58,048 bases of DNA, taken from Candidatus Gastranaerophilales bacterium. GTDB lineage: Bacteria; Cyanobacteriota; Vampirovibrionia; Gastranaerophilales; Gastranaerophilaceae. The position numbers were made by a program, and so were the translations under genes. Each line of letters starts with the position of its first letter. The first letter of the stretch is position 1. Below the pieces are notes generated by a model. That model had not been told where the DNA came from. It ran no database searches and saw only the letters and a list, made by a program, of their open reading frames with translations. Where the stretch lies: positions 1 through 58,048 of the forward strand of contig CALVBU010000015.1 of the NCBI GenBank assembly GCA_944325875.1, in the 5' to 3' direction. Shown one piece after another: positions 1-58,048 of this stretch.

Positions 1-2
1 TT

Positions 3-989
3 TCGGAAACGGGAAAATACAGACTGACTTATACGTTTTCGATATCGCTTTCATCAACGGAACGAGTTTCGTTTACGCTTACGCAGGATGTTTATGTGCT
101 GGACGGTCAGGGTGAAGTGTCCGTTACATATGTGACGGATGAAGAACACCCGTTCTCCGATGAGATTATGCGTGACGCCGTGGATTACACCTTTGCCGAC
201 GGCAGCAAAGGGTATGCATATACAAAGACGTATAGTCTGTTGCAGGCGATACAATCGCTTTCGTCTACTAATTTTGCCAAGGGAAAAGATATCTTTTTCG
301 GCTGGTCAATGGAAGAAAACGGTTCGGCGCGTGCGGAGTCCGTTATTTCGGCAGGGTATTTGATAACCGATTTTGTTTCTCGCTTCGGCGACTGCGATCC
401 CGTCGTTTATGCGATATGGGATCCGGGTATTACGGTTAAGGCAGAAGCAAACGGACAGACACAACAAAGGATGCTTTATATGAATTCGAGAGGTGTTTAT
501 GTCGTCGATTTCAGCAGTTTTCAGGCGTTGGCTCCGAGCGGTTACAACTTTGTCGGTTGGACGGGAGGTTTTCTCGGTCAGTCAATCGTAACTGGCAGAT
601 ATACGATTGAGGCGGTAGACTATGACGATCCCGACCTAACAGAATATCTGACAATCACTGCGGAGTTCAGAGAACGTCTGCTTGTGAGTTATTCCATTGA
701 CGGTCTGTATTCAAACAGCTTTTTCTTGAGAGAAGAAGTAAACGACGGGTATTATGTGTCAAGCGTAAAAACACCCGTGGCAAAGGACGGTTATTTCTTT
801 GTCGGTTGGTATATTGCAGAAATCTCAACAGACGGCACGATTGTTAATATCGGAGATAGTTTTGATTTGGCAAATAATACTGTTGACTCTGAGCTATGCA
901 ATACTACAGGTACGGCATTGGGAAGTACGTTTAATATGTTACAGCTTGTCGCCGTATTCCAAGATGCGGAGGGTAATTTCGTATGGTAA
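3..989 (+). CDS. Surface protein with InlB-type (Listeria-Bacteroides) repeats, 5' end outside window
   Basis: The reading frame is open from the first bases, so this is the C-terminal part (about 328 residues) of a larger protein; the first possible start inside the window (GTG at 96) is not the true start. At least two units of the glycine-aromatic type are visible, SGYNFVGWTGG and KDGYFFVGWY, which match the InlB B-repeat family found in cell-surface and adhesion proteins of Bacillota. A third related stretch, IFFGWSMEENG, lies earlier. No C-terminal anchor is seen; the protein ends in FQDAEGNFVW. Its stop overlaps the start of the next gene by 7 bases (ATGGTAA), so the two are translationally coupled and probably form one surface complex. 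A surface or adhesion role is inferred from the repeat family. Confidence 0.75.
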   Translation, partial: SETGKYRLTYTFSISLSSTERVSFTLTQDVYVLDGQGEVSVTYVTDEEHPFSDEIMRDAVDYTFADGSKGYAYTKTYSLLQAIQSLSSTNFAKGKDIFFGWSMEENGSARAESVISAGYLITDFVSRFGDCDPVVYAIWDPGITVKAEANGQTQQRMLYMNSRGVYVVDFSSFQALAPSGYNFVGWTGGFLGQSIVTGRYTIEAVDYDDPDLTEYLTITAEFRERLLVSYSIDGLYSNSFFLREEVNDGYYVSSVKTPVAKDGYFFVGWYIAEISTDGTIVNIGDSFDLANNTVDSELCNTTGTALGSTFNMLQLVAVFQDAEGNFVW

Positions 990-2245
990 AGAATAAGAAT
1001 AGTATTGTATCTTTAATGATTGCAGTCTGTATGTGTTTATGTTTGCTTGTTGCCTTTTTTAGCGGCGGGCAGACAGCATACGCTCAAAGCATTTTAACAT
1101 CAGACGGTGTATATTCTGTGCCAATTGATTTGAGCGGTCTTGCAATGGGAGCGGACAATTTTTCGTCGACCGCAACCGTTGAAAAGAGCGGCGATAATTA
1201 TTACATGACGTTCGGACACAGCTCAACGATATCAAATCTCGTGCTGGAAAGCGGAAACAAGCAGACCGGTTATACCGTAAAAACCGAAGGCGGCTGGACG
1301 TACTATACGTATACTTTGAGTGAGAAGCGGCTTTCTTCCGAATTGTCTTTCTCGGCATATATCAATGCGATGAACCGCAGTGTAAATCTGACAATTAAGT
1401 TAAATCTGTCTGGGGCAACGAGAACGGGAGATTATTCATTTGAAGGCGAACGCCCTGCAGAGTATGTTCCCGTAATTACTACAAGTGCGGGAGACAGCGA
1501 GATGGAAAAAGGTTCGGTATATGTTTTACCTTCGGCTACTGCATTTTTAGGCGAAGAAGAGTGCGAAGTAGAAATAAAGGCTTTCTATGGCGAGAATGAA
1601 GTGGCAATCGAAGGTAATAAGTTTACACTTGATCAGGCGGGAGAATATACCGTGGTATATCGAGCAGAAAGCTCGGCATATAAAACTAATCTCGGTAATA
1701 ACGCTTATAGCGAATATACCGTAACAATCAATTCAAAAGTAGGAGCAACAACTCTTGCAAAATATGAAGACGACAACAACGTTTTTCAAGAAGGAACGGC
1801 GATTCAGGCAAACAGCATAAGTTCGGGAGAGGTGTATAATCTCGCAACACAAAAGTTGAAAGAAATATCAAATTATTTTAGCTTGATAAACATCACATAT
1901 TACGCACAAAGCGGAGAACAAGTAGTTCCCGATGATGATATCACGCTTTATTTGATAGCCGACTCGACTTTTGACAGAAATCAAATAGTTGTTTATCATA
2001 TGGCAGATGACGGAACCTTGACAAAAATCGATTGTTCGGGGTATGGCAGATATGTTCGCATTCAAACAGATAAGACGGGTACATTTATTGTATGTATACC
2101 GGGAGTAGACTTTGTAATGCCGATGTGGGGATACGTTTTAATTATCTTAGGAAGTCTTGTTTTAATAGCAGGCCTTACAACAAGCATCGTGCTTATAGTC
2201 AAAAAACATAAGAAAAAAGTTTTGCAAGACAACGTAAATTCGTAA
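983..2245 (+). CDS. Secreted, C-terminally membrane-anchored surface protein
   Basis: A 420-residue protein with a clear signal peptide (basic MVKNKN, hydrophobic core, likely cleavage after AYA near residue 34), a long extracellular part and a single C-terminal membrane helix (about residues 382-405) followed by a lysine-rich cytoplasmic tail. There is no LPXTG motif. Residues about 43-150 have the spacing and aromatic pattern (YSVPI, NYYMTF, WTYYTYTL) of a NEAT-like or other beta-sandwich domain; a second beta-rich, Ig-like part (LDQAGEYTVVYRAE) follows at about 215-250. The NEAT reading is tentative; if right, the protein could bind haem, which would fit the iron-limitation genes downstream. 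The gene overlaps its upstream neighbour by 7 bases and is 15 bases from the next gene. Confidence 0.7.
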   Translation: MVKNKNSIVSLMIAVCMCLCLLVAFFSGGQTAYAQSILTSDGVYSVPIDLSGLAMGADNFSSTATVEKSGDNYYMTFGHSSTISNLVLESGNKQTGYTVKTEGGWTYYTYTLSEKRLSSELSFSAYINAMNRSVNLTIKLNLSGATRTGDYSFEGERPAEYVPVITTSAGDSEMEKGSVYVLPSATAFLGEEECEVEIKAFYGENEVAIEGNKFTLDQAGEYTVVYRAESSAYKTNLGNNAYSEYTVTINSKVGATTLAKYEDDNNVFQEGTAIQANSISSGEVYNLATQKLKEISNYFSLINITYYAQSGEQVVPDDDITLYLIADSTFDRNQIVVYHMADDGTLTKIDCSGYGRYVRIQTDKTGTFIVCIPGVDFVMPMWGYVLIILGSLVLIAGLTTSIVLIVKKHKKKVLQDNVNS

Positions 2246-2260
2246 TAAAAGGAGAGAGTT

Positions 2261-2875
2261 ATGCTTAGAAAATTTTTAAGTAATTGTAAAAAGCCTCAAG
2301 GTAAGTTTGGCAAAATGGTAGTCAATGCTATGAACAAAGGACATGCTCCTTTATGCAATTGGGCATTTGATTTGGTGTCGTTCGACAATGAAGAAAAGGT
2401 TTTGGATGTAGGATGTGGCGGCGGCGGAAATATTATAAGACTTCTCAAGAAATATCCGTCAATTAAGGTAGATGGTGTAGATTATTCAGCCACAAGCGTC
2501 GAGAGCAGCATACAAAATACGCAAAAGTTCAAATCACGCACAAACATAGTGTGCGGAGACGTTATGAATCTTCCTTTTGAGGATAATTCGTACGATAAAG
2601 TTATTTCATTTGAGTCAATATATTTTTGGCTTGACCCCGTAGAAGGACTTAAGGAAATCGCAAGGGTATTAAAGGATAAAGGCAGGATTATTCTTGCATT
2701 AGAGATGACAAATCCTCAAAAAGCACAATTTTGGACAAAACGCTGCGAAGGAATGAATATTTATACCCCTGAAGAGTTAAAAGAGTTTTTGCTCAAAGCA
2801 GGCTTTGAAGATATTCAGCTACATACAGCAAAGAAAGTATGGTGTTTGGCTGAAGGCGTAATTTATAAAGCATAA
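2261..2875 (+). CDS. Class I SAM-dependent methyltransferase
   Basis: A 204-residue Rossmann-fold methyltransferase. Motif I is VLDVGCGGGGNI (about residues 45-56), the acidic residue binding the SAM ribose is in VDGVDYS, motif II/III is VCGDVMNLPFEDNSYD, and the post-motif region (FESIYFWLDP, LKEIARVLKDKG) is typical of Methyltransf_11/25 enzymes. The C-terminal LLKAGFEDIQLH is also usual. The substrate cannot be told; small-molecule methylation is most likely. It has a strong ribosome binding site (AAAGGAGAGAG) 15 bases after the surface protein gene and ends before a terminator at 2993-3040, so it is probably the last gene of that transcript. Confidence 0.85.
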   Translation: MLRKFLSNCKKPQGKFGKMVVNAMNKGHAPLCNWAFDLVSFDNEEKVLDVGCGGGGNIIRLLKKYPSIKVDGVDYSATSVESSIQNTQKFKSRTNIVCGDVMNLPFEDNSYDKVISFESIYFWLDPVEGLKEIARVLKDKGRIILALEMTNPQKAQFWTKRCEGMNIYTPEELKEFLLKAGFEDIQLHTAKKVWCLAEGVIYKA

Positions 2876-2992
2876 TAATAGTCAATCAGACAAAACACTA
2901 TAGATAATTAATTATTAGATACAAGTTATAAAAAGTTTATAAATATAAACAAAAAATAGTAGTATCTCCAAAATCATTGTTAGGATTTTAAG

Positions 2993-3040
2993 AAGACGAT
3001 TATGCAAAAGATTATTTCTAAGGCATAGTCGTTTTCTTTT
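2993..3040 (+). terminator. Rho-independent terminator after the methyltransferase
   Basis: Arms AAGACGATTATGC (2993-3005) and GCATAGTCGTTTT (3023-3035) pair with one G-U pair, followed by a T-rich run (CTTTTT). Confidence 0.7.
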
Positions 3041-3099
3041 TGCATTTTATAGAAAATTTATACATATAATAGGATGAAGGTTAGCCTCTCTTAAAATAA

Positions 3100-3115
3100 G
3101 TTCGCATATGCGAAC
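3100..3115. promoter_or_regulatory. Upstream copy of a 16-bp palindromic operator
   Basis: Perfect palindrome GTTCGCATATGCGAAC, upstream of the -35 box of the DUF3793 promoter. An identical copy lies exactly 70 bp downstream, which allows two dimers to bind on the same helix face or to loop. The regulator is unknown. The sequence is not a Fur box and is not the Bacillus LexA box, although it shares GTTCG/CGAAC half-sites with it in inverted order. Confidence 0.65.
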
Positions 3116-3132
3116 TATTTATATAAAAAGGC

Positions 3133-3161
3133 TTGCGTTTTTGAAAAAGTAATGCTACAAT
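3133..3161 (+). promoter_or_regulatory. Promoter of the DUF3793-flavodoxin operon
   Basis: TTGCGT (3133-3138), 17-bp spacer, extended -10 TGCTACAAT (TACAAT at 3156-3161). The second palindrome (3170-3185) covers the expected transcription start, the classical position for repression. Confidence 0.65.
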
Positions 3162-3169
3162 ACATATAG

Positions 3170-3185
3170 GTTCGCATATGCGAAC
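3170..3185. promoter_or_regulatory. Downstream copy of the 16-bp palindromic operator
   Basis: Second perfect GTTCGCATATGCGAAC, 8 bases after the -10 box and 13 bases before the ATG of the DUF3793 gene. The position predicts that the bound regulator represses. Confidence 0.65.
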
Positions 3186-3198
3186 TTAAGGAGAATAT

Positions 3199-3741
3199 AT
3201 GAGTCAAGCAGAATATAATTTAGGTAAACATTGCGGTATAACATTTGCAAAGTTAAAGCCGGCTAGTTTATATACGATAAAAGAAGATGAGAGAGAAATA
3301 TTCATACATTTTTTAGAAAAGTTCAGAGCAAAAGGCTTTGAATATAAATTTATGAGAGTGGCAAAAGGTCGATTCCTCGTATATGTCTATAATCGCAGCT
3401 GTCTGGAAAAAATTCTTTTTGACAAGCACAATCGCCGTTTTCTTCAAGAAAGAGGATACAATTACAAAACTTTGACTCAATCCGTTGAGCTTATGAGAGA
3501 AAGATTGCAAGAGGAGGATTTTCCTCACGAAATAGGAGTATTTCTAGGTTATCCTTTAGAAGATGTAAGAGGCTTTATCGAAAAACCTACCGCACGCACA
3601 GGATTGTGCGGTTATTGGAAAGTATATTCAAACGAATGCGAAAAACAAAAGATTTTCGACAGATTCAGAAAGTGCACAAATTGTATCTGCAACAAAATGA
3701 TTGCGGGTCAATCTATTACAAAAATATTTCAAGTAGAATAA
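3199..3741 (+). CDS. DUF3793 family protein
   Basis: A 180-residue protein of the DUF3793 family, recognised by LGKHCGITFAKLKPASLYTI near the N-terminus and IGVFLGYPLEDVRGFIE at about 112-128, with a C-terminal CGYWKVYSNECEKQKIFDRF segment. The family is common in anaerobic Clostridia; its biochemical role is not established. It is repeatedly found beside flavodoxin genes and with iron-related loci, as here, where a flavodoxin follows 18 bases downstream. The start has an AAGGAG site 5 bases upstream and directly follows the operator at 3170-3185. A role in iron or redox adaptation is inference. Confidence 0.85.
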   Translation: MSQAEYNLGKHCGITFAKLKPASLYTIKEDEREIFIHFLEKFRAKGFEYKFMRVAKGRFLVYVYNRSCLEKILFDKHNRRFLQERGYNYKTLTQSVELMRERLQEEDFPHEIGVFLGYPLEDVRGFIEKPTARTGLCGYWKVYSNECEKQKIFDRFRKCTNCICNKMIAGQSITKIFQVE

Positions 3742-3759
3742 AAAACAGGAGGATTAATA

Positions 3760-4179
3760 ATGAAAAGCATAATAGTTTATTGGTCAGGAACAGGCAATAC
3801 CGAAGCTATGGCACAAGCGGTTTATGAAGGAGCAAAAGAAGCGGGCGGAGATGTAAAACTTTGCAATGTAGCTCAAGTAGGAGACATAAGCGAATACGAT
3901 GTATTGTTGCTTGGTTGTCCTGCTATGGGTGCCGAAGAGCTCGAATCCGAAGAGTTTGAACCCTTTTTCTCATCAATCGAAGGTAATATCAATGGCAAAA
4001 AGATAGGATTATTCGGTTCATATGATTGGGGTGACGGAGAGTGGATGCGTACTTGGCAAGAAAGAGTGCAAAACGCAGGCGGAATAATGCTTGCCGAAGG
4101 TATAATAGCAAACAACGAGCCGGATGACGAAGCAATAGATGCTTGCAAATCGCTTGGCAGATTGTCAGTCGGCAAATAA
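3760..4179 (+). CDS. Short-chain flavodoxin
   Basis: A 139-residue flavodoxin, the usual length of the short-chain type. The FMN-phosphate loop is WSGTGNTEAMA (residues 8-18); the isoalloxazine-contacting loops are GCPAMGAEELE (about 52-62) and GSYDWGDGEWM (about 86-96). Flavodoxins are soluble one-electron carriers that replace ferredoxin when iron is scarce. Co-transcription with the DUF3793 gene from an operator-controlled promoter fits an iron- or redox-responsive pair. AGGAGG site 10 bases upstream of the ATG. Confidence 0.9.
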   Translation: MKSIIVYWSGTGNTEAMAQAVYEGAKEAGGDVKLCNVAQVGDISEYDVLLLGCPAMGAEELESEEFEPFFSSIEGNINGKKIGLFGSYDWGDGEWMRTWQERVQNAGGIMLAEGIIANNEPDDEAIDACKSLGRLSVGK

Positions 4180-4209
4180 TTCATTAAATATATCTATATC
4201 AAAATAAAG

Positions 4210-4234
4210 GCAATCCAAATTAAGGATTGCTTTT
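4210..4234 (+). terminator. Terminator of the flavodoxin operon
   Basis: GCAATCC (4210-4216), 7-base loop, GGATTGC (4224-4230), then TTTT. Confidence 0.75.
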
Positions 4235-4644
4235 ACGTTTTCATCAGACTCATATATATCATCAATATAATTTGAATTGTAAATAAAGAAAACCTCAACA
4301 CTTATATTAAAACACTATATAAGAAAATCAAAAGTTTATACAAATGATAGTTCCAAACCAATCTTTAGCAAAGAAAAAAACGAACCTTGAATTCTCAGAG
4401 TTCGTTTTATTCCTGTTTGGTGCACCACTACCAACGCAAGTTGAACCAAAAGTTTAGCTTGCGTTTTTTATAAAATTGAACAACTATTAGAAAAAAGTGA
4501 TTCGACTTTATTTTTGTGGGACACCTAAACATTCAATCGAATTTCTTGTATCCTTATTAAATATGACTTTTAAATATTAGAATTTTGTATACTTGATTAA
4601 ATAAATTCAAAAGCATTTTTATCGTTCTATAATCAAATTGAATA
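4235..4644. other. AT-rich intergenic stretch with two further terminator-like hairpins
   Basis: No coding frame could be supported. Two hairpins with T-runs are present: AACGAAC (4379-4385) with GTTCGTT (4400-4406), and AACGCAAG (4433-4440) with CTTGCGTT (4458-4465) followed by TTTT. Between them is the palindrome TGGTGCACCA. A stack of three terminators before an operon with lower GC is what one expects at an insertion boundary; this is inference. Confidence 0.5.
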
Positions 4645-4673
4645 TTGATTTTATATTAATTAAATGTTATAAT
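4645..4673 (+). promoter_or_regulatory. Promoter of the CARF/sigma/helicase/ThiC-like operon
   Basis: TTGATT (4645-4650), 17-bp spacer, TATAAT (4668-4673) with the extended -10 dinucleotide TG at 4665-4666. This is the only strong promoter seen before the terminator at 12571, so genes from 4768 to 12477 are likely one transcript. Confidence 0.65.
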
Positions 4674-4767
4674 ATTAATTGGAATTTTTACAGAATTTTT
4701 ATCAAAAGTGTTAAGTACTTCAAAAAAGGAAAGCTATATATAATTACCAAAGACAAAGGAGGAATTT

Positions 4768-5226
4768 ATGGCTAAGTATTTTGAAGTGATAGCAAAATGT
4801 GGACATGTAGGCAGGAATTATTATTATGAAGGGCATTTTTTTGTTGTTAGCACTAGTGCTAGCAAAGCTGCAAAGCGTGTCAAAAATTTCCCGAGAGTAA
4901 AAAAGAACCATAAAGATGTAATATTAAGTATAAAAGAAATAACATACAGAGAATATAAGGTAGGATTTGAAAATTTTTGTAGTGAACCATATTTTATGTG
5001 TAAAAACAAGCAACAACAAAAAATGATGTGGGAAAATATCTCTCCTATGGTAAGAGAAGAAACTCAAAGACAGAATGATTATAGAAAAAGAAAGAGGCAT
5101 TATAACAGACAAAAGAGATATTATGAAAAAAAAACAACAAGAAAAGGCATTAGAAATCCATATAAATGGACAAAATACAATTTCAATATCAAAATTTTTG
5201 AAGAAGAACTAAGATATTGCGGCTAA
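4768..5226 (+). CDS. Small basic protein with N-terminal conserved alpha/beta domain
   Basis: A 152-residue protein of unknown function. The first 75 residues (FEVIAKCGHVGRNYYYEGHF, then a KAAKRVKNFPRVKKNHKDV segment) resemble a conserved uncharacterised family in gut Bacillota whose members begin with VAKCGHVGR; the pattern is remembered, not searched. The C-terminal half is extremely rich in Lys, Arg and Tyr (KRKRHYNRQKRYYEKK), suggesting nucleic-acid binding. It has a strong AAAGGAGG site and is the first gene after the promoter at 4645-4673. The next gene starts 48 bases downstream, so it may be part of the same operon or an independent small gene. Confidence 0.6.
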   Translation: MAKYFEVIAKCGHVGRNYYYEGHFFVVSTSASKAAKRVKNFPRVKKNHKDVILSIKEITYREYKVGFENFCSEPYFMCKNKQQQKMMWENISPMVREETQRQNDYRKRKRHYNRQKRYYEKKTTRKGIRNPYKWTKYNFNIKIFEEELRYCG

Positions 5227-5274
5227 GATAATATTATTGTCGATTAATAAATTCAAAAAATAGGAGAATAAAAA

Positions 5275-5904
5275 ATGAAGTTAGTATTCAGTGATCTTCC
5301 AATGAAAAAAGAATTGCATGCGTTTAAATACGCAGTAGATGGAAATGCAACTATCGAATATGACGGAGAAGTAATTTTTCCTGTCAATTCGGTGTTGGCG
5401 AAAACAATGAAAAAAGGTGAAAAAGTCAAAGTGATTTTACTAAGTAAAAACGATATTGAGGGAAACAGTTCGATTAATGCAGGATATTTTCAAAAAGAAC
5501 TTAATAAAATCAATCGGGAAATAGGTGCAGAGATTGAATATACTACGATAGCTACACCTTTTGAAGAAACACGCAATATCCACGAAACATTATTAAAGGA
5601 TATGATTAATAAGTTGGAAAAAGATGCGGAGATTATAGGAGACATAACTTATGGTCCAAAACCTTTGCCTATTATTATGTTCAGTGTAATGAATTTTGCC
5701 GAAAAGTTTTTTAAGGCAAAAATAAAAAATATTGTATACGGAAAAGTTGATTTCAAAAATATAGATGACGGTAAGACAATTCCTATAAACCCCGTCCTGT
5801 ACGATTTGACCCCGTTGTATTATCTAAACTCCCTTACAAATGCAATGGAATATAAAACTTCAGAGGATGCAGTTAAAGCATTAAACACTTTAATTGATCT
5901 ATAA
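5275..5904 (+). CDS. CARF-like (TM1812/Csx-type) ligand-sensing protein
   Basis: A 209-residue protein with a Rossmann-like pattern. It starts with MKLVFSDLP, has a long basic and helical middle (DMINKLEKDAEII), then GDITYGPKPLPIIMFSVMN at about 122-140, a close match to the DITHG.R..P motif of TM1812-type CARF proteins of type III CRISPR systems, followed by IKNIVYGKVDF and YDLTPLYYLNSL, also usual for that family. In known members this fold binds cyclic oligoadenylates. No effector domain is fused, and no CRISPR array or cas gene is in the window, so it probably works as a stand-alone sensor or as a fold without CRISPR function. The sigma-like gene begins 9 bases downstream. Confidence 0.65.
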   Translation: MKLVFSDLPMKKELHAFKYAVDGNATIEYDGEVIFPVNSVLAKTMKKGEKVKVILLSKNDIEGNSSINAGYFQKELNKINREIGAEIEYTTIATPFEETRNIHETLLKDMINKLEKDAEIIGDITYGPKPLPIIMFSVMNFAEKFFKAKIKNIVYGKVDFKNIDDGKTIPINPVLYDLTPLYYLNSLTNAMEYKTSEDAVKALNTLIDL

Positions 5905-5913
5905 GAGGTAAAT

Positions 5914-6807
5914 ATGTATACGAGGGAAGAATACGAAAACTTAATAAATAATTCTCCTCTCTTTGAAATCGACGAGGAGAGTGCTCCTATGCTTTATCAG
6001 GCGGAAAGGTATAATTTCTTAACGCATCTGACGGATTATTATAGATTTTATATTTATTCCAACAAGCCATTGGATTTTTACAGTATGACGCTAATTCTTA
6101 CTGCCAATGAGTGTATCAAATATTACAATAGGGGAAAGGGACAGTTTTTGCATTTATTCAACACTGCAATGAAAAGAGAATTACATATTGCAAAAGCAAT
6201 AGAGATTATTGAAGAAAAAAGGCAGGGAATAAAGATTTCAAAAGAAGATGATAAACTGATCCGCAAAGTCATTATGTTTGCAAAGAGTAAAAATTTGGAT
6301 ATTTATGACTCGGCTACGCAAGAAAAAATATCTAACGCGCTCAATATAGACATTGCCAAATTAAAGGAGATAATCATAATAAATGACAATGCGGTGGGAG
6401 TGCCAAGTACCATTATAAATGAAGATGGCGATGAGATAGAACTGTTTGATTTACAACCAAGTAAAGAAAAGAATGCAGAGGAAAAGATTGTAGAAAGAGA
6501 TTCATTAAACGACCGATTAAAAGATATTGAGGCAGAATATTTAGATGCTCAAGATAGACAGAAAAAAATATTATCAATGTTGTTGACTACAGAGATAATA
6601 AAGTCGCAAGGTTTGGATTTGATAAAGACTAATCGATTTGCGTTCTTTAATAAAGATATTCTTGATTATTTTGAGATAAATCAAAAATTACCGACAGCGA
6701 AAATCATAGGAGAATTATGTGGTGTTTCAGAGCAGAGCATAAGCCGTACATACAAGAACTTTAAGATTAAGCTGAAACAACGGATTGTAAAATATAGAAA
6801 TATATAA
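5914..6807 (+). CDS. Sigma-70-like protein, divergent
   Basis: A 297-residue protein with two regions resembling sigma factors. ILTANECIKYYNRGKGQF at about 61-78 resembles region 2 (the AI.YD..KG.F pattern), and the C-terminal part (ILSMLLTTEII, then LPTAKIIGELCGVSEQSISR at about 260-279) is a helix-turn-helix like region 4. The middle (about 110-220) is helical and acidic and has no obvious relative. It could redirect RNA polymerase or be a DNA-binding protein built from the same parts. It sits 9 bases after the CARF-like gene and 40 bases before the helicase start. A CARF or SAVED sensor tied to a sigma factor has precedent in type III CRISPR (the CalpL/CalpT/CalpS pathway), so a ligand-triggered transcriptional response is a reasonable inference. 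Confidence 0.6.
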   Translation: MYTREEYENLINNSPLFEIDEESAPMLYQAERYNFLTHLTDYYRFYIYSNKPLDFYSMTLILTANECIKYYNRGKGQFLHLFNTAMKRELHIAKAIEIIEEKRQGIKISKEDDKLIRKVIMFAKSKNLDIYDSATQEKISNALNIDIAKLKEIIIINDNAVGVPSTIINEDGDEIELFDLQPSKEKNAEEKIVERDSLNDRLKDIEAEYLDAQDRQKKILSMLLTTEIIKSQGLDLIKTNRFAFFNKDILDYFEINQKLPTAKIIGELCGVSEQSISRTYKNFKIKLKQRIVKYRNI

Positions 6808-6847
6808 AGTACTAATAAATTAGAAAAAATAAGGAGTGGAAAACATA

Positions 6848-9367
6848 ATGGTAGAATTCAAATTAAAATTGACTATATCAAATTATTTTTACGAGAATAC
6901 TAAAAAAGAAGATTATAATTGGCTAGAAGCAGTTGATGATGGTGATGCGCATGCTGTAAAAATTACAACAAATTCTTTAAAGATTCAACCGGACAGAATG
7001 GACGAAAGATTGATTAAATCTCTTAACGACGTTAAGATTATTTATGAGGTGGAAGATCCAAAAGGATGTTTAATATTAATCGGTAATTTGGGTTGTTCTT
7101 TTCATGAACCTTTTGGCGGAGAATTTTATGTGAAAAAAGTTTTTTTTGATTGCAATGCGGACTACAAGAGTGTTAATGGTACGAAAAGCAATATTGTGTT
7201 TTCAAATTCTCCTTTATCCATTGTTGAAATGCAAGAGCAACTCTCAAAGTTAATAAAAAGTAAAAATTTAGTCTTTAATTTATCTCAATTCGATGAGTTT
7301 ATGGAGCTGTTCCGATACTATAAAGATTTGTCATCTGAGTTAAATAACAATACTTATTACGCAATTAAAAACATATCGAAGCCCTATAATTTTGTACCTA
7401 TTTATCAAAAAGATATAGATGTTGAAGATGAGTATGCAATTAAAAATTTGAATGGGATAATAATAGGATATGTATTAGAAGATTATAAATATGAAAATTT
7501 GCAGTCAGAGTTGCAAGAATATGTCAAAAAAATAGTTGATATAAAAATAAAAGCTACACAAAACGATATAAAGAAAATAAAAAAGTTTGCAGATAACATT
7601 TATTTGAGTGATAAAAATGAAATAAATGAAAAGAGAGATAGGCAACTAAATGGTTTTAGTTTGTTAAATATAAGCATTGAGGGTGATGATGTGGTACTAT
7701 CAGGCGAAGTAAATGCTGATTTAAAAGATGTTAAGTATATGCATTTATATGATGTGGGTCAAAAAGTTAAATTAGAATCAATCGACAATTCTTTGCGTCT
7801 TATCAATCAAGGAGCATCGGGAGCTGCGACTCAACTTTTGCAATACTTGATTGGAGAAGCAGAAATGCCGTCTAATAATTCTAAAAGAAAGCAAAAGGAC
7901 AATAAGGGGAAATATATTAAGAACCTTGACGAGTCTCAAAAGCAAGCTTTTCTAATGGCAACAGACGGTTCGCCTGTGAGTTTGATAAAAGGGCCTCCTG
8001 GAACAGGAAAGACATATGTAATAAATGCTATCGTTCAATACATAACTAAAGAATTAAAGCAAAAAGTGGTTATTTCTTCACAAACACATGTCGCAATAGA
8101 TAATGTGTTGGATGGAATAATGAAAAATTATGATCCTATTATTCCATATAGAATTACCAATAAAAAGAATAGATATTCGGGAGAAGAAATCGACAAAACA
8201 ATTTACAATACATGGGCTAGGAAGTTTGAGGAACATAATGCCAGAGCACATGATAAAAAGTTAGCTCAACAAATACTTGAGGATGTAGCCAAGTTTAATG
8301 GTGAGAAAAGATTTAAATTTTCAGAAAGTATTAGTATGTCTGATTATTCTGTTATAGGAGCTACGACTACAACAAGTGCAATAGGAGGTAAGAAAGGTTT
8401 AGAATTACTTGAAGGATACGATTGGTTGATAATTGATGAGGTTTCGAAGTGTCCTATTACAGAGGTGTTAAGATACCTTCCTTATGTTAGTAAGATTATT
8501 ATGGTAGGTGATGATTATCAGCTGGCGCCCTTGCTTGAATTTCAAAAAGAAGATGTAGAGAATCTAGAAATATATGATGAAGATAAGTTTGAAAAGCTAA
8601 AGAGAATATACGAAGATTCAGTTTTTGCAAAAACTTTGGAGAAAGCAAGAAGTGTTGGTAGATTGGTTACATTGAATGTAAATTATCGTTCGGTAGAAAA
8701 TGTTCTAAATACCTACAATATATTTTACGATAACGAGCTAAAAGGAAAAAGAGAAGCTGTTAATCCGAATAAAGTGAGATTTACTGATAAATTTAAAATT
8801 TTAAACGAAAAAGATGTATTCTTTATTGATGTAAAAAATGGAAAAGAGGCTAATGAAAGAACATCACGATATAATGTGGAGGAATTGAAGGCAACAAAAG
8901 AAATTTTGATTGACCTTATTGAAAATACTGTGAATGCGGATAAAGTATCTGTATCGGCAATTTTCCCTTATAGTGCACAGATAGAAAAATTTCAAAAGCA
9001 GAATGTAGATCTCATAAACAGAGCTAAAAAGGTCTTCAAAAGTTTTGAGCTAGATACGGTCGATGCTTTTCAAGGAAGAGAAACAGACATTGTGCTTGTT
9101 AATACAGTAGTTACGGATGAGTCAAGAGGCAACTTTTTGAGCGACTTTAGGAGAATAAATGTCTCCATGAGTAGAGCACGCGATAAGTTATTTGTATTTG
9201 GTAATCCCACAACTCTTTCCAAAATTGAAATGAAAGTTTCAAATGGAAGAAAAAGAAAATATTTCAAAGAAATAATCGATGATATAAAAAGATTCGGACA
9301 AGTCATTATATTTGACGGAGGAATAGATTATGAGTCTTCAGATAAGTCTAAAATTAAAATTAGTTAA
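6848..9367 (+). CDS. SF1 DNA/RNA helicase, Upf1/Dna2-like
   Basis: An 839-residue protein; the first about 350 residues are novel sequence and the rest is a superfamily 1B helicase (AAA_11/AAA_12). Motif I is IKGPPGTGKTYV (about 380-391), motif II is LIIDEVSKC (about 526-534), motif III is MVGDDYQLAP, motif IV/V lies around LNVNYRS and DTVDAFQGRETDIVLVNTV (about 735-753), and motif VI is VSMSRARDKL. I chose the ATG at 6848 rather than the GTG at 6836, because the latter lies inside the ribosome binding site AAGGAG. The related helicase families unwind nucleic acid 5'-3' and are frequent in defence loci, including ones with nuclease domains, but no nuclease motif is seen here. The unique N-terminal part probably determines partner binding. 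Confidence 0.85.
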   Translation: MVEFKLKLTISNYFYENTKKEDYNWLEAVDDGDAHAVKITTNSLKIQPDRMDERLIKSLNDVKIIYEVEDPKGCLILIGNLGCSFHEPFGGEFYVKKVFFDCNADYKSVNGTKSNIVFSNSPLSIVEMQEQLSKLIKSKNLVFNLSQFDEFMELFRYYKDLSSELNNNTYYAIKNISKPYNFVPIYQKDIDVEDEYAIKNLNGIIIGYVLEDYKYENLQSELQEYVKKIVDIKIKATQNDIKKIKKFADNIYLSDKNEINEKRDRQLNGFSLLNISIEGDDVVLSGEVNADLKDVKYMHLYDVGQKVKLESIDNSLRLINQGASGAATQLLQYLIGEAEMPSNNSKRKQKDNKGKYIKNLDESQKQAFLMATDGSPVSLIKGPPGTGKTYVINAIVQYITKELKQKVVISSQTHVAIDNVLDGIMKNYDPIIPYRITNKKNRYSGEEIDKTIYNTWARKFEEHNARAHDKKLAQQILEDVAKFNGEKRFKFSESISMSDYSVIGATTTTSAIGGKKGLELLEGYDWLIIDEVSKCPITEVLRYLPYVSKIIMVGDDYQLAPLLEFQKEDVENLEIYDEDKFEKLKRIYEDSVFAKTLEKARSVGRLVTLNVNYRSVENVLNTYNIFYDNELKGKREAVNPNKVRFTDKFKILNEKDVFFIDVKNGKEANERTSRYNVEELKATKEILIDLIENTVNADKVSVSAIFPYSAQIEKFQKQNVDLINRAKKVFKSFELDTVDAFQGRETDIVLVNTVVTDESRGNFLSDFRRINVSMSRARDKLFVFGNPTTLSKIEMKVSNGRKRKYFKEIIDDIKRFGQVIIFDGGIDYESSDKSKIKIS

Positions 9368-10757
9368 ACAGACCAAGATAATAAAGGTAAAATACAATAC
9401 ATTTATAAAGTCTACTTTTGATGAGTTTCTTATGGCAAGTCTTGCTTTAAGGACTAAAGACAATCATGATCAAGATGATAAAGTAGCTCAATATTTAGAC
9501 GACATAACGGGTAATAGTGATCTTAACAAACACTTTAAAAATATTTACAGCAAGATATCTAAATTTAAGAAAGAAGATCTAAATAGGATTATTAACAGTT
9601 CGTTGATACCTACTTTAAAAATAGACGAAACAAACAGATATGTATATTATCCGCAATTAGATGTTTCTTTATTTAGAGGAAAGCTGCATGAAGGAGATTT
9701 AGAAAAATATGAATCCTTACAGCAATTAATCAATATCAAAGAAGAAATTATTGAAATGTCGGTTTCCGGAACAAAAGCAAAAGATGTAGAAGAGCAGTAT
9801 ACAGTTTATATTGACAATCAAAATAATATCAAGATTTTAATGTGCGGTAAGTTTATAGATATGGATAGTGCTATCTTTGAAAAAACATTATGTTTGGATA
9901 TAAAGAATTTGGATTTGTATAAAGGTGTAATTCACGATAAAGCTGATGGAGAAGGCTGGCATATAATTACATCCAGTACTATAAATAACCTTACATCGGG
10001 CTATAAATATTACTATAAGAACGGGGACCATTATTTTATTAGGAATGATAGTGTGAGAAAAACCACTATATCTAAAATATATGGGTTATATATCTATAAA
10101 GAAGAAATCCTCAATTATGCTAATAATAGGGAATTATGTGAAGAAGTTTTGGCCTTTCTACAAGAGAATAATTTAATACATAAAGAAAAGCCTCAGTCAT
10201 TATTGAGTTTGATTAAAAATGTAGATAATAAATCTGCACAAAAAATCATAAATGATTTGTCTGTAGACGGAATAGCAGATGAGTTTGTCAGACTAGGAAT
10301 GAGTTTGTTGGAGAAAGGTTTAATTAATGGCTGGAGGGATGATGTATTAAAATGTTTTCTTAAAGAAGCAAATAATATGCAATTGCAGTTAATATATAAA
10401 GCAAATCCTAACTTGCCCTATAAAATTGAACAGTTATGCAAGATTAATAAATCTCAGTTAAGCGATAAACATATTGAAGAAGTGGAAAAATACAATATAG
10501 ATTTACAGGAAAAGAAAGACACTATAAGAAGAATAGTGGGAGAAATAACAACTTCCGGTCTAAGAGAAAGAGCAAAAGAACTTGAGTCTGACGATATAAC
10601 AAAGAAGTTTTCTAAATTATGTAATCGCTTGATAGGACACGAAACAAAAGATCTGGCTAAAGCTGGTTTAAACGAAGTAAATCAGTGGTTAGAAGACGCA
10701 TTAAAATTGCAGGATCTTGCTCAAGAAATTAAATTAAGACTAGATAATAACAAATAG
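9330..10757 (+). CDS. Unknown protein coupled to the helicase
   Basis: A 475-residue protein I do not recognise. It starts inside the helicase gene (38-base overlap, its GGAGGA site lies in the helicase reading frame), so its amount is tied to helicase translation. The N-terminal third is basic and helical, the middle (about 155-250) is beta-rich with paired aromatic residues (YTVYIDNQNN, GWHIITSS, YYKNGDHYFIRND), and the C-terminal third is helical with a likely coiled coil near ELESDDITKKFSKLCNR. There is no signal peptide, membrane segment, P-loop or nuclease motif that I can see. A structural partner or adaptor of the helicase is the simplest inference. Confidence 0.6.
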   Translation: MSLQISLKLKLVKQTKIIKVKYNTFIKSTFDEFLMASLALRTKDNHDQDDKVAQYLDDITGNSDLNKHFKNIYSKISKFKKEDLNRIINSSLIPTLKIDETNRYVYYPQLDVSLFRGKLHEGDLEKYESLQQLINIKEEIIEMSVSGTKAKDVEEQYTVYIDNQNNIKILMCGKFIDMDSAIFEKTLCLDIKNLDLYKGVIHDKADGEGWHIITSSTINNLTSGYKYYYKNGDHYFIRNDSVRKTTISKIYGLYIYKEEILNYANNRELCEEVLAFLQENNLIHKEKPQSLLSLIKNVDNKSAQKIINDLSVDGIADEFVRLGMSLLEKGLINGWRDDVLKCFLKEANNMQLQLIYKANPNLPYKIEQLCKINKSQLSDKHIEEVEKYNIDLQEKKDTIRRIVGEITTSGLRERAKELESDDITKKFSKLCNRLIGHETKDLAKAGLNEVNQWLEDALKLQDLAQEIKLRLDNNK

Positions 10758-10777
10758 ATTCAGGGTGAACGGTAAAA

Positions 10778-11923
10778 ATGAAAATACAAATTGGGAACAA
10801 ACTGCGAGCAAACAAGATATTTGCAGGAGACAATGAATTGCCTAAAGTGTTGGCAAGTATTGGTGCGAGCAATTTAGATAATGATTTTGAAGAAGAGCTC
10901 CTAAAAGCAAAAATCGCAAAAAAATTTGGTGCAGATATTATTATAGATCATACATTATTGCCCGGATATAATGAATTACATAAAAGATTGCTTGAATCTA
11001 TTGATTTGCCTCTATCGACTATTGCAGTTTATGACAGGGCGGCAGATTTGAATGAATCTAAAAAATATTTTACAGAGGAAGAAGCCCTAAAAGGAATAGA
11101 AGAAAAGGGAAAAATCGGCGTCGATATGTTGACTATACATGCCAGCGTAAGGTTTGAAGATTTGAAATATTTTAATTCTAGTGAAAGAATAATTCCATGT
11201 ACCAGCCGTGGCGGAGTAATGGTGTTAAATAATATGAGACTAACAGAAAAGGATAATTTTTACTATACTCATTTTGATGATATTGTCAGTATTGCGAAAA
11301 AATATTCTATTACTCTAAGTTTGGGCGCTGTATATAGACCTGCAAATATTTTCGATGCTTTAAATAATAATAGTAAATATTGGGAAGAATTAGCTATCAA
11401 CTCCTATCTGGCACAAAAAGCGGTAGCACAAGGTGTTTCAGTTATGATTGAGGGAATAGGTCACTGCCCGATAAATTTAATTCCCGAAGTCGTTAAAAAA
11501 TCAAAAGAAATAAGTAAAGTTCCATATCGTGTATTGACAGTTGCTACCGATTGTGCGTTGGGGTTTGATCACGTTTCTTCCGCTATAGCAGCTTCTACTG
11601 CAGTTGGTGCGGGAGCAGACTTTGTGACAGCTGTATCAAGAGCGGAACATCTAGGTTTACCTAATGTAGAAGATCTTAAAGAGGCAGTAATTTCTGCAAA
11701 AGTTGCAGCACATGCTGGATATATAGCTAGAACAGGAGATTTATCTGCTGATCAAATGATGGCGAAAGAAAGGAGTAAAACAGGTTGCAGAGGATCTGTA
11801 CAAGCTTCGATAATCCCGGAATTAACTAAAGAAGAACTAAAAAGACACAAATTAACTGAAAGTAAAAAATGCACAATGTGTGGAAAATTTTGTGCATTGT
11901 CAGGAGGCGATGAATTAAAATGA
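10778..11923 (+). CDS. ThiC-family (phosphomethylpyrimidine synthase-like) radical SAM enzyme, divergent
   Basis: A 381-residue homologue of ThiC, which rearranges aminoimidazole ribotide to the thiamine pyrimidine. Family landmarks are in order: IHASV, PCTSRGGVMVL (about 139-149), ITLSLGAVYRPAN (ThiC has SLGDGLRPG), MIEGIGHCP (ThiC has MIEGPGHVP; the metal-binding His is kept), FDHVSSAIAASTAVGAGADF, SRAEHLGLPNVEDL (second metal-binding His) and the C-terminal 4Fe-4S cysteines CTMCGKFC (about 364-371). Several substrate-pocket residues differ, so the substrate may differ too. No TPP riboswitch and no other thiamine gene is nearby; the gene follows a helicase partner by 21 bases and overlaps the next gene by 4. 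Use as a thiamine enzyme is therefore doubtful. A modified nucleotide or a signal made from a ribotide is possible but speculative. Confidence 0.8.
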   Translation: MKIQIGNKLRANKIFAGDNELPKVLASIGASNLDNDFEEELLKAKIAKKFGADIIIDHTLLPGYNELHKRLLESIDLPLSTIAVYDRAADLNESKKYFTEEEALKGIEEKGKIGVDMLTIHASVRFEDLKYFNSSERIIPCTSRGGVMVLNNMRLTEKDNFYYTHFDDIVSIAKKYSITLSLGAVYRPANIFDALNNNSKYWEELAINSYLAQKAVAQGVSVMIEGIGHCPINLIPEVVKKSKEISKVPYRVLTVATDCALGFDHVSSAIAASTAVGAGADFVTAVSRAEHLGLPNVEDLKEAVISAKVAAHAGYIARTGDLSADQMMAKERSKTGCRGSVQASIIPELTKEELKRHKLTESKKCTMCGKFCALSGGDELK

Positions 11924-12477
11924 GCTTTAATGTGAGAAATAAAAAAGAAAGTCGAGATTTAATTCAAAAACTTGGTGTAAATACTGTGCCGGAGATCTTT
12001 GTAAATAAAAACGACACTAGTAAAATTGAGCAATTTTTTTTGAATAATAAAGCAGATTTGTATGTTATACGACATTCTGGAAAAGCAGATGCACATTACG
12101 AATATGTGAAGAATTTTGATGAATTCAAGAATGTGTTAGATAATTTTGAAAATGAAATTATAGTGGCAGTATCTATTAATTCATACAAAAATAAAATTTT
12201 ATTAGGAGCAATCGAAGTTGACGAAGAAAAAATTCATTTATGCGCAACAACAAATCCTAAGTTAGATCATCGCACTATGTATAATGGAACAGCTGAATAT
12301 ATGATAGAGACGGATATTTTTGATAATAAATTATCCGATATTCCACAAATGAATGACTTATTTGATTATATCCAAAAGTATAGTCTATACAATGTGACGA
12401 TAGAATTTACAATATACGATCAACCAGTGGGTATCAATCATGAAAGGATAATTATCAATGAAATAAGAAATTATTAA
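11920..12477 (+). CDS. Small ATP-grasp-like protein coupled to the ThiC-like enzyme
   Basis: A 185-residue protein whose start overlaps the stop of the ThiC-like gene (ATGA), so the two proteins are probably made in equal amounts and may interact. The sequence runs KKESRDLIQKLGVNTVPEIF, LYVIRHSGKADAHYEY, then VTIEFTIYDQPVGINHERII and NEIRNY. This order (basic residues in an IR-S core, then E...N.R at the end) recalls the start and finish of ATP-grasp ligases, but with 185 residues it would be a minimal or degenerate version, and I cannot confirm the full fold. It could instead be a binding protein for the enzyme product. It is the last gene before the terminator at 12571. Confidence 0.55.
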   Translation: MSFNVRNKKESRDLIQKLGVNTVPEIFVNKNDTSKIEQFFLNNKADLYVIRHSGKADAHYEYVKNFDEFKNVLDNFENEIIVAVSINSYKNKILLGAIEVDEEKIHLCATTNPKLDHRTMYNGTAEYMIETDIFDNKLSDIPQMNDLFDYIQKYSLYNVTIEFTIYDQPVGINHERIIINEIRNY

Positions 12478-12570
12478 TAAAAACATGAAAATATAGTATC
12501 TGAAGAAAAAAGTTATTCGATATTATGTAGAATTGTAGGCAAATTTGCTGACATAATCTTATAAAGAAAA

Positions 12571-12601
12571 ACACGCATAGGGTAGTACTTGCGTGTTTTT
12601 T
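12571..12601. terminator. Bidirectional terminator
   Basis: ACACGCA (12571-12577), 12-base loop, TGCGTGT (12590-12596), flanked by AAAA on the left and TTTTT on the right, so it can end the rightward ThiC-like operon and the leftward lipoprotein gene. Confidence 0.8.
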
Positions 12602-12608
12602 AATTTTA

Positions 12609-13361
12609 CTATGTATTGCTTATAATCTCGTCTGCATATTCTGCATACCTGTACGGATCAAAGTCTTCTGACGATACGCCTGATAATATTACTTCTCCGC
12701 TGTCTTTATAAGCCTGTAAAGTTTCTTTTGTAATATTAATACGGATAAACTTCATTGTCATATCCTTAAGGTTAAAATCGCCGTAATAGTATTTTCCGCT
12801 TGCAGGGTTGCTTCTTATCTCTCCGAGAACATATTCGTTTGTTTTGCCGATTTGTTTTTCTGTAATTTTTTCTGCCATCTTGCCCGCAAGCTCATTCAAA
12901 ACTTCTGTATCTTCTTCCTCAAACAATACGGAAGGTTTCTTTGCATCGTACAATGTTTCATAATCGGTATAATTCTCTCCCCAATGATTGTCTTTCAGGA
13001 ATTGAGAAAATAGGGGATTATCTTCTGTGGGGTTATCAGTGCAGACCGAATATTTACCTTTAATCACAAAAGGATCGCTCGACAGATTTCCTGTATAGGC
13101 AATAAAATAAACATTGCCAATGTCATATTTGGACGGCTCAAATTCGTTTAGTTCTTCTGTTTCAATAATACATCTGAACATAAAGCTGTTATTAAGTACT
13201 TCTATTGTCTCGATATGCACAGGTGCATCTTCAGGGAATATATTTACCGTTGATTGAAAGCATCTTTGCATTATTATACTAGGCGGCGTAGGAGTGCAAG
13301 CTGTAAATCCAACGCATATTACGGTAATAACGATTATAAAAACAACTACTTTCTTTAACAT
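12609..13361 (-). CDS. Lipoprotein of unknown function
   Basis: A 250-residue protein with a lipoprotein signal peptide: MLKKVVVF, a hydrophobic core and the lipobox GFTAC with the modified cysteine at residue 22, followed by PTPP. The mature part is acidic and has no motif I can name; YYYGDFNLKDMTMKFIRIN near residue 190 looks like an exposed beta sheet. Ribosome binding site GGTGAC ahead of the ATG. Its strand, GC and sense of function (cell surface) differ from the neighbouring defence genes, so it may be an older resident gene between two insertions. Confidence 0.75.
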   Translation of the reverse strand: MLKKVVVFIIVITVICVGFTACTPTPPSIIMQRCFQSTVNIFPEDAPVHIETIEVLNNSFMFRCIIETEELNEFEPSKYDIGNVYFIAYTGNLSSDPFVIKGKYSVCTDNPTEDNPLFSQFLKDNHWGENYTDYETLYDAKKPSVLFEEEDTEVLNELAGKMAEKITEKQIGKTNEYVLGEIRSNPASGKYYYGDFNLKDMTMKFIRINITKETLQAYKDSGEVILSGVSSEDFDPYRYAEYADEIISNT

Positions 13362-13513
13362 TTTGTCACCGATATTTATTACTTAAAATATTATAACCCA
13401 ATTTTTAATGTCTGGCAATACTTATATTATTCTTGACATATTAATTAAAATTTTAAGAATGAGATTATAAATGCAAAGTATTATGTTATGTGAGAAAATA
13501 GTAACAAAAAAGC

Positions 13514-13541
13514 CCCACAAGAACTAAAGCGTTCTTATGGG
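13514..13541. repeat. Hairpin element, left of the Hachiman locus
   Basis: CCCACAAGAAC (13514-13524), TAAAGC loop, GTTCTTATGGG (13531-13541), one mismatch. A close relative (CCCACAAGAAC with GTTCTTATAAG) lies at 17459-17485 in the same orientation. The two bracket the Hachiman genes. After this one comes CTCTTGGCGGG, partly shared with the 3' end of the recombinase gene at 38690 (CTCTTGGCGGC). Confidence 0.6.
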
Positions 13542-13608
13542 ACCCTCTTGGCGGGAAGACCGACAACCAATCCCAATACTGGGGTTAAGTTGATTAAAAT
13601 AATTATAT

Positions 13609-15936
13609 CTATTCAATTATAAAGTTCTTAAGCTTATTATATTGTTCTTCTGTTAGATTTGCATTGTCTATTAATTTTATGCCTTGTTCATTAATCAAAT
13701 CTATATTACTATATAACCAGTCCATATCTTCAAAATCAAACCCATATCTTAAAATCCATATTTCTCTATCATTGTTTGTTCCATATTTTATGTAATTTGA
13801 CATTTTTGTACCTAATTCATTTGATTCCTTCTCGCCATATTTATAAAATGCGGCATAAAACACATCACCAAGTCTAAAGCCAATTAGTTTGTCAATATAA
13901 TCATAAGTGTCGACCATTATTCTATCATAATCAACTTGATATGCTTTCTGATTGTAGGTTAAATTGATTGGAAATAATTTTTTGTTTGGTATCATTTGAA
14001 ATGCAGTAATATATGAGGCCGAAAGAGATTGTTCTTGAATTTTTCTTAAATTATCATTTGTTTCTTTATTGTTTCGTATTTGTTGTCGTTCTTGTGTTTT
14101 CGCAGCATAGGAATATCGATACCAAACGATTTGACTAAATTTTTTACCACGAATTTTCCAAAATAAAATTTTTATAGTTGTTGTTAAAATATAATTCTCT
14201 GCATCTGTAAGAGCTCTATTAAGATATATTTCGTAAATTTTTACAAAATAAGATATGATTTCAACATAAAAAGAATCATTTAAAGCTACTGAAATCTGTT
14301 TGATTTCGCCAACACTATCAAAAATATTATCTATAATTAGTTTAATGTAATGCTTAGCGCTATTTGATTGAATCCTATCCATTTCTTTGTTTGTTAAATT
14401 AAATTCTTCGTTGAATTCTCCTGTTTTAATTGCTTCTTTATATTCTTTATAATCGTCATTAACATCTGTTAATATATCAAGTTCTGAGATTTCATTTAGC
14501 TTTATGTCATTTTTTATTATTTTTCTTAAGTCAGTTTTTGATGAATCTTTTATTACTATTTGCCCAAAATCAAATTTACACGATTCTGTGGATCTTCCAG
14601 CCCTACCAACCAAATTTTTTACACTTAAAGGTTTTGAAGGCGTAAATCTATCTATCCATACAAGATCAAATGGCATATTAATTCCTTGATCTAAAGTTGA
14701 AGTAGCAAAACATAAGGAACAAAAACCTTTTTGTGTAAATTCTTCTAAAATGGTTCTAGCAGATAATGGTAAAGAACCGTGATGAATAACAATGCCTCTC
14801 TTTAAAAAATTCACCATAGTTGATCGATAATCACCACTTTCTTTATCACTAGCACCAATCAGTTTCCTAAATTTGTCTATTATTTCTAGGGCTTCAGGAT
14901 TTTCTATCTTTTTACGACCAAATATATAATCTTTGAATTCATAAAAAATTTGTTTGTTATATATTTTTGATTTTGAACAATAGATAAGCGCAGTTCCACC
15001 ATTATCTAAAACTTTTTTTAAAGGATTGTAATCACAAACAGCTTTGTTTCCAAATATTTCAGATTCAATACCAAAGTGATAAAATTTACCATTGTTATCA
15101 AAAGAGTAGAATATTTGCCCAACATTTTTAAAAGAATAGGACTCTGAATTACAATCTGAAAAATCGATATTATTTCTTGTATATTGAACTTCAGGATTTT
15201 CAATAAATGGGTAAGCAAAAACGAATTTTGATTTTGAAAAAGTCGAGCAACATCTACGAATTATACTATCATAATATAATCCTCTTACACTTTTATCTTC
15301 ACTAAGTTGAGCTTCATCAAAAAGTATATAGGCAATATCGAACTCATTTTTTAATTTAAATAAATCTCTAGTTCTTTCTGGGGTTACAATAAAGATATTT
15401 CTAGTTGAATTATATATATTTATTTTATCCACAAAAGTTAGAACGTTAATTTTTTTATTTTCACTATAGTGTTGTTTTATTGTTTTGTAATATTCATTTA
15501 TCAAAGCTCTTGATGGAACTATTATTACAACATCTTTATCAGTAGTATCTAAAAGATATCTAAATATATGAGATTTTCCTGTTGATGTTGGAGAAGAAAA
15601 TGAAAAACATTTACTATTATTAATTTTGCCTATAATATCATTTTGTATAGGAGTAAAATATTTATTAGTTGTGTCTTTGATAGAATCTTTGATTATATTA
15701 AATATTAAATCATTAAAACTTTTAGGTATTGCAGGTTTAAAGAAAAGTCCCATCTTGAGAAGGATAGAATTTTCATAATTTTTAAAAAGTTCATAATCAA
15801 AAATCTTTATATATGAAAGGATTTCTAAAGTTGATAAATTTATGCTACCATTAAAAAAAATATCTTTTATGCATTGTTTTATTAAAATTTCATTATTTTG
15901 CTTGTTTTTTATTTTATCAATTAAATTAGTTGCCAT
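13609..15936 (-). CDS. hamB: HamB, Hachiman SF2 helicase
   Basis: A 775-residue superfamily 2 helicase. Walker A is SPTSTGKS (about 120), followed by VVIIVPSRALINEY; motif II is ILFDEAQLSED (about 205-215); motif V-VI is FATSTLDQGINMPFD and LVGRAGRS (about 447). The long C-terminal region is helical and specific to this family. In Hachiman, HamB senses aberrant DNA and restrains the nuclease HamA until infection. Here the gene starts inside hamA (11-base overlap), the normal order and coupling for the system. Together with the HamA call the assignment is good; either gene alone would be less certain. Confidence 0.85.
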   Translation of the reverse strand: MATNLIDKIKNKQNNEILIKQCIKDIFFNGSINLSTLEILSYIKIFDYELFKNYENSILLKMGLFFKPAIPKSFNDLIFNIIKDSIKDTTNKYFTPIQNDIIGKINNSKCFSFSSPTSTGKSHIFRYLLDTTDKDVVIIVPSRALINEYYKTIKQHYSENKKINVLTFVDKINIYNSTRNIFIVTPERTRDLFKLKNEFDIAYILFDEAQLSEDKSVRGLYYDSIIRRCCSTFSKSKFVFAYPFIENPEVQYTRNNIDFSDCNSESYSFKNVGQIFYSFDNNGKFYHFGIESEIFGNKAVCDYNPLKKVLDNGGTALIYCSKSKIYNKQIFYEFKDYIFGRKKIENPEALEIIDKFRKLIGASDKESGDYRSTMVNFLKRGIVIHHGSLPLSARTILEEFTQKGFCSLCFATSTLDQGINMPFDLVWIDRFTPSKPLSVKNLVGRAGRSTESCKFDFGQIVIKDSSKTDLRKIIKNDIKLNEISELDILTDVNDDYKEYKEAIKTGEFNEEFNLTNKEMDRIQSNSAKHYIKLIIDNIFDSVGEIKQISVALNDSFYVEIISYFVKIYEIYLNRALTDAENYILTTTIKILFWKIRGKKFSQIVWYRYSYAAKTQERQQIRNNKETNDNLRKIQEQSLSASYITAFQMIPNKKLFPINLTYNQKAYQVDYDRIMVDTYDYIDKLIGFRLGDVFYAAFYKYGEKESNELGTKMSNYIKYGTNNDREIWILRYGFDFEDMDWLYSNIDLINEQGIKLIDNANLTEEQYNKLKNFIIE

Positions 15937-16630
15937 ACATTTCCACCGCCACTAAAAAAATGTCATATTTTGAAACGCACTTCTGAAAATATTGATTTTC
16001 TAAGATATTATTTATTAATTGGTTAGTATCAACTTTTGTCATAGAAAAAGCAGCGCATACATTAAAAATATTATTATTCATGTTTTCTAAACTTTCATCT
16101 TTTACAAAATTAATTAATAGTGGTATATCTTGGATGTGTTTTTGGTCATTTATAAAATCAATAATTTGTTTCAAACTGCTATTGTATGCATTTATATTAT
16201 TTTTATATTTTGCTTCTCCCGCAACTATATATGTATTATTTTCTGTATAAAAATCAAAACCTGGGTTGTTTGTTTTTTTTCTGCCCAATAATTCCATTAG
16301 TGGAATATCTCCATGGTTTAATTGATTTACCAAAGACTTTTTTGATAAGTTCGACACTATATATTCTCCAGCCGTTTCTTTTAACTCAGATTCAGAATTA
16401 ATATTAAGGAGTTCTTTTTCTAAATAATCACAAGTTTTTTCAGCTCTAATTTTATATGCGTTTTTCATTGGTTCAAAATCAAACTTACTAAGCCACGACA
16501 TTACTCTTAATTCTGCAAGTATTTCATTCAAAGTAGTTGATAATTTTTCTGGATTTATTCTAATAAAATAAACTTTATGAAGAGAGTTATACTTGTTATT
16601 ATCAATATAGCCTTGTTCAATAATTTTCAT
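15926..16630 (-). CDS. hamA: HamA, Hachiman nuclease (DUF1837)
   Basis: A 234-residue DUF1837 protein. The family signature IPLMELLGRKK leads to NPGFDFYTENN and IVAGEAKYK (about 121-142), the D...E-x-K arrangement of a PD-(D/E)XK nuclease. In the studied systems HamA is the DNA-degrading effector released by HamB. Start ATG at 16630 has AAGGTGATACC just upstream. The gene pair is on the minus strand, opposite to most of the island, and bracketed by two related hairpins. Confidence 0.85.
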   Translation of the reverse strand: MKIIEQGYIDNNKYNSLHKVYFIRINPEKLSTTLNEILAELRVMSWLSKFDFEPMKNAYKIRAEKTCDYLEKELLNINSESELKETAGEYIVSNLSKKSLVNQLNHGDIPLMELLGRKKTNNPGFDFYTENNTYIVAGEAKYKNNINAYNSSLKQIIDFINDQKHIQDIPLLINFVKDESLENMNNNIFNVCAAFSMTKVDTNQLINNILENQYFQKCVSKYDIFLVAVEMYGN

Positions 16631-17077
16631 GGTATCACCTTCTAGATAAAATATAACATAAAATAAATAATTTTGTATAAATTTTAAACAAAAAAGGGAA
16701 AACAGTATTTTAAGTTCTTCCTTTTGTTTTATTGCTAGTTTTGCAAATGAGTATAAATTACATCTGCTGATAGGTTTGGAAATTTGCCATTTGTTTAGGC
16801 AAAGATTTGTAAATTAAGAGCATGAAGAAAAGATATTTTTTCTATCCGCTTAGAGTTTAAATTAACTTTACCTAATTTGAATTGAAATCAAAAATAGCTG
16901 TATTTCCATTTATATCTTTACAATCAATAAACATTTATTGTTATTTATTTTTCTCATGATTACTTATGAAAATCGAATAACACCTAAGAATTCTTAAATT
17001 ATTTAAAAACCATATTCATTATAACATTTTTTTAATAAATTTGCTATATTTTTGACAAAAATAGACAAGTGGATATT
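16631..17077. other. AT-rich intergenic region upstream of hamA
   Basis: No coding frame with support on either strand; presumably carries the leftward promoter of hamA-hamB. No strong -35/-10 pair could be chosen among many AT-rich candidates. Confidence 0.4.
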
Positions 17078-17350
17078 TTATTGCACTCTTGTGTTATTCA
17101 TTGCTTTTAGATAAGAAGTTTTTAAAGAGATAATTAATTGTGAGGCTTGGGCATAGTGTTCGAAATTTTTCATTACTTTCGCGTATTCCAATAGGGTGTC
17201 ATTAGAAGTTTCGTCAGCTTTTATAATCAAAGAATCGTAATTTTGATTATGAATATTGCCTAGTGCTTCACATTACATTGAATCAAATCAAGTACTATTT
17301 ATATATCTAAATAGTTTGCTATCAATTTCTATTGATAATATTTTTTCCAT
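17078..17350 (-). pseudogene. Decayed small gene with two in-frame stops
   Basis: A frame of 91 codons with a good ribosome binding site (AGGTGGGAAGT before the ATG at 17350). It reads MEKILSIEIDSKLFRYINST, then TGA (codon 21), FDSM, TAA (codon 26), and goes on cleanly as CEALGNIHNQNYDSLIIKAD and more, to the stop at 17078. The downstream 65 codons are helical, protein-like and free of other stops, so this is a recently inactivated gene of about 90 residues. Its family is unknown to me. TGA is used as a normal stop elsewhere in the window, so recoding is unlikely. Confidence 0.6.
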
Positions 17351-17449
17351 ACTTCCCACCTAATTGATTTATGATATAATTATAACATATATTTAAGTCG
17401 ATTTCAATATAAATTTAGATTTTAATAAGGTATATCTCAAAATAATTAC

Positions 17450-17493
17450 AAGAAAGTCCCACAAGAACTTATGTGTTCTTATAAGACTTTCTT
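17450..17493. repeat. Hairpin element, right of the Hachiman locus; possible terminator
   Basis: Outer arms AAGAAAGTC (17450-17458) and GACTTTCTT (17485-17493), inner arms AGAAC (17464-17468) and GTTCT (17475-17479). Related to the hairpin at 13514-13541. Confidence 0.6.
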
Positions 17494-17677
17494 AGTGGTA
17501 ACTATATATTTTTAATGTTCAAAAGCTATGTTTTTGTGTTGTAGTATGAACAATAAACATGCATAGGGTAGAGAAGAGCATCTCCAATAATGTCTAAATT
17601 ATGGGGTGTACTTCATTTATGCTAGGGGATTTTGTTATTATAAATATAATTAATATTCGATTTTATTAATATAGGTG

Positions 17678-17706
17678 TTGAGAAAATGTAAGAAGTATGC
17701 TAAAAT
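17678..17706 (+). promoter_or_regulatory. Promoter of the type I restriction-modification operon
   Basis: TTGAGA (17678-17683), 17-bp spacer, TAAAAT (17701-17706) preceded by TGC (extended -10). Confidence 0.65.
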
Positions 17707-17754
17707 AAAAATGTATGTGCAATGTACAAGAGGAAAAGGAAAAAGGAAAAGTAT

Positions 17755-19521
17755 ATGACGATAAGCGAGAGACAAAAACAGACGACGATCAACGTGCAAG
17801 AAAAGGCTAATTTAATATGGGCAATAGCCGACAAATTGGTAGGAGTGTATAAGCCTCACGAATACGGCAAGGTAATATTGCCTATGTGCGTAATCAAGAG
17901 ATTTAGCGATGCGTTGGTAGGCACAAGACAGGCTGTATGGGATAAATATGACGAATTGAAGAATAAGGGTATAGAAGTCAAAGACGGCTTTTTGAAAAGA
18001 GCGTCAGGTTATTTATTTTACAACACCAGCAAAATGACGTTGGAGAAGTTGTTGACCGACGAATTTAATATCGGTGAAAACTTCAGGATGTATTTGCAAG
18101 GTTTTAGCGAAAATGTAATAGATATTCTCAACAACTTTAAGTTTGAAGACGAAATCAAGAAGATGGAAGACAACGGATTGCTGTATCTTGTTATCTCGGA
18201 GTTTTGTTCGCAAAAAGCAGATTTGAGTCCCGATAAAGTTACTAGTACCGATATGGGTTATATATTCGAAGAATTGGTGCGAAAGTTCAGCGAGTCCTAT
18301 GACGAACAAGCAGGAGCGCACTTTACGGCAAGAGATATTATTTATCTTATGTCAGATATTCTTATCGGCGAAGACGAAGACAGACTCAGAGAAGAGGGCA
18401 TAACAGCTACTGTCTACGATATGGCTATGGGTACGAGTCAGATGCTTGGTTGTATGACCGAAAGATTGCTTGAGCTTGATAAAGACGCAAGTATAAAATG
18501 TTTTGGACAAGAACTCAACGAAGAAACCTTCGCCATAGCCAAAGCCGATATGCTTATCAAGGGCGGTAATGCTGAGAATATGAAACACGGCGACACTTTG
18601 TCCAATGACCAGTTTGCAGACTATACCTTTGACTATATAATATCCAATCCGCCTTTCGGTATCGAATGGAAGAAGGAGAAAAGCGCCGTTGAAAACGAGA
18701 GCAAGAAAGCGGGAGGCAGATTTAGTGTAGGCTTGCCGCCTATATCCGACGGACAAATGCTTTTTATGCTCAACGGTATAGCGAAATTAAAAGATACCGG
18801 AAGAATGGCTATTATACAAAACGGATCGCCTATGTTCAGCGGAGATGCCGGCAGCGGTCAAAGCGAAATAAGGGGCTATTTGCTTGAAAACGATTGGCTC
18901 GAGGCAATTATTCAGTTGCCCAACGATATGTTTTACAACACAGGCATTGCCACATATATTTGGGTAGTCAGCAAAAATAAGCCCTATACAAGAAGAGCAG
19001 GCAAAGTGCAGTTGATTGACGCAAGCAACTGTTATGAAAAGCGCAGAAAATCTCTCGGCAACAAGCGAAACGAATTTACGAGCGATTGTATCGACCTTAT
19101 CAAAAAATGTTACGTCGATTTTGTCGAAGGAGTGTTGAAACAAGATAATAAGCAAGTCGAGAGCAAAATTTTTGCAAATGACTATTTTAAATACAGCAAG
19201 GTTGTAGTAGAGCGACCTTTGAGAGACGAAAATGGAGAACTTATACTCAAAAAAGGCAAAAAACAAGCAGATCCTCAACTTCGAGACAGCGAGATTATTC
19301 CTTGGGGAGTAGACCACGACGAGTATATGCAAAAGAATGTTTTGCCTTATGCCGAAGACGCTTGGATAGACGAGAGTAAAACAAAGATAGGCTATGAGAT
19401 ACCTTTTACAAGGCTTTTCTATAAATATGTTGCCCCCAGAAAGTCAGAAGAAATCTTTGACGAAATAAAAGAGCTAGAAAGCCAAGAAACAACATTAATG
19501 AAGGAGTTATTTGGAAAGTGA
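17755..19521 (+). CDS. hsdM: Type I restriction-modification methyltransferase subunit M
   Basis: A 588-residue N6-adenine methyltransferase. N-terminal helical domain INVQEKANLIWAIADKL; gate segment GAHFTARDIIYLMSDIL (about 188-204); motif I region VYDMAMGTSQMLGCM; motif IV YIISNPPFGIEWK. Motif I is not the usual DPTCGSGG, but the DMAMGTSQML form belongs to a recognised branch of HsdM and is probably active. I chose ATG 17755 with its GGAAAA site over ATG 17722 because the family starts at about this residue. The enzyme works as M2S and, with HsdR, as the restriction complex. It overlaps the next gene by 4 bases. Confidence 0.92.
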   Translation: MTISERQKQTTINVQEKANLIWAIADKLVGVYKPHEYGKVILPMCVIKRFSDALVGTRQAVWDKYDELKNKGIEVKDGFLKRASGYLFYNTSKMTLEKLLTDEFNIGENFRMYLQGFSENVIDILNNFKFEDEIKKMEDNGLLYLVISEFCSQKADLSPDKVTSTDMGYIFEELVRKFSESYDEQAGAHFTARDIIYLMSDILIGEDEDRLREEGITATVYDMAMGTSQMLGCMTERLLELDKDASIKCFGQELNEETFAIAKADMLIKGGNAENMKHGDTLSNDQFADYTFDYIISNPPFGIEWKKEKSAVENESKKAGGRFSVGLPPISDGQMLFMLNGIAKLKDTGRMAIIQNGSPMFSGDAGSGQSEIRGYLLENDWLEAIIQLPNDMFYNTGIATYIWVVSKNKPYTRRAGKVQLIDASNCYEKRRKSLGNKRNEFTSDCIDLIKKCYVDFVEGVLKQDNKQVESKIFANDYFKYSKVVVERPLRDENGELILKKGKKQADPQLRDSEIIPWGVDHDEYMQKNVLPYAEDAWIDESKTKIGYEIPFTRLFYKYVAPRKSEEIFDEIKELESQETTLMKELFGK

Positions 19522-20276
19522 AATCGCATATACAAATGCCAAAATTAGTATTAAAGCATTTTGTAGATAGCAAGGGTAGAAGTTATGCTTATGACTTTGC
19601 GGCCAACCGCATTATTTACAGCACTCCCACTGCAATCAATACCGAGATTGATTACTATTCAAAAGAAGCAGAAGCATATCTTAGTAAAAATATTGAAACA
19701 CCCTTTGGGCAAGTTTTGAGCAAACTATTAAGTGTAAAGGAAGGTGAAACTATTAATTTATCTGATGCTGAAGAAGAATATATTAGGGGATATGTATATT
19801 CATTATTCAGCCGAGACATGCAAATGCTCGAAGATGTAAAAAAATACTCAAGAATGTGGGAGTTTATTGACGAGCAAGCAAAACACGATTACAGTGCGAT
19901 TATTGGTGCAATTGTGGCCAAAGAAAAGAAAATTTTGAGTGGTTTTGAACTTACAATACTTAAAAATATCTCTGATATACCTTTTTTGCTCCCTACTTGC
20001 GGAATATATACGTATCAAATGGAAAATGGCGAATATTTTGCAATAGTGCCTATAAGCGAAGATATCGCAATCGTCCTATTTGAAAAGAGTAGAAGTTATA
20101 AATACAAAATAAAAGATGGCATATGTCTGATGGTTGCACAAAAAAAAATGGAATTTTTGAATAATCAGGCTTTTTTGTCACAAAAGCAAAGAGGATATGG
20201 TTTTTTAGTATCATCTAATAAAAATATATTAGAAGCATTAATCGATAACTATAAAACAATGCAAAATAAACAATAG
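19518..20276 (+). CDS. DUF4238-like protein inside the type I R-M operon
   Basis: A 252-residue protein with GTG start overlapping the hsdM stop. HIQMPKLVLKHFVDSKGRSY at the N-terminus and the INTEIDYYSK, ETPFGQVLSKL pattern match the DUF4238 family (which begins with QHyvP..yLk.F). DUF4238 proteins are common in defence islands and their biochemical role is not settled. It has no membrane segment. Insertion between hsdM and the KAP NTPase, with overlapping starts, says it is made with the restriction system, either as an added effector or as a regulator. Confidence 0.7.
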   Translation: MKSHIQMPKLVLKHFVDSKGRSYAYDFAANRIIYSTPTAINTEIDYYSKEAEAYLSKNIETPFGQVLSKLLSVKEGETINLSDAEEEYIRGYVYSLFSRDMQMLEDVKKYSRMWEFIDEQAKHDYSAIIGAIVAKEKKILSGFELTILKNISDIPFLLPTCGIYTYQMENGEYFAIVPISEDIAIVLFEKSRSYKYKIKDGICLMVAQKKMEFLNNQAFLSQKQRGYGFLVSSNKNILEALIDNYKTMQNKQ

Positions 20277-20286
20277 GAGATAAAAA

Positions 20287-21756
20287 TTGAGCAAAGAAGA
20301 TTTTATCGGCAGAGACGAGATAATATCAAAAATTACAGAATTAGTGGACATAATGCCTGCTGATAAGAATTGTTGTATTGCTATTGACGGAGAATGGGGC
20401 AGCGGCAAGTCGTTTGTAATGGACAGGCTAAAGGAGAATTTTGAGAGCAAAGAAAATAACTTTGTTGTCTTTTATGATGCTTGGAAAAACAATTTTTACT
20501 CCGACCCCTTGATAGCAATTCTATATTGTATTTTCGATACTTTGCAAAGTAAGGTAGATATAAAACCCAAAAGAACTCGTAAAGGATACAAAGCCATTAC
20601 TATAAAAGATTGTGACAAAGAAAAGACAAAAAAGATAGTAGGCTTGGTAGATAAGGCTATCAAAGAAAATGGTAGTAAATTTAGTGATGAAATAATAAAA
20701 AATCTAGAATCTATCGGAAGTGCAGGAGCGGTGCTGTATTATGCTATCAGCTTGATAAAGGGTATAATCAAGCAAGCTAAAGCCACAATACTCGATAATA
20801 ATTTGTTTGCAGAATTCAAGTCCTATCAATCATTGCTTGAAGAGGCAAAAGCTACATTAAATTTGATTACAGGCGATAAAGACAAGCCTTCAAAACTTGT
20901 CATATTGGTAGACGAGATAGACAGATGCCTTCCCAACGAACAGCTTGTAATATTAGAAAGATTACATCATCTTTTTGATATAAACAACTGTGCCGTAATA
21001 GTAGCATTGAACAAAAAAGCTATTGTAGAGAGTTACACCAAAATCTATTGCAACGATAAAAAGACTGGCGAAGAGTATCTAAGAAAATTTTTGGATTATG
21101 AATTTGTAATTTCTAAGAGTGAAATTGTTTATTTAAAAAATGCTCTGGAAAAATTAGTAGTCGAAATAAATCAAAAGATAGATGCTAAAAATCTTATAGA
21201 AAAAGAAGATATAGATACTATTGTTGCTTTTTTCAGGTTAGCTATTGTGGAAAGGAAGAGAAATTTAGACGATAACGATAACATATTGATAAGTACAAGA
21301 GAAGCAGAAAAGTTTGTAAGCTCATTAAAAGCATTGCTCAAAAGAATTCCTATCAAAGATTCTGATTATGATGCAATATTGCTTTGGACTGCTTGCGTAG
21401 GTTTATACTACAAAAGATATGCTAGTAGTTCGTATAAAGATTACTTCGTACCTCTAAATAAAAGTAATGGACTTACGGATTTAATTAATTTACCTGAGGA
21501 CTTAGTGAATTATGACAAATCTTTTAAGATAGATGAAACTAAATGTTTATCGATAGGTAATGATAATAAATATTGTATATATTATAATCCTTTGCATAAT
21601 CAAATACAATATCTAATCAATTTGTATCGTTATAAACAAGATACTAGTACTCGATTTATGCTTAATTCATTTTATAGTGGAATAGCTGATTTGCCAAAAT
21701 ATGATTATCATTACGAGATAGCGATACTAAAGGAAGTGGACAAGTATGGACAATAA
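20287..21756 (+). CDS. KAP-family P-loop NTPase
   Basis: A 489-residue protein with TTG start and a preceding AGGAG. Walker A is IDGEWGSGKSFV (about 33-44), Walker B is LVILVDEIDRCLPNE (about 208-222), both typical for KAP NTPases (STAND-related). A hydrophobic stretch (SIGSAGAVLYYAISLIKGI, about 140-158) sits where KAP proteins usually carry inserted membrane helices. KAP proteins occur as sensors or regulators in many anti-phage loci. The next gene, hsdS, starts 11 bases before this stop. With the membrane protein at 23089 it may form a membrane-associated unit linked to the R-M complex. Confidence 0.85.
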   Translation: MSKEDFIGRDEIISKITELVDIMPADKNCCIAIDGEWGSGKSFVMDRLKENFESKENNFVVFYDAWKNNFYSDPLIAILYCIFDTLQSKVDIKPKRTRKGYKAITIKDCDKEKTKKIVGLVDKAIKENGSKFSDEIIKNLESIGSAGAVLYYAISLIKGIIKQAKATILDNNLFAEFKSYQSLLEEAKATLNLITGDKDKPSKLVILVDEIDRCLPNEQLVILERLHHLFDINNCAVIVALNKKAIVESYTKIYCNDKKTGEEYLRKFLDYEFVISKSEIVYLKNALEKLVVEINQKIDAKNLIEKEDIDTIVAFFRLAIVERKRNLDDNDNILISTREAEKFVSSLKALLKRIPIKDSDYDAILLWTACVGLYYKRYASSSYKDYFVPLNKSNGLTDLINLPEDLVNYDKSFKIDETKCLSIGNDNKYCIYYNPLHNQIQYLINLYRYKQDTSTRFMLNSFYSGIADLPKYDYHYEIAILKEVDKYGQ

Positions 21757-23095
21757 AAAGACAAAAGATAGCGGAATAGCTTGGATAGGAAAGATACCAG
21801 AAGATTGGAAAGAAATAAGATTAAAAGAGCTTTTTAATAAAAAACAAGGTGGAGCTTGGGGAGAAGAAGCGAAAGAAAACGAAAACGATAGAGTTTGCAT
21901 AAGAGTAGCGGACTTTGATTTTGAAAGACAAACTATAAAAGAGGGACAGAAGACTGTAAGAAATTACAATAAAGACATTATTTTTAAATTGCAAATGCAA
22001 GGGAACGAACTGTTGATAGAAAAATCTGGTGGAGGAGAAAAAACTCCTGTCGGCAGAAGCATTTTATCTAACGGCCTTGAAGGATATTTGTATGCTAATT
22101 TTATAGACAAATTGCCGATAAAAAGCACAAATCACCCCAAATACATTGCATATTATATGAAGACATTATACCAAAATAACATTGTTATGCCTTATATTAA
22201 GCAAACAACAGGTATACAAAATTTAGATGTAGAGACGCTTTTATTTGAAATTATTTCTGTGCCTAAATATATTATTCAACACCAAATCGCCGATTATCTT
22301 GACAAAAAATGCAGTCAGATTGACGAATTGATAGCCAACAATCAATCTCAGATTGACAAGCTAAAAGAATATAAGCAATCTGTCATCACTCAAGCTGTAA
22401 CAAAGGGCTTGGATCCTAATGCCGAGACAAAAGACAGCGGTATTGATTGGATAGGACAAATCCCTAAAAATTGGAAGGTAATCTCGTTAAAAGCTCTTTT
22501 TAATTTTGGGAAAGGGCTGCCTATAACAAAAGCAGATTTGATACCTAATGGCGTAAAAGTGATAAGCTATGGCCAAATCCATGCTAAATATAATAATATT
22601 GTCTTTATCAACGATAAAATGATTAGGTTTGTAGATGAGAACTATTTACTATCAAATAGTAATTCATTAGTAGAAAAAAATGATTTTATATTTGCGGACA
22701 CGTCAGAAGATTTAGAGGGGGCTGGAGATTTTATCTTTATAGATAAAGATGATACTATTTTTGCTGGATATCATACGATTGTGCTAAAACATAAACAAAA
22801 TCAATCAAATAAATTTTTAGCCTATCTCTTTATGTCGTATCAATGGAAAAATCAAATTCGTTCTAGAGTTACAGGCATTAAAGTTTTTAGTATTTCTAGA
22901 GCTATATTATCAAAAGCTAGTGTCATATTACCACCTGAAGAAGCTCAACACCAAATTGCAGATTATCTTGACAAAAAATGCAGTCAAATAGATAGTCTGA
23001 TTGAGTTAAAACAACAAAAGATAGAAAAATTGCAAGAATACAAAAAATCCTTGATTTATGAATACGTTACAGGGAAGAAGGAAGTAGTATGCTGA
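21746..23095 (+). CDS. hsdS: Type I restriction-modification specificity subunit S
   Basis: A 449-residue HsdS with the normal two-half design. Each half starts with a DSGI.WIG.IP..W segment (residues about 8 and 229), has a variable target recognition domain and ends with a coiled coil starting HQIADYLDKKCSQID. The two halves recognise the two parts of a bipartite DNA site. The conserved segments are almost identical, which permits domain exchange by recombination. Overlaps 11 bases with the KAP gene before it and 7 bases with the membrane protein gene after it. Confidence 0.92.
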   Translation: MDNKKTKDSGIAWIGKIPEDWKEIRLKELFNKKQGGAWGEEAKENENDRVCIRVADFDFERQTIKEGQKTVRNYNKDIIFKLQMQGNELLIEKSGGGEKTPVGRSILSNGLEGYLYANFIDKLPIKSTNHPKYIAYYMKTLYQNNIVMPYIKQTTGIQNLDVETLLFEIISVPKYIIQHQIADYLDKKCSQIDELIANNQSQIDKLKEYKQSVITQAVTKGLDPNAETKDSGIDWIGQIPKNWKVISLKALFNFGKGLPITKADLIPNGVKVISYGQIHAKYNNIVFINDKMIRFVDENYLLSNSNSLVEKNDFIFADTSEDLEGAGDFIFIDKDDTIFAGYHTIVLKHKQNQSNKFLAYLFMSYQWKNQIRSRVTGIKVFSISRAILSKASVILPPEEAQHQIADYLDKKCSQIDSLIELKQQKIEKLQEYKKSLIYEYVTGKKEVVC

Positions 23096-24447
23096 TACGC
23101 TTTTTAGATAATTATAAAGGGAAAAATATTTTTATAGGTGTAGTAATAAGTACGATACGCTTATTATATGCAACAGCTTGTCTTTTTTTTGTAATTGCTT
23201 CGTTATTTTTGCCCAAGGACTTGTCATCTTCCCAAATACTGGGCTTGACTATAGCATGGGGTATTTCTTTAATTTGTGTAATTGATAGTTGCGTAGATGA
23301 TTATTTGAAACAATCTGATAATGTTAGGAGATTTATTTCATTAATTGCAAGTATAGGAACAGTTGGCCTTTTACTTTTCTATTTGCAACGTTATTTTAGT
23401 ATATTCTCTTTAAAAACGACAATCTTTATCTATGTGGCAATAGACTTAATAGCTGTAATAATTAGTTTGCCGATATTTTTGATAAAAGATAAACGGAAAA
23501 TCAAAGTAGAAGCATTGGTGTTGTCTTATCTTTTTACGGCTATTGTATATCTATTTTTTGTTTCGATATTTTATGATGAAGTAGTATTGCTTTATCCTTT
23601 AGGAGCATTGGCAGTATTGGGATATTTATATAGCTACATAAGTTTTTTTATGAATTGTCATCAATTTAATACTAAACCTTGGAAAGCTCGTTTAATTATG
23701 ACTATGGTGGATTTATTGATTGCGACAGCGATTGTAGTCTATATATTATGGTATATTCCTGACACTATATCTGAAATTATGACGCCTATTTTTGCATCGA
23801 TATTAGGTGGATTGTTAACTTTCGGCGGTGTATTGCTTACGTTAAATTATAATAATTTTCAAAAGAAAGAGGATGAAATAAATAAGGCTAAACCATATTT
23901 AAGGCTATGGCCTTTGAATAGCAATCCAACTAATTATCACAAGATAAAAACCGAAAATTTTGAGTGGCTTAATGTGTATGATTTTAAGTTAAACAACGAG
24001 GAATATGAGAGTGTTAAAGATAAGAATTTAATAGTAATATTAAATTTTGCCATACAGCAATCGAGTGATAATATCTGCATAATAACGGGAATAAAAATAA
24101 ACGATGTAATTTATAAGTTAAAAAGTAAACAAGTATTGACAAAAAATGAATCTTTATTTTTTGTTTTTGGAAAAACAATAGAAGTTGCTGATTTTAACAG
24201 TTTGCAAATTATAGCATCTGATATATATGACAATTATTACGCATACGAATTAGAGTTTGAAGAAAACGGGCAAGAAAGATTTTTGAAAGACAATAATCAG
24301 AAGGGAAATTATATAACACCCGATAGTGCATATTTTCCCGATGATTTTAGTTACAAAAAATATCTAATAACTGATATTGGAATGCCACAAAAAATTGACT
24401 ATCGAAAAGAGGAAGAAAATCATGGACAAGACGGAAAAGAGATTTGA
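23089..24447 (+). CDS. Polytopic membrane protein with C-terminal soluble domain
   Basis: A 452-residue protein with about seven or eight hydrophobic segments in the first 250 residues (for example SLICVIDSCVDDYL preceded by TACLFFVIASLFL, and FASILGGLLTFGGVLLTLN at about 236-254), followed by a 190-residue soluble domain with alternating beta patterns (NLIVILNFAIQQ, LQIIASDIYDN). I cannot name the family. It overlaps hsdS by 7 bases and hsdR by 26, so it belongs to the operon. A membrane effector or anchor for the DUF4238-KAP module is an inference from position. Confidence 0.75.
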   Translation: MLIRFLDNYKGKNIFIGVVISTIRLLYATACLFFVIASLFLPKDLSSSQILGLTIAWGISLICVIDSCVDDYLKQSDNVRRFISLIASIGTVGLLLFYLQRYFSIFSLKTTIFIYVAIDLIAVIISLPIFLIKDKRKIKVEALVLSYLFTAIVYLFFVSIFYDEVVLLYPLGALAVLGYLYSYISFFMNCHQFNTKPWKARLIMTMVDLLIATAIVVYILWYIPDTISEIMTPIFASILGGLLTFGGVLLTLNYNNFQKKEDEINKAKPYLRLWPLNSNPTNYHKIKTENFEWLNVYDFKLNNEEYESVKDKNLIVILNFAIQQSSDNICIITGIKINDVIYKLKSKQVLTKNESLFFVFGKTIEVADFNSLQIIASDIYDNYYAYELEFEENGQERFLKDNNQKGNYITPDSAYFPDDFSYKKYLITDIGMPQKIDYRKEEENHGQDGKEI

Positions 24448-27400
24448 ATCGGATATCGAGACATACCTTTTAGAAGAAGGCGGATATATCAAAGGTTCGC
24501 AAGCTACATACGACAAAAGCAAGGCTATTGACTTGCATCTTTTGCGTACATTTATTGCCAACACTCAGCCCAAAGCATGGGAGAGATTTTGCAAAATTTA
24601 CGGGGCTGATTCGGACAAGCAGTTGTACAAAAGATTTGACGAAGAAGTAAATGCAAAAGGTCTTATCGAAGTATTGAGAAAGGGCGTAAAAGACAGGGGA
24701 GTAGAACTTAAGTTTTGTTATTTCAAACCTACCTCAAATCTCAATGCAGAACTCGTCTGTAAGTATGAACAAAACATACTTACTTGTACCCGTCAATTCC
24801 ATTATTCTACTCTCAACAACAATAGTATCGATATGGTGCTTTCGCTCAACGGTATTCCTATTGTCGCCATCGAACTCAAAAACCAACTTACAGGTCAGAG
24901 CGTAGACGACGCTAAAATTCAATTCATGACCGACAGAGAGCCCAAAGAACTGATTTTCGGATTTAACAAGCGAATACTTGTTTATTTTGCGGCTGACTTG
25001 TATGAGGTATATATGACCACCGCATTAAAGGGCGAAAAGACTTATTTCTTGCCTTTTAATCAAGGTTCCAACGGGGCGGGTAACGTGGGCGACGGGGGTA
25101 ATCCCGCTTGCGAAGACGATTATGTTACTTCATATTTTTGGAAAAAGATACTCGCAAAAGATACTCTTATGAATATACTCAAGAGATATCTGAGCGTGCA
25201 AGTCGACGAATATTCAGAAATTATAGACAATCGCAAGGTTACCAAAAAATCTTCGCCCAAAATAATCTTCCCGAGATATCATCAATTCGACGTTGTGGAG
25301 AAAATCGTTAATAGCGTAGAGAATATCGGGGCGGGCAAGAATTATCTTATACAGCATAGTGCCGGCAGCGGAAAATCAAACAGTATTGCTTGGCTTACTT
25401 ACCGCTTGGCGTCTTTGCACAACAAAGCGGACGATAATATATTCGATTCGGTATTTGTCGTAACGGACAGACGCGTTCTTAACAAACAACTCCAAAACAC
25501 CGTTACGGGCTTTGATCATCCCGTAGGTCAAATCGTTACTATCACGGATAAAGATAATTCCGAGGCATTAAAACAAGCCATTGACGACGGCAAGAAAATT
25601 ATAATTACCACCTTGCACAGATTTCCTATTATCTACAAGGAAGTGGGGGCACAAAAAGGCAAAAAGTTTGCCATTATTGTCGATGAAGCACATTCGTCTC
25701 AGACTGGCAATTCTGCCAAAAAGCTTAAAGCCGTGCTTGCCGATACTTCTATAAGTATGCAGGAATATGCCGAAGCCAACGATATAGATATCGACAATAT
25801 AGACGGCGAAGACGAAATGGTACTCGAGATGCTCACCCAAGGCAAACATAACAACTTATCTTTCTTTGCTTTTACCGCTACCCCCAAGCCCAAAACTTTG
25901 GAATTGTTTGGCGAACGTATGCCGGACGGAAGTTATGACGCATTCCATCATTATTCGATGCGACAAGCCATATCCGAGGGCTTTATACTCGATGTACTCA
26001 AAAACTATACCACAATGGAAAGTGCGTGGAGCATAGCCAAGAAAATAAAAGACAATCCCGAATATGCCGAAACGCCTGCTACGCAAGCGATTTTAAAGTA
26101 CAAGAAAAATCATCCTTTTGTAATGCAACAAAAAGTTGAAGTAATCGTCGAGCAGTTCAGGCAAGTTACTTTGTCCAAGATGAACGGAAAAGCAAAAGCG
26201 ATGCTTGTTTCGCCTTCTCGTTGGCATGCTGTCAAATATTACCAGATGATCAAGAAGTATTGCAAAGAAAAAGGTTATGACGACGTCTTGCCTATGATAG
26301 CATTTTCGGGCAGTATCAATATAGACGGAGAAGAATATACAGAGAGCAAAATAAATTCTGAAGACGGAATAAAAATCAGCGAAGCACAACTTCCCGACTT
26401 TTTTGCAAGCGATAATTTCAACTTCTTAATCGTAGCGGACAAGTATCAGACAGGTTTTGACGAGCCAATGCTACATACTATGTTTGTGGATAAAAAACTC
26501 AGAGGAGTAAAGGCTGTTCAGACTTTGTCAAGACTCAACCGTACCTGTTATGATAAGGGCAAGGTAGATACATATATACTTGATTTTGAAAATACCGCCG
26601 AAGAGATAGAAAAATCCTTTAAGCCTTTTTATGAAGATACCCTCCTTGCTTGCTCGTTGGATGCGAATTTGGTATATAGCTATCATGACGCTTTGCTCAA
26701 ATTCTCGCTTTGGAGCGATGAGGATATAGAAAAGTTTGTTCAGATATATTCAAAAGGCGTTCAGACATCTAAAGATTTGGGTAAAATCAGTGCAGTTCTC
26801 AAACCTGCGATTTCAGGATATATGAACCTTACGGACGACAATCAATATACATTCCGTACAGCATTGAAATGCTTTTTGAGATTCTATGCCTATATTACTC
26901 AAATTACCCGTATGTTTGATAAAGACCTTCACAAAACGTATCTTTTCTGTGAATATCTTTACAGGCTGTTGCCTAAAAAGCACAAAGAACAAGTCAATCT
27001 CGATGATGAGATAGTTTTGCTCAATAGTTCGTTGAGAGAAACTTTTAGTGGCTGTATTCAATTGCAACCTACAGCAAAAGACAAAGCTCTCGAGCCGGAA
27101 AAGACTCAAAAGAGTTCGCCTCGCACGGAAAAAAGAGATTTGCTTCAAAACATTATCGACAAAATAAATTTGATGTATCAAGGTAGATTTACAGAGGGCG
27201 ATAAAGTCATTGTAGAAACTATTTTTGACAGAATGTACAACGGCGGTAAAAAACTCAAAAAGCATGCCATCAATACTGACGAAGAAATGTTTACAAAAAG
27301 CATTTTCCCCGAAGAATTCGAAAAAGTCGCTCAAGATTGTTATGCAGAATCCGTTGACAGTTTTTCAAAACTGTTTGAAAATAAAGACTTCTATCAACAC

Positions 27401-27454
27401 GTAATGAACGAAATGGCAAAAGCTCTTTATTTGTCATTGAGGAATAAAAAATAA
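24422..27454 (+). CDS. hsdR: Type I restriction enzyme subunit R
   Basis: A 1010-residue HsdR of normal length. The N-terminal nuclease has the ELK of IPIVAIELKNQ (about 146-152) after DMVLSLNG. The translocase has Walker A HSAGSGKSNS (about 313), VVTDRRVL, DEAH in IIVDEAHSSQT (about 420), FTATPKPKTLELFG and the motif VI segment VQTLSRLNRT. The C-terminal helical part binds the M2S core. The ATG at 24422 after GAGGAAG was chosen over an upstream TTG at 24377 since the latter lies deep in the previous gene. Together with HsdM and HsdS a complete system is present. Confidence 0.92.
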   Translation: MDKTEKRFESDIETYLLEEGGYIKGSQATYDKSKAIDLHLLRTFIANTQPKAWERFCKIYGADSDKQLYKRFDEEVNAKGLIEVLRKGVKDRGVELKFCYFKPTSNLNAELVCKYEQNILTCTRQFHYSTLNNNSIDMVLSLNGIPIVAIELKNQLTGQSVDDAKIQFMTDREPKELIFGFNKRILVYFAADLYEVYMTTALKGEKTYFLPFNQGSNGAGNVGDGGNPACEDDYVTSYFWKKILAKDTLMNILKRYLSVQVDEYSEIIDNRKVTKKSSPKIIFPRYHQFDVVEKIVNSVENIGAGKNYLIQHSAGSGKSNSIAWLTYRLASLHNKADDNIFDSVFVVTDRRVLNKQLQNTVTGFDHPVGQIVTITDKDNSEALKQAIDDGKKIIITTLHRFPIIYKEVGAQKGKKFAIIVDEAHSSQTGNSAKKLKAVLADTSISMQEYAEANDIDIDNIDGEDEMVLEMLTQGKHNNLSFFAFTATPKPKTLELFGERMPDGSYDAFHHYSMRQAISEGFILDVLKNYTTMESAWSIAKKIKDNPEYAETPATQAILKYKKNHPFVMQQKVEVIVEQFRQVTLSKMNGKAKAMLVSPSRWHAVKYYQMIKKYCKEKGYDDVLPMIAFSGSINIDGEEYTESKINSEDGIKISEAQLPDFFASDNFNFLIVADKYQTGFDEPMLHTMFVDKKLRGVKAVQTLSRLNRTCYDKGKVDTYILDFENTAEEIEKSFKPFYEDTLLACSLDANLVYSYHDALLKFSLWSDEDIEKFVQIYSKGVQTSKDLGKISAVLKPAISGYMNLTDDNQYTFRTALKCFLRFYAYITQITRMFDKDLHKTYLFCEYLYRLLPKKHKEQVNLDDEIVLLNSSLRETFSGCIQLQPTAKDKALEPEKTQKSSPRTEKRDLLQNIIDKINLMYQGRFTEGDKVIVETIFDRMYNGGKKLKKHAINTDEEMFTKSIFPEEFEKVAQDCYAESVDSFSKLFENKDFYQHVMNEMAKALYLSLRNKK

Positions 27455-27468
27455 TAGGAGATAAAATT

Positions 27469-27612
27469 ATGAGAGTTTTTATTAGTTATCATAGAGCAGA
27501 TCAAAAATATAGAACAGCAATTGAAAATTTGCTTTGATAAAACGAGATATTATACTATGCTGTTATATTTGTATATTTCAAAAGCAGAATACTGGTTGAA
27601 AATTATATATAA
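27469..27612 (+). pseudogene. Truncated TIR-domain gene (Thoeris ThsB-like fragment)
   Basis: Has a perfect AGGAG site and ATG. Reads MRVFISYHRADQKYRTAIEN and two more residues, then TGA TAA, then in the same frame NEILYYAV before sequence without resemblance and a final TAA. FISYHRADQKYR followed by ILYYAV is the first strand, BB-loop approach and second strand of TIR-like DUF1863/TIR_2 domains such as ThsB. The rest of the domain is missing. It sits directly behind hsdR and before a terminator, so it is a fossil of a gene once last in this operon or of an adjoining Thoeris-like system. Confidence 0.6.
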
Positions 27613-27617
27613 TAAAC

Positions 27618-27643
27618 AACCACCTGTTAAACGGGTGGTTTTC
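27618..27643 (+). terminator. Terminator of the type I R-M operon
   Basis: AACCACC (27618-27624) with GGTGGTT (27634-27640), then TTC. Confidence 0.7.
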
Positions 27644-27652
27644 TGATAGCAA

Positions 27653-27690
27653 AAAATCCCGTAAAAACGTAAAAATACTTACGGGATTTT
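27653..27690. terminator. Bidirectional terminator, ends the leftward nuclease gene
   Basis: AAAATCCCGTAA (27653-27664) and TTACGGGATTTT (27679-27690), perfect 12-bp arms, A-rich on the left and T-rich on the right. Confidence 0.75.
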
Positions 27691-27764
27691 ATGACAGGAC
27701 ATTCGGTCTCAAATACGAACCCGACACTATTAATAAACGGAAGAATTGCTTGGATAGAAAAATT

Positions 27765-29267
27765 TTATATTTTAGATGCTGATATTTTATTGTCGTTGCG
27801 ACAATCAATTAAATAAATATCTTTATCTAAAAGTCCTTGCAAATTGTATTTCTTTATAAAACCATTAACTTTATTTAATTCAATAGTATTAAAATAAAAT
27901 ATTACTATTAAAGATTTCGTTTCTTGATTTGAATGATTATAAGACGCCACTTGCTTCAAAACATGGGAAAGTTTTGAATTTTTTGCTAACTTAAATTCTA
28001 CCAAATTACTATTATCTTTTCCAAATGACACTTTAAAATCAACAGGACCTGTACCGTTATTAACTTCGGCGTTTACATCATAATTTGTTCTACACCAAAC
28101 AAGCTTAAACATTCTTTGCAATGTGCCTTCTTTTGCAATAGGGGTTCCATTATAATATAAATCCTTGTAAAGCCCACCGTATTCAATTCTGTTTTTAAAA
28201 AACTCTATACGCTTTCTTGCTTCGTCAATGGCATTATATTCTTCAAGTATAATTTTATTATTTGTTTTAAAATCATTTACAAAATTATTAACTCGCGTAA
28301 TATATTCATCTCGAATTTTATCACGCTCTTCTTGTGCTATTGAAATAATTATGTCCGGATTGTCTTCTTTTAATTTGATATAGTAATCATATAATTCTGG
28401 CCATTGTTTTAATGCGTTCAAAAAGGCTGCAGTTTCAATTTTTATATATTCTTTTTCAGATATTTTTTTGCCGTTCTTTTTTTGCTCTTGTTCGTAATTT
28501 CTAATTGCTATACTAATATAATTTTCAACTTGTGATTTTAAAACACTATTATCAATAGCATTTCTGATATTGATATAATTTCTAATTAAATCTTCCTTAT
28601 TTATTGCCGCATCATCCTCTCTCAATAAATCGGCAGGAGTAAGTAAAACGTATTCCCTTCTACCGTTTTTGTTAATGATGTACGGTAAATAGAATTCTTC
28701 AGTTACGAAACTTTCAGTTTCATAATTAAAATAACTCCTATCTACGGGGAATTTAGCACATAAATTTTTATCTATGTACTTAATTGCAAAATTTTCTGTA
28801 AACTGAGCAAGATACCCTTTAATCAAATTTGTAGTAAAATCACTAAGCCGATCTTTGCCTGTGTGATCATACATAAGCATGGCTTTTTCTATATGTGGAG
28901 ATTGGGTAATATTATGCGTATCTAATACAAAAGGAATATGCTCCGCAAAAAACTCCGCAAATTGAGTACCCAATGCTGATCCACAATTTCCAGATAAAGA
29001 ATAACCCAACCAATTTTCTTTTACTTCATTAAAAGTAAATAAATTTTTTAGATCGCCTTTATTTAACTTTTGTTCTTTTGATTTCTTAGCTAAAAAATGT
29101 AAATATTTTATTATTGATTTATGCAATTCTTTATAATCTTCTTTTGTACTATTGAATATAAGCATAGGATCAATAAAAAGCGGTGTGTCACATATTAGAG
29201 AAATATCAATAGCACCATACTCAGTTAATAATTCACAATCGATTCCGAAAGCTTCACTAAAATACAT
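27765..29267 (-). CDS. Large protein with C-terminal PD-(D/E)XK-type nuclease domain
   Basis: A 500-residue protein. Near the C-terminus, NNGTGPVDFKVSFGKDNSN then LVEFKLAKNSKL (about 410-440) is the D...ExK core of a PD-(D/E)XK nuclease. The N-terminal region (GIDCELLTEYGAIDISLI, then FIDPMLIFNS) and the helical middle with long charged helices are not known to me from a named system. Start was placed at the ATG 29267 after AAGGAG; the upstream TTG at 29285 overlaps this site. The start codon lies 2 bases after the stop of a decayed gene (29270-29490), so it was once the second gene of an operon. Probably a defence nuclease; whether it still works alone is open. Confidence 0.7.
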   Translation of the reverse strand: MYFSEAFGIDCELLTEYGAIDISLICDTPLFIDPMLIFNSTKEDYKELHKSIIKYLHFLAKKSKEQKLNKGDLKNLFTFNEVKENWLGYSLSGNCGSALGTQFAEFFAEHIPFVLDTHNITQSPHIEKAMLMYDHTGKDRLSDFTTNLIKGYLAQFTENFAIKYIDKNLCAKFPVDRSYFNYETESFVTEEFYLPYIINKNGRREYVLLTPADLLREDDAAINKEDLIRNYINIRNAIDNSVLKSQVENYISIAIRNYEQEQKKNGKKISEKEYIKIETAAFLNALKQWPELYDYYIKLKEDNPDIIISIAQEERDKIRDEYITRVNNFVNDFKTNNKIILEEYNAIDEARKRIEFFKNRIEYGGLYKDLYYNGTPIAKEGTLQRMFKLVWCRTNYDVNAEVNNGTGPVDFKVSFGKDNSNLVEFKLAKNSKLSHVLKQVASYNHSNQETKSLIVIFYFNTIELNKVNGFIKKYNLQGLLDKDIYLIDCRNDNKISASKI

Positions 29268-29269
29268 TT

Positions 29270-29490
29270 TTATTTCTCCTTGCAAGAAATTACCTTTAAT
29301 AGCAAGTCACATTGCTCGTTGTTGAGTTTCATTTGTTCTTTGATTTGACCGACAATGCGTCAAGCGAAGGTTTTGATAGTAGCATCGTCAAAAAAATATA
29401 TTCTAGATTTTTTGATTTCTTTGCTTCGTAGTATGCCATTGCATTATCAAACCAATCGTTTTCGTTTATTTGTCCCTCGAATACTTTTTA
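29270..29490 (-). pseudogene. C-terminal remnant of a decayed gene upstream of the nuclease
   Basis: On the minus strand, EGQINENDWFDNAMAYYEAK and a few more residues are readable in one frame, then a frameshift leads to DDATIKTFA, a stop, and RIVGQIKEQMKLNNEQCDLL, ending SCKEK and TAA exactly 2 bases before the ATG of the nuclease. The text of the protein is intact enough to be recent decay. The family is not recognised. The nuclease ribosome binding site lies in its last codons, which shows the two were translationally coupled. Confidence 0.5.
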
Positions 29491-29683
29491 TTTTATTTGT
29501 TCTATTATAGCACAAGAATAAGTGAATTTCAATACATAAGTTTAAGAAGCTTTTAAAATAATAGTTATAAAATATTATAACTATTGAGATATATACTTGC
29601 TTTGCCTTCGTTTTATAAATGAGCAATAATCAGCATCTATTTTCGCTATATTACATAGGGGGCATAATTTTTTTTAAAAAACT

Positions 29684-29726
29684 TTGACTTTTACTGTAAA
29701 ATATAGTACTATAATATACAGTAAAA
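29684..29726. promoter_or_regulatory. PadR promoter with a large nested dyad operator
   Basis: TTGACT (29684-29689) and TACTAT (29707-29712, 17-bp spacing) or TATAAT (29710-29715). Over them lies a dyad: outer arms TTTTACTGTA (29689-29698) and TACAGTAAAA (29717-29726), perfect 10 bp, and an inner palindrome TATAGTACTATA (29702-29713), all on one axis at 29707.5. This position and symmetry predict autorepression by the PadR protein. Confidence 0.7.
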
Positions 29727-29742
29727 TAAGAGGTTTGTTTTT

Positions 29743-30285
29743 ATGTCATCAATTGATTTAGCCATACTCGGCATTGTATCGGAAAGAGAGCAGAGCGCAT
29801 ACGATATTCAAAAGGACGTTGAATATCACAATTTTAATAAATGGACGAAAATCAGTATTTCCTCGGTATACAAAAAAGTGCTTTCCTTAAAAGAACAGGG
29901 CTATCTTACAAGCCGAACTCAAAAAGGGGAAAAGTTTGCTGCCAAAGAAGTGTATTCTATCACTGAAAATGGGCGGAAATATTTTATGTCGCTCATGGAA
30001 AAGTATTCTTCGACAAATATTGTTATGCCTTTCGATTTTAATCTGGTTATATCAAATCTAAATAAGGTACCATTTTCACAGGCTCAAACCTACATAAGAA
30101 AAATACGGAAAAAGTTAGTCCTTGGACAAAAAGAAAATGATGATTGTATAAGTCGATATTCAGAAATGCCTTTGGTCGGTAAAACTATAATGGTACAGCA
30201 AAAAGCGTTGTATCAAAGTTTACTTCTTTGGCTTGATGAATTTGAAAAAGAATATGGCAAAGATCGTTTTAACAGTTCTGTTTGA
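29743..30285 (+). CDS. PadR-family transcriptional regulator
   Basis: A 180-residue protein with a winged helix typical of PadR: LAILGIVSEREQSAYDIQ at the N-terminus, ISISSVYKKVLSLKEQGYL as the recognition region and VYSITENGRKYF as the wing end, plus a C-terminal helical dimerisation part. Lies behind the dyad at 29689-29726, which overlaps its own promoter. PadR repressors usually respond to small aromatic or toxic compounds. It overlaps the yjdF-like gene by 32 bases, so that gene is its likely target. Confidence 0.88.
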   Translation: MSSIDLAILGIVSEREQSAYDIQKDVEYHNFNKWTKISISSVYKKVLSLKEQGYLTSRTQKGEKFAAKEVYSITENGRKYFMSLMEKYSSTNIVMPFDFNLVISNLNKVPFSQAQTYIRKIRKKLVLGQKENDDCISRYSEMPLVGKTIMVQQKALYQSLLLWLDEFEKEYGKDRFNSSV

Positions 30286-30667
30286 AGAACCATTTTGGAT
30301 AGGATTGCTTGAAAGGCTTGATGGTAGTAAATATGAAGTTTGTAAAGTAACTTTCGGGGCAGAACCAAAAGATTATGAGGTTTACGAATTTATATTGGAT
30401 AAGTGGTATCAATTGAAATTTAGTCCTTCTCTGTCTTATAAAACTGAAACAGCGAAAAAAATCAATCCCAAAAGATTGCAGCGAAACATAAAAGTTTCGC
30501 TGCAAAATATGGGGATTGGTACGAAGGCGCAACAAGCACTTAAATTACAACACGAGCAATTAAAAACAGAACGAAAGATAAAGAGCAAAGATGAGCGGGA
30601 AGCCGAAAAAGAACGTCAATATGTATTGCGACAGGAAAAGAAAAAGGCAAAACACAGGGGAAGATAG
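30254..30667 (+). CDS. yjdF: YjdF family protein (DUF2992)
   Basis: A 137-residue protein: VLTVLFEEPFWIGLLERLDG, KVTFGAEPKDYEVYEFIL and the lysine-rich C-terminus are characteristic of YjdF (DUF2992). In Bacillus subtilis the gene is controlled by the yjdF riboswitch that senses azaaromatic compounds; the protein's action is not known. Here no leader is available because the gene starts within padR, so control must come from the PadR operator. I chose the ATG at 30254 (MAKIVLTV) because it begins exactly where the family begins. Confidence 0.85.
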   Translation: MAKIVLTVLFEEPFWIGLLERLDGSKYEVCKVTFGAEPKDYEVYEFILDKWYQLKFSPSLSYKTETAKKINPKRLQRNIKVSLQNMGIGTKAQQALKLQHEQLKTERKIKSKDEREAEKERQYVLRQEKKKAKHRGR

Positions 30668-31011
30668 ATTTAAAGATGGGAAAGATCTTGTATAGTTTTA
30701 ATTTGGAAAAGATACAAATATATCTAAAGGAATATATTGAAAATTTAGAAAAAAGTTTTTAAGTGTTTCATAAGGGGTTAAGTTGCAAGAAGAAAAGGTG
30801 AAAGAAGATTTAAACTTTTATAATAATGATTTGCTAAAACATCTAGCATACGCAGTATACGGTTCCGCGGCTTATGGAGTAAGTATGTATGGCATGTTTC
30901 TTTTTTACTATATAAAGTATATTAAAGGTTTATAAATTAGCTAAAGAAAGAGGAAATATTCTCAATAGTAACCTTTATTCAAAATATATTAATAATTACC
31001 TTTGGCACCGT
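30668..31011. other. Region with two tiny reading frames of doubtful status
   Basis: A 28-codon frame starts at ATG 30676 (MGKILYSFNLEKIQIYLKEY) and a 50-codon frame at TTG 30783 with AAGGGG before it (HLAYAVYGSAAYG, then a hydrophobic end MFLFYYIKYIKG). The second could be a truncated gene or a small membrane protein. Neither has enough support to call as a gene. Confidence 0.3.
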
Positions 31012-31069
31012 GACGTGTGCTTGTCATAGACAAGTGGCGTCGCTTCGCTCCGCCAGACAAGCACACGTC
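31012..31069. repeat. Long inverted repeat
   Basis: Perfect 14-bp arms GACGTGTGCTTGTC (31012-31025) and GACAAGCACACGTC (31056-31069); an inner stem TGGCG/CGCCA (31035-31039, 31051-31055) lies in the loop. No T-run follows, so it is not a simple terminator. GC is far above the surroundings. Confidence 0.8.
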
Positions 31070-31091
31070 TGAACAACTCTTGGACTTGCTA

Positions 31092-31174
31092 AAATGAAAG
31101 CGAGAGGCAAGCGAAGTTGCCCGCTGATCCGCTTGGGCAATCTTTCGCTTTTTGCCTTCTCGCTATTTTCATTT
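31092..31174. repeat. Second long inverted repeat with nested stem
   Basis: Imperfect arms 31092-31115 (AAATGAAAGCGAGAGGC start) and 31144-31174 (ending TCTCGCTATTTTCATTT), with a perfect inner stem TTGCCC (31117-31122) and GGGCAA (31135-31140). With the repeat at 31012 it forms a 165-bp highly structured segment before an HTH gene of a mobile element; possible origin, transfer or end structure. Confidence 0.65.
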
Positions 31175-31431
31175 GTATTGCAATGTCTGTTAAGAGATTG
31201 TATTTTCTCTACCTCCGTATTTGCCTTTTCGTTTGGCATTGTCGCATAAGCCTCTCAAAAGTAAACGGTCGAAATATCCTTGTTGGTATTCAATGTATAT
31301 TGGGTATTAAGCAAGGATTTTTCTTTGTCCCGTTGACTTTTGGATATTGCCTATTATGGTTGTTTTTCATTAATCGTCTTATGCTCCTTCTCTGCCTGCC
31401 GAAAGGCAAACTAATTTCGGAGGTAAAGAAA

Positions 31432-32064
31432 ATGAAAAACAACAGAAAAGGTTATGAAGTATTTGAGGAAATAATCTCTCCCGACAATGTTATGCGTATG
31501 GGAGAATTACTTGCTTTGCAAGCATTACGATTTATGTGTGGACATAAACATCTACATAGAATGTATGCTAATCTCGCTAGAGATATAGACTACAAGGATA
31601 TACCCGGATATATTCTTACAGACAGCTATGACTTAGCACAAAGTGCTGCATTATTCTTATTAGACTATATGGGTAAATCCGTATACGATACTTGTGTGGA
31701 TAAAAAGAGTAATAAGGTACTTACAATAAAGAGATTAGGATATAAATACCTTTGCCATTTACTATACGAAGAATGGAAACTAAAGAGATATACAGATAGT
31801 ATAGAAGACTTGAATAAAAGCGAAGAACCTTATACAGAGTTTGAACAAGAATATAAAGGAGATTATACAAAATACGATAAGATAATGAGAAAGCTAAAAC
31901 TAAATAAAGGCGAAAAAGAAACACTAAACTGCTATATGCAAGGTATAGGCTTTGTACAACAAGCTAATATGCTTGCTCTTAATCCTTCTACTATATGGAG
32001 AAGAAGAAAAAGTATGCAAAATAAGTATCTTGCTAATATAGAAAATATCAAAAGATTATTATGA
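31432..32064 (+). CDS. Mobile-element HTH protein, sigma region 4-like
   Basis: A 210-residue protein. The C-terminal domain LNKGEKETLNCYMQGIG, QQANMLALNPSTIWRRRKS (about 160-200) is a helix-turn-helix like sigma region 4 or a replication-control protein of small mobile elements. The N-terminal 150 residues are helical with no known motif. The reading frame runs upstream to 31117, but GGAGGTAAAGAA before ATG 31432 gives a convincing start and the upstream part reads as hydrophobic chance sequence. It points to the Thg1-like gene, which runs convergently with 7 bases between them. Confidence 0.7.
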   Translation: MKNNRKGYEVFEEIISPDNVMRMGELLALQALRFMCGHKHLHRMYANLARDIDYKDIPGYILTDSYDLAQSAALFLLDYMGKSVYDTCVDKKSNKVLTIKRLGYKYLCHLLYEEWKLKRYTDSIEDLNKSEEPYTEFEQEYKGDYTKYDKIMRKLKLNKGEKETLNCYMQGIGFVQQANMLALNPSTIWRRRKSMQNKYLANIENIKRLL

Positions 32065-32071
32065 TTTAATT

Positions 32072-32752
32072 TCACTCATTTCTTATTTGGAAAAATATAT
32101 TTTGAGGTTCTTTTTTTATTTTACTATTGGCAAAATCTATAGTTTCAATATGCCAACTATCTTTTTTGGTTATTATATAGCCATATTTTTCACAAGGTTT
32201 ACAGTTATCAAAATTTAATTTTTTATCAAATATTAATTTTTTGCAACCTAGAAGACGCCATTTTAAATAATCTTCAACTTTAGATGAAGGTAGATTAAAT
32301 GCTTTCGCAGAAAAGAAAGCATTATTAATAAAGCTTTCTAATTCTTTTTCGTTTAATTCTATTAGTTCTTTATTAAAATACAGAGTTAATTTGCTCGTAA
32401 AAAGAGAGATTAATTTATTTATTCGATTATTCATATTGGATTGTATATCTTGTCCATCTAAAATAAAAGATACTTCATCGCTAAAGGCGTAAGCTATTCT
32501 TATACTTGTAATATCATTGCATATCTTAAAGGAGCTATCAGCAAGAGCTTTTACGATTCTATGCTTAATATCTTCAGAAAACTTATTATAATATTTATGA
32601 GTAAATCCAATTCCATCAAGATGAATAACAATACATTCATCTGTCCTTAAGCATATGTCACTCTCTCTTATATAATAATCAAAATTTTTACCTATGCCAA
32701 CATATTGTTTTTGTGTAATTTCTTTTTGTGTAATTTTTTTCTGCTTATTCAT
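32072..32752 (-). CDS. Thg1-like protein (3'-5' nucleotidyltransferase family)
   Basis: A 226-residue protein matching the tRNA-His guanylyltransferase palm domain. The metal-binding Asp is in IVIHLDGIGFT (D46), the second in AYAFSDEVSFIL (S91-D92-E93), followed by the RINKLISLFTSKL helix and the FSAKAFNLPSSKVEDYLKWR segment, equivalent to the Thg1 signature F.AR.F.LP...E...Y..WR. Thg1 adds nucleotides in the 3'-5' direction; bacterial and archaeal Thg1-like proteins repair truncated tRNA 5' ends. In a mobile, defence-rich segment it might repair tRNAs cut by anticodon nucleases or make a nucleotide signal; both are inference. ATG 32752 with GTGGAG was preferred over ATG 32767. Confidence 0.8.
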   Translation of the reverse strand: MNKQKKITQKEITQKQYVGIGKNFDYYIRESDICLRTDECIVIHLDGIGFTHKYYNKFSEDIKHRIVKALADSSFKICNDITSIRIAYAFSDEVSFILDGQDIQSNMNNRINKLISLFTSKLTLYFNKELIELNEKELESFINNAFFSAKAFNLPSSKVEDYLKWRLLGCKKLIFDKKLNFDNCKPCEKYGYIITKKDSWHIETIDFANSKIKKEPQNIFFQIRNE

Positions 32753-32990
32753 AATTTTTCTCCACATCAGCTTATATTTTTAATATAACATAAAAACCAA
32801 TAGATGTACAATATAATGCAAGTTAATAATTTATTATTTTGATAAATTCTTATTATATATCATAATAGTTCAAAATACAAACGTCTATCTATTTTAATAT
32901 ATTAAGACGACTTAACTATACAATGTTATAAGGCAATTTTTAATAGGTTGTCTTATTTTTTATGTAAAATTTTCTAATTCTGACTTGACT

Positions 32991-33307
32991 TTTGCTATTC
33001 TCGTGCCTTTTAAGTAGAAGCTTATGTGAGATTAGACAAAAAAATAAGTCATAAAATGGAAACTTTTTACCATTTTCATGGCTAATAAGTAGATAGCTTT
33101 AATTTCAGGGGGTCCATTTTTACTAAATTCGTGGCTATTAAGTGAGGGGTAATTTTGTAAATGTAAAATCTACGCAATATTTTGCATTTAGGGGGTTAAC
33201 TTTTGCCATTCTCATTCCCTTATAAGTGGAGGCCTAAAAAAATACTAGACAAAATTCTTATACTAGACCCCATTATCGCTACTTTTTATTCCCTTAAAAG
33301 TGGAGGA
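32991..33307. repeat. Five degenerate direct repeats upstream of the Rep gene
   Basis: Five copies of a unit with core TAAGTRGAGG start at 33011, 33086, 33139, 33223 and 33297 (the last as AAAGTGGAGG), spaced 75, 53, 84 and 74. Most are preceded by a CTTTTGCCATTCTCRTGCC-like stretch. No coding frame explains them. Possible iterons or regulatory binding sites of the mobile element. The stretch 32753-32990 shows nothing else I can support. Confidence 0.6.
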
Positions 33308-33364
33308 CTTTTTTTCTAAACAGGAAATTAGGTTTCCGGTTTGAAAGATATAATCATTAAAAAG

Positions 33365-33397
33365 TTTTTTGAAGTCGCAAAAACCTTGCGAGTTCAA
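33365..33397 (+). repeat. Leader hairpin repeat, copy 1
   Basis: TTGAAGTCGCAA, loop AAACC, TTGCGAGTTCAA, i.e. a 12-bp hairpin with one mismatch; with four preceding T it is identical over 33 bp to 55929-55961. A diverged copy lies at 40267-40296 on the other strand. Each lies shortly before a strong ribosome binding site of the first gene of a unit. A tiny frame across it reads KKFFEVAKTLRVQ in both identical copies. Confidence 0.75.
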
Positions 33398-33436
33398 GAG
33401 ATATAACAATAAAAAACACAAAGGAGGTAAAGCCTA

Positions 33437-33592
33437 TTGAACAAAAGCAAAATCGATGTAGTAAACATCGGAAAGCCTGAGATTGATGCGATCAGTGAGA
33501 GCGAGAAAAATTCTGTTCTATCCGCTGTCGTATCCCGTATTATTTCGCTTTCCAACAAGCAAAGAACGGAGCTTTCCGTTCAAAGGGGGTAG
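33437..33592 (+). CDS. Small protein encoded before the Rep gene
   Basis: 51 codons from TTG 33437 with AAAGGAGGT 7 bases upstream; the protein has ESEKNSVLSAVVSRIISLSN and ends SVQRG. The stop is 2 bases before the ATG of the Rep gene, and CAAAGGGGG, the Rep ribosome binding site, lies in its last codons, so the two are coupled. Function unknown; small helper or copy-control proteins in this place are known for rolling-circle elements. Confidence 0.6.
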   Translation: MNKSKIDVVNIGKPEIDAISESEKNSVLSAVVSRIISLSNKQRTELSVQRG

Positions 33593-33594
33593 CT

Positions 33595-34527
33595 ATGCCA
33601 TACAGTCAAGCAAAGATATATTTTGACGGGAGTCATTATATAGCTATACCCAAAACAGTTAATCCTTACAGAAGAAAGAAAAATATTAAGATTAAAAAAG
33701 AACTGACCGAGATATTTACAGCTAAGACCGAGAATAAAAAATCGGCTACGGAGGCTCTCACTCCCAAGGAACGTTTTGAGAGATTATACAAGGAAAACAA
33801 CGGAAAGAAAAAGACCGAGAAGATAAAGAATATTACAACAGAAATGGAAAAGGAATTTAAGGATAAAGATAAAGCTAAAGAATTTGTATTAAGAAATATG
33901 GAAAGGATAACACGCAATAAGATAGTAAGGAAAACAAGGCTAGTAAGAAAGTTGTATCTCAATGAATGGAACTGGTTTTGCACTTTTACTTTCGATGATA
34001 GAAAACATAATGAAGACAGTTTTCGCAAGTCATTAAGTAATGTATTAAAGAAAATGGTATACAGGAAAGGTTGGAGATATATAGGAGTGTGGGAACGCTC
34101 ACCTGAAAAGAAGAGATTGCACTTCCACGGTATCTTCTATATTCCCGAAAACTCTATGCCGGGAATACTCGAGAGTAAAAGCGATTACAGCCTTAATACT
34201 CATACAAGGCAAAGCATAAATCAGAATAGTTACTTTTATGAGAAATTCGGCAGAAACGATTTTAACCCTATAAATGTAATACACGAGTTAAGAGATTGTG
34301 CAAATTATCTTATGAAGTACATAGAGAAAAGCGGAGAGAAGCTTACCTATTCTAGGAACATACCGACCTTCTTTAAGTCAGATATTATGGACGAAGATGT
34401 GCTGTGTACCATAGGTCAGGAAGATAGGAAACTTCTTTTAGCAGACAACTTTACTTGCTGGGAAGACGGATGTCTTATAGGGCAAGTAAGTCCCGAAGTA
34501 ATCAGGCAGATGCCGAAGTGTAATTAA
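33595..34527 (+). CDS. HUH endonuclease, replication initiator (G2P/Rep-like)
   Basis: A 310-residue protein with the three landmarks of rolling-circle HUH enzymes: motif 1 FCTFTFDDRKH (about 126-136), motif 2 RLHFHGIFYIP (HUH, about 173-183) and the Tyr-containing motif 3 YLMKYIEKSGEK (about 237-248). A basic N-terminal extension (RRKKNIKIKK) precedes. These enzymes nick the origin and stay covalently bound. It shows that the segment is or was a rolling-circle replicating or transferring element. A large hairpin follows 39 bases after its stop. Confidence 0.85.
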   Translation: MPYSQAKIYFDGSHYIAIPKTVNPYRRKKNIKIKKELTEIFTAKTENKKSATEALTPKERFERLYKENNGKKKTEKIKNITTEMEKEFKDKDKAKEFVLRNMERITRNKIVRKTRLVRKLYLNEWNWFCTFTFDDRKHNEDSFRKSLSNVLKKMVYRKGWRYIGVWERSPEKKRLHFHGIFYIPENSMPGILESKSDYSLNTHTRQSINQNSYFYEKFGRNDFNPINVIHELRDCANYLMKYIEKSGEKLTYSRNIPTFFKSDIMDEDVLCTIGQEDRKLLLADNFTCWEDGCLIGQVSPEVIRQMPKCN

Positions 34528-34566
34528 ATATTGTCTTTCTTACTTAGGAGCTTAAACGGAAAAGGT

Positions 34567-34614
34567 TTTGCCGTCAAGGGCAAGGTGCATTGCTAAGCAA
34601 CCCTTGACGGCAAA
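34567..34614. repeat. Perfect large hairpin after the Rep gene
   Basis: Arms TTTGCCGTCAAGGG (34567-34580) and CCCTTGACGGCAAA (34601-34614), perfect 14 bp, with inner TTGC/GCAA in the 20-base loop. No T-run follows. Candidate origin or single-strand origin of the element, or a terminator without U-tract. Confidence 0.7.
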
Positions 34615-34712
34615 TAAGATAACTACAAAAAACGATACTAAAAATCCCTTTTTCGTTTTTGTCGCTCCCGTCGAAAGACAAATCTAAAAAAATATTAGGA
34701 GGTAATATACCA

Positions 34713-36194
34713 ATGAAAACAGCAGTAATTTATGCAAGATACAGTTCGGACAGTCAATCCGAGCAATCAATCGACGGACAGTTGAGAGTATGCAATGAGT
34801 ATGCCAGATCTCATGACATAACCATTGTCAACACTTATATCGACCGTGCCATGACGGGTACGAACGATAACCGTCCAGACTTTCAAAGAATGATAAAAGA
34901 CAGTAGTCGCAAAGAGTGGGATTATGTTCTGCTTTACAAGCTTGACAGATTTTCTCGTAACAAGTATGAAATGGCAGTTCACAAGAAAACATTGAGAGAC
35001 AACGGAGTCAGAGTTATATCCGCAACAGAATATATACCGGATTCGCCCGAAGCAATTATCTTGGAAAGTATGCTGGAAGGCTATGCAGAATATTATTCGG
35101 CAGAACTTTCGCAGAAGGTAAAAAGAGGTATGAAAGAATCTCGTCTTAAAGGTAATTATACCGGCGGACATTTATTGTACGGCTATAAGGTAGAAAACCA
35201 TAAAGTTGTTGTAGACGAAGAAAAAGCCAAAGCAGTCAGATATATATTTGAGCAGTATGCCATGGGAGTATATGTCAAAGACATTATCTCGGCATTAACG
35301 GCAAAGGGAATATTCAATAAAGGAAAGCCGTTTGCGGAAACAACGATTCACAATATGCTTAGAAATGAAAAATATACGGGCGTATATAGATACAAAGACG
35401 ATGTATTCGATAATATCTTCCCGCAAATTTTGCCAAAGGAATTATATGAAAAAGTCCGCCATAAATCAGAATTAAACAGATACGGCAGACGCAGTATAGA
35501 GACAGTGTATCTATTGCGAAACAAGCTGGTTTGCGGATATTGCGGATGCCCGATAAGTGCGGAAACGGGAACCGAGAAAGTAGGTAAAGTAATAAGGTAT
35601 TATAAATGCCTTGGAAGAAAGCATCGCAACGGCTGTACAAAGGCCACATTAAGAAAAGAGTTTCTCGAAGATTTTGTGGTTGACAATGTTGTCAAACTTC
35701 TATCAGAAAAGCAAACCTGCGACAAGATGATATCCGCGCTTATGCAAAAGCAAGAAGATATAATAACGGACAATGCAGATTTGCAAAGATTGACAAAAGA
35801 ATACAAGACGACAGAATTGCAGATAAGCAACATTATGGCAGCGATAGAAAACGGCGGAACGAGTGCAACGGTTATGAACCGAATGAGAGAACTCGAACAG
35901 AAAAAGAAAGAACTGGAAAAAGCGATAACTATACAAAAGAGCCAAACAGCCGATAGAGTTACGGAAAAAGAAATGCGAGCGTTCTATCAAGAGGCGTTGG
36001 AACTCGAAGCTTACTTGCTGATAAACGTACTGATAAAACAAATAACGCTCTATGACGATAAAATGATTATTACATACAACAGTCCAATAAAAGAAGGTCC
36101 TGACGAAAGTCGGGACTTTTCTTTTTATCAAAAAACTCTTAATATGCCTTATAAAGGGAAGAAAATAAAAATTGAGGTTACATTTGCAGTCTGA
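34713..36194 (+). CDS. Large serine recombinase (site-specific), first copy
   Basis: A 493-residue protein. Resolvase domain: YARYSSDSQSEQSIDGQL with the nucleophile serine, LLYKLDRFSRNKYEMAVHKK and SMLEGYAEYYSAELSQKVKRG. Recombinase domain GHLLYGYKVEN and following; zinc-ribbon CGYCGCP...CLGRKHRNGC; C-terminal coiled coil. Start ATG 34713 with AGGAGG. These enzymes insert and excise elements at att sites close to their own gene. CGTCGAAAGACAAA, 31 bases upstream, also occurs upstream of the second recombinase (40337-40350), which may mark att half-sites. Sequence is clearly related to the second copy but with many differences. Confidence 0.92.
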   Translation: MKTAVIYARYSSDSQSEQSIDGQLRVCNEYARSHDITIVNTYIDRAMTGTNDNRPDFQRMIKDSSRKEWDYVLLYKLDRFSRNKYEMAVHKKTLRDNGVRVISATEYIPDSPEAIILESMLEGYAEYYSAELSQKVKRGMKESRLKGNYTGGHLLYGYKVENHKVVVDEEKAKAVRYIFEQYAMGVYVKDIISALTAKGIFNKGKPFAETTIHNMLRNEKYTGVYRYKDDVFDNIFPQILPKELYEKVRHKSELNRYGRRSIETVYLLRNKLVCGYCGCPISAETGTEKVGKVIRYYKCLGRKHRNGCTKATLRKEFLEDFVVDNVVKLLSEKQTCDKMISALMQKQEDIITDNADLQRLTKEYKTTELQISNIMAAIENGGTSATVMNRMRELEQKKKELEKAITIQKSQTADRVTEKEMRAFYQEALELEAYLLINVLIKQITLYDDKMIITYNSPIKEGPDESRDFSFYQKTLNMPYKGKKIKIEVTFAV

Positions 36195-36337
36195 AATAGA
36201 GTTTATTGCTAAAATATGCTTTTGCTGATACATATTGATTTAATCAGTAACTGAATTTAAAAATAATGATTTAATAGAAAATTATTTATAGTTTTGTTAA
36301 AATATGTGTTATAATTATTATAACAAAGGAGAAATTT

Positions 36338-37369
36338 ATGGAATTGTTCATTCTTGTTATAATATTTATTTCAACCATTGCAGTTGTTATTATTAATATT
36401 GTCAACAAAAGAAATTTGGCTATTGTAAAAGAAAGAAGCAAAGTAATAAAAGAAATTAATATTTTAAATGAGAAATTTCAATTTATCAATATTGAAAATA
36501 ATATAATACCATTTCTCCCTAAATTAAAATCAAAAAGTGCTTTGGAAAATTTAAATATATACGAATATGTTATGGATCAAATTGAACGCAATCAAAACTA
36601 TTACATGGTTTTATTTAATGAAATTGAAGAAAATATAAAAGATTACAAAGAATATGAATATGAATACAGTAAGATAAAAAAAATTACAACAGAAGATGAA
36701 TTTTTAAAATTTGAAGGATTAAAAATTAAATATAAAACATTTGTAAAATACGAAGAGAAATTATATTATTCATTAAAACAAAAAAGTCCGGTTACTGATA
36801 TTATCATAAAAGTCCATGCTACATACACCAGTCCTTCTGGAAGAAATCACTATTGGATAGATGAAAGTTATGATTATGTTCAAATAAAGCAAATGTTGAG
36901 AGATATAGAACAGCGACAAGAGCTTAAAAGATTGGAAAAAGAAATAAAAGAAAAAATTGCTGCTGAAAAAAGGGCTAAAGAAAAAAGATTAAGAGAACTT
37001 GATAAACTTGAAAAGAAATTAAAAGAAAAAGAAATTAAACAAAAGCTAGTTGATATAGAACAGCAACAAAAACGTATTATATTAGAAGAGAAAATAAAAG
37101 AAAAGCGAGCTAAAGAAAAACGAGCTAAGGAAAAATTTAATAAAATTGAAATGCAATTAAAAGAAAAAGAAGAACAGCTTACACAAAAAGAAAAAGAATT
37201 TCAAGAAGCAACGAGAGGGCATATTTATTCTACTGAACATACAAATGTGTTTGAAGAAGAATATAAGGAAAAAACTAAATATCAAATGTTAAAAGATTTA
37301 AGAAAACAATTTGAAAATGGCGAGATAACAAAAGAAGAATATAACAGTAAAAGAAAAGAACTAATTTAG
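36338..37369 (+). CDS. Membrane-anchored coiled-coil protein with C-terminal SHOCT-like motif
   Basis: A 343-residue protein with an N-terminal membrane helix (LFILVIIFISTIAVVIINIV), a helical linker, a small conserved-looking part TDIIIKVHATYTSPSGRNHY (about 157-176), and a coiled coil of Lys, Glu and Arg repeats (about 190-300). The end, KYQMLKDLRKQFENGEITKEEY, is a SHOCT motif. Promoter: extended -10 TGTTATAAT at 36307-36315. The next gene starts 6 bases after its stop. Presumably an anchor or sensor for the GIY-YIG protein; the function is inferred from the pairing. Confidence 0.7.
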   Translation: MELFILVIIFISTIAVVIINIVNKRNLAIVKERSKVIKEINILNEKFQFINIENNIIPFLPKLKSKSALENLNIYEYVMDQIERNQNYYMVLFNEIEENIKDYKEYEYEYSKIKKITTEDEFLKFEGLKIKYKTFVKYEEKLYYSLKQKSPVTDIIIKVHATYTSPSGRNHYWIDESYDYVQIKQMLRDIEQRQELKRLEKEIKEKIAAEKRAKEKRLRELDKLEKKLKEKEIKQKLVDIEQQQKRIILEEKIKEKRAKEKRAKEKFNKIEMQLKEKEEQLTQKEKEFQEATRGHIYSTEHTNVFEEEYKEKTKYQMLKDLRKQFENGEITKEEYNSKRKELI

Positions 37370-37375
37370 GTGATT

Positions 37376-38515
37376 ATGGATAACGCAAAAGAAATTCAAG
37401 TCGATATCGAAAATTTAAAGCAATTAAGAGATGCTTTGAAAGAAGAAATTATTCAATTAGATGATGAAATTTTATATCAAGGGTTTGGATTGTATAAACC
37501 TCAATATAATTTTGCCGATTTAGATCAATATAAGCAAAGATTGAAAGATATTCGAGATAAGCAAAAGAAAATGATTTGCAATAAACTCGCCGTAATTGTT
37601 GGAACTCAATGGAGGGTTAATGGCAGTGAAAAAGAGGGGCAACGTTTAATTGCTGAAAATTCAAAGCAAATAATTAGGAATTTTAATTTAGAATGTGACT
37701 TGTGCATAGATAAAGTAAAATTTAGTAATTATGATAATGTAAAAGAAAGAATATTTAAAGCGTATGAATTGCAAAACGATTTGAATGCAACAAATAATAT
37801 TGAGATATCATATGATTATTACAAACTAAAAATAGAAGAACTTAATCTTGCTTTTGAATATCAACAAAAGAAAAAAAAAGAAAAAGAAGAATTAAGAATA
37901 AAGCGTGAATTATTAAGAGAAGAAGAAAAAGTCGCACGAGAAATTGAAGAAAAAAGAAAACAATACGAAAAAGAGCAAATTCATTATCAAAACGCATTGA
38001 AAAAACTTGAAGAACAATTAGCGGTTGAACGAAGTGAAGAGCGAAAACAAGTTTTACTCGCAAGAAAAGAAGAAATAGATAACAATTTGATCGATGTAAA
38101 CAAAGCGATGGTTGATTTGGATTATAGAGAAGCTAATCATAGGGCTGGGTATGTTTATATTATTTCTAACATAGGTGCTTTTGGCGAAAACGTGTTTAAG
38201 ATAGGTATGACAAGAAGATTGGAACCGGAAGAAAGAATAGCCGAACTTAGCGGAGCATCTGTTCCATTTAAATTTGATATACATGCTATGATATTTTCGG
38301 ATGATGCTCCAAAGCTTGAAGCTGCTTTACATAGTGCATTTGCAGATAGAAAAATAAATTTGGTAAATGGAAGAAAAGAATTTTTTAGAGTTACACTAGA
38401 CGAAATAAAAAAGGTTGTAGAAGATAATTATGATAAAACAGTTGAATTTGTTAATTTACCAGAAGCAGAACAATTTAGAATTAGTGAAATGATGAGAAGG
38501 AAACAGAATAAATAA
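37376..38515 (+). CDS. DUF4041-like coiled coil fused to T5orf172 GIY-YIG nuclease
   Basis: A 379-residue protein. An N-terminal DUF4041-like part (LYKPQYNFADLDQYKQRLKD) is followed by a charged coiled coil and, from residue about 257, by a T5orf172/GIY-YIG domain: GYVYIISNIGAF, VFKIGMTRR, PEERIAELSGASVPF, LEAALHSAF, GRKEFFRV. DUF4041-GIY-YIG proteins are widespread in phages, prophages and defence islands. ATG 37376 with AGGTGA was chosen over GTG 37370. It follows the SHOCT protein directly. Probably a DNA-cutting member of a two-gene cargo module. Confidence 0.88.
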   Translation: MDNAKEIQVDIENLKQLRDALKEEIIQLDDEILYQGFGLYKPQYNFADLDQYKQRLKDIRDKQKKMICNKLAVIVGTQWRVNGSEKEGQRLIAENSKQIIRNFNLECDLCIDKVKFSNYDNVKERIFKAYELQNDLNATNNIEISYDYYKLKIEELNLAFEYQQKKKKEKEELRIKRELLREEEKVAREIEEKRKQYEKEQIHYQNALKKLEEQLAVERSEERKQVLLARKEEIDNNLIDVNKAMVDLDYREANHRAGYVYIISNIGAFGENVFKIGMTRRLEPEERIAELSGASVPFKFDIHAMIFSDDAPKLEAALHSAFADRKINLVNGRKEFFRVTLDEIKKVVEDNYDKTVEFVNLPEAEQFRISEMMRRKQNK

Positions 38516-38658
38516 TTATAAAGCTTTTAGCGCTTTGGTGTGGGTTTTAATCGCTAACGCTACTGCAAGATTTTTACGCAGCTATTCGAACCCTCGCCAA
38601 GCCTTGATTATTAACCTGAAATGCTTATCTTTTGGCGAAACACTTTGCTTTGAATAAG

Positions 38659-38695
38659 AAAAAGTCCTAAACCAAACTAGGTGTTCGATTTAGGA
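38659..38695 (-). terminator. Terminator of the second recombinase gene
   Basis: TCCTAAA (38665-38671) and TTTAGGA (38689-38695) flanked on the minus strand by CTTTTTC. It overlaps the stop codon. Confidence 0.65.
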
Positions 38696-40225
38696 TCCTC
38701 TTGGCGGCGAGTTATCGCCCTTGTACGAACTTTGAAAGTCAGATAAAGGAGCAGCCTCTTTGGACTGCTTTTCTGTTTCCTTTACCGATTCGATTGAGTG
38801 GTTGTGTTTTTTGAGCGGATCGGCAAAGTAGTAGTTGATGATGATTTTATCGTTGTAAAGAATGATGTCGCGGATAAGATATTTCACGAGAGCTTTTCTT
38901 ACGCCTATATCCTGTACGTCGCCGCATATTGCCTTATTCAGAAATTGAATGACTTTTGCGGGAGTGATTTCTGCGAAGGTTCGCTGTTTTTCCTGTTCTA
39001 TGTCGAAGTCAAGCTGGGATATCTGGGTTTCGAGTTCTTTCAGGCGTTCTTTGGTTTGTTCGGTGATGATGCCTTGTTCGATAGCGGCAATCAGGTTGCG
39101 CGATGCTTTCAGTGCGGCTGTTCGTTTTGTTTCAAGCGATTTGATATTAGCATTGTTTTTTGACTTCTCGTTTATATGTTTGCATAACACCTCTGCTAAG
39201 GTTGTCAACGAGCCGTTGTCTGAAAGAAGTTGCCACGTCGTATTGATGACGATATCTTCGAGTTCTTTCTTGCAAGCGGTTTTCAATGTGCATGGTTTTT
39301 TGTACCTTGAATGCGTTAGGCAAGTATAGTAATAATGCTTTGCACCGGTTTTGCTTGTTCCGCTTATTCCAACCATCAGACGCTTGCAATCTCCGCAGAC
39401 AAGTTTTCCAGAAAGGATAAATTCAAAGATTTCTTTCTTCCTGCCGGGAGCGTGTTTGTTCCCGTCGTGAATGTCCTGTACTTTCTGCCATACAACGTCA
39501 TCAACGATTTTCGGATAGATATTGTCATAAACGGTATCACCGTGTTTTATCTTGCCGTTGTATTTGGTGTTTTGGAGCATTTTATAGATTGCTTTTTCTG
39601 TCAGATATTTTCCTTTCTTGGTGCGGATTCCTCGCTTACGCATTTCCTCGGCTATATAAGCCGCCGTGTAGTTTTGCGCATACAGTCCGAAAATTTCTTG
39701 TACGATTGCTCCTTCTATGGGATTGACGACGTTTTTCTTGTCTACGACGTCATATCCGAATAAGACCGGTCCGCCTGTATAATTGCCTTTCAGATAACTT
39801 TCTCTCAAGCCACGTAAGACTTTCTGGGAAAGTTCCGCCGAATAGTATTGGTTCATACCTTCGAGCAGCGATTCAAGGATTATACCTTCGGGAGAGTCCG
39901 GAATGTTCTCCATAGCGGATACAAGTTTCACTCCGTTTTCTTTCAGTGTGTGCTTATGGATAGTCATTTCGTACTTGTCCCTTGAAAAGCGGTCAAGTTT
40001 ATAAACGATGACGTATTCCCATTGCCGTTTGCTACTTGCTTTGATCATGCGCTGAAAATCGGGACGCATATCGTTTGTGCCGGTCATCGCACGGTCAACG
40101 TATGTATCGACAATAAGAAGGTTATTGCTTTTTGCATAGTTCTGACAGACACGAAGCTGTCCTTCGATGGACTGTTCTGTTTGTGTGTCACTTGAATAAC
40201 GTGCGTAAATCACTGCTTTTTTCAT
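38690..40225 (-). CDS. Large serine recombinase (site-specific), second copy
   Basis: A 511-residue protein with YARYSSDTQTEQSIEGQL, VYKLDRFSRDKYEM, LLEGMNQYYSAELSQKVLRG, a zinc-ribbon and coiled coil. It has the same domain order as the first copy, and its N-terminal region differs at about a third of the residues (visual estimate). It runs towards the first recombinase, with the coiled-coil/GIY-YIG cargo genes between. GC is higher than in the surrounding cargo. A 42-codon leader frame overlaps its start. CGTCGAAAGACAAA is shared with the first copy's upstream region. Confidence 0.92.
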   Translation of the reverse strand: MKKAVIYARYSSDTQTEQSIEGQLRVCQNYAKSNNLLIVDTYVDRAMTGTNDMRPDFQRMIKASSKRQWEYVIVYKLDRFSRDKYEMTIHKHTLKENGVKLVSAMENIPDSPEGIILESLLEGMNQYYSAELSQKVLRGLRESYLKGNYTGGPVLFGYDVVDKKNVVNPIEGAIVQEIFGLYAQNYTAAYIAEEMRKRGIRTKKGKYLTEKAIYKMLQNTKYNGKIKHGDTVYDNIYPKIVDDVVWQKVQDIHDGNKHAPGRKKEIFEFILSGKLVCGDCKRLMVGISGTSKTGAKHYYYTCLTHSRYKKPCTLKTACKKELEDIVINTTWQLLSDNGSLTTLAEVLCKHINEKSKNNANIKSLETKRTAALKASRNLIAAIEQGIITEQTKERLKELETQISQLDFDIEQEKQRTFAEITPAKVIQFLNKAICGDVQDIGVRKALVKYLIRDIILYNDKIIINYYFADPLKKHNHSIESVKETEKQSKEAAPLSDFQSSYKGDNSPPRGS

Positions 40226-40316
40226 AAATATTGAGCCTCCTTAATCTTTTTGCTGAATTGTAAATGTTGAACTCGCAGACTATTTGCGACTTTGAAGAAA
40301 CTTTTTGCTCTTTCAA
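40188..40316 (-). other. Possible leader peptide frame before the second recombinase
   Basis: From TTG 40316 with a perfect AAAGGAGGT, 42 codons (SSKSQIVCEFN in the middle) that end inside the recombinase gene (38-base overlap). The strong site suggests translation; an alternative frame across the same DNA reads SFFKVANSLRVQ, similar to the KKFFEVAKTLRVQ frame of the two other leader repeats, so which is real is open. Confidence 0.4.
40267..40296 (-). repeat. Leader hairpin repeat, diverged copy
   Basis: On the minus strand TTCAAAGTCGCAA, loop, TGCGAGTTCAA; arms pair imperfectly. Related to 33365-33397 and 55929-55961. Confidence 0.65.
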
Positions 40317-40350
40317 CTTTTAACCTCCTTTTGTTTTTTGTCTTTCGACG

Positions 40351-40603
40351 AAAAGGAGAAATCAGGAAAAGACGAAGGAGTCAAGGAAACAGGAAAAAAT
40401 ATTGCATTGAAGTCTTTATTCTTTGAATTTTAAGCGATAATTTTTCCCCTTGATGCCGAAGTCTTTTTCTGATATGAGGAAAAGGCGAAAGGCAAAAAAT
40501 CGGTCGAGTTTACCTTTATGTGATAAAAACATTACCTTTTGCTACGGGAAACGTGCGGATAAGGTACTCACACTTTGGCGGCTAATTGATTTATCATTTA
40601 GCT
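40351..40603. other. Intergenic region between recombinase and small gene
   Basis: GA-rich sequence with no supported gene. It may hold the attachment site of the second recombinase (the motif shared with the first lies at 40337-40350). Confidence 0.35.
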
Positions 40604-40783
40604 ATGAGAAAAAGAAAACCGACAAATTATCAAATAGAGGTCAATGGTGAACCTTTAATCACCCAAATACCAAAGCGGACGTTGGACTCTTTGGTGTTTT
40701 CCCTTGAACTTGCCGTATATGATATGTTGGAGCAAGAAAAATCAGAAAATCAAAGAAAGGAAGAAGAAAAAATGTTATTATAA
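40604..40783 (+). CDS. Small hypothetical protein
   Basis: 59 codons from ATG 40604 (MRKRKPTNYQIEVNGEPLIT) with a helical C-terminus rich in Glu and Lys. No recognised family; composition is that of a folded small protein (IPKRTLDSLVFSLELAVYDML). Similar small proteins accompany recombinase cassettes, but this is inference. No strong ribosome binding site is seen. Confidence 0.45.
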   Translation: MRKRKPTNYQIEVNGEPLITQIPKRTLDSLVFSLELAVYDMLEQEKSENQRKEEEKMLL

Positions 40784-40810
40784 TTTGCTTGAGCCTTACT
40801 TTGCTTGCGT

Positions 40811-40866
40811 GTGTCATTAAAAACCGACTTTGAAAACTTTACTTTAATAAAAATAAATGATATAAT
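40811..40866 (+). promoter_or_regulatory. Promoter/operator element of the Lamassu-like operon
   Basis: 56 bp starting GTGTCATTAA and ending TATAAT (40861-40866), with TTTACT as -35 (40838-40843, 17-bp spacer). It matches 43839-43894 in 43 of 56 positions (32 of the first 36) without gaps. The common GACTTTGAAA upstream of -35 is a possible operator. Confidence 0.65.
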
Positions 40867-40980
40867 ACTGACAAAACAAGCTACTTAAAATCAATAGAAA
40901 AAATATGTAATTAGAGAAAACCCAGAAGAATAAATCAATAAAAATTATTCAATTACAGCATAACAGGGGAAAATTAATAT

Positions 40981-42048
40981 ATGCATATAGATAAGCAAAT
41001 AGAAAAAGTATATAAAGATATGTCTGGAAGTATAGCAAAGAATAGATTAACTATTCAATTAAGCTTTGCTATAAAATTGATTGTCGAACTTTATGCTGTC
41101 GAAGATTTCACTGTTTTTATGGATTGCATTGAGGATGTAGCGGTAAAAAAAGTTGTTAACGGGACGGAAGAGCTATTTTTATATCAAGTTAAGACAAAAA
41201 ACCGTGGAGAATTTACATTGAATTATATTATTAGTGAAAAATGGTTCCAAAATTTATACAAACATACTTATAATTTTTCTGGTTTCAATTATGAAATTGC
41301 TCTTGTTTCAAATGTGGATATTACAGATAATCAAATAATATTCCCAAATGAAAAGACTAAAATTAGTGCAGATACAGTTGAAAAAGAGGAAGTCAAAGAT
41401 GATGAAAAAAGACTATATAGAATTAAAAAATGTATAAGCGATAGTGAAAATATTCCTATTGAAGAAGTTGACTTATCAAAATTTTATTTTATAAAATCAA
41501 ATTTACATTGTGATACGCACAAAGAGCAAGCGCTTAAGCTATTTGAAGATTTTATTATAAATATTGATAGTAATGCGGAGCTTATAAAGACCAGAGCATT
41601 TTTTACTGCACTGTATGATACATTGGATTCGCGTTTTAATAACGAGATTAATCCTAAAACTACCGATATTAATGAAATTGTTCGTAAAAAGGGATATACA
41701 AAAAATGAATTCGAACAATCTTTAGCAACTTATTTAAATGAGTCTATACCAAAGAATGTTGATTTGTATTCTTTGTTAAATATATCCACAATATCTGAAC
41801 AAAAAGAAATGGCCGCGCAGAGACCTCGGTTTTTGATGGATTTAACTAAAAATGATGAGCCATTTAAGGTTTTTATTTCTGAAATTTTGAATTATGTAAG
41901 AAATAGTAATACGCAGACTTTAATAAGTCAAAGCGTTAATTTTATAAATAAAAACACTAAAATATCTCCAGTTTATCAGGATGAGGGATATATAAAATTT
42001 GCAACAGCATTTGTATATTACAAGTATATTAATGGGGAGGTGGTTTAA
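40981..42048 (+). CDS. Lamassu-like effector nuclease LmuA (DUF4297/Cap4-type)
   Basis: A 355-residue protein. The N-terminal domain has FTVFMDCIEDVAVKKV followed by EELFLYQVKTKN (about 40-78), the D...Q-V-K form of the PD-(D/E)XK core in DUF4297/Cap4-type nucleases. The C-terminal part (about 190-355) is helical and probably binds the ATPase. The next gene, an SMC-type ATPase, begins at the base after its stop. The two-gene order DUF4297 then SMC is that of the original Lamassu (lmuA-lmuB). No lmuC is present. In Lamassu the nuclease is activated after DNA-end sensing by the SMC subunit. Confidence 0.7.
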   Translation: MHIDKQIEKVYKDMSGSIAKNRLTIQLSFAIKLIVELYAVEDFTVFMDCIEDVAVKKVVNGTEELFLYQVKTKNRGEFTLNYIISEKWFQNLYKHTYNFSGFNYEIALVSNVDITDNQIIFPNEKTKISADTVEKEEVKDDEKRLYRIKKCISDSENIPIEEVDLSKFYFIKSNLHCDTHKEQALKLFEDFIINIDSNAELIKTRAFFTALYDTLDSRFNNEINPKTTDINEIVRKKGYTKNEFEQSLATYLNESIPKNVDLYSLLNISTISEQKEMAAQRPRFLMDLTKNDEPFKVFISEILNYVRNSNTQTLISQSVNFINKNTKISPVYQDEGYIKFATAFVYYKYINGEVV

Positions 42049-43737
42049 GTGAGCAAAGTTGTATTTAAAGAGTTGCTAATAGTGGATTTAGGAACCAAGA
42101 CAGCTCAACTTATCACGTTTACCGATGGAAAGAACATGTTGACTAGCCACAATAACCATGTTGGTAAATCTTTAATATGCAAATCTTTATATCATGTTCT
42201 CGGAGCAGAATCCTTTTTTTCAGATACTTGGAAACGAGTTGATTCGTTATACTTTCTAAAGTTTGATGTAGATAATAAAGAGTATAAAATAGTTAGGAAA
42301 AACCATATTTTTACGATATATGAGCCTAATGGTTGCGTTGTTAAACTTTATAGAGTAAAAAAACTTACGGAGTATTTTAATAAAATATTTGATTTAGATA
42401 TAAAATTAGTGGCAAAAGATGATAATAAAACAATTATTTCCTCTGCTCCTGTATTCATGTATCTTCCCTATTATATAGATCAAGAAAATGGCTGGACACC
42501 AGAAACTGAGTCTTTTGATAGGTTGGCACAGTTTAGCAAACCGCAACGCAAAATTTCCTTGTTTTATCATCTTGGATGTTATGGGGAAGATTTTGTTAAA
42601 AAAAATTTAAAGATGAAACAATTGTTAGATCAACAAGCTGTTGAAGATGAGGAGTATGAAGATTGTAAAAGAATAACGGAATATCTCAAGGATATATTAG
42701 ATCAAAACGGCGAAATTTTAGCTGATGAAGCTGAGTTAACAGAAAAAATTAATAATAACAGGGCAAAACTTGATGCAATATTGTTAAAGTTAGAAAAGTT
42801 AAAAGGTGAAATCGTTAAGCTAGAAAACGAGAAAACTTTAGCTATGCATACAAAAGAACAATTGGAAAACTTTTTCAAAAAAGAAAATAAACAAAAAAAG
42901 ATTTTCCATAATGTTCAATGTCCTGAATGCGGGTATGAGTTTTCAATTGATTTTAAGGAAAGATTTGAACGGGAGTATATATTAGAAAATCTTGCCATAG
43001 AATTGAGTCGAGTATCTGATGAAATAGCTTCTTATCAAGAAAAGATTGAAAAAAAGAATAAAAAGTATATGGAAACTAGGGCCGATTTTGTGCAGCTTGA
43101 AAAAAATATATCATCAGATGAGGATTTATATAATAAATACATAAAAATTAGAAGTGCCAAATCATTGATTCAAGAAAATGTGCAAAGAATTGGAGAATTA
43201 ACTCTAAATAAAGAAAAACGCGAAGAAGAAATAAAATCGTTGTCAAAAGAACTCAAAGAGTACAAAAAAAAGGCAGAAACGGCTGAATTAATTTATAAAA
43301 GTATTTTGGCGAAATTGTTTTCTGAATTGAATATATCTAAGGAAGAGGTCAATGCAAATGACTATTCAATAGGAGATAGTATTTCAGCCAGTGGCGCATA
43401 TAAAGACAGAGTTATATTGGCAAAATACTATGCTTTTTTAATTGCAAAATTAAAAATGAATAAAGATATCGTGAGTTTTCCTATAGTAATAGACTCTCCG
43501 CGTGGTGACGAGCAAGATAAAGAAAATGCTAAAATAATTATGGATTTCATATTGAAAGAAAATATACTTGATAATCAAGTTATTGTTGCCACCATAGATG
43601 GTAATGAGTTCATTAAAAAAGAGATGTCTATAAATGTTATTGATTTACAAAATGAGAAACATAAATTGTTGAATCATAGCGTTTATGTTCAGTATGAAAA
43701 GAATATTTTAGAATTGTTATCAAATTTAACAGAATGA
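42049..43737 (+). CDS. Lamassu-like SMC ATPase LmuB
   Basis: A 562-residue SMC/Rad50-like ATPase with GTG start directly after the previous stop. Walker A is HNNHVGKSLICKSL (about 35-48, without the first Gly of the classical motif), then a long coiled coil interrupted at about 290 by a zinc-hook-like CPECG, the signature-type ASGAYKDRVILA (about 445-456), and Walker B FPIVIDSPRGDE (about 478-489). It is shorter than most LmuB. A terminator follows at 43800. Alternatives are other ABC/SMC two-gene systems with DUF4297 effectors. Confidence 0.75.
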   Translation: MSKVVFKELLIVDLGTKTAQLITFTDGKNMLTSHNNHVGKSLICKSLYHVLGAESFFSDTWKRVDSLYFLKFDVDNKEYKIVRKNHIFTIYEPNGCVVKLYRVKKLTEYFNKIFDLDIKLVAKDDNKTIISSAPVFMYLPYYIDQENGWTPETESFDRLAQFSKPQRKISLFYHLGCYGEDFVKKNLKMKQLLDQQAVEDEEYEDCKRITEYLKDILDQNGEILADEAELTEKINNNRAKLDAILLKLEKLKGEIVKLENEKTLAMHTKEQLENFFKKENKQKKIFHNVQCPECGYEFSIDFKERFEREYILENLAIELSRVSDEIASYQEKIEKKNKKYMETRADFVQLEKNISSDEDLYNKYIKIRSAKSLIQENVQRIGELTLNKEKREEEIKSLSKELKEYKKKAETAELIYKSILAKLFSELNISKEEVNANDYSIGDSISASGAYKDRVILAKYYAFLIAKLKMNKDIVSFPIVIDSPRGDEQDKENAKIIMDFILKENILDNQVIVATIDGNEFIKKEMSINVIDLQNEKHKLLNHSVYVQYEKNILELLSNLTE

Positions 43738-43799
43738 TAGGACACGGGTATGTTTTTTAATTAAATACATAAACTCATAATTTAAGTTGAATTAGTAAA

Positions 43800-43825
43800 G
43801 AGGTCGTGATAGCACGGCCTCTTTT
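43800..43825 (+). terminator. Terminator of the Lamassu-like operon
   Basis: GAGGTCGTG (43800-43808), ATAG loop, CACGGCCTC (43813-43821), one G-U pair, then TTTT. Confidence 0.85.
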
Positions 43826-43838
43826 GATATGCTTATGA

Positions 43839-43894
43839 GTGTCTTAAAAAACAGACTTTGAAATCTTTACTTTACTTTTTATTTGTGTTATAAT
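43839..43894 (+). promoter_or_regulatory. Promoter/operator element of the WYL-led operon
   Basis: 56 bp from GTGTCTTAAA to TATAAT (43889-43894), -35 TTTACT, 17-bp spacer. Second copy of the element at 40811-40866. Confidence 0.65.
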
Positions 43895-43924
43895 ATTTAT
43901 GTATATTCATTTATGGGGTTTATT

Positions 43925-44971
43925 ATGGGTAAGGAAAACTTCTCGAAAATCAAACTTCTTAAAATTTGGGAGATTCTGAAACAGGAAAGTGACGAAAATC
44001 GTCCACTGACAACGGGACAGATAATACAACGTCTTGCCGATAACGGAATAACTTGCGACAGAAGAACATTATATGCCGATATTGCTACGCTGAATTCTTT
44101 CGGATATGAGGTTGTGACACAGAAAGGTCAGCATAGTAATTCGTATTATATAGTTGACAGAAGATTTGATATTCCGGAACTCAGAATTTTAATCGATGCG
44201 GTACAAGCTGCAAGTTTTATATCCCCGAAAAAGACAGAAGAATTGACGGATAAAATCGCCGCTCTCGGCGGTAGTTATCGTGCGGACATTCTCAAAAAGA
44301 ACATTGTTGAGTTTAATACTACCAAGCACAGTAATGAGCATATCTACTACACCGTAAATAAGATAGAAGATGCCATTCTTGCAGAAAAGAAGATTGCGTT
44401 TCAGTATTTTGATTTGAACGATCGTCACGAGCGTGTGTTTAGAAAGAACGGCGAAAAGTATACGGCAAATCCCGTTGCAATGATCTTTTCTAATGACAAT
44501 TATTATCTGATATGCTATCACGATAACCATGATAATATTGTAACCTATCGTATTGACAGAATGTTGAATGCCGAGATGCTGGCTGATGGTATTAATACGA
44601 AAGTCAGACCTAAGGCGCTAAGTATATCGAAGCATCGGAAGCAAGCGTTTTCAATGTTCGGCGGAGAGAAACAAACGGTCAGTTTTGAGGCAGATCGTGA
44701 TATGTTGGACGTAATCTTCGACAAGTTCGGCGAAGATATGAGTATAGCTTCACTCGGTACGGATAGAATTTCGTTTTCTGCCGAAGTTCAGATAAGTCCG
44801 ATGTTTTTCGGTTGGTGCTGTTCTTTTGGTGAGAGGTTGAAAGTGGTGGGGCCAAATGGCGTAGTTTTAAAGATGACAGAATTATTAAACAAAATGACAA
44901 AATTTTATTCGGAATATAATTTTTATGATAACCGGATAAAAAAGGGGGATTCGGATGTCAGTAAAGATTGA
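43925..44971 (+). CDS. WYL-domain transcriptional regulator
   Basis: A 348-residue protein. N-terminal winged helix: TTGQIIQRLADNGI and RRTLYADIATLNSFGYEV; then a linker and a WYL domain (KIAFQYFDLNDRHE, ANPVAMIFSNDNYYLICYHD, TYRIDRML), and a C-terminal WCX-type extension (GWCCSFGERLKVVGP). WYL regulators of defence operons bind nucleic acids or ligands and keep the operon silent. It starts the R-M operon and overlaps the GHKL gene by 17 bases. The shared promoter element suggests that it also acts on the Lamassu-like genes. ATG 43925 preferred over ATG 43913 and 43883 on family length. Confidence 0.88.
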   Translation: MGKENFSKIKLLKIWEILKQESDENRPLTTGQIIQRLADNGITCDRRTLYADIATLNSFGYEVVTQKGQHSNSYYIVDRRFDIPELRILIDAVQAASFISPKKTEELTDKIAALGGSYRADILKKNIVEFNTTKHSNEHIYYTVNKIEDAILAEKKIAFQYFDLNDRHERVFRKNGEKYTANPVAMIFSNDNYYLICYHDNHDNIVTYRIDRMLNAEMLADGINTKVRPKALSISKHRKQAFSMFGGEKQTVSFEADRDMLDVIFDKFGEDMSIASLGTDRISFSAEVQISPMFFGWCCSFGERLKVVGPNGVVLKMTELLNKMTKFYSEYNFYDNRIKKGDSDVSKD

Positions 44972-46436
44972 AAATACGCCATCGCCTAGCGTACTTATGA
45001 ATTCCATGCGTTCGATAGGATATACATTCAAAACCGCCTTAGCAGATATTATTGATAATTCAATTTCTGCTAAAGCGAAAAATGTATACATAAATGTTCC
45101 GATAAATGATTCAGAGTTATTCATCTCAGTTTTGGATGATGGTAACGGTATGACTCGAAATGAATTATTCAATGCTATGAAATATGGCAGTGATCGGGAA
45201 TATGGTTTATCGGATCTTGGGCGTTTTGGACTTGGGTTGAAGTCTGCTTCGCTTTCTCAATGTAGACTCCTTACGGTTCTTTCTAAAAATGAAAACGTTA
45301 TTTCTGGCTTTCAATGGGATCTTGATCTTGTAATAAAAGATAAAAAATGGGATTGTATTGAACTGGATGAGATGGAAATCGCCGAAATTCCAACGGTTGA
45401 CGCATTAATGGAGTTGCCGATGGGGACTTTGGTGGTGTGGCAGAATTTTGATATTGCGTATAAAAAAAGCAATGGCAGAATTCGTGAATATTTATCCGAT
45501 GAAATGGCAGACGCGGAAAAGCATTTGCGCTTGGTTTTTCACAGGTTTTTATCTAATAGATTCAAACCCTTGAAGATTTATGTGAATAATGATTTGCTTG
45601 AGCCATTGGATCCTTTTTTAGAAGATCATCCTAAAACTGATTCTAAAAAGGTTAGCGAGATTACTTTTGACGGCGAAACGATTAAAGTTCAGCCATTTAT
45701 TCTTCCGCATATGACAGACCTTTCTGATAAAGATATTGATAAACTTGGTGGAATCGATGCATTGCGAAATGATCAAGGATTTTACATCTATAGGAATGAT
45801 CGCTTGATTATATATGGCAAGTGGTTCAGACTTTCATCCGCGAATGTTAGTGCAGAATTACTTAAGTATGGCAGAATCAAAGTAGATATTCCGAACTCAC
45901 TGGATGAGATTTGGGATATTGATATAAAAAAGCAAAACGCAACCATTCCGCGTCAGATCTTGAATTATCTTAAAAAGGCAGTTTCTGATGTGTGTTCCAG
46001 ATCTAAAGAGAAAACTACCAAAAGGGTTAGGTTAACACTGGAACGTGATGATAATAAAATCTGGAACAAATCTCTTGATAAAAATCAAAAAGAAAGATTT
46101 TTTGTTAATAAGGAATCGGAATTCATCCGACATTTTTTGGATGAGTTTGATGATAACAATAAGCGCAAAATACTTAATTTTATTGATACCATTTCTGCAA
46201 CGCTGCCATTGGATGATATATATAATGCTGTTTGCAATAAGAACAATGCAACGAATATTGAGGAAGAACAGTTTGAGGCAATAGTTTTGGAAGGGGTATC
46301 GCAGTTCCGTATGATAAAAAATATTATACAGAAAAGTGATGAAGAAGTAATGTCCTTATTAACACGATATGAACCGTTTAATGATGAGGCAATTGCGGAT
46401 AAAATCCGGAGGATTGTGATAAATGAAAACGCGTGA
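44955..46436 (+). CDS. GHKL ATPase of the MutL/MORC type
   Basis: A 493-residue protein with the Bergerat fold: ALADIIDNSISAKAKNV (about 29-45), LDDGNGMTRNE (about 60-70) and LGRFGLGLKSASL (about 88-100). The place normally taken by catalytic Glu is Asp31. Downstream is a MORC/MutL-like S5 domain (VVWQNFD, YRNDRLIIYGKWF). Such ATPases are predicted DNA clamps of restriction-modification systems with Z1 proteins and cytosine methylases. Overlaps the WYL gene by 17 bases and the Z1 gene by 14. Confidence 0.85.
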   Translation: MSVKIENTPSPSVLMNSMRSIGYTFKTALADIIDNSISAKAKNVYINVPINDSELFISVLDDGNGMTRNELFNAMKYGSDREYGLSDLGRFGLGLKSASLSQCRLLTVLSKNENVISGFQWDLDLVIKDKKWDCIELDEMEIAEIPTVDALMELPMGTLVVWQNFDIAYKKSNGRIREYLSDEMADAEKHLRLVFHRFLSNRFKPLKIYVNNDLLEPLDPFLEDHPKTDSKKVSEITFDGETIKVQPFILPHMTDLSDKDIDKLGGIDALRNDQGFYIYRNDRLIIYGKWFRLSSANVSAELLKYGRIKVDIPNSLDEIWDIDIKKQNATIPRQILNYLKKAVSDVCSRSKEKTTKRVRLTLERDDNKIWNKSLDKNQKERFFVNKESEFIRHFLDEFDDNNKRKILNFIDTISATLPLDDIYNAVCNKNNATNIEEEQFEAIVLEGVSQFRMIKNIIQKSDEEVMSLLTRYEPFNDEAIADKIRRIVINENA

Positions 46437-49197
46437 AGAAATATTTGATATTTATCTTAATCAGTATTCCAATGATGTTGCTGTTATGAAAATCAGCAAT
46501 CCATTTTATGTTCCGGATGAACTAAGTATTGTTAAGTCTATAGATAAAACAGGAGATATGTATCGCCTAGTTTTGCCGGAAATAGGCTTGACAGAAGATG
46601 AAAAAGATCTGGTTATTAAAAAAATCAAATCCGTTCATTCTGTTTATCAGGAAGAGGGAAGTGCTTTGCTTGGTGATTATGAACATGATTATAAATGGTA
46701 TGAAAATTTCTTGAATGAGGGTAATGAAGAATATTATTGGATACGATATAAGAATTATCTTGCCGTTCAAAAGCATTTTCCGCCAGAAGTTATTTATACG
46801 TTAGAACAAGATACGTTGAGAAAAATCATGTCGTATCTGGGAAATCCGAATGATGTAAATGGGTTTTCTGTTCGTGGTCTTGTAGTAGGAGATGTGCAAT
46901 CTGGAAAGACATCAAATTATTTGGGCTTGGTAACAAAAGCCGCAGATGCTGGATACAGAGTAATTTTTATTCTGACCGGTACAATAGAGAGTTTGAGAAA
47001 GCAGACGCAAATCCGTGCAGAAGAAGGGTTTGTCGGATATGATGTGGTATCTGCAATGGATGTTGGAGTTGGTCGTGGTGACAGAACTCCGAAATCGTTT
47101 ACCAGCAGATCAAAAGATTTTGTAGCGGATGATGATCAGAATACGAATATAAAAATCAGCAATTATCCAAGTGAGCCGATGATTTTTGTCGTGAAGAAAA
47201 ATGCAAGTGTGCTAAAAAAACTTTATTCTTCTTTGAAGAATATAAACACGACAAAACAATATCAAAAGATCAACGCGCCTATGCTACTGATAGATGATGA
47301 AGCTGATAATGCCAGTATAAATACAAAGAAAGCAGAAGATGATCCGACAAAAATCAACAAGTATATCCGCAGCATTCTTTCTTTGTTTACAAAAAGCAGC
47401 TATGTGGGTTTTACGGCTACTCCGTTTGCCAATGTATTTATTAGTTATGATCGTGAAGATGAAATGCTTAGGGATGATTTGTTCCCGCGTGACTTCATTT
47501 ATTCATTGAAAGCACCGTCAAATTATTGTGGCTCAAGACAATATTTCTTTAACCCCAATAATAATGTACGTCATATACTTGATGGTAATGAAGAGCTCTT
47601 CCCGATGAAGCACAAAAAAGAATGGCATGGTGATAAATTATTTGACTCATTGTACCATGCTATCAATACTTTTATGATAGCGAATGCTATTCGTGATATC
47701 CGCGACGCAAGTGTCAATATCAGGACAAACCGCTCGATGTTGATCAATATGACGCGATTTACGAAAGTTCAGCTTGTTATAAAAGATATCGTTGATGATT
47801 ACTATTTGCGTGTTAAAAATGCAATAAAGCAAACCCATAAACTTGATGCCGCATATGCACTGACAAATCCGTTGATAGCTTCATTAAAGAAAACATTTGA
47901 TGAAGAGTATAAGAGCATTATTGTCAATGGTTCTGTTATCAGTTGGGAAGCAGTTCGAGCAAGTCTTTATCAATCTATTAAGGATATTCAGATTATTGTA
48001 GTTAACTCTTCGAAACAATCTTCTAAATTGAATTATGATGATCATAAGGATACTGGGTTGCGTGTCATTGCTATTGGCGGACTTGCATTGTCTCGTGGCT
48101 TAACGCTGGAAGGGCTATGTGTCAGTTATTTTTATCGCAATACAGCAACTTTTGATGTTCTTATGCAGATGGGCAGATGGTTTGGTTATCGCGAAGGATA
48201 TGCTGACTTATGTAAAATCTTTATTACGAAAGAATCGGCTGATTATTATAAATATATTTGCAGATCAATAGAAGACCTGAGAAAAGATATCGAAATAATG
48301 GGCAGACAAAATAAAAAACCCGAGGAGTACGGTATCCGTGTTCGTAATGATTCTATAGATTTGGGTATAACTGCAGCAAATAAAAGCCGAAACACTAAAA
48401 AAATGGTGTATCATAAGTCTTTTTATGGCAATATTTTTGAAACGCCCCATCTTCATAGAGATCTTGATATCATTGAAAGAAACATTGAGCTTACATTGAA
48501 CTTTCTTCACAAGATTGACATTTCGCAAAGAGATAGCAGTGTAAGACATCCATATTTCAGAAAAATATCTAAAAACGATGTTGTTCAGCTGATTTCGTCA
48601 ATCTCTGTACATAAAGCAAGTGAAAGTTATTTTGATCAAAAACAAATATTAAGATTTCTGAAACGTACGGATGAAGAATTGAACTATTTTGATGTTCTCA
48701 TTATAGGTGGACAAGAAGATAGTAAAAATCGCTTTGTTTTCCCTGAACTTGCCATTGATAATGCTCTGGTTTTCAGAACATATGATGTACCGGATGAAGA
48801 TACATCAGTTATCAGAATGAGTTGCCAACGTGCTAGGTTAGGTGGTCGGGCAGATGCTAAAAATGGTTTGTCAAGTGAACAGCTGCCGCAAGGGGATAGC
48901 ATTCGTTCTCAGGATTATATGGTTAAAGGGCGTAATCCGCTGTTAATTATATATTTCATTGATCCTGACAACAGCAATTTGTCTGATGAAGAGATGTATA
49001 CTGGTGCATCTTCAAAATCAGAAAATGTTAAAGTGCGTCGTGAATTAAAGACACGACGATATAATTATCTTGTCGGATATGCTATAGGATTCCCACATAA
49101 GGACAATGCTGTCAGCGAAAGTATTCTTTATACGGTTAACAAGATGGTTAACTATTTTGATAAGGATCACGAAGAGGGAGATGATTGTAATGAATAA
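46423..49197 (+). CDS. Z1-domain ATPase
   Basis: A 924-residue protein with an SF2-like core and the Z1 domain. Walker A VVGDVQSGKTSNYLG (about 154-168), LLIDDEADNASI (about 288-299), FTATPFANVFI (about 328-338), and the family-specific IAIGGLALSRGLTLEGL, QMGRWFGYR region (about 545-590). Z1 proteins always accompany GHKL ATPases in these R-M operons and are believed to drive translocation or remodelling. Overlaps its neighbours on both sides (14 and 8 bases). Confidence 0.88.
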   Translation: MKTREEIFDIYLNQYSNDVAVMKISNPFYVPDELSIVKSIDKTGDMYRLVLPEIGLTEDEKDLVIKKIKSVHSVYQEEGSALLGDYEHDYKWYENFLNEGNEEYYWIRYKNYLAVQKHFPPEVIYTLEQDTLRKIMSYLGNPNDVNGFSVRGLVVGDVQSGKTSNYLGLVTKAADAGYRVIFILTGTIESLRKQTQIRAEEGFVGYDVVSAMDVGVGRGDRTPKSFTSRSKDFVADDDQNTNIKISNYPSEPMIFVVKKNASVLKKLYSSLKNINTTKQYQKINAPMLLIDDEADNASINTKKAEDDPTKINKYIRSILSLFTKSSYVGFTATPFANVFISYDREDEMLRDDLFPRDFIYSLKAPSNYCGSRQYFFNPNNNVRHILDGNEELFPMKHKKEWHGDKLFDSLYHAINTFMIANAIRDIRDASVNIRTNRSMLINMTRFTKVQLVIKDIVDDYYLRVKNAIKQTHKLDAAYALTNPLIASLKKTFDEEYKSIIVNGSVISWEAVRASLYQSIKDIQIIVVNSSKQSSKLNYDDHKDTGLRVIAIGGLALSRGLTLEGLCVSYFYRNTATFDVLMQMGRWFGYREGYADLCKIFITKESADYYKYICRSIEDLRKDIEIMGRQNKKPEEYGIRVRNDSIDLGITAANKSRNTKKMVYHKSFYGNIFETPHLHRDLDIIERNIELTLNFLHKIDISQRDSSVRHPYFRKISKNDVVQLISSISVHKASESYFDQKQILRFLKRTDEELNYFDVLIIGGQEDSKNRFVFPELAIDNALVFRTYDVPDEDTSVIRMSCQRARLGGRADAKNGLSSEQLPQGDSIRSQDYMVKGRNPLLIIYFIDPDNSNLSDEEMYTGASSKSENVKVRRELKTRRYNYLVGYAIGFPHKDNAVSESILYTVNKMVNYFDKDHEEGDDCNE

Positions 49198-50107
49198 AAC
49201 TGAAGTTGAAGCAAAATTGTCTTTGATAAGGAACAATTCGGAATATGTCAGAGTGTCCGATAATCACCCACTCGAATTATATCTTGGAAAGAATGAAAAG
49301 GGAAATCCGACTCTTCGCTATAATGGTGATTTTCAACCTATTAAAGTGATTGGTAACGCATTGCTTGAAATTAAACAAATCCGAACTACGAGCTATAATT
49401 CGTTATTATTTTGTTTTAATTCCAATGACAATCTTTCTCTTTTCTATAGTTTTTGTGAGGATATAATAAGTCAAACTGAAAATTATTCCGGAAATAATGG
49501 CTACGTTGAAATTGTAAACCGGTATAATCAGTGGAAAAAGATGTTTTATGGATCATCCAAGTTACTAAATGAAAATGAAATACTGGGCTTGATCGGTGAA
49601 TTATTATTTTTGAAAGATTATGCTGTCAAAAAGTACGGTACGACTGTAGCTTTGAACGGCTGGAGTGGACCGGAACCAACGCATAAAGATTTTTCATATG
49701 GCGATGATTGGTTCGAAATTAAGACAATCAATTCTTTTAAGAATTCAGTTTTTATATCTTCAATAGAGCAGCTGGATAGTGAAAATTCAGGCAAGTTGGT
49801 GATCTATCGTATGGAAAAAATGAGCCCGAGTTTTCACGGTATTTCGCTAAATAATCTTGTAGGGACGATAATGGAGTCCTTCAAACTTGATTCCGACAGG
49901 GATATTTTTATCGAAAAGCTAAAACAGGTTGGATATGCTTATAACGAAGTTTATGATAATTATGTTTACAACTTTATTACCATGGACAGCTATTTTGTGA
50001 ATGACAAATTCCCAAGGATCAAAGCAGAACAGCTTGTTGATGGAATTGGTAAAGTACAATACGAAATATTAATTTCTCTTATAGAGAAATTCAAGGAGAC
50101 ATTATGA
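49190..50107 (+). CDS. PD-(D/E)XK family protein (DUF4420-type)
   Basis: A 305-residue protein. GLIGELLFLKDYAVKKYG (about 131-148), then GPEPTHKDFSYGDDWFEIKT (about 161-180), gives the E...D...E-x-K nuclease core usual for DUF4420 members. It is the likely restriction nuclease of the system. ATG 49190 with GGGAG was taken, 8 bases inside the Z1 gene; an upstream frame to 49106 is in the Z1 gene. Overlaps the AIPR gene by 4 bases. Confidence 0.82.
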   Translation: MNKTEVEAKLSLIRNNSEYVRVSDNHPLELYLGKNEKGNPTLRYNGDFQPIKVIGNALLEIKQIRTTSYNSLLFCFNSNDNLSLFYSFCEDIISQTENYSGNNGYVEIVNRYNQWKKMFYGSSKLLNENEILGLIGELLFLKDYAVKKYGTTVALNGWSGPEPTHKDFSYGDDWFEIKTINSFKNSVFISSIEQLDSENSGKLVIYRMEKMSPSFHGISLNNLVGTIMESFKLDSDRDIFIEKLKQVGYAYNEVYDNYVYNFITMDSYFVNDKFPRIKAEQLVDGIGKVQYEILISLIEKFKETL

Positions 50108-52203
50108 CAGACGCTACATTTGATGAATACAGAAAAGAATATCTAGAGGATGTGCGCATTAATGCACAAATCGACGGCGTAACTCCTGACGAATACTTTT
50201 TTACTGATGCTTTGGATAAGCTATCTGCAATGGGCGAAATAACCGATCCAGTAATTCGTCCGATTCAAAAGCGTTGTCGCAATAATAAAATTATGACTTT
50301 TGATGCATATGCGTTTGATGCATCAGATAAATCTTTTGTACTGATAACAAATGATTTCAAGGATGTTGCTGATGCAACTTTAACAAGAACTGACCTTGAT
50401 ACAATTCGCACAAGAATGCTGAATTTTATTCAGGAAGCATTTGACGAAAAACTGCAGGAATATTTTGACCTGACAGACGAAATGCTTTTGGTAGGAAGGA
50501 ACATCGCTCGAAGGATGAAAAAAGATTATGTCGATCTTGATAATGATGACTCGATCGATAAGATTAAACTGTATATTGTTACTAACAAGGTCCTTAGCGA
50601 TAAAATAACCTCGCTTAAATGTGAAGACTTTCTTAATAAGAGGGTTGAGCTTAACGTATGGAGTATCAAGCGATTCTATGATTTGTATCAATCGGGAAAG
50701 GACAGAGAACCCATACTGATTGAAACTGATAAATATGGAGTTTCAGGCATTCCTTGCATCCAAGCAGAAATGTCAGGGAATTTGGATTATGATGCATATC
50801 TTGCGATTGTTCCGGGTGAATTTTTGCACAAGATTTATTATGATCATGGGTCAAGATTGCTTGAAGGAAATGTTCGTGCTTTTTTAAGTAATCGAGGAAA
50901 AATCAATAAGGGTATCCGTGAAACAATAAGAAAAGAACCCACAAAGTTTTTTGCTTATAATAATGGTATTGCTTGTACTGCAGCAAAAATAACTTTATCA
51001 GATGATGGCAGATATATAACTTCTATAGAAGATTTACAAATTATCAACGGCGGGCAGACAACTGCCTCGCTTACTTCGGCTGTTACAAAAGACAAGTTAC
51101 CGCTGGATAATATTTTTGTCCCGATGAAATTGACTGTAGTCAAAAATGATGACTATGATGTTATGATTCAGAATATTTCAAAGTATGCTAACAGTCAAAA
51201 TTCAGTAAAAAATTCTGATTTCTTTTCAAACCATCCTTTTCATAGGGTTTTTGAAGCTTTATCAAAGAAAATACCTGCACCTATCTTTGGCGACAATGTT
51301 AATAATACATTTTGGTACTATGAACGATCTCGTGGCAAATATGATCAGGAACAATTTAAAATCGTGCGTAAAAGTGAGAAAGACGCATTTGCCAGAAGAT
51401 ATCCTAAAAATCAGTTGATTAAGAAAGAGGATCTTGCTAAATATTTCACCAGTGCTGAACTTCTTCGCCCTGATATAGTAAGTAAGGGAGGAGAGAAATG
51501 TATGTCGTTTTTTGCTGAGTATATTGATGAAAAGTATCAGAAGATGCCAGAATATTTTAACGATGAATTTTTCAAGATGGCAATTTGTTATGCTATTTTA
51601 TTCAAGACAACGGATAAAATCGTGAAAAACTCTTCGTGGTACATATCTGCAAGCTATATAAAGCCATTTATTATTCCATATACGATAGCAAAGATTTTGG
51701 CATACTTACCAAAAGATTACTGTCTTGATTATGATTTAATCTGGAAGAAGCAAACACTTTACCCATCTTTGAACAGTCAGATTGAAAAAGTTGCCCATGC
51801 GACAAATGATTTTATTTGTGAATCTCCCGGTTCAGCCAGAGAATACTGCTCCAAAGAGGAAACATGGAAAAAGTATAAAGAGATAGATTTGACATTAGAT
51901 GCTCAATTTATTGCAGATCTTATTTCCAAGGATGTTATAAATGAAAGAATACAAGGTGAAATCAAAGAAAAAAAGCTTGAAAAAGATGTTAATTGTATGG
52001 TGGAAATTTATAATTTAGGTAATGATTATTGGAAAAATCTGCTTAGTGAAGGTATCAAACGACGTATATTGTCTCCTATGGAAATTGATTTGATCAACCT
52101 TGCGATTGCTTTTACTGAGAATAAAAAAGTACCTTCAGATAAGCAGGCAAAACTTATATGGAAAATAAGAGATAAACTTGATCAGGCTGGAGTGCTTATC
52201 TGA
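50104..52203 (+). CDS. AIPR family protein
   Basis: A 699-residue AIPR (abortive infection phage resistance) protein: KFFAYNNGIACTAAK (about 281-295) and LQIINGGQTTASLTSA (about 311-326), followed by IQNISKYANSQNSVKNSDF, are the conserved core. AIPR proteins are found alone or in these R-M operons; the biochemical action is not settled. Start overlaps the previous stop (ATGA). The C-terminal 200 residues are helical. Confidence 0.88.
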   Translation: MTDATFDEYRKEYLEDVRINAQIDGVTPDEYFFTDALDKLSAMGEITDPVIRPIQKRCRNNKIMTFDAYAFDASDKSFVLITNDFKDVADATLTRTDLDTIRTRMLNFIQEAFDEKLQEYFDLTDEMLLVGRNIARRMKKDYVDLDNDDSIDKIKLYIVTNKVLSDKITSLKCEDFLNKRVELNVWSIKRFYDLYQSGKDREPILIETDKYGVSGIPCIQAEMSGNLDYDAYLAIVPGEFLHKIYYDHGSRLLEGNVRAFLSNRGKINKGIRETIRKEPTKFFAYNNGIACTAAKITLSDDGRYITSIEDLQIINGGQTTASLTSAVTKDKLPLDNIFVPMKLTVVKNDDYDVMIQNISKYANSQNSVKNSDFFSNHPFHRVFEALSKKIPAPIFGDNVNNTFWYYERSRGKYDQEQFKIVRKSEKDAFARRYPKNQLIKKEDLAKYFTSAELLRPDIVSKGGEKCMSFFAEYIDEKYQKMPEYFNDEFFKMAICYAILFKTTDKIVKNSSWYISASYIKPFIIPYTIAKILAYLPKDYCLDYDLIWKKQTLYPSLNSQIEKVAHATNDFICESPGSAREYCSKEETWKKYKEIDLTLDAQFIADLISKDVINERIQGEIKEKKLEKDVNCMVEIYNLGNDYWKNLLSEGIKRRILSPMEIDLINLAIAFTENKKVPSDKQAKLIWKIRDKLDQAGVLI

Positions 52204-52215
52204 ATACGGTGAAAA

Positions 52216-53499
52216 ATGAAAACAGAATATAATATTGTAGAGCTATTTAGTGGAATAGGTAGTCAAGCTCGGGCATTAAAAAATATCGGAATAAATATAA
52301 ATGTACAAGCAATATGCGAATGGGATATACATGCATTTATTGCTTATGATGCAATACATGAAAGTTGTTGTAATCTTCCTGAAGTAGAGAATCTTAATAA
52401 ACAGCAAATCATTGAAATATTAAGTCAATATACGCTTAGTAATAATGGAAAAGAAGCAATGACTTATCAAACTTTACGCGGTTACAGTGAAGAAGTGTTG
52501 AGGAGAATACTTTCGGCAATAAAACGAACCAACAATTTGGTGGATATTAGTAGTATAAAAGGTGCCAAGATGCCAGATGCGACTGATATCCTTACTTATT
52601 CGTTTCCTTGTCAGGATTTATCGAATGTCGGAGCATTTCATGGTTACAACAAAGGTATTGATGTTGATTCCGGAAGTCGTTCAAGTCTGCTTTGGCAAGT
52701 GGGAAGAATCCTTACGGAAATGGCGCAAGCAGGAAAAACATTACCACGTTATCTGATAATGGAAAACGTGCCGACGCTTCTATCACCTCGTCATAAGGCA
52801 AACTTTGATAAGTGGATATCTGAACTCAAAGGTCTTGGATATGAAAGTCAGTATATGCATGTAAATGCAAAAAATTATGGAATTCCGCAGAACAGACCTC
52901 GTTTATTGATGATGAGTGTCTTTGTAGGCAACGATAGTAAACTTCAAAAGAGTATAAGAGAATTTTTTGATTCATGGGGCGAAGATGAGATGGTCATAGT
53001 TAAGGAATATAAAGAATCCAAATACTATAGTCCGAAAACGATAGATCAACTATTGCGTATCTCGTCTGATCCGTCATCAGAATTATGGAAAGAGGCATTG
53101 GAATGCACTCCGAATGATACAGTTTCCAGACAAAAAATTTGGAACGAAAATCCTAAGATAGTCGATGAAAATGGTGAAATCACTTCAGAAGAATTTATAA
53201 GAACCATAACGACGAAGCAGGACAGGCATCCAAATTCAGGAAATATATATTTTATTAGTGGAGTTGCGGGAAGAGGTAATTTCAGATATCTTACGCCACG
53301 AGAATGTTTGCTTTTTATGGGATTTAATGATGAAGATTATGAGAATATTCAGAAAAATAATCCTGAGCAAAGAGTAAATAGTAAGCTTTTTCCTCGAGAT
53401 AAAATAATCAGGATGGCTGGAAACAGTATTCCTGTAAAAATGTTGGAGGGATTTTTCTTCCAGCTTTATAAAACGGAAGAAATTCTTGAAAAATATTGA
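52216..53499 (+). CDS. dcm: DNA (cytosine-5) methyltransferase
   Basis: A 427-residue C5 methylase. Motif I LFSGIGSQARALK, motif IV YSFPCQDLSNVG with the catalytic Cys (about 132), motif VI IMENVPTLLS, motif VIII NYGIPQNRPRLLM, and motifs IX/X RTITTKQDRHPNSG and MAGNSIPVKMLEGF. It marks self DNA for the operon nuclease. Its stop and the start of vsr share one base (TGATG). Confidence 0.93.
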   Translation: MKTEYNIVELFSGIGSQARALKNIGININVQAICEWDIHAFIAYDAIHESCCNLPEVENLNKQQIIEILSQYTLSNNGKEAMTYQTLRGYSEEVLRRILSAIKRTNNLVDISSIKGAKMPDATDILTYSFPCQDLSNVGAFHGYNKGIDVDSGSRSSLLWQVGRILTEMAQAGKTLPRYLIMENVPTLLSPRHKANFDKWISELKGLGYESQYMHVNAKNYGIPQNRPRLLMMSVFVGNDSKLQKSIREFFDSWGEDEMVIVKEYKESKYYSPKTIDQLLRISSDPSSELWKEALECTPNDTVSRQKIWNENPKIVDENGEITSEEFIRTITTKQDRHPNSGNIYFISGVAGRGNFRYLTPRECLLFMGFNDEDYENIQKNNPEQRVNSKLFPRDKIIRMAGNSIPVKMLEGFFFQLYKTEEILEKY

Positions 53500-53915
53500 T
53501 GGATGTACACAGTAAAGAAATAAGAAGTTTTAATATGTCGCGGATTCGTGGTAAAAATACAAAACCGGAAGAGGTTGTTGCAAAATATCTTTTTTCACAA
53601 GGATTCCGATACCGTAGGAATGTCAGAAATCTACCGGGAAAACCTGACATAGTTATGAAAAAGTATAAAACAGTTATTTTTGTAAATGGCTGTTTTTGGC
53701 ATGCACATGAAGGATGTAAATACTTTGTTTTACCTGATAATAATAAAAAATTCTGGGAAGAAAAACTTTTTCGAAACAGAGAGCGTGATTTTGAAAAAAA
53801 GATTCAGCTGGAGAAATTAGGGTGGAAAGTAATAACTATTTGGGAATGTGAATTGAAAAAGGATAAAATAGAAGAAACTTTAGAAAATTTAAAACAGAAA
53901 CTATATAATATATAA
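53499..53915 (+). CDS. vsr: Very short patch repair endonuclease
   Basis: A 138-residue Vsr: MSRIRGKNTKPEEVVAKYLF, FRYRRNV, LPGKPDIVMKKYKTVIFVNG (catalytic Asp), CFWHAHEGCKYF and a final WKVITIWECELKK. It cuts next to T:G mismatches left by deamination of 5-methylcytosine, so it belongs functionally to the methylase before it. Full length for the family. Confidence 0.93.
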   Translation: MDVHSKEIRSFNMSRIRGKNTKPEEVVAKYLFSQGFRYRRNVRNLPGKPDIVMKKYKTVIFVNGCFWHAHEGCKYFVLPDNNKKFWEEKLFRNRERDFEKKIQLEKLGWKVITIWECELKKDKIEETLENLKQKLYNI

Positions 53916-53927
53916 GAGGATAACTGG

Positions 53928-54662
53928 ATGGAAAACAAAAAAGTTTTGGATATCATTGCATATTTCCTTTCCAAATATAATATGGATGCCTTCTCAGCTC
54001 TTGGTTACCCAAGTCAAAGGAAAGGGTTTATTGGAATTGCCGAAGCATTTGGTAGGAAAGAAAGTTATTTGCGTCGGTTAAGAGATGAATACGATGTCGT
54101 GACGGGCAGTTATAGAAACGGACAATGTAACAGACCGCCCAGACAAAGTATTGTTGATGTCACCAAATATCTGGATAAATTTTCTTACAATGAATTGTTA
54201 CAATTGGTTCAAACTTTTATTGATAATAGTAGTCAAGAAATGCGTGACAGCGATTTAATGGATGGGCAAACAGCTGATATGGGGAATTTAAAAGAGGAAG
54301 AAATGGAGTATATCCTTAATTTTAAAGATCCGAATGCTGGAATTAAAGAAAAATATGTATTATATAATGGTAGAATTTATAACACTTCCATTGTCAAACA
54401 ATTAAAAATATTATACCAAGGGAAGTGTCAGATTTGTGGCGAACAACCTTTTAAAGAAAAAAATATAAATATAAGCGAAGTACATCATATAAGATATTTT
54501 TCATTATCTTGTAATAATGATATAGATAATCTTATCGTTTTATGTCCGAATCATCATCGGTTAATACATAAACTTAATCCGGAATTTGATTTTGAAAAAA
54601 AAGAATTCAAGTATCCGGATGGTACAAAAGAAAAAGTTATTCTTGATTATCATTTGAATTAA
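53928..54662 (+). CDS. HNH endonuclease
   Basis: A 244-residue protein. The N-terminal half (AFGRKESYLRRLRDEYD) is helical and DNA-binding-like; the C-terminal half is an HNH domain with zinc cysteines CQICG (about 166-170), EVHHIRYFSLSCNNDIDNLI with the catalytic His, and VLCPNHHRLIH. It follows vsr by 12 bases, with GAGGATAACTGG before the ATG. It may be a second restriction nuclease of the system, cutting DNA that lacks the methylation. Confidence 0.88.
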   Translation: MENKKVLDIIAYFLSKYNMDAFSALGYPSQRKGFIGIAEAFGRKESYLRRLRDEYDVVTGSYRNGQCNRPPRQSIVDVTKYLDKFSYNELLQLVQTFIDNSSQEMRDSDLMDGQTADMGNLKEEEMEYILNFKDPNAGIKEKYVLYNGRIYNTSIVKQLKILYQGKCQICGEQPFKEKNINISEVHHIRYFSLSCNNDIDNLIVLCPNHHRLIHKLNPEFDFEKKEFKYPDGTKEKVILDYHLN

Positions 54663-54722
54663 AAAAGCGAGAATAATATTTGTTTTAATAAGATATTTTC
54701 ACTGTCTGTAAACTTGCACAGT

Positions 54723-54758
54723 CAGCCCTTGACTTCGGGGGCTGGCTTTTGCTATAAT
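54723..54758 (+). promoter_or_regulatory. Terminator hairpin overlapping the lexA promoter
   Basis: CAGCCC (54723-54728) and GGGCTG (54739-54744) followed by GCTTTT form a hairpin. Over it lies a promoter TTGACT (54729-54734), 18-bp spacer, TATAAT (54753-54758). The hairpin can end the R-M operon transcript. Confidence 0.65.
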
Positions 54759-54810
54759 ACGAATACGATAACGAAACGCAATGTTTTGTTTATGTGCCGG
54801 AGGTGATAAA

Positions 54811-55407
54811 ATGAGAGTGTTGAACTCAGATACGCTTGAAAAAGTGGCTCAGTATAATATTGATTATCAAAGAGAGCACGGGAGAACGCCGAGTTTCAGA
54901 GAAATCATGCACGCCCTTAACCTCGGTTCCCTTGCGACTGTTCAAAGATATGTGAAAGCGTTGCAAAAATCGGATCGTTTGGAGCTGACAAGTACGGGAA
55001 ATATCTTACCCTTACCTCAACTTGACGGTGGAGCGCGAATTGTCATACCGCTGATTGGTGAAATTGCTTGTGGCGAACCCATTTTTGCCGTTGAGAATAT
55101 CGAGGAAAGCTATGCTTTTCCGAAAGCGTTGTTCGGTGACGGAGAATTGTTTATGCTTCGGGCAAAAGGCAACAGTATGATAGATGCAGGGATAAATAAA
55201 GGCGATCTGGTAGTATTACGCAGACAAACTACTGCCGATGACGGTGAGATAGTCGCTGCTCTTATAGACGGCGAAGCAACTCTGAAAAGGTTGTTCCATC
55301 GTGACGGGAAAATTGTTTTGCACCCTGAAAATAAGCGAATGAAAGATATCGTTCTTGAAAGCTGCGACGTTCAGGGCGTGTTGGTAAGCTGTATAAAAAT
55401 GTATTGA
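54811..55407 (+). CDS. lexA: LexA-family repressor
   Basis: A 198-residue LexA-like protein: winged-helix N-terminus (RTPSFREIMHALNLGSLATV, about 25-44) and S24 peptidase with Cys87-Gly88 in EIACGEP as self-cleavage site, Ser122 in KGNSM and Lys159 in EATLKRL. The usual LexA site is Ala-Gly; Cys-Gly is less common. ATG 54811 with GGAGGTGA chosen. As first gene of the following block it may be an element-borne SOS switch that controls transfer. No Bacillus-type LexA box is seen at its own promoter. Confidence 0.88.
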   Translation: MRVLNSDTLEKVAQYNIDYQREHGRTPSFREIMHALNLGSLATVQRYVKALQKSDRLELTSTGNILPLPQLDGGARIVIPLIGEIACGEPIFAVENIEESYAFPKALFGDGELFMLRAKGNSMIDAGINKGDLVVLRRQTTADDGEIVAALIDGEATLKRLFHRDGKIVLHPENKRMKDIVLESCDVQGVLVSCIKMY

Positions 55408-55532
55408 AAGCGGAAGCGCTTTGAATAAGATTTGCAGAGATAAGTTTCTTCGGTGCCGGAGTTCTCGACCGCACATACGCAGAGCTTAAATCCACTCCTC
55501 TGCAAGTTACGAGAAAGGAGGGTTTATGGGTT

Positions 55533-55727
55533 ATGCAAAACACATGGAAGCCGACGAAACGTCTGTGTACAAACTGCGGGCAAGTGATTATCGGGTACAG
55601 GAACGATAAAGGATTGGTTAAGTTACAGTGTCCTAAATGCGGGCTTGTAATGATAAGCAAACGAATGAGCCGACGGCATGAGCGGATAGATATTACTCCT
55701 CCGCCGGGCGAATACATTGATAATTAA
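55533..55727 (+). CDS. Small zinc-ribbon protein
   Basis: A 64-residue protein with two CxxC pairs, LCTNCGQVI (about 12-20) and LQCPKCGLVM (about 31-40), and a basic C-terminal tail (SKRMSRRHERID). A strong AAAGGAGGG is 12 bases upstream of this start and 5 bases upstream of an overlapping 27-codon frame at 55526. The cysteine pairs favour this frame. Likely a small DNA-binding or adaptor protein of the mobile element. Confidence 0.65.
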   Translation: MQNTWKPTKRLCTNCGQVIIGYRNDKGLVKLQCPKCGLVMISKRMSRRHERIDITPPPGEYIDN

Positions 55728-55841
55728 ATACGGAGTAACGACGTTTCAGGTCTGACGGTTGAAAAAGCACCGTGTAAATGTAAATCCTGTTACAGGTCAT
55801 ATTCTTAGAATAGTCGAAGGTTAGTCCGAGCGATCGAGAGG

Positions 55842-55892
55842 CCCCGACAGACAGATTTCCTTATAGCGGAAGTCTGTTTGTCGGGGTTTTTT
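55842..55892 (+). terminator. Strong terminator after a structured segment
   Basis: CCCCGACA (55842-55849) with TGTCGGGG (55879-55886), inner ACAGAC/GTCTGT and TTCC/GGAA pairings, then TTTTTT. The preceding 55735-55841 has short stems (CCTGT-T-ACAGG, ATTCT-T-AGAAT) and may be a non-coding transcript. Confidence 0.85.
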
Positions 55893-55928
55893 CGTTTGCA
55901 AAAAATCTTTGAAAAAAAGTTAAAAAAA

Positions 55929-55961
55929 TTTTTTGAAGTCGCAAAAACCTTGCGAGTTCAA
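55929..55961 (+). repeat. Leader hairpin repeat, copy 2
   Basis: 33 bp identical to 33365-33397, which is 22.5 kb away. Lies in the leader of the 56004 gene. It includes the hairpin TTGAAGTCGCAA / TTGCGAGTTCAA. Confidence 0.75.
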
Positions 55962-56003
55962 CTTCTAAACTACAGGCAAGAAAGGCAAAGGAGGTGAAAA
56001 TCG

Positions 56004-56345
56004 GTGAATGTCAACGAGAGGCGCAAAGCGATATTGGAAGTTCTTTGCGCTCGCCGGCACGAAACAAGAGAGAATCTTGCGTTCGAGTTCGGTGTAAGCA
56101 AACGCACAATTGAATATGACGTGCTGAGCCTCTCGTTGGAGTACCCGGTTTACACTTCGCAAGGAAACGGAGGCGGCATACACGTCGTGGACGGTTTCAA
56201 GCTCGATATGAAATATCTGTCAGACAAGCAATGTTCTTTGCTTGAAAAATTAGCGGAAAATCTTTCGGGCGAAGACGCCGAGGTCATGGCTTCCATCATC
56301 AAAACATTCGCTTTGCCGAAAAAACAGGAGGAAAAACCGATATGA
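56004..56345 (+). CDS. HTH-type regulator, DeoR/HTH_11-like
   Basis: A 113-residue protein with a winged helix (RRKAILEVLCARRHE, ENLAFEFGVSKRTIEYDV, then the basic end YTSQGNGGGIHVV) and a helical C-terminus. GTG start after AGGAGGTG. Overlaps the next gene by 4 bases. Probably regulates this mobile-element unit. Confidence 0.7.
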   Translation: MNVNERRKAILEVLCARRHETRENLAFEFGVSKRTIEYDVLSLSLEYPVYTSQGNGGGIHVVDGFKLDMKYLSDKQCSLLEKLAENLSGEDAEVMASIIKTFALPKKQEEKPI

Positions 56346-56671
56346 CAATGAAGCAAATCCAGATAGACCTTCAGGAGATCCGTTACTACTATGCGCGTAA
56401 GGATATGTTCGACAAAGCGTGTGATTCCGTTGTGAAAAACACCATCGTCGAAAAGGTCGGTAAGTATAACGAGGTAATGCACGATGCTCCTCCGAGATTG
56501 TACGCATTGTACGTTGCTCTCTATACCGAAAACAACACGCAGATCGTCGTTGCCGATGACTGGGGAGTGTCGGAAGGGCACATCAAAAATCTGAATCGAA
56601 AACTGCGGGATTATTTGCTTGCGGTGTTCAACAAAAATCATAAGGAGAGTGATAGCAATGACAACGTGTAA
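56342..56671 (+). CDS. Small HTH protein, sigma region 4-like
   Basis: A 109-residue helical protein with QIVVADDWGVSEGHIKNLN (about 67-85) as putative helix-turn-helix, similar to small sigma-like proteins of phages and conjugative elements. Start overlaps the previous stop (ATGA region); the next gene overlaps its end by 14 bases. Confidence 0.6.
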   Translation: MTMKQIQIDLQEIRYYYARKDMFDKACDSVVKNTIVEKVGKYNEVMHDAPPRLYALYVALYTENNTQIVVADDWGVSEGHIKNLNRKLRDYLLAVFNKNHKESDSNDNV

Positions 56672-56906
56672 ACAGAATTTTGCAAAGGGTGCAACAAATG
56701 TCTACAGAACGGAGAACTATATCGTCAAGCAGGTTTTCGGGATTCAGCTCGATAACAAACTCGGTAACGTGACGATGAGCTACGACACCTATTATCTTCG
56801 TACTCCGGAATTGGATGCGATCTACGAGTACATGTTTTCCGACAGAAAAAACATTGACGGAAAGCGACTCCATACCACGATGTATGTTCGTACCTACATC
56901 GAATAA
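56658..56906 (+). CDS. Small hypothetical protein of mobile-element operon
   Basis: An 82-residue protein (MTTCKQNFAKGATNVYRTEN, QVFGIQLDNKLGNVTMSYD) of unknown family. ATG 56658 after AAGGAGAGTGA was chosen. Beta-rich composition. Followed by a structured segment at 56913-57028. Confidence 0.6.
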   Translation: MTTCKQNFAKGATNVYRTENYIVKQVFGIQLDNKLGNVTMSYDTYYLRTPELDAIYEYMFSDRKNIDGKRLHTTMYVRTYIE

Positions 56907-56912
56907 ACCGGC

Positions 56913-57028
56913 GTAACCGAACGCATTGAAATTGTGGCGAAACCTATGCGGTACTTCGAAGGATAAGAGTGGCCACTCACCGCAAGAAAATCGCATAGGA
57001 CAGCGGTCCAAGTGTAAGCGTTCGTTAC
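56913..57028 (+). ncRNA. Candidate structured RNA
   Basis: Three nested helices in 116 nt: outer GTAACCGAACGC (56913-56924) with GCGTTCGTTAC (57018-57028, one bulged C), middle CCTATGCG (56943-56950) with CGCATAGG (56992-56999), and inner palindrome GAGTGGCCACTC (56967-56978). No T-run follows and no coding frame explains the pairing. Function unknown. Confidence 0.55.
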
Positions 57029-57101
57029 TATATATACAACTTAATAGCTGTGCTAACGGCATAACGGGCAAAAAAATTACAAATTACAGGAGGATTTTAC
57101 T

Positions 57102-57365
57102 GTGGCAGAAAAAAGCAGTAAGTACAACAAACGCCGTTGGTCCGTGCCTTCGAAAAGAGCAAAGGGATACGCGGCAGACAGAAAAGCAAAGGTACATACC
57201 TACGGACCTAAGGAAGGTAAGGAACTGACCGACTATGAAGCCGGTATGCGTTCGGGCTATTTGCAGTGTCAGACTGACCACGCAGGTATCTACAAGTACA
57301 AGAAAGCAATTTCCGAAGGAAAGAGTAAGGCAGAAGCGAAAGCCATTTCGCAGAAGAAAGGATAA
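57102..57365 (+). CDS. Small basic hypothetical protein
   Basis: An 87-residue very basic protein (YNKRRWSVPSKRAKGYAADR) with LTDYEAGMRSGYLQCQTDHA in the middle. GTG start after AGGAGG. Proteins of this kind are common in integrative and conjugative elements of gut Bacillota; function unknown. Confidence 0.6.
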   Translation: MAEKSSKYNKRRWSVPSKRAKGYAADRKAKVHTYGPKEGKELTDYEAGMRSGYLQCQTDHAGIYKYKKAISEGKSKAEAKAISQKKG

Positions 57366-57383
57366 AAAGGAGGATTTCAGGTA

Positions 57384-57740
57384 ATGGCAAAGAACACCAA
57401 TAACAAACAGATTTTTGTTGAAAGAGAGACTTTTGAGAAGAACGGCAGAACTTTCTTCTCGTATTTCATCAAGGGCAATATCCGTGGCAAAGACGTCAAG
57501 GTGGCCGTTGTTCCGCCCGACAGAGGAGGCTATACCGTACTCGACATCGTATTCGGTGATCAGATGGCGGCGCATCTTGTTGCAAAGCCTTTCGAAATCA
57601 AGGACGCAGCGACCGGGAAAATCATTGCCGGTAATACATATTCGGTTCAGACCGTGGACGAAAACGGCGAAATCTACGAATGTGCCGTCAAGCCTTACAG
57701 AAGCTCGGATAAATCGCTTCTGAATATGCTTCTCAGATAA
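57384..57740 (+). CDS. Small beta-rich hypothetical protein
   Basis: A 118-residue protein (FVERETFEKNGRTFFSYFIK, GKDVKVAVVPPDRGGY) of unknown family. The beta-strand pattern could be an OB-like fold; unproven. 18 bases after the previous gene with AAGGAGG. Confidence 0.6.
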   Translation: MAKNTNNKQIFVERETFEKNGRTFFSYFIKGNIRGKDVKVAVVPPDRGGYTVLDIVFGDQMAAHLVAKPFEIKDAATGKIIAGNTYSVQTVDENGEIYECAVKPYRSSDKSLLNMLLR

Positions 57741-57769
57741 CAAACAATTTCAAAACGGATACTTTACGG

Positions 57770-57796
57770 CTGCGGTTTAACTCTATTAAACCGCAG
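57770..57796. terminator. Perfect hairpin, possible terminator
   Basis: CTGCGGTTTAA (57770-57780), CTCTA loop, TTAAACCGCAG (57786-57796). No real T-run follows, so attenuator or processing hairpin are alternatives. Confidence 0.55.
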
Positions 57797-57830
57797 TTGT
57801 GAGTATCAGACAAAAAAATAGGAGGTTACT

Positions 57831-58048
57831 ATGTATAACGATTTGAATCAACACAAAAAATCAGACGCTATAAAATGGGTTATCGTCTTTATCCTGATAG
57901 CTGTTCTCTTGGTAGGTATGGCTGCGTCTTTAACTTTGACGCTTTCGGATAAAGAGGAAGAAAAAGGAGAACAGGCGCAAGAACAAGCGTATGCCAATGA
58001 CTTTACGGCTGAATGTATCAGTACGGCTAACGTAAAGCTTGCAATGAA
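57831..58048 (+). CDS. Membrane-anchored protein, 3' end outside window
   Basis: Starts with AGGAGG and ATG 57831; MYNDLNQHKKSDAIKWV is followed by one hydrophobic helix (IVFILIAVLLVGMAASLTL) and a charged, extracellular-type part rich in Glu and Gln. The reading frame is open at the window end (72 codons seen). Too short for a family call. Confidence 0.65.
   Translation, partial: MYNDLNQHKKSDAIKWVIVFILIAVLLVGMAASLTLTLSDKEEEKGEQAQEQAYANDFTAECISTANVKLAM

Follow-up and report, generated by a model that had tools for sequence, protein, structure and literature searches.

Thg1 enzymes are, to our knowledge, the only polymerases that run backwards, in the 3'-5' direction. What can such a protein do when it sits on a bacterial mobile element and has lost residues used for that reaction? 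This question is raised by a gene in the 58,048-nucleotide stretch of DNA analysed here (the window). A conserved Thg1 protein with the metal core but without the activation and transfer residues is a natural test of what makes the reaction run backwards, and the same variant also tests whether the Thg1 fold has gained other uses on bacterial mobile elements. Our preferred reading, tentative at a probability of about 0.45, is that the protein is a palm nucleotidyltransferase derived from a phage-type Thg1 and repurposed as cargo of a serine-recombinase element of gut Clostridia-type bacteria, where it would use a pre-activated substrate or make a different product. The gene and its surroundings are as follows.

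30997..31430, plus strand: putative structured leader region of the convergent neighbour (from folding and DNA identity to the relative's element)
31432..32064, plus strand: convergent neighbour, open reading frame of 210 aa from an ATG after GGAGG; its stop lies 7 bases from the Thg1 stop
32752..32072, minus strand: divergent Thg1-family gene, 226 aa, ATG at 32752, stop TGA at 32074-32072, intact open reading frame
32753..32815, minus strand: probable own promoter and RBS of the Thg1 gene, TGTACA-17-TATATT with TG (extended -10-like) and GGAG before the ATG
33595..34527, plus strand: replication protein of the REP_ORF2-G2P type (PF23343, E 1.7e-11)
34713..36194, plus strand: large serine recombinase, distantly CcrB-like (PF00239/PF07508/PF13408)
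37370..38515, plus strand: T5orf172/DUF4041 protein, PD-Lambda-1-like, between the recombinases (Pfam; PADLOC E 1.7e-143)
38690..40225, minus strand: second large serine recombinase (Pfam)

Gene, family and predicted fold

The Thg1-like identity given in the initial annotation is borne out by both sequence and fold. The protein matches Pfam PF04446 (Thg1) at 61.2 bits (E 1.2e-16), above the curated cut-off of 29.2, as well as the PHROG family of tRNA-His guanylyltransferases (phrog_4717, E 5.5e-19) and, by direct sequence search, four solved Thg1/TLP proteins (E 7e-7 to 6e-4); NCBIfam and PADLOC models gave no match to it. An AlphaFold2 model based on an input alignment of 71 rows had a mean pLDDT of 87.8 and a pTM of 0.82. 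A fold search of the PDB with this model returned Z scores of 18.8-22.3 to all 14 Thg1/TLP entries listed, with the next row at 8.8, and Foldseek agreed, its best match being BtTLP (E 5.7e-12). The predicted structure is thus a Thg1 palm fold, and with sequence and both fold searches in accord, the assignment of the protein to the Thg1 family and fold is, on sequence and model, beyond doubt.

Compared with BtTLP from Bacillus thuringiensis (PDB 4kgk/4kgm), the fold is the same (Z 20.9, rmsd 2.3 over 195 residues), and the two proteins have the metal triad and the equivalents of S75 and K96 in common. Identity in the structural alignment is only 23%, however, and the window protein has neither the arginines of the transfer site nor the segment with the activation-site asparagine. 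The Thg1 enzymes of eukaryotes (C. albicans 3wbz, human 3otb) also have the same fold (Z 21-22), but the window protein is shorter, lacks the HINNLYN-type segment and is mobile cargo, whereas eukaryotic Thg1 is an essential chromosomal housekeeping gene.

The gene is present as a single copy in the bin and has a low GC content of 25%, distributed over the codon positions (0.33/0.26/0.16) in the pattern of a coding gene. A random open reading frame was ruled out by the Pfam match and by a shuffle test, in which not one of 20,000 shuffled versions kept the frame open. In a pattern scan near the gene, promoter-like sites were no commoner than in shuffles, and the probable promoter listed above is a weak consensus match only.

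Active-site residues in the window protein and its relatives

We compared the protein with 70 aligned relatives, drawn from viral contigs as well as from genomes of bacteria and archaea. The metal-binding acids (yeast D29, D76 and E77) correspond to D46, D92 and E93, all of which are kept, and the two acid clusters that had been reported intact (LDG, SDE) are indeed present. S91 (S75), K113 (K96), R166 and all nine alignment-wide invariant columns are likewise retained. R27, an arginine in 70/70 relatives, is H44 in the window protein, before DG, and E13 (68/70) is I28. The DxR motif of strand 4 reads SAK, with S148 in place of the aspartate (70/70) and K150 in place of the arginine R133 (70/70), turning the family-wide F-D-x-R into F-S-x-K. 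Further, a deletion of about 35 consensus columns between W-R and a late G has removed the segment that starts with N161 (N in 64/70). The initial annotation had described F.AKAF.LPS as a kept signature, which does not hold since the invariant DxR is SxK there, and had overlooked both the R that has become H ahead of DG and the missing segment that would follow WR.

In BtTLP, K44, S75 and N161 serve the activation step and R27, K96 and R133 the transfer step (PMC3701042). Both sites are incomplete in the window protein. Only one of the three transfer-site residues is kept (H44, K113 and K150 for R27, K96 and R133). At the activation site S91 is kept, N161 is gone with its segment and the alignment of K44 is uncertain; K57 might stand in for it, the local alignment again being uncertain. 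Anantharaman et al. proposed that residues unique to Thg1 form a second site, for adenylation, and both DxR and the C-terminal module have been tied to this site and to the fingers; one of the tandem plant Thg1 domains is without DxR (PMC2904730). In archaea, the minimal enzyme IhTLP is active although its fingers are reduced (PMC6471195), so that residue loss relative to the yeast, human and Bacillus enzymes is no proof of a lost reaction.

A profile scan identified one true relative, L296, in a genome (G1181) of a clostridial order. The protein has 219 residues, is 56% identical to the window protein over nearly the whole length and scores 62.8 bits against PF04446. It carries the same three departures, namely H before DG, S-x-K (here SGK) and the deletion after WR, and the metal acids and the positions of S91, K113 and R166 are kept in both proteins. 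Both copies are intact open reading frames. Over 219 codons, pN was 0.27 and pS 0.58 (Nei-Gojobori proportions, computed by script), with synonymous sites near saturation, which indicates purifying selection on the pair. Because pN is low relative to pS and the departures recur in L296, the window gene is probably a conserved variant and not a decaying copy, as judged from two members and a single comparison. Patterns derived from the alignment of the two proteins found no relatives in viral contigs, patterns from the window protein alone found no close ones in viral and genome contigs, and none was found on plasmids; the genome-wide scans being capped, further relatives probably exist.

A second divergent group, which we call the YSFKDE family, surfaced through the DNA pattern Y.F.DE in genome contigs, where the matches listed were mostly TLPs of methanogens. 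The motif YSFKDEIS is common to six Thg1-like proteins, from Clostridia (L173, L221), an Elusimicrobiaceae-labelled source (L171), Anaeroplasmataceae (L136) and the genomes G220 (L005) and G1217 (L295). Like the window protein, these proteins have lost N161, come mostly from gut bacteria and are often encoded beside serine recombinases. Unlike it, they keep R27 and DxR, have K for S75 and S for a conserved W, and often have an XRE-type regulator upstream. With K96 also retained, this pattern amounts to a loss of activation-step residues while those of the transfer step are kept. Three loci (L020/L005, L171, L221) have an XRE-type regulator directly upstream, and in three (L020/L005, L171, L295) a large serine recombinase follows downstream. 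Pairs at 74-77% identity had pN of 0.13-0.15 versus pS of 0.60-0.76. The family thus lends independent, sequence-based support to the idea that mobile elements maintain Thg1-like proteins from which the activation-site asparagine has been lost.

Origin, mobile element and host

A profile of TLPs from viral contigs scored the window protein at 101.5 bits, followed by the YSFKDE-family profile with two outlying rows (71.7 bits; 49.9 bits for the core family), an archaeal-dominated TLP profile (39.6 bits) and the cyanobacterial/operon type (29.3 bits). The best-scoring relatives are phage-type TLPs of phrog_4717, for example those of Staphylococcus phage PMBT8, Bacillus phage G, Fusobacterium phage Fnu1 and Mycobacterium phage Hannaconda. 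At about 22-33% identity they are alike in palm fold, metal triad and, as far as the W-R helix, the order of elements, but they keep R27, DxR and the RN...HKEL segment, all three of which are missing from the window protein and L296. In trees the window protein has a loose position among the phage TLPs, with more than 3 changes per column on its end branch; its exact position is unsure owing to long-branch effects, and a clade with the YSFKDE family was neither demonstrated nor rejected (p-AU 0.264). On these comparisons the protein probably descends from a phage-type TLP. Our search of the literature on TLPs in phages or defence returned general papers only.

The gene had been placed in a mobile, defence-rich segment between an HTH protein and a Rep gene. 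The segment is as described, with two large serine recombinases, Rep, a type I RM system and PADLOC matches of Lamassu, Mza, Hachiman and PD-Lambda-1 type. Rep is supported by PF23343, but the convergent neighbour has no Pfam or NCBIfam match and is HTH-like by eye only. The first recombinase matches the SCCmec CcrB model at E 5.9e-41, which is below the cut-off of that model. Defence-type genes occupy much of the remaining contig (13609-16630, 17722-27454 and 40981-54662). They include the type I RM system at 17722-27454 with a KAP NTPase (PDC-S20-like) inside, PDC-M36A-like, PD-Lambda-1-like, Lamassu-type LmuA/LmuB-like and MzaB-E-like proteins, a HamB-like (Hachiman-type) helicase, a cytosine methylase, a Vsr endonuclease and an HNH protein.

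Three stretches of DNA are common to the window and the G1181 genome. The Thg1 genes are 68.5% identical (blastn), window positions 30997-31496 are shared at 71.6% (about 72% over 517 aligned bases with L298:1379-1888), and positions 38656-38839, where the second recombinase has its 3' end, match at 88% identity (blastn) a stretch that lies some 140 bases away from the gene for L296. The stretches stand in a different arrangement in the two genomes. This shared DNA links both genes to a single kind of mobile element with serine recombinases, and the Thg1 gene thus travels with elements of this kind.

The 211 bases at 30990-31200 fold far better than their own shuffles (z -7.9) and are a candidate leader or attenuator for the convergent gene; no Rfam family matched region 30990-31430. 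Within the latter, a stretch of 60 bases was found again, at 90% identity, in the faecal phage record MT835493. Upstream of Rep, two 27-base repeats (33209-33235 and 33283-33309) are 85% alike at a spacing of 74 bases and are possible origin repeats.

Thg1 genes are sporadic in the surveyed genomes, with 4/288 in the bin's family, 5/383 in its order, 13/386 in its phylum and 5/391 in a clostridial class, while L296 is the single hit among 41 genomes of its own family. These counts rule out a housekeeping gene conserved across the clade, the finding that according to the initial annotation would have spoken against its view, and fit mobile cargo. Most of these genes encode ordinary TLPs, several of them with a PNK-like kinase next door, which was of the AAA_33 family in both cases tested. 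In G012 (locus L024, 7231-16016), an RNA-repair cluster combines Thg1 with an AAA_33 kinase, a DUF2828/DUF7788 protein, RtcB, RlaP and, by eye, two WYL-like regulators; in the clostridial locus L253, Thg1 likewise adjoins a PNK-like kinase. An ordinary phage-type Thg1 was also seen on a 140-kb phage-like contig from the same bacterial family as the bin (L025, G385:C183).

The contig itself is probably mis-binned, its composition and matches pointing to Clostridia-like DNA in a MAG that, judging from its larger relatives, is probably of cyanobacterial lineage (Vampirovibrionia-like). The other contigs of the bin correlate with one another in tetranucleotide usage at r 0.57-0.78 and have GC contents of 0.30-0.34, whereas pieces of the window contig reach only r 0.1-0.54 against them and its ends have a GC of 0.37-0.43. 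For the LexA encoded at 54781, a search of 12 other genomes from the genus of the bin found no match, but 33-45% matches were present in 9/12 genomes from which loci labelled as Clostridia, Christensenellaceae, Lachnospiraceae and other groups derive. Examination of the host tRNA-His, proposed as a check in the initial annotation, showed that the bin encodes G-1 opposite C73 and therefore does not need a G-1-adding enzyme; this says little about the true host because the contig appears to be foreign to the bin.

Possible activities

With its palm domain and three metal acids, the window protein may still bind metal and NTP and transfer a nucleotide. Loss of the N161 segment would have abolished activation of a 5'-monophosphate end, and loss of R27 and the DxR arginine R133 would have removed residues that hold the incoming NTP. 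The standard adenylylate-then-extend 3'-5' reaction on 5'-monophosphate tRNA would consequently not be used. Nucleotide transfer without activation of the 5' end by the enzyme itself would call for a substrate that is already activated, such as 5'-triphosphate RNA, or for a different product. Since evolution has kept the losses in L296, a different job is probable, and the benefit would probably go to the element, either in its host or against rivals. A bolder version, in which this Thg1 lineage has left 3'-5' tRNA repair entirely and extends 5'-triphosphate RNA or makes a nucleotide messenger in conflicts of element, host and rivals, is in our estimate quite unlikely.

The initial annotation had suggested that the protein counters tRNA-cutting defence, as an ordinary TLP adding nucleotides 3'-5' to truncated or nuclease-damaged tRNAs. 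We consider this rather unlikely. The fold is fully that of Thg1, the closest profile is that of phage TLPs, which in some phages are encoded near PNK, RNA ligase or tRNA genes, and the metal triad is kept together with the S75 and K96 equivalents. However, R27, DxR and N161 are all absent, and neither a PNK-like kinase nor an RNA ligase adjoins the gene, unlike in the Thg1 operons of G012 and L253, its neighbours being the open reading frame without a family and Rep. No recognised anticodon nuclease is present among the window proteins scanned, and the G-1 already encoded by the bin's tRNA-His also speaks against a repair role, if only weakly for a contig that is probably foreign to that bin. 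Canonical tRNA repair is thus less likely than first supposed.

It is likewise unlikely that the protein is a catalytically dead or nearly dead Thg1 that binds RNA or nucleotides, for example as a decoy, sponge or regulator for the element. The joint loss of several invariant active-site residues together with a C-terminal segment would suit such a binder, as would the long end branch, but a dead enzyme need not retain the metal acids, S91, K113 and R166, which both members do.

A signalling role, which the initial annotation had also raised, gained no support and met no contradiction. A nucleotide-messenger synthase, making cyclic or linear oligonucleotides for defence or sensing as a GGDEF- or mCpol-like cyclase, is very unlikely. 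The Thg1 palm is related to GGDEF and CRISPR polymerase palms (PMC2904730), the palms that make c-di-GMP and CRISPR messengers, mCpol makes cyclic dinucleotides in Panoptes (PMC12657218), and weak palm matches to Cas10 and cyclases stand below the Thg1 rows in our fold searches. Removal of the RNA-end activation site would also take away the RNA-specific chemistry. The window protein and mCpol/Panoptes OptS belong to the same broad palm class and occur in defence contexts, yet in sequence and fold the former is far nearer to Thg1 than to GGDEF, Cas10 or mCpol/OptS. No OptE-type effector was recognised next to the gene, nor any effector with a nucleotide sensor (CARF, SAVED, S-2TM-beta) among the scanned neighbours, some of which are without a family match.

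Decay into a non-functional phage TLP remnant, which the GC of 25%, the high divergence and the lost invariant residues might suggest, can be largely set aside, given open reading frames that are intact in two genomes, the same departures at 56% identity, a pN less than half of pS and codon-position GC values as in a coding gene.
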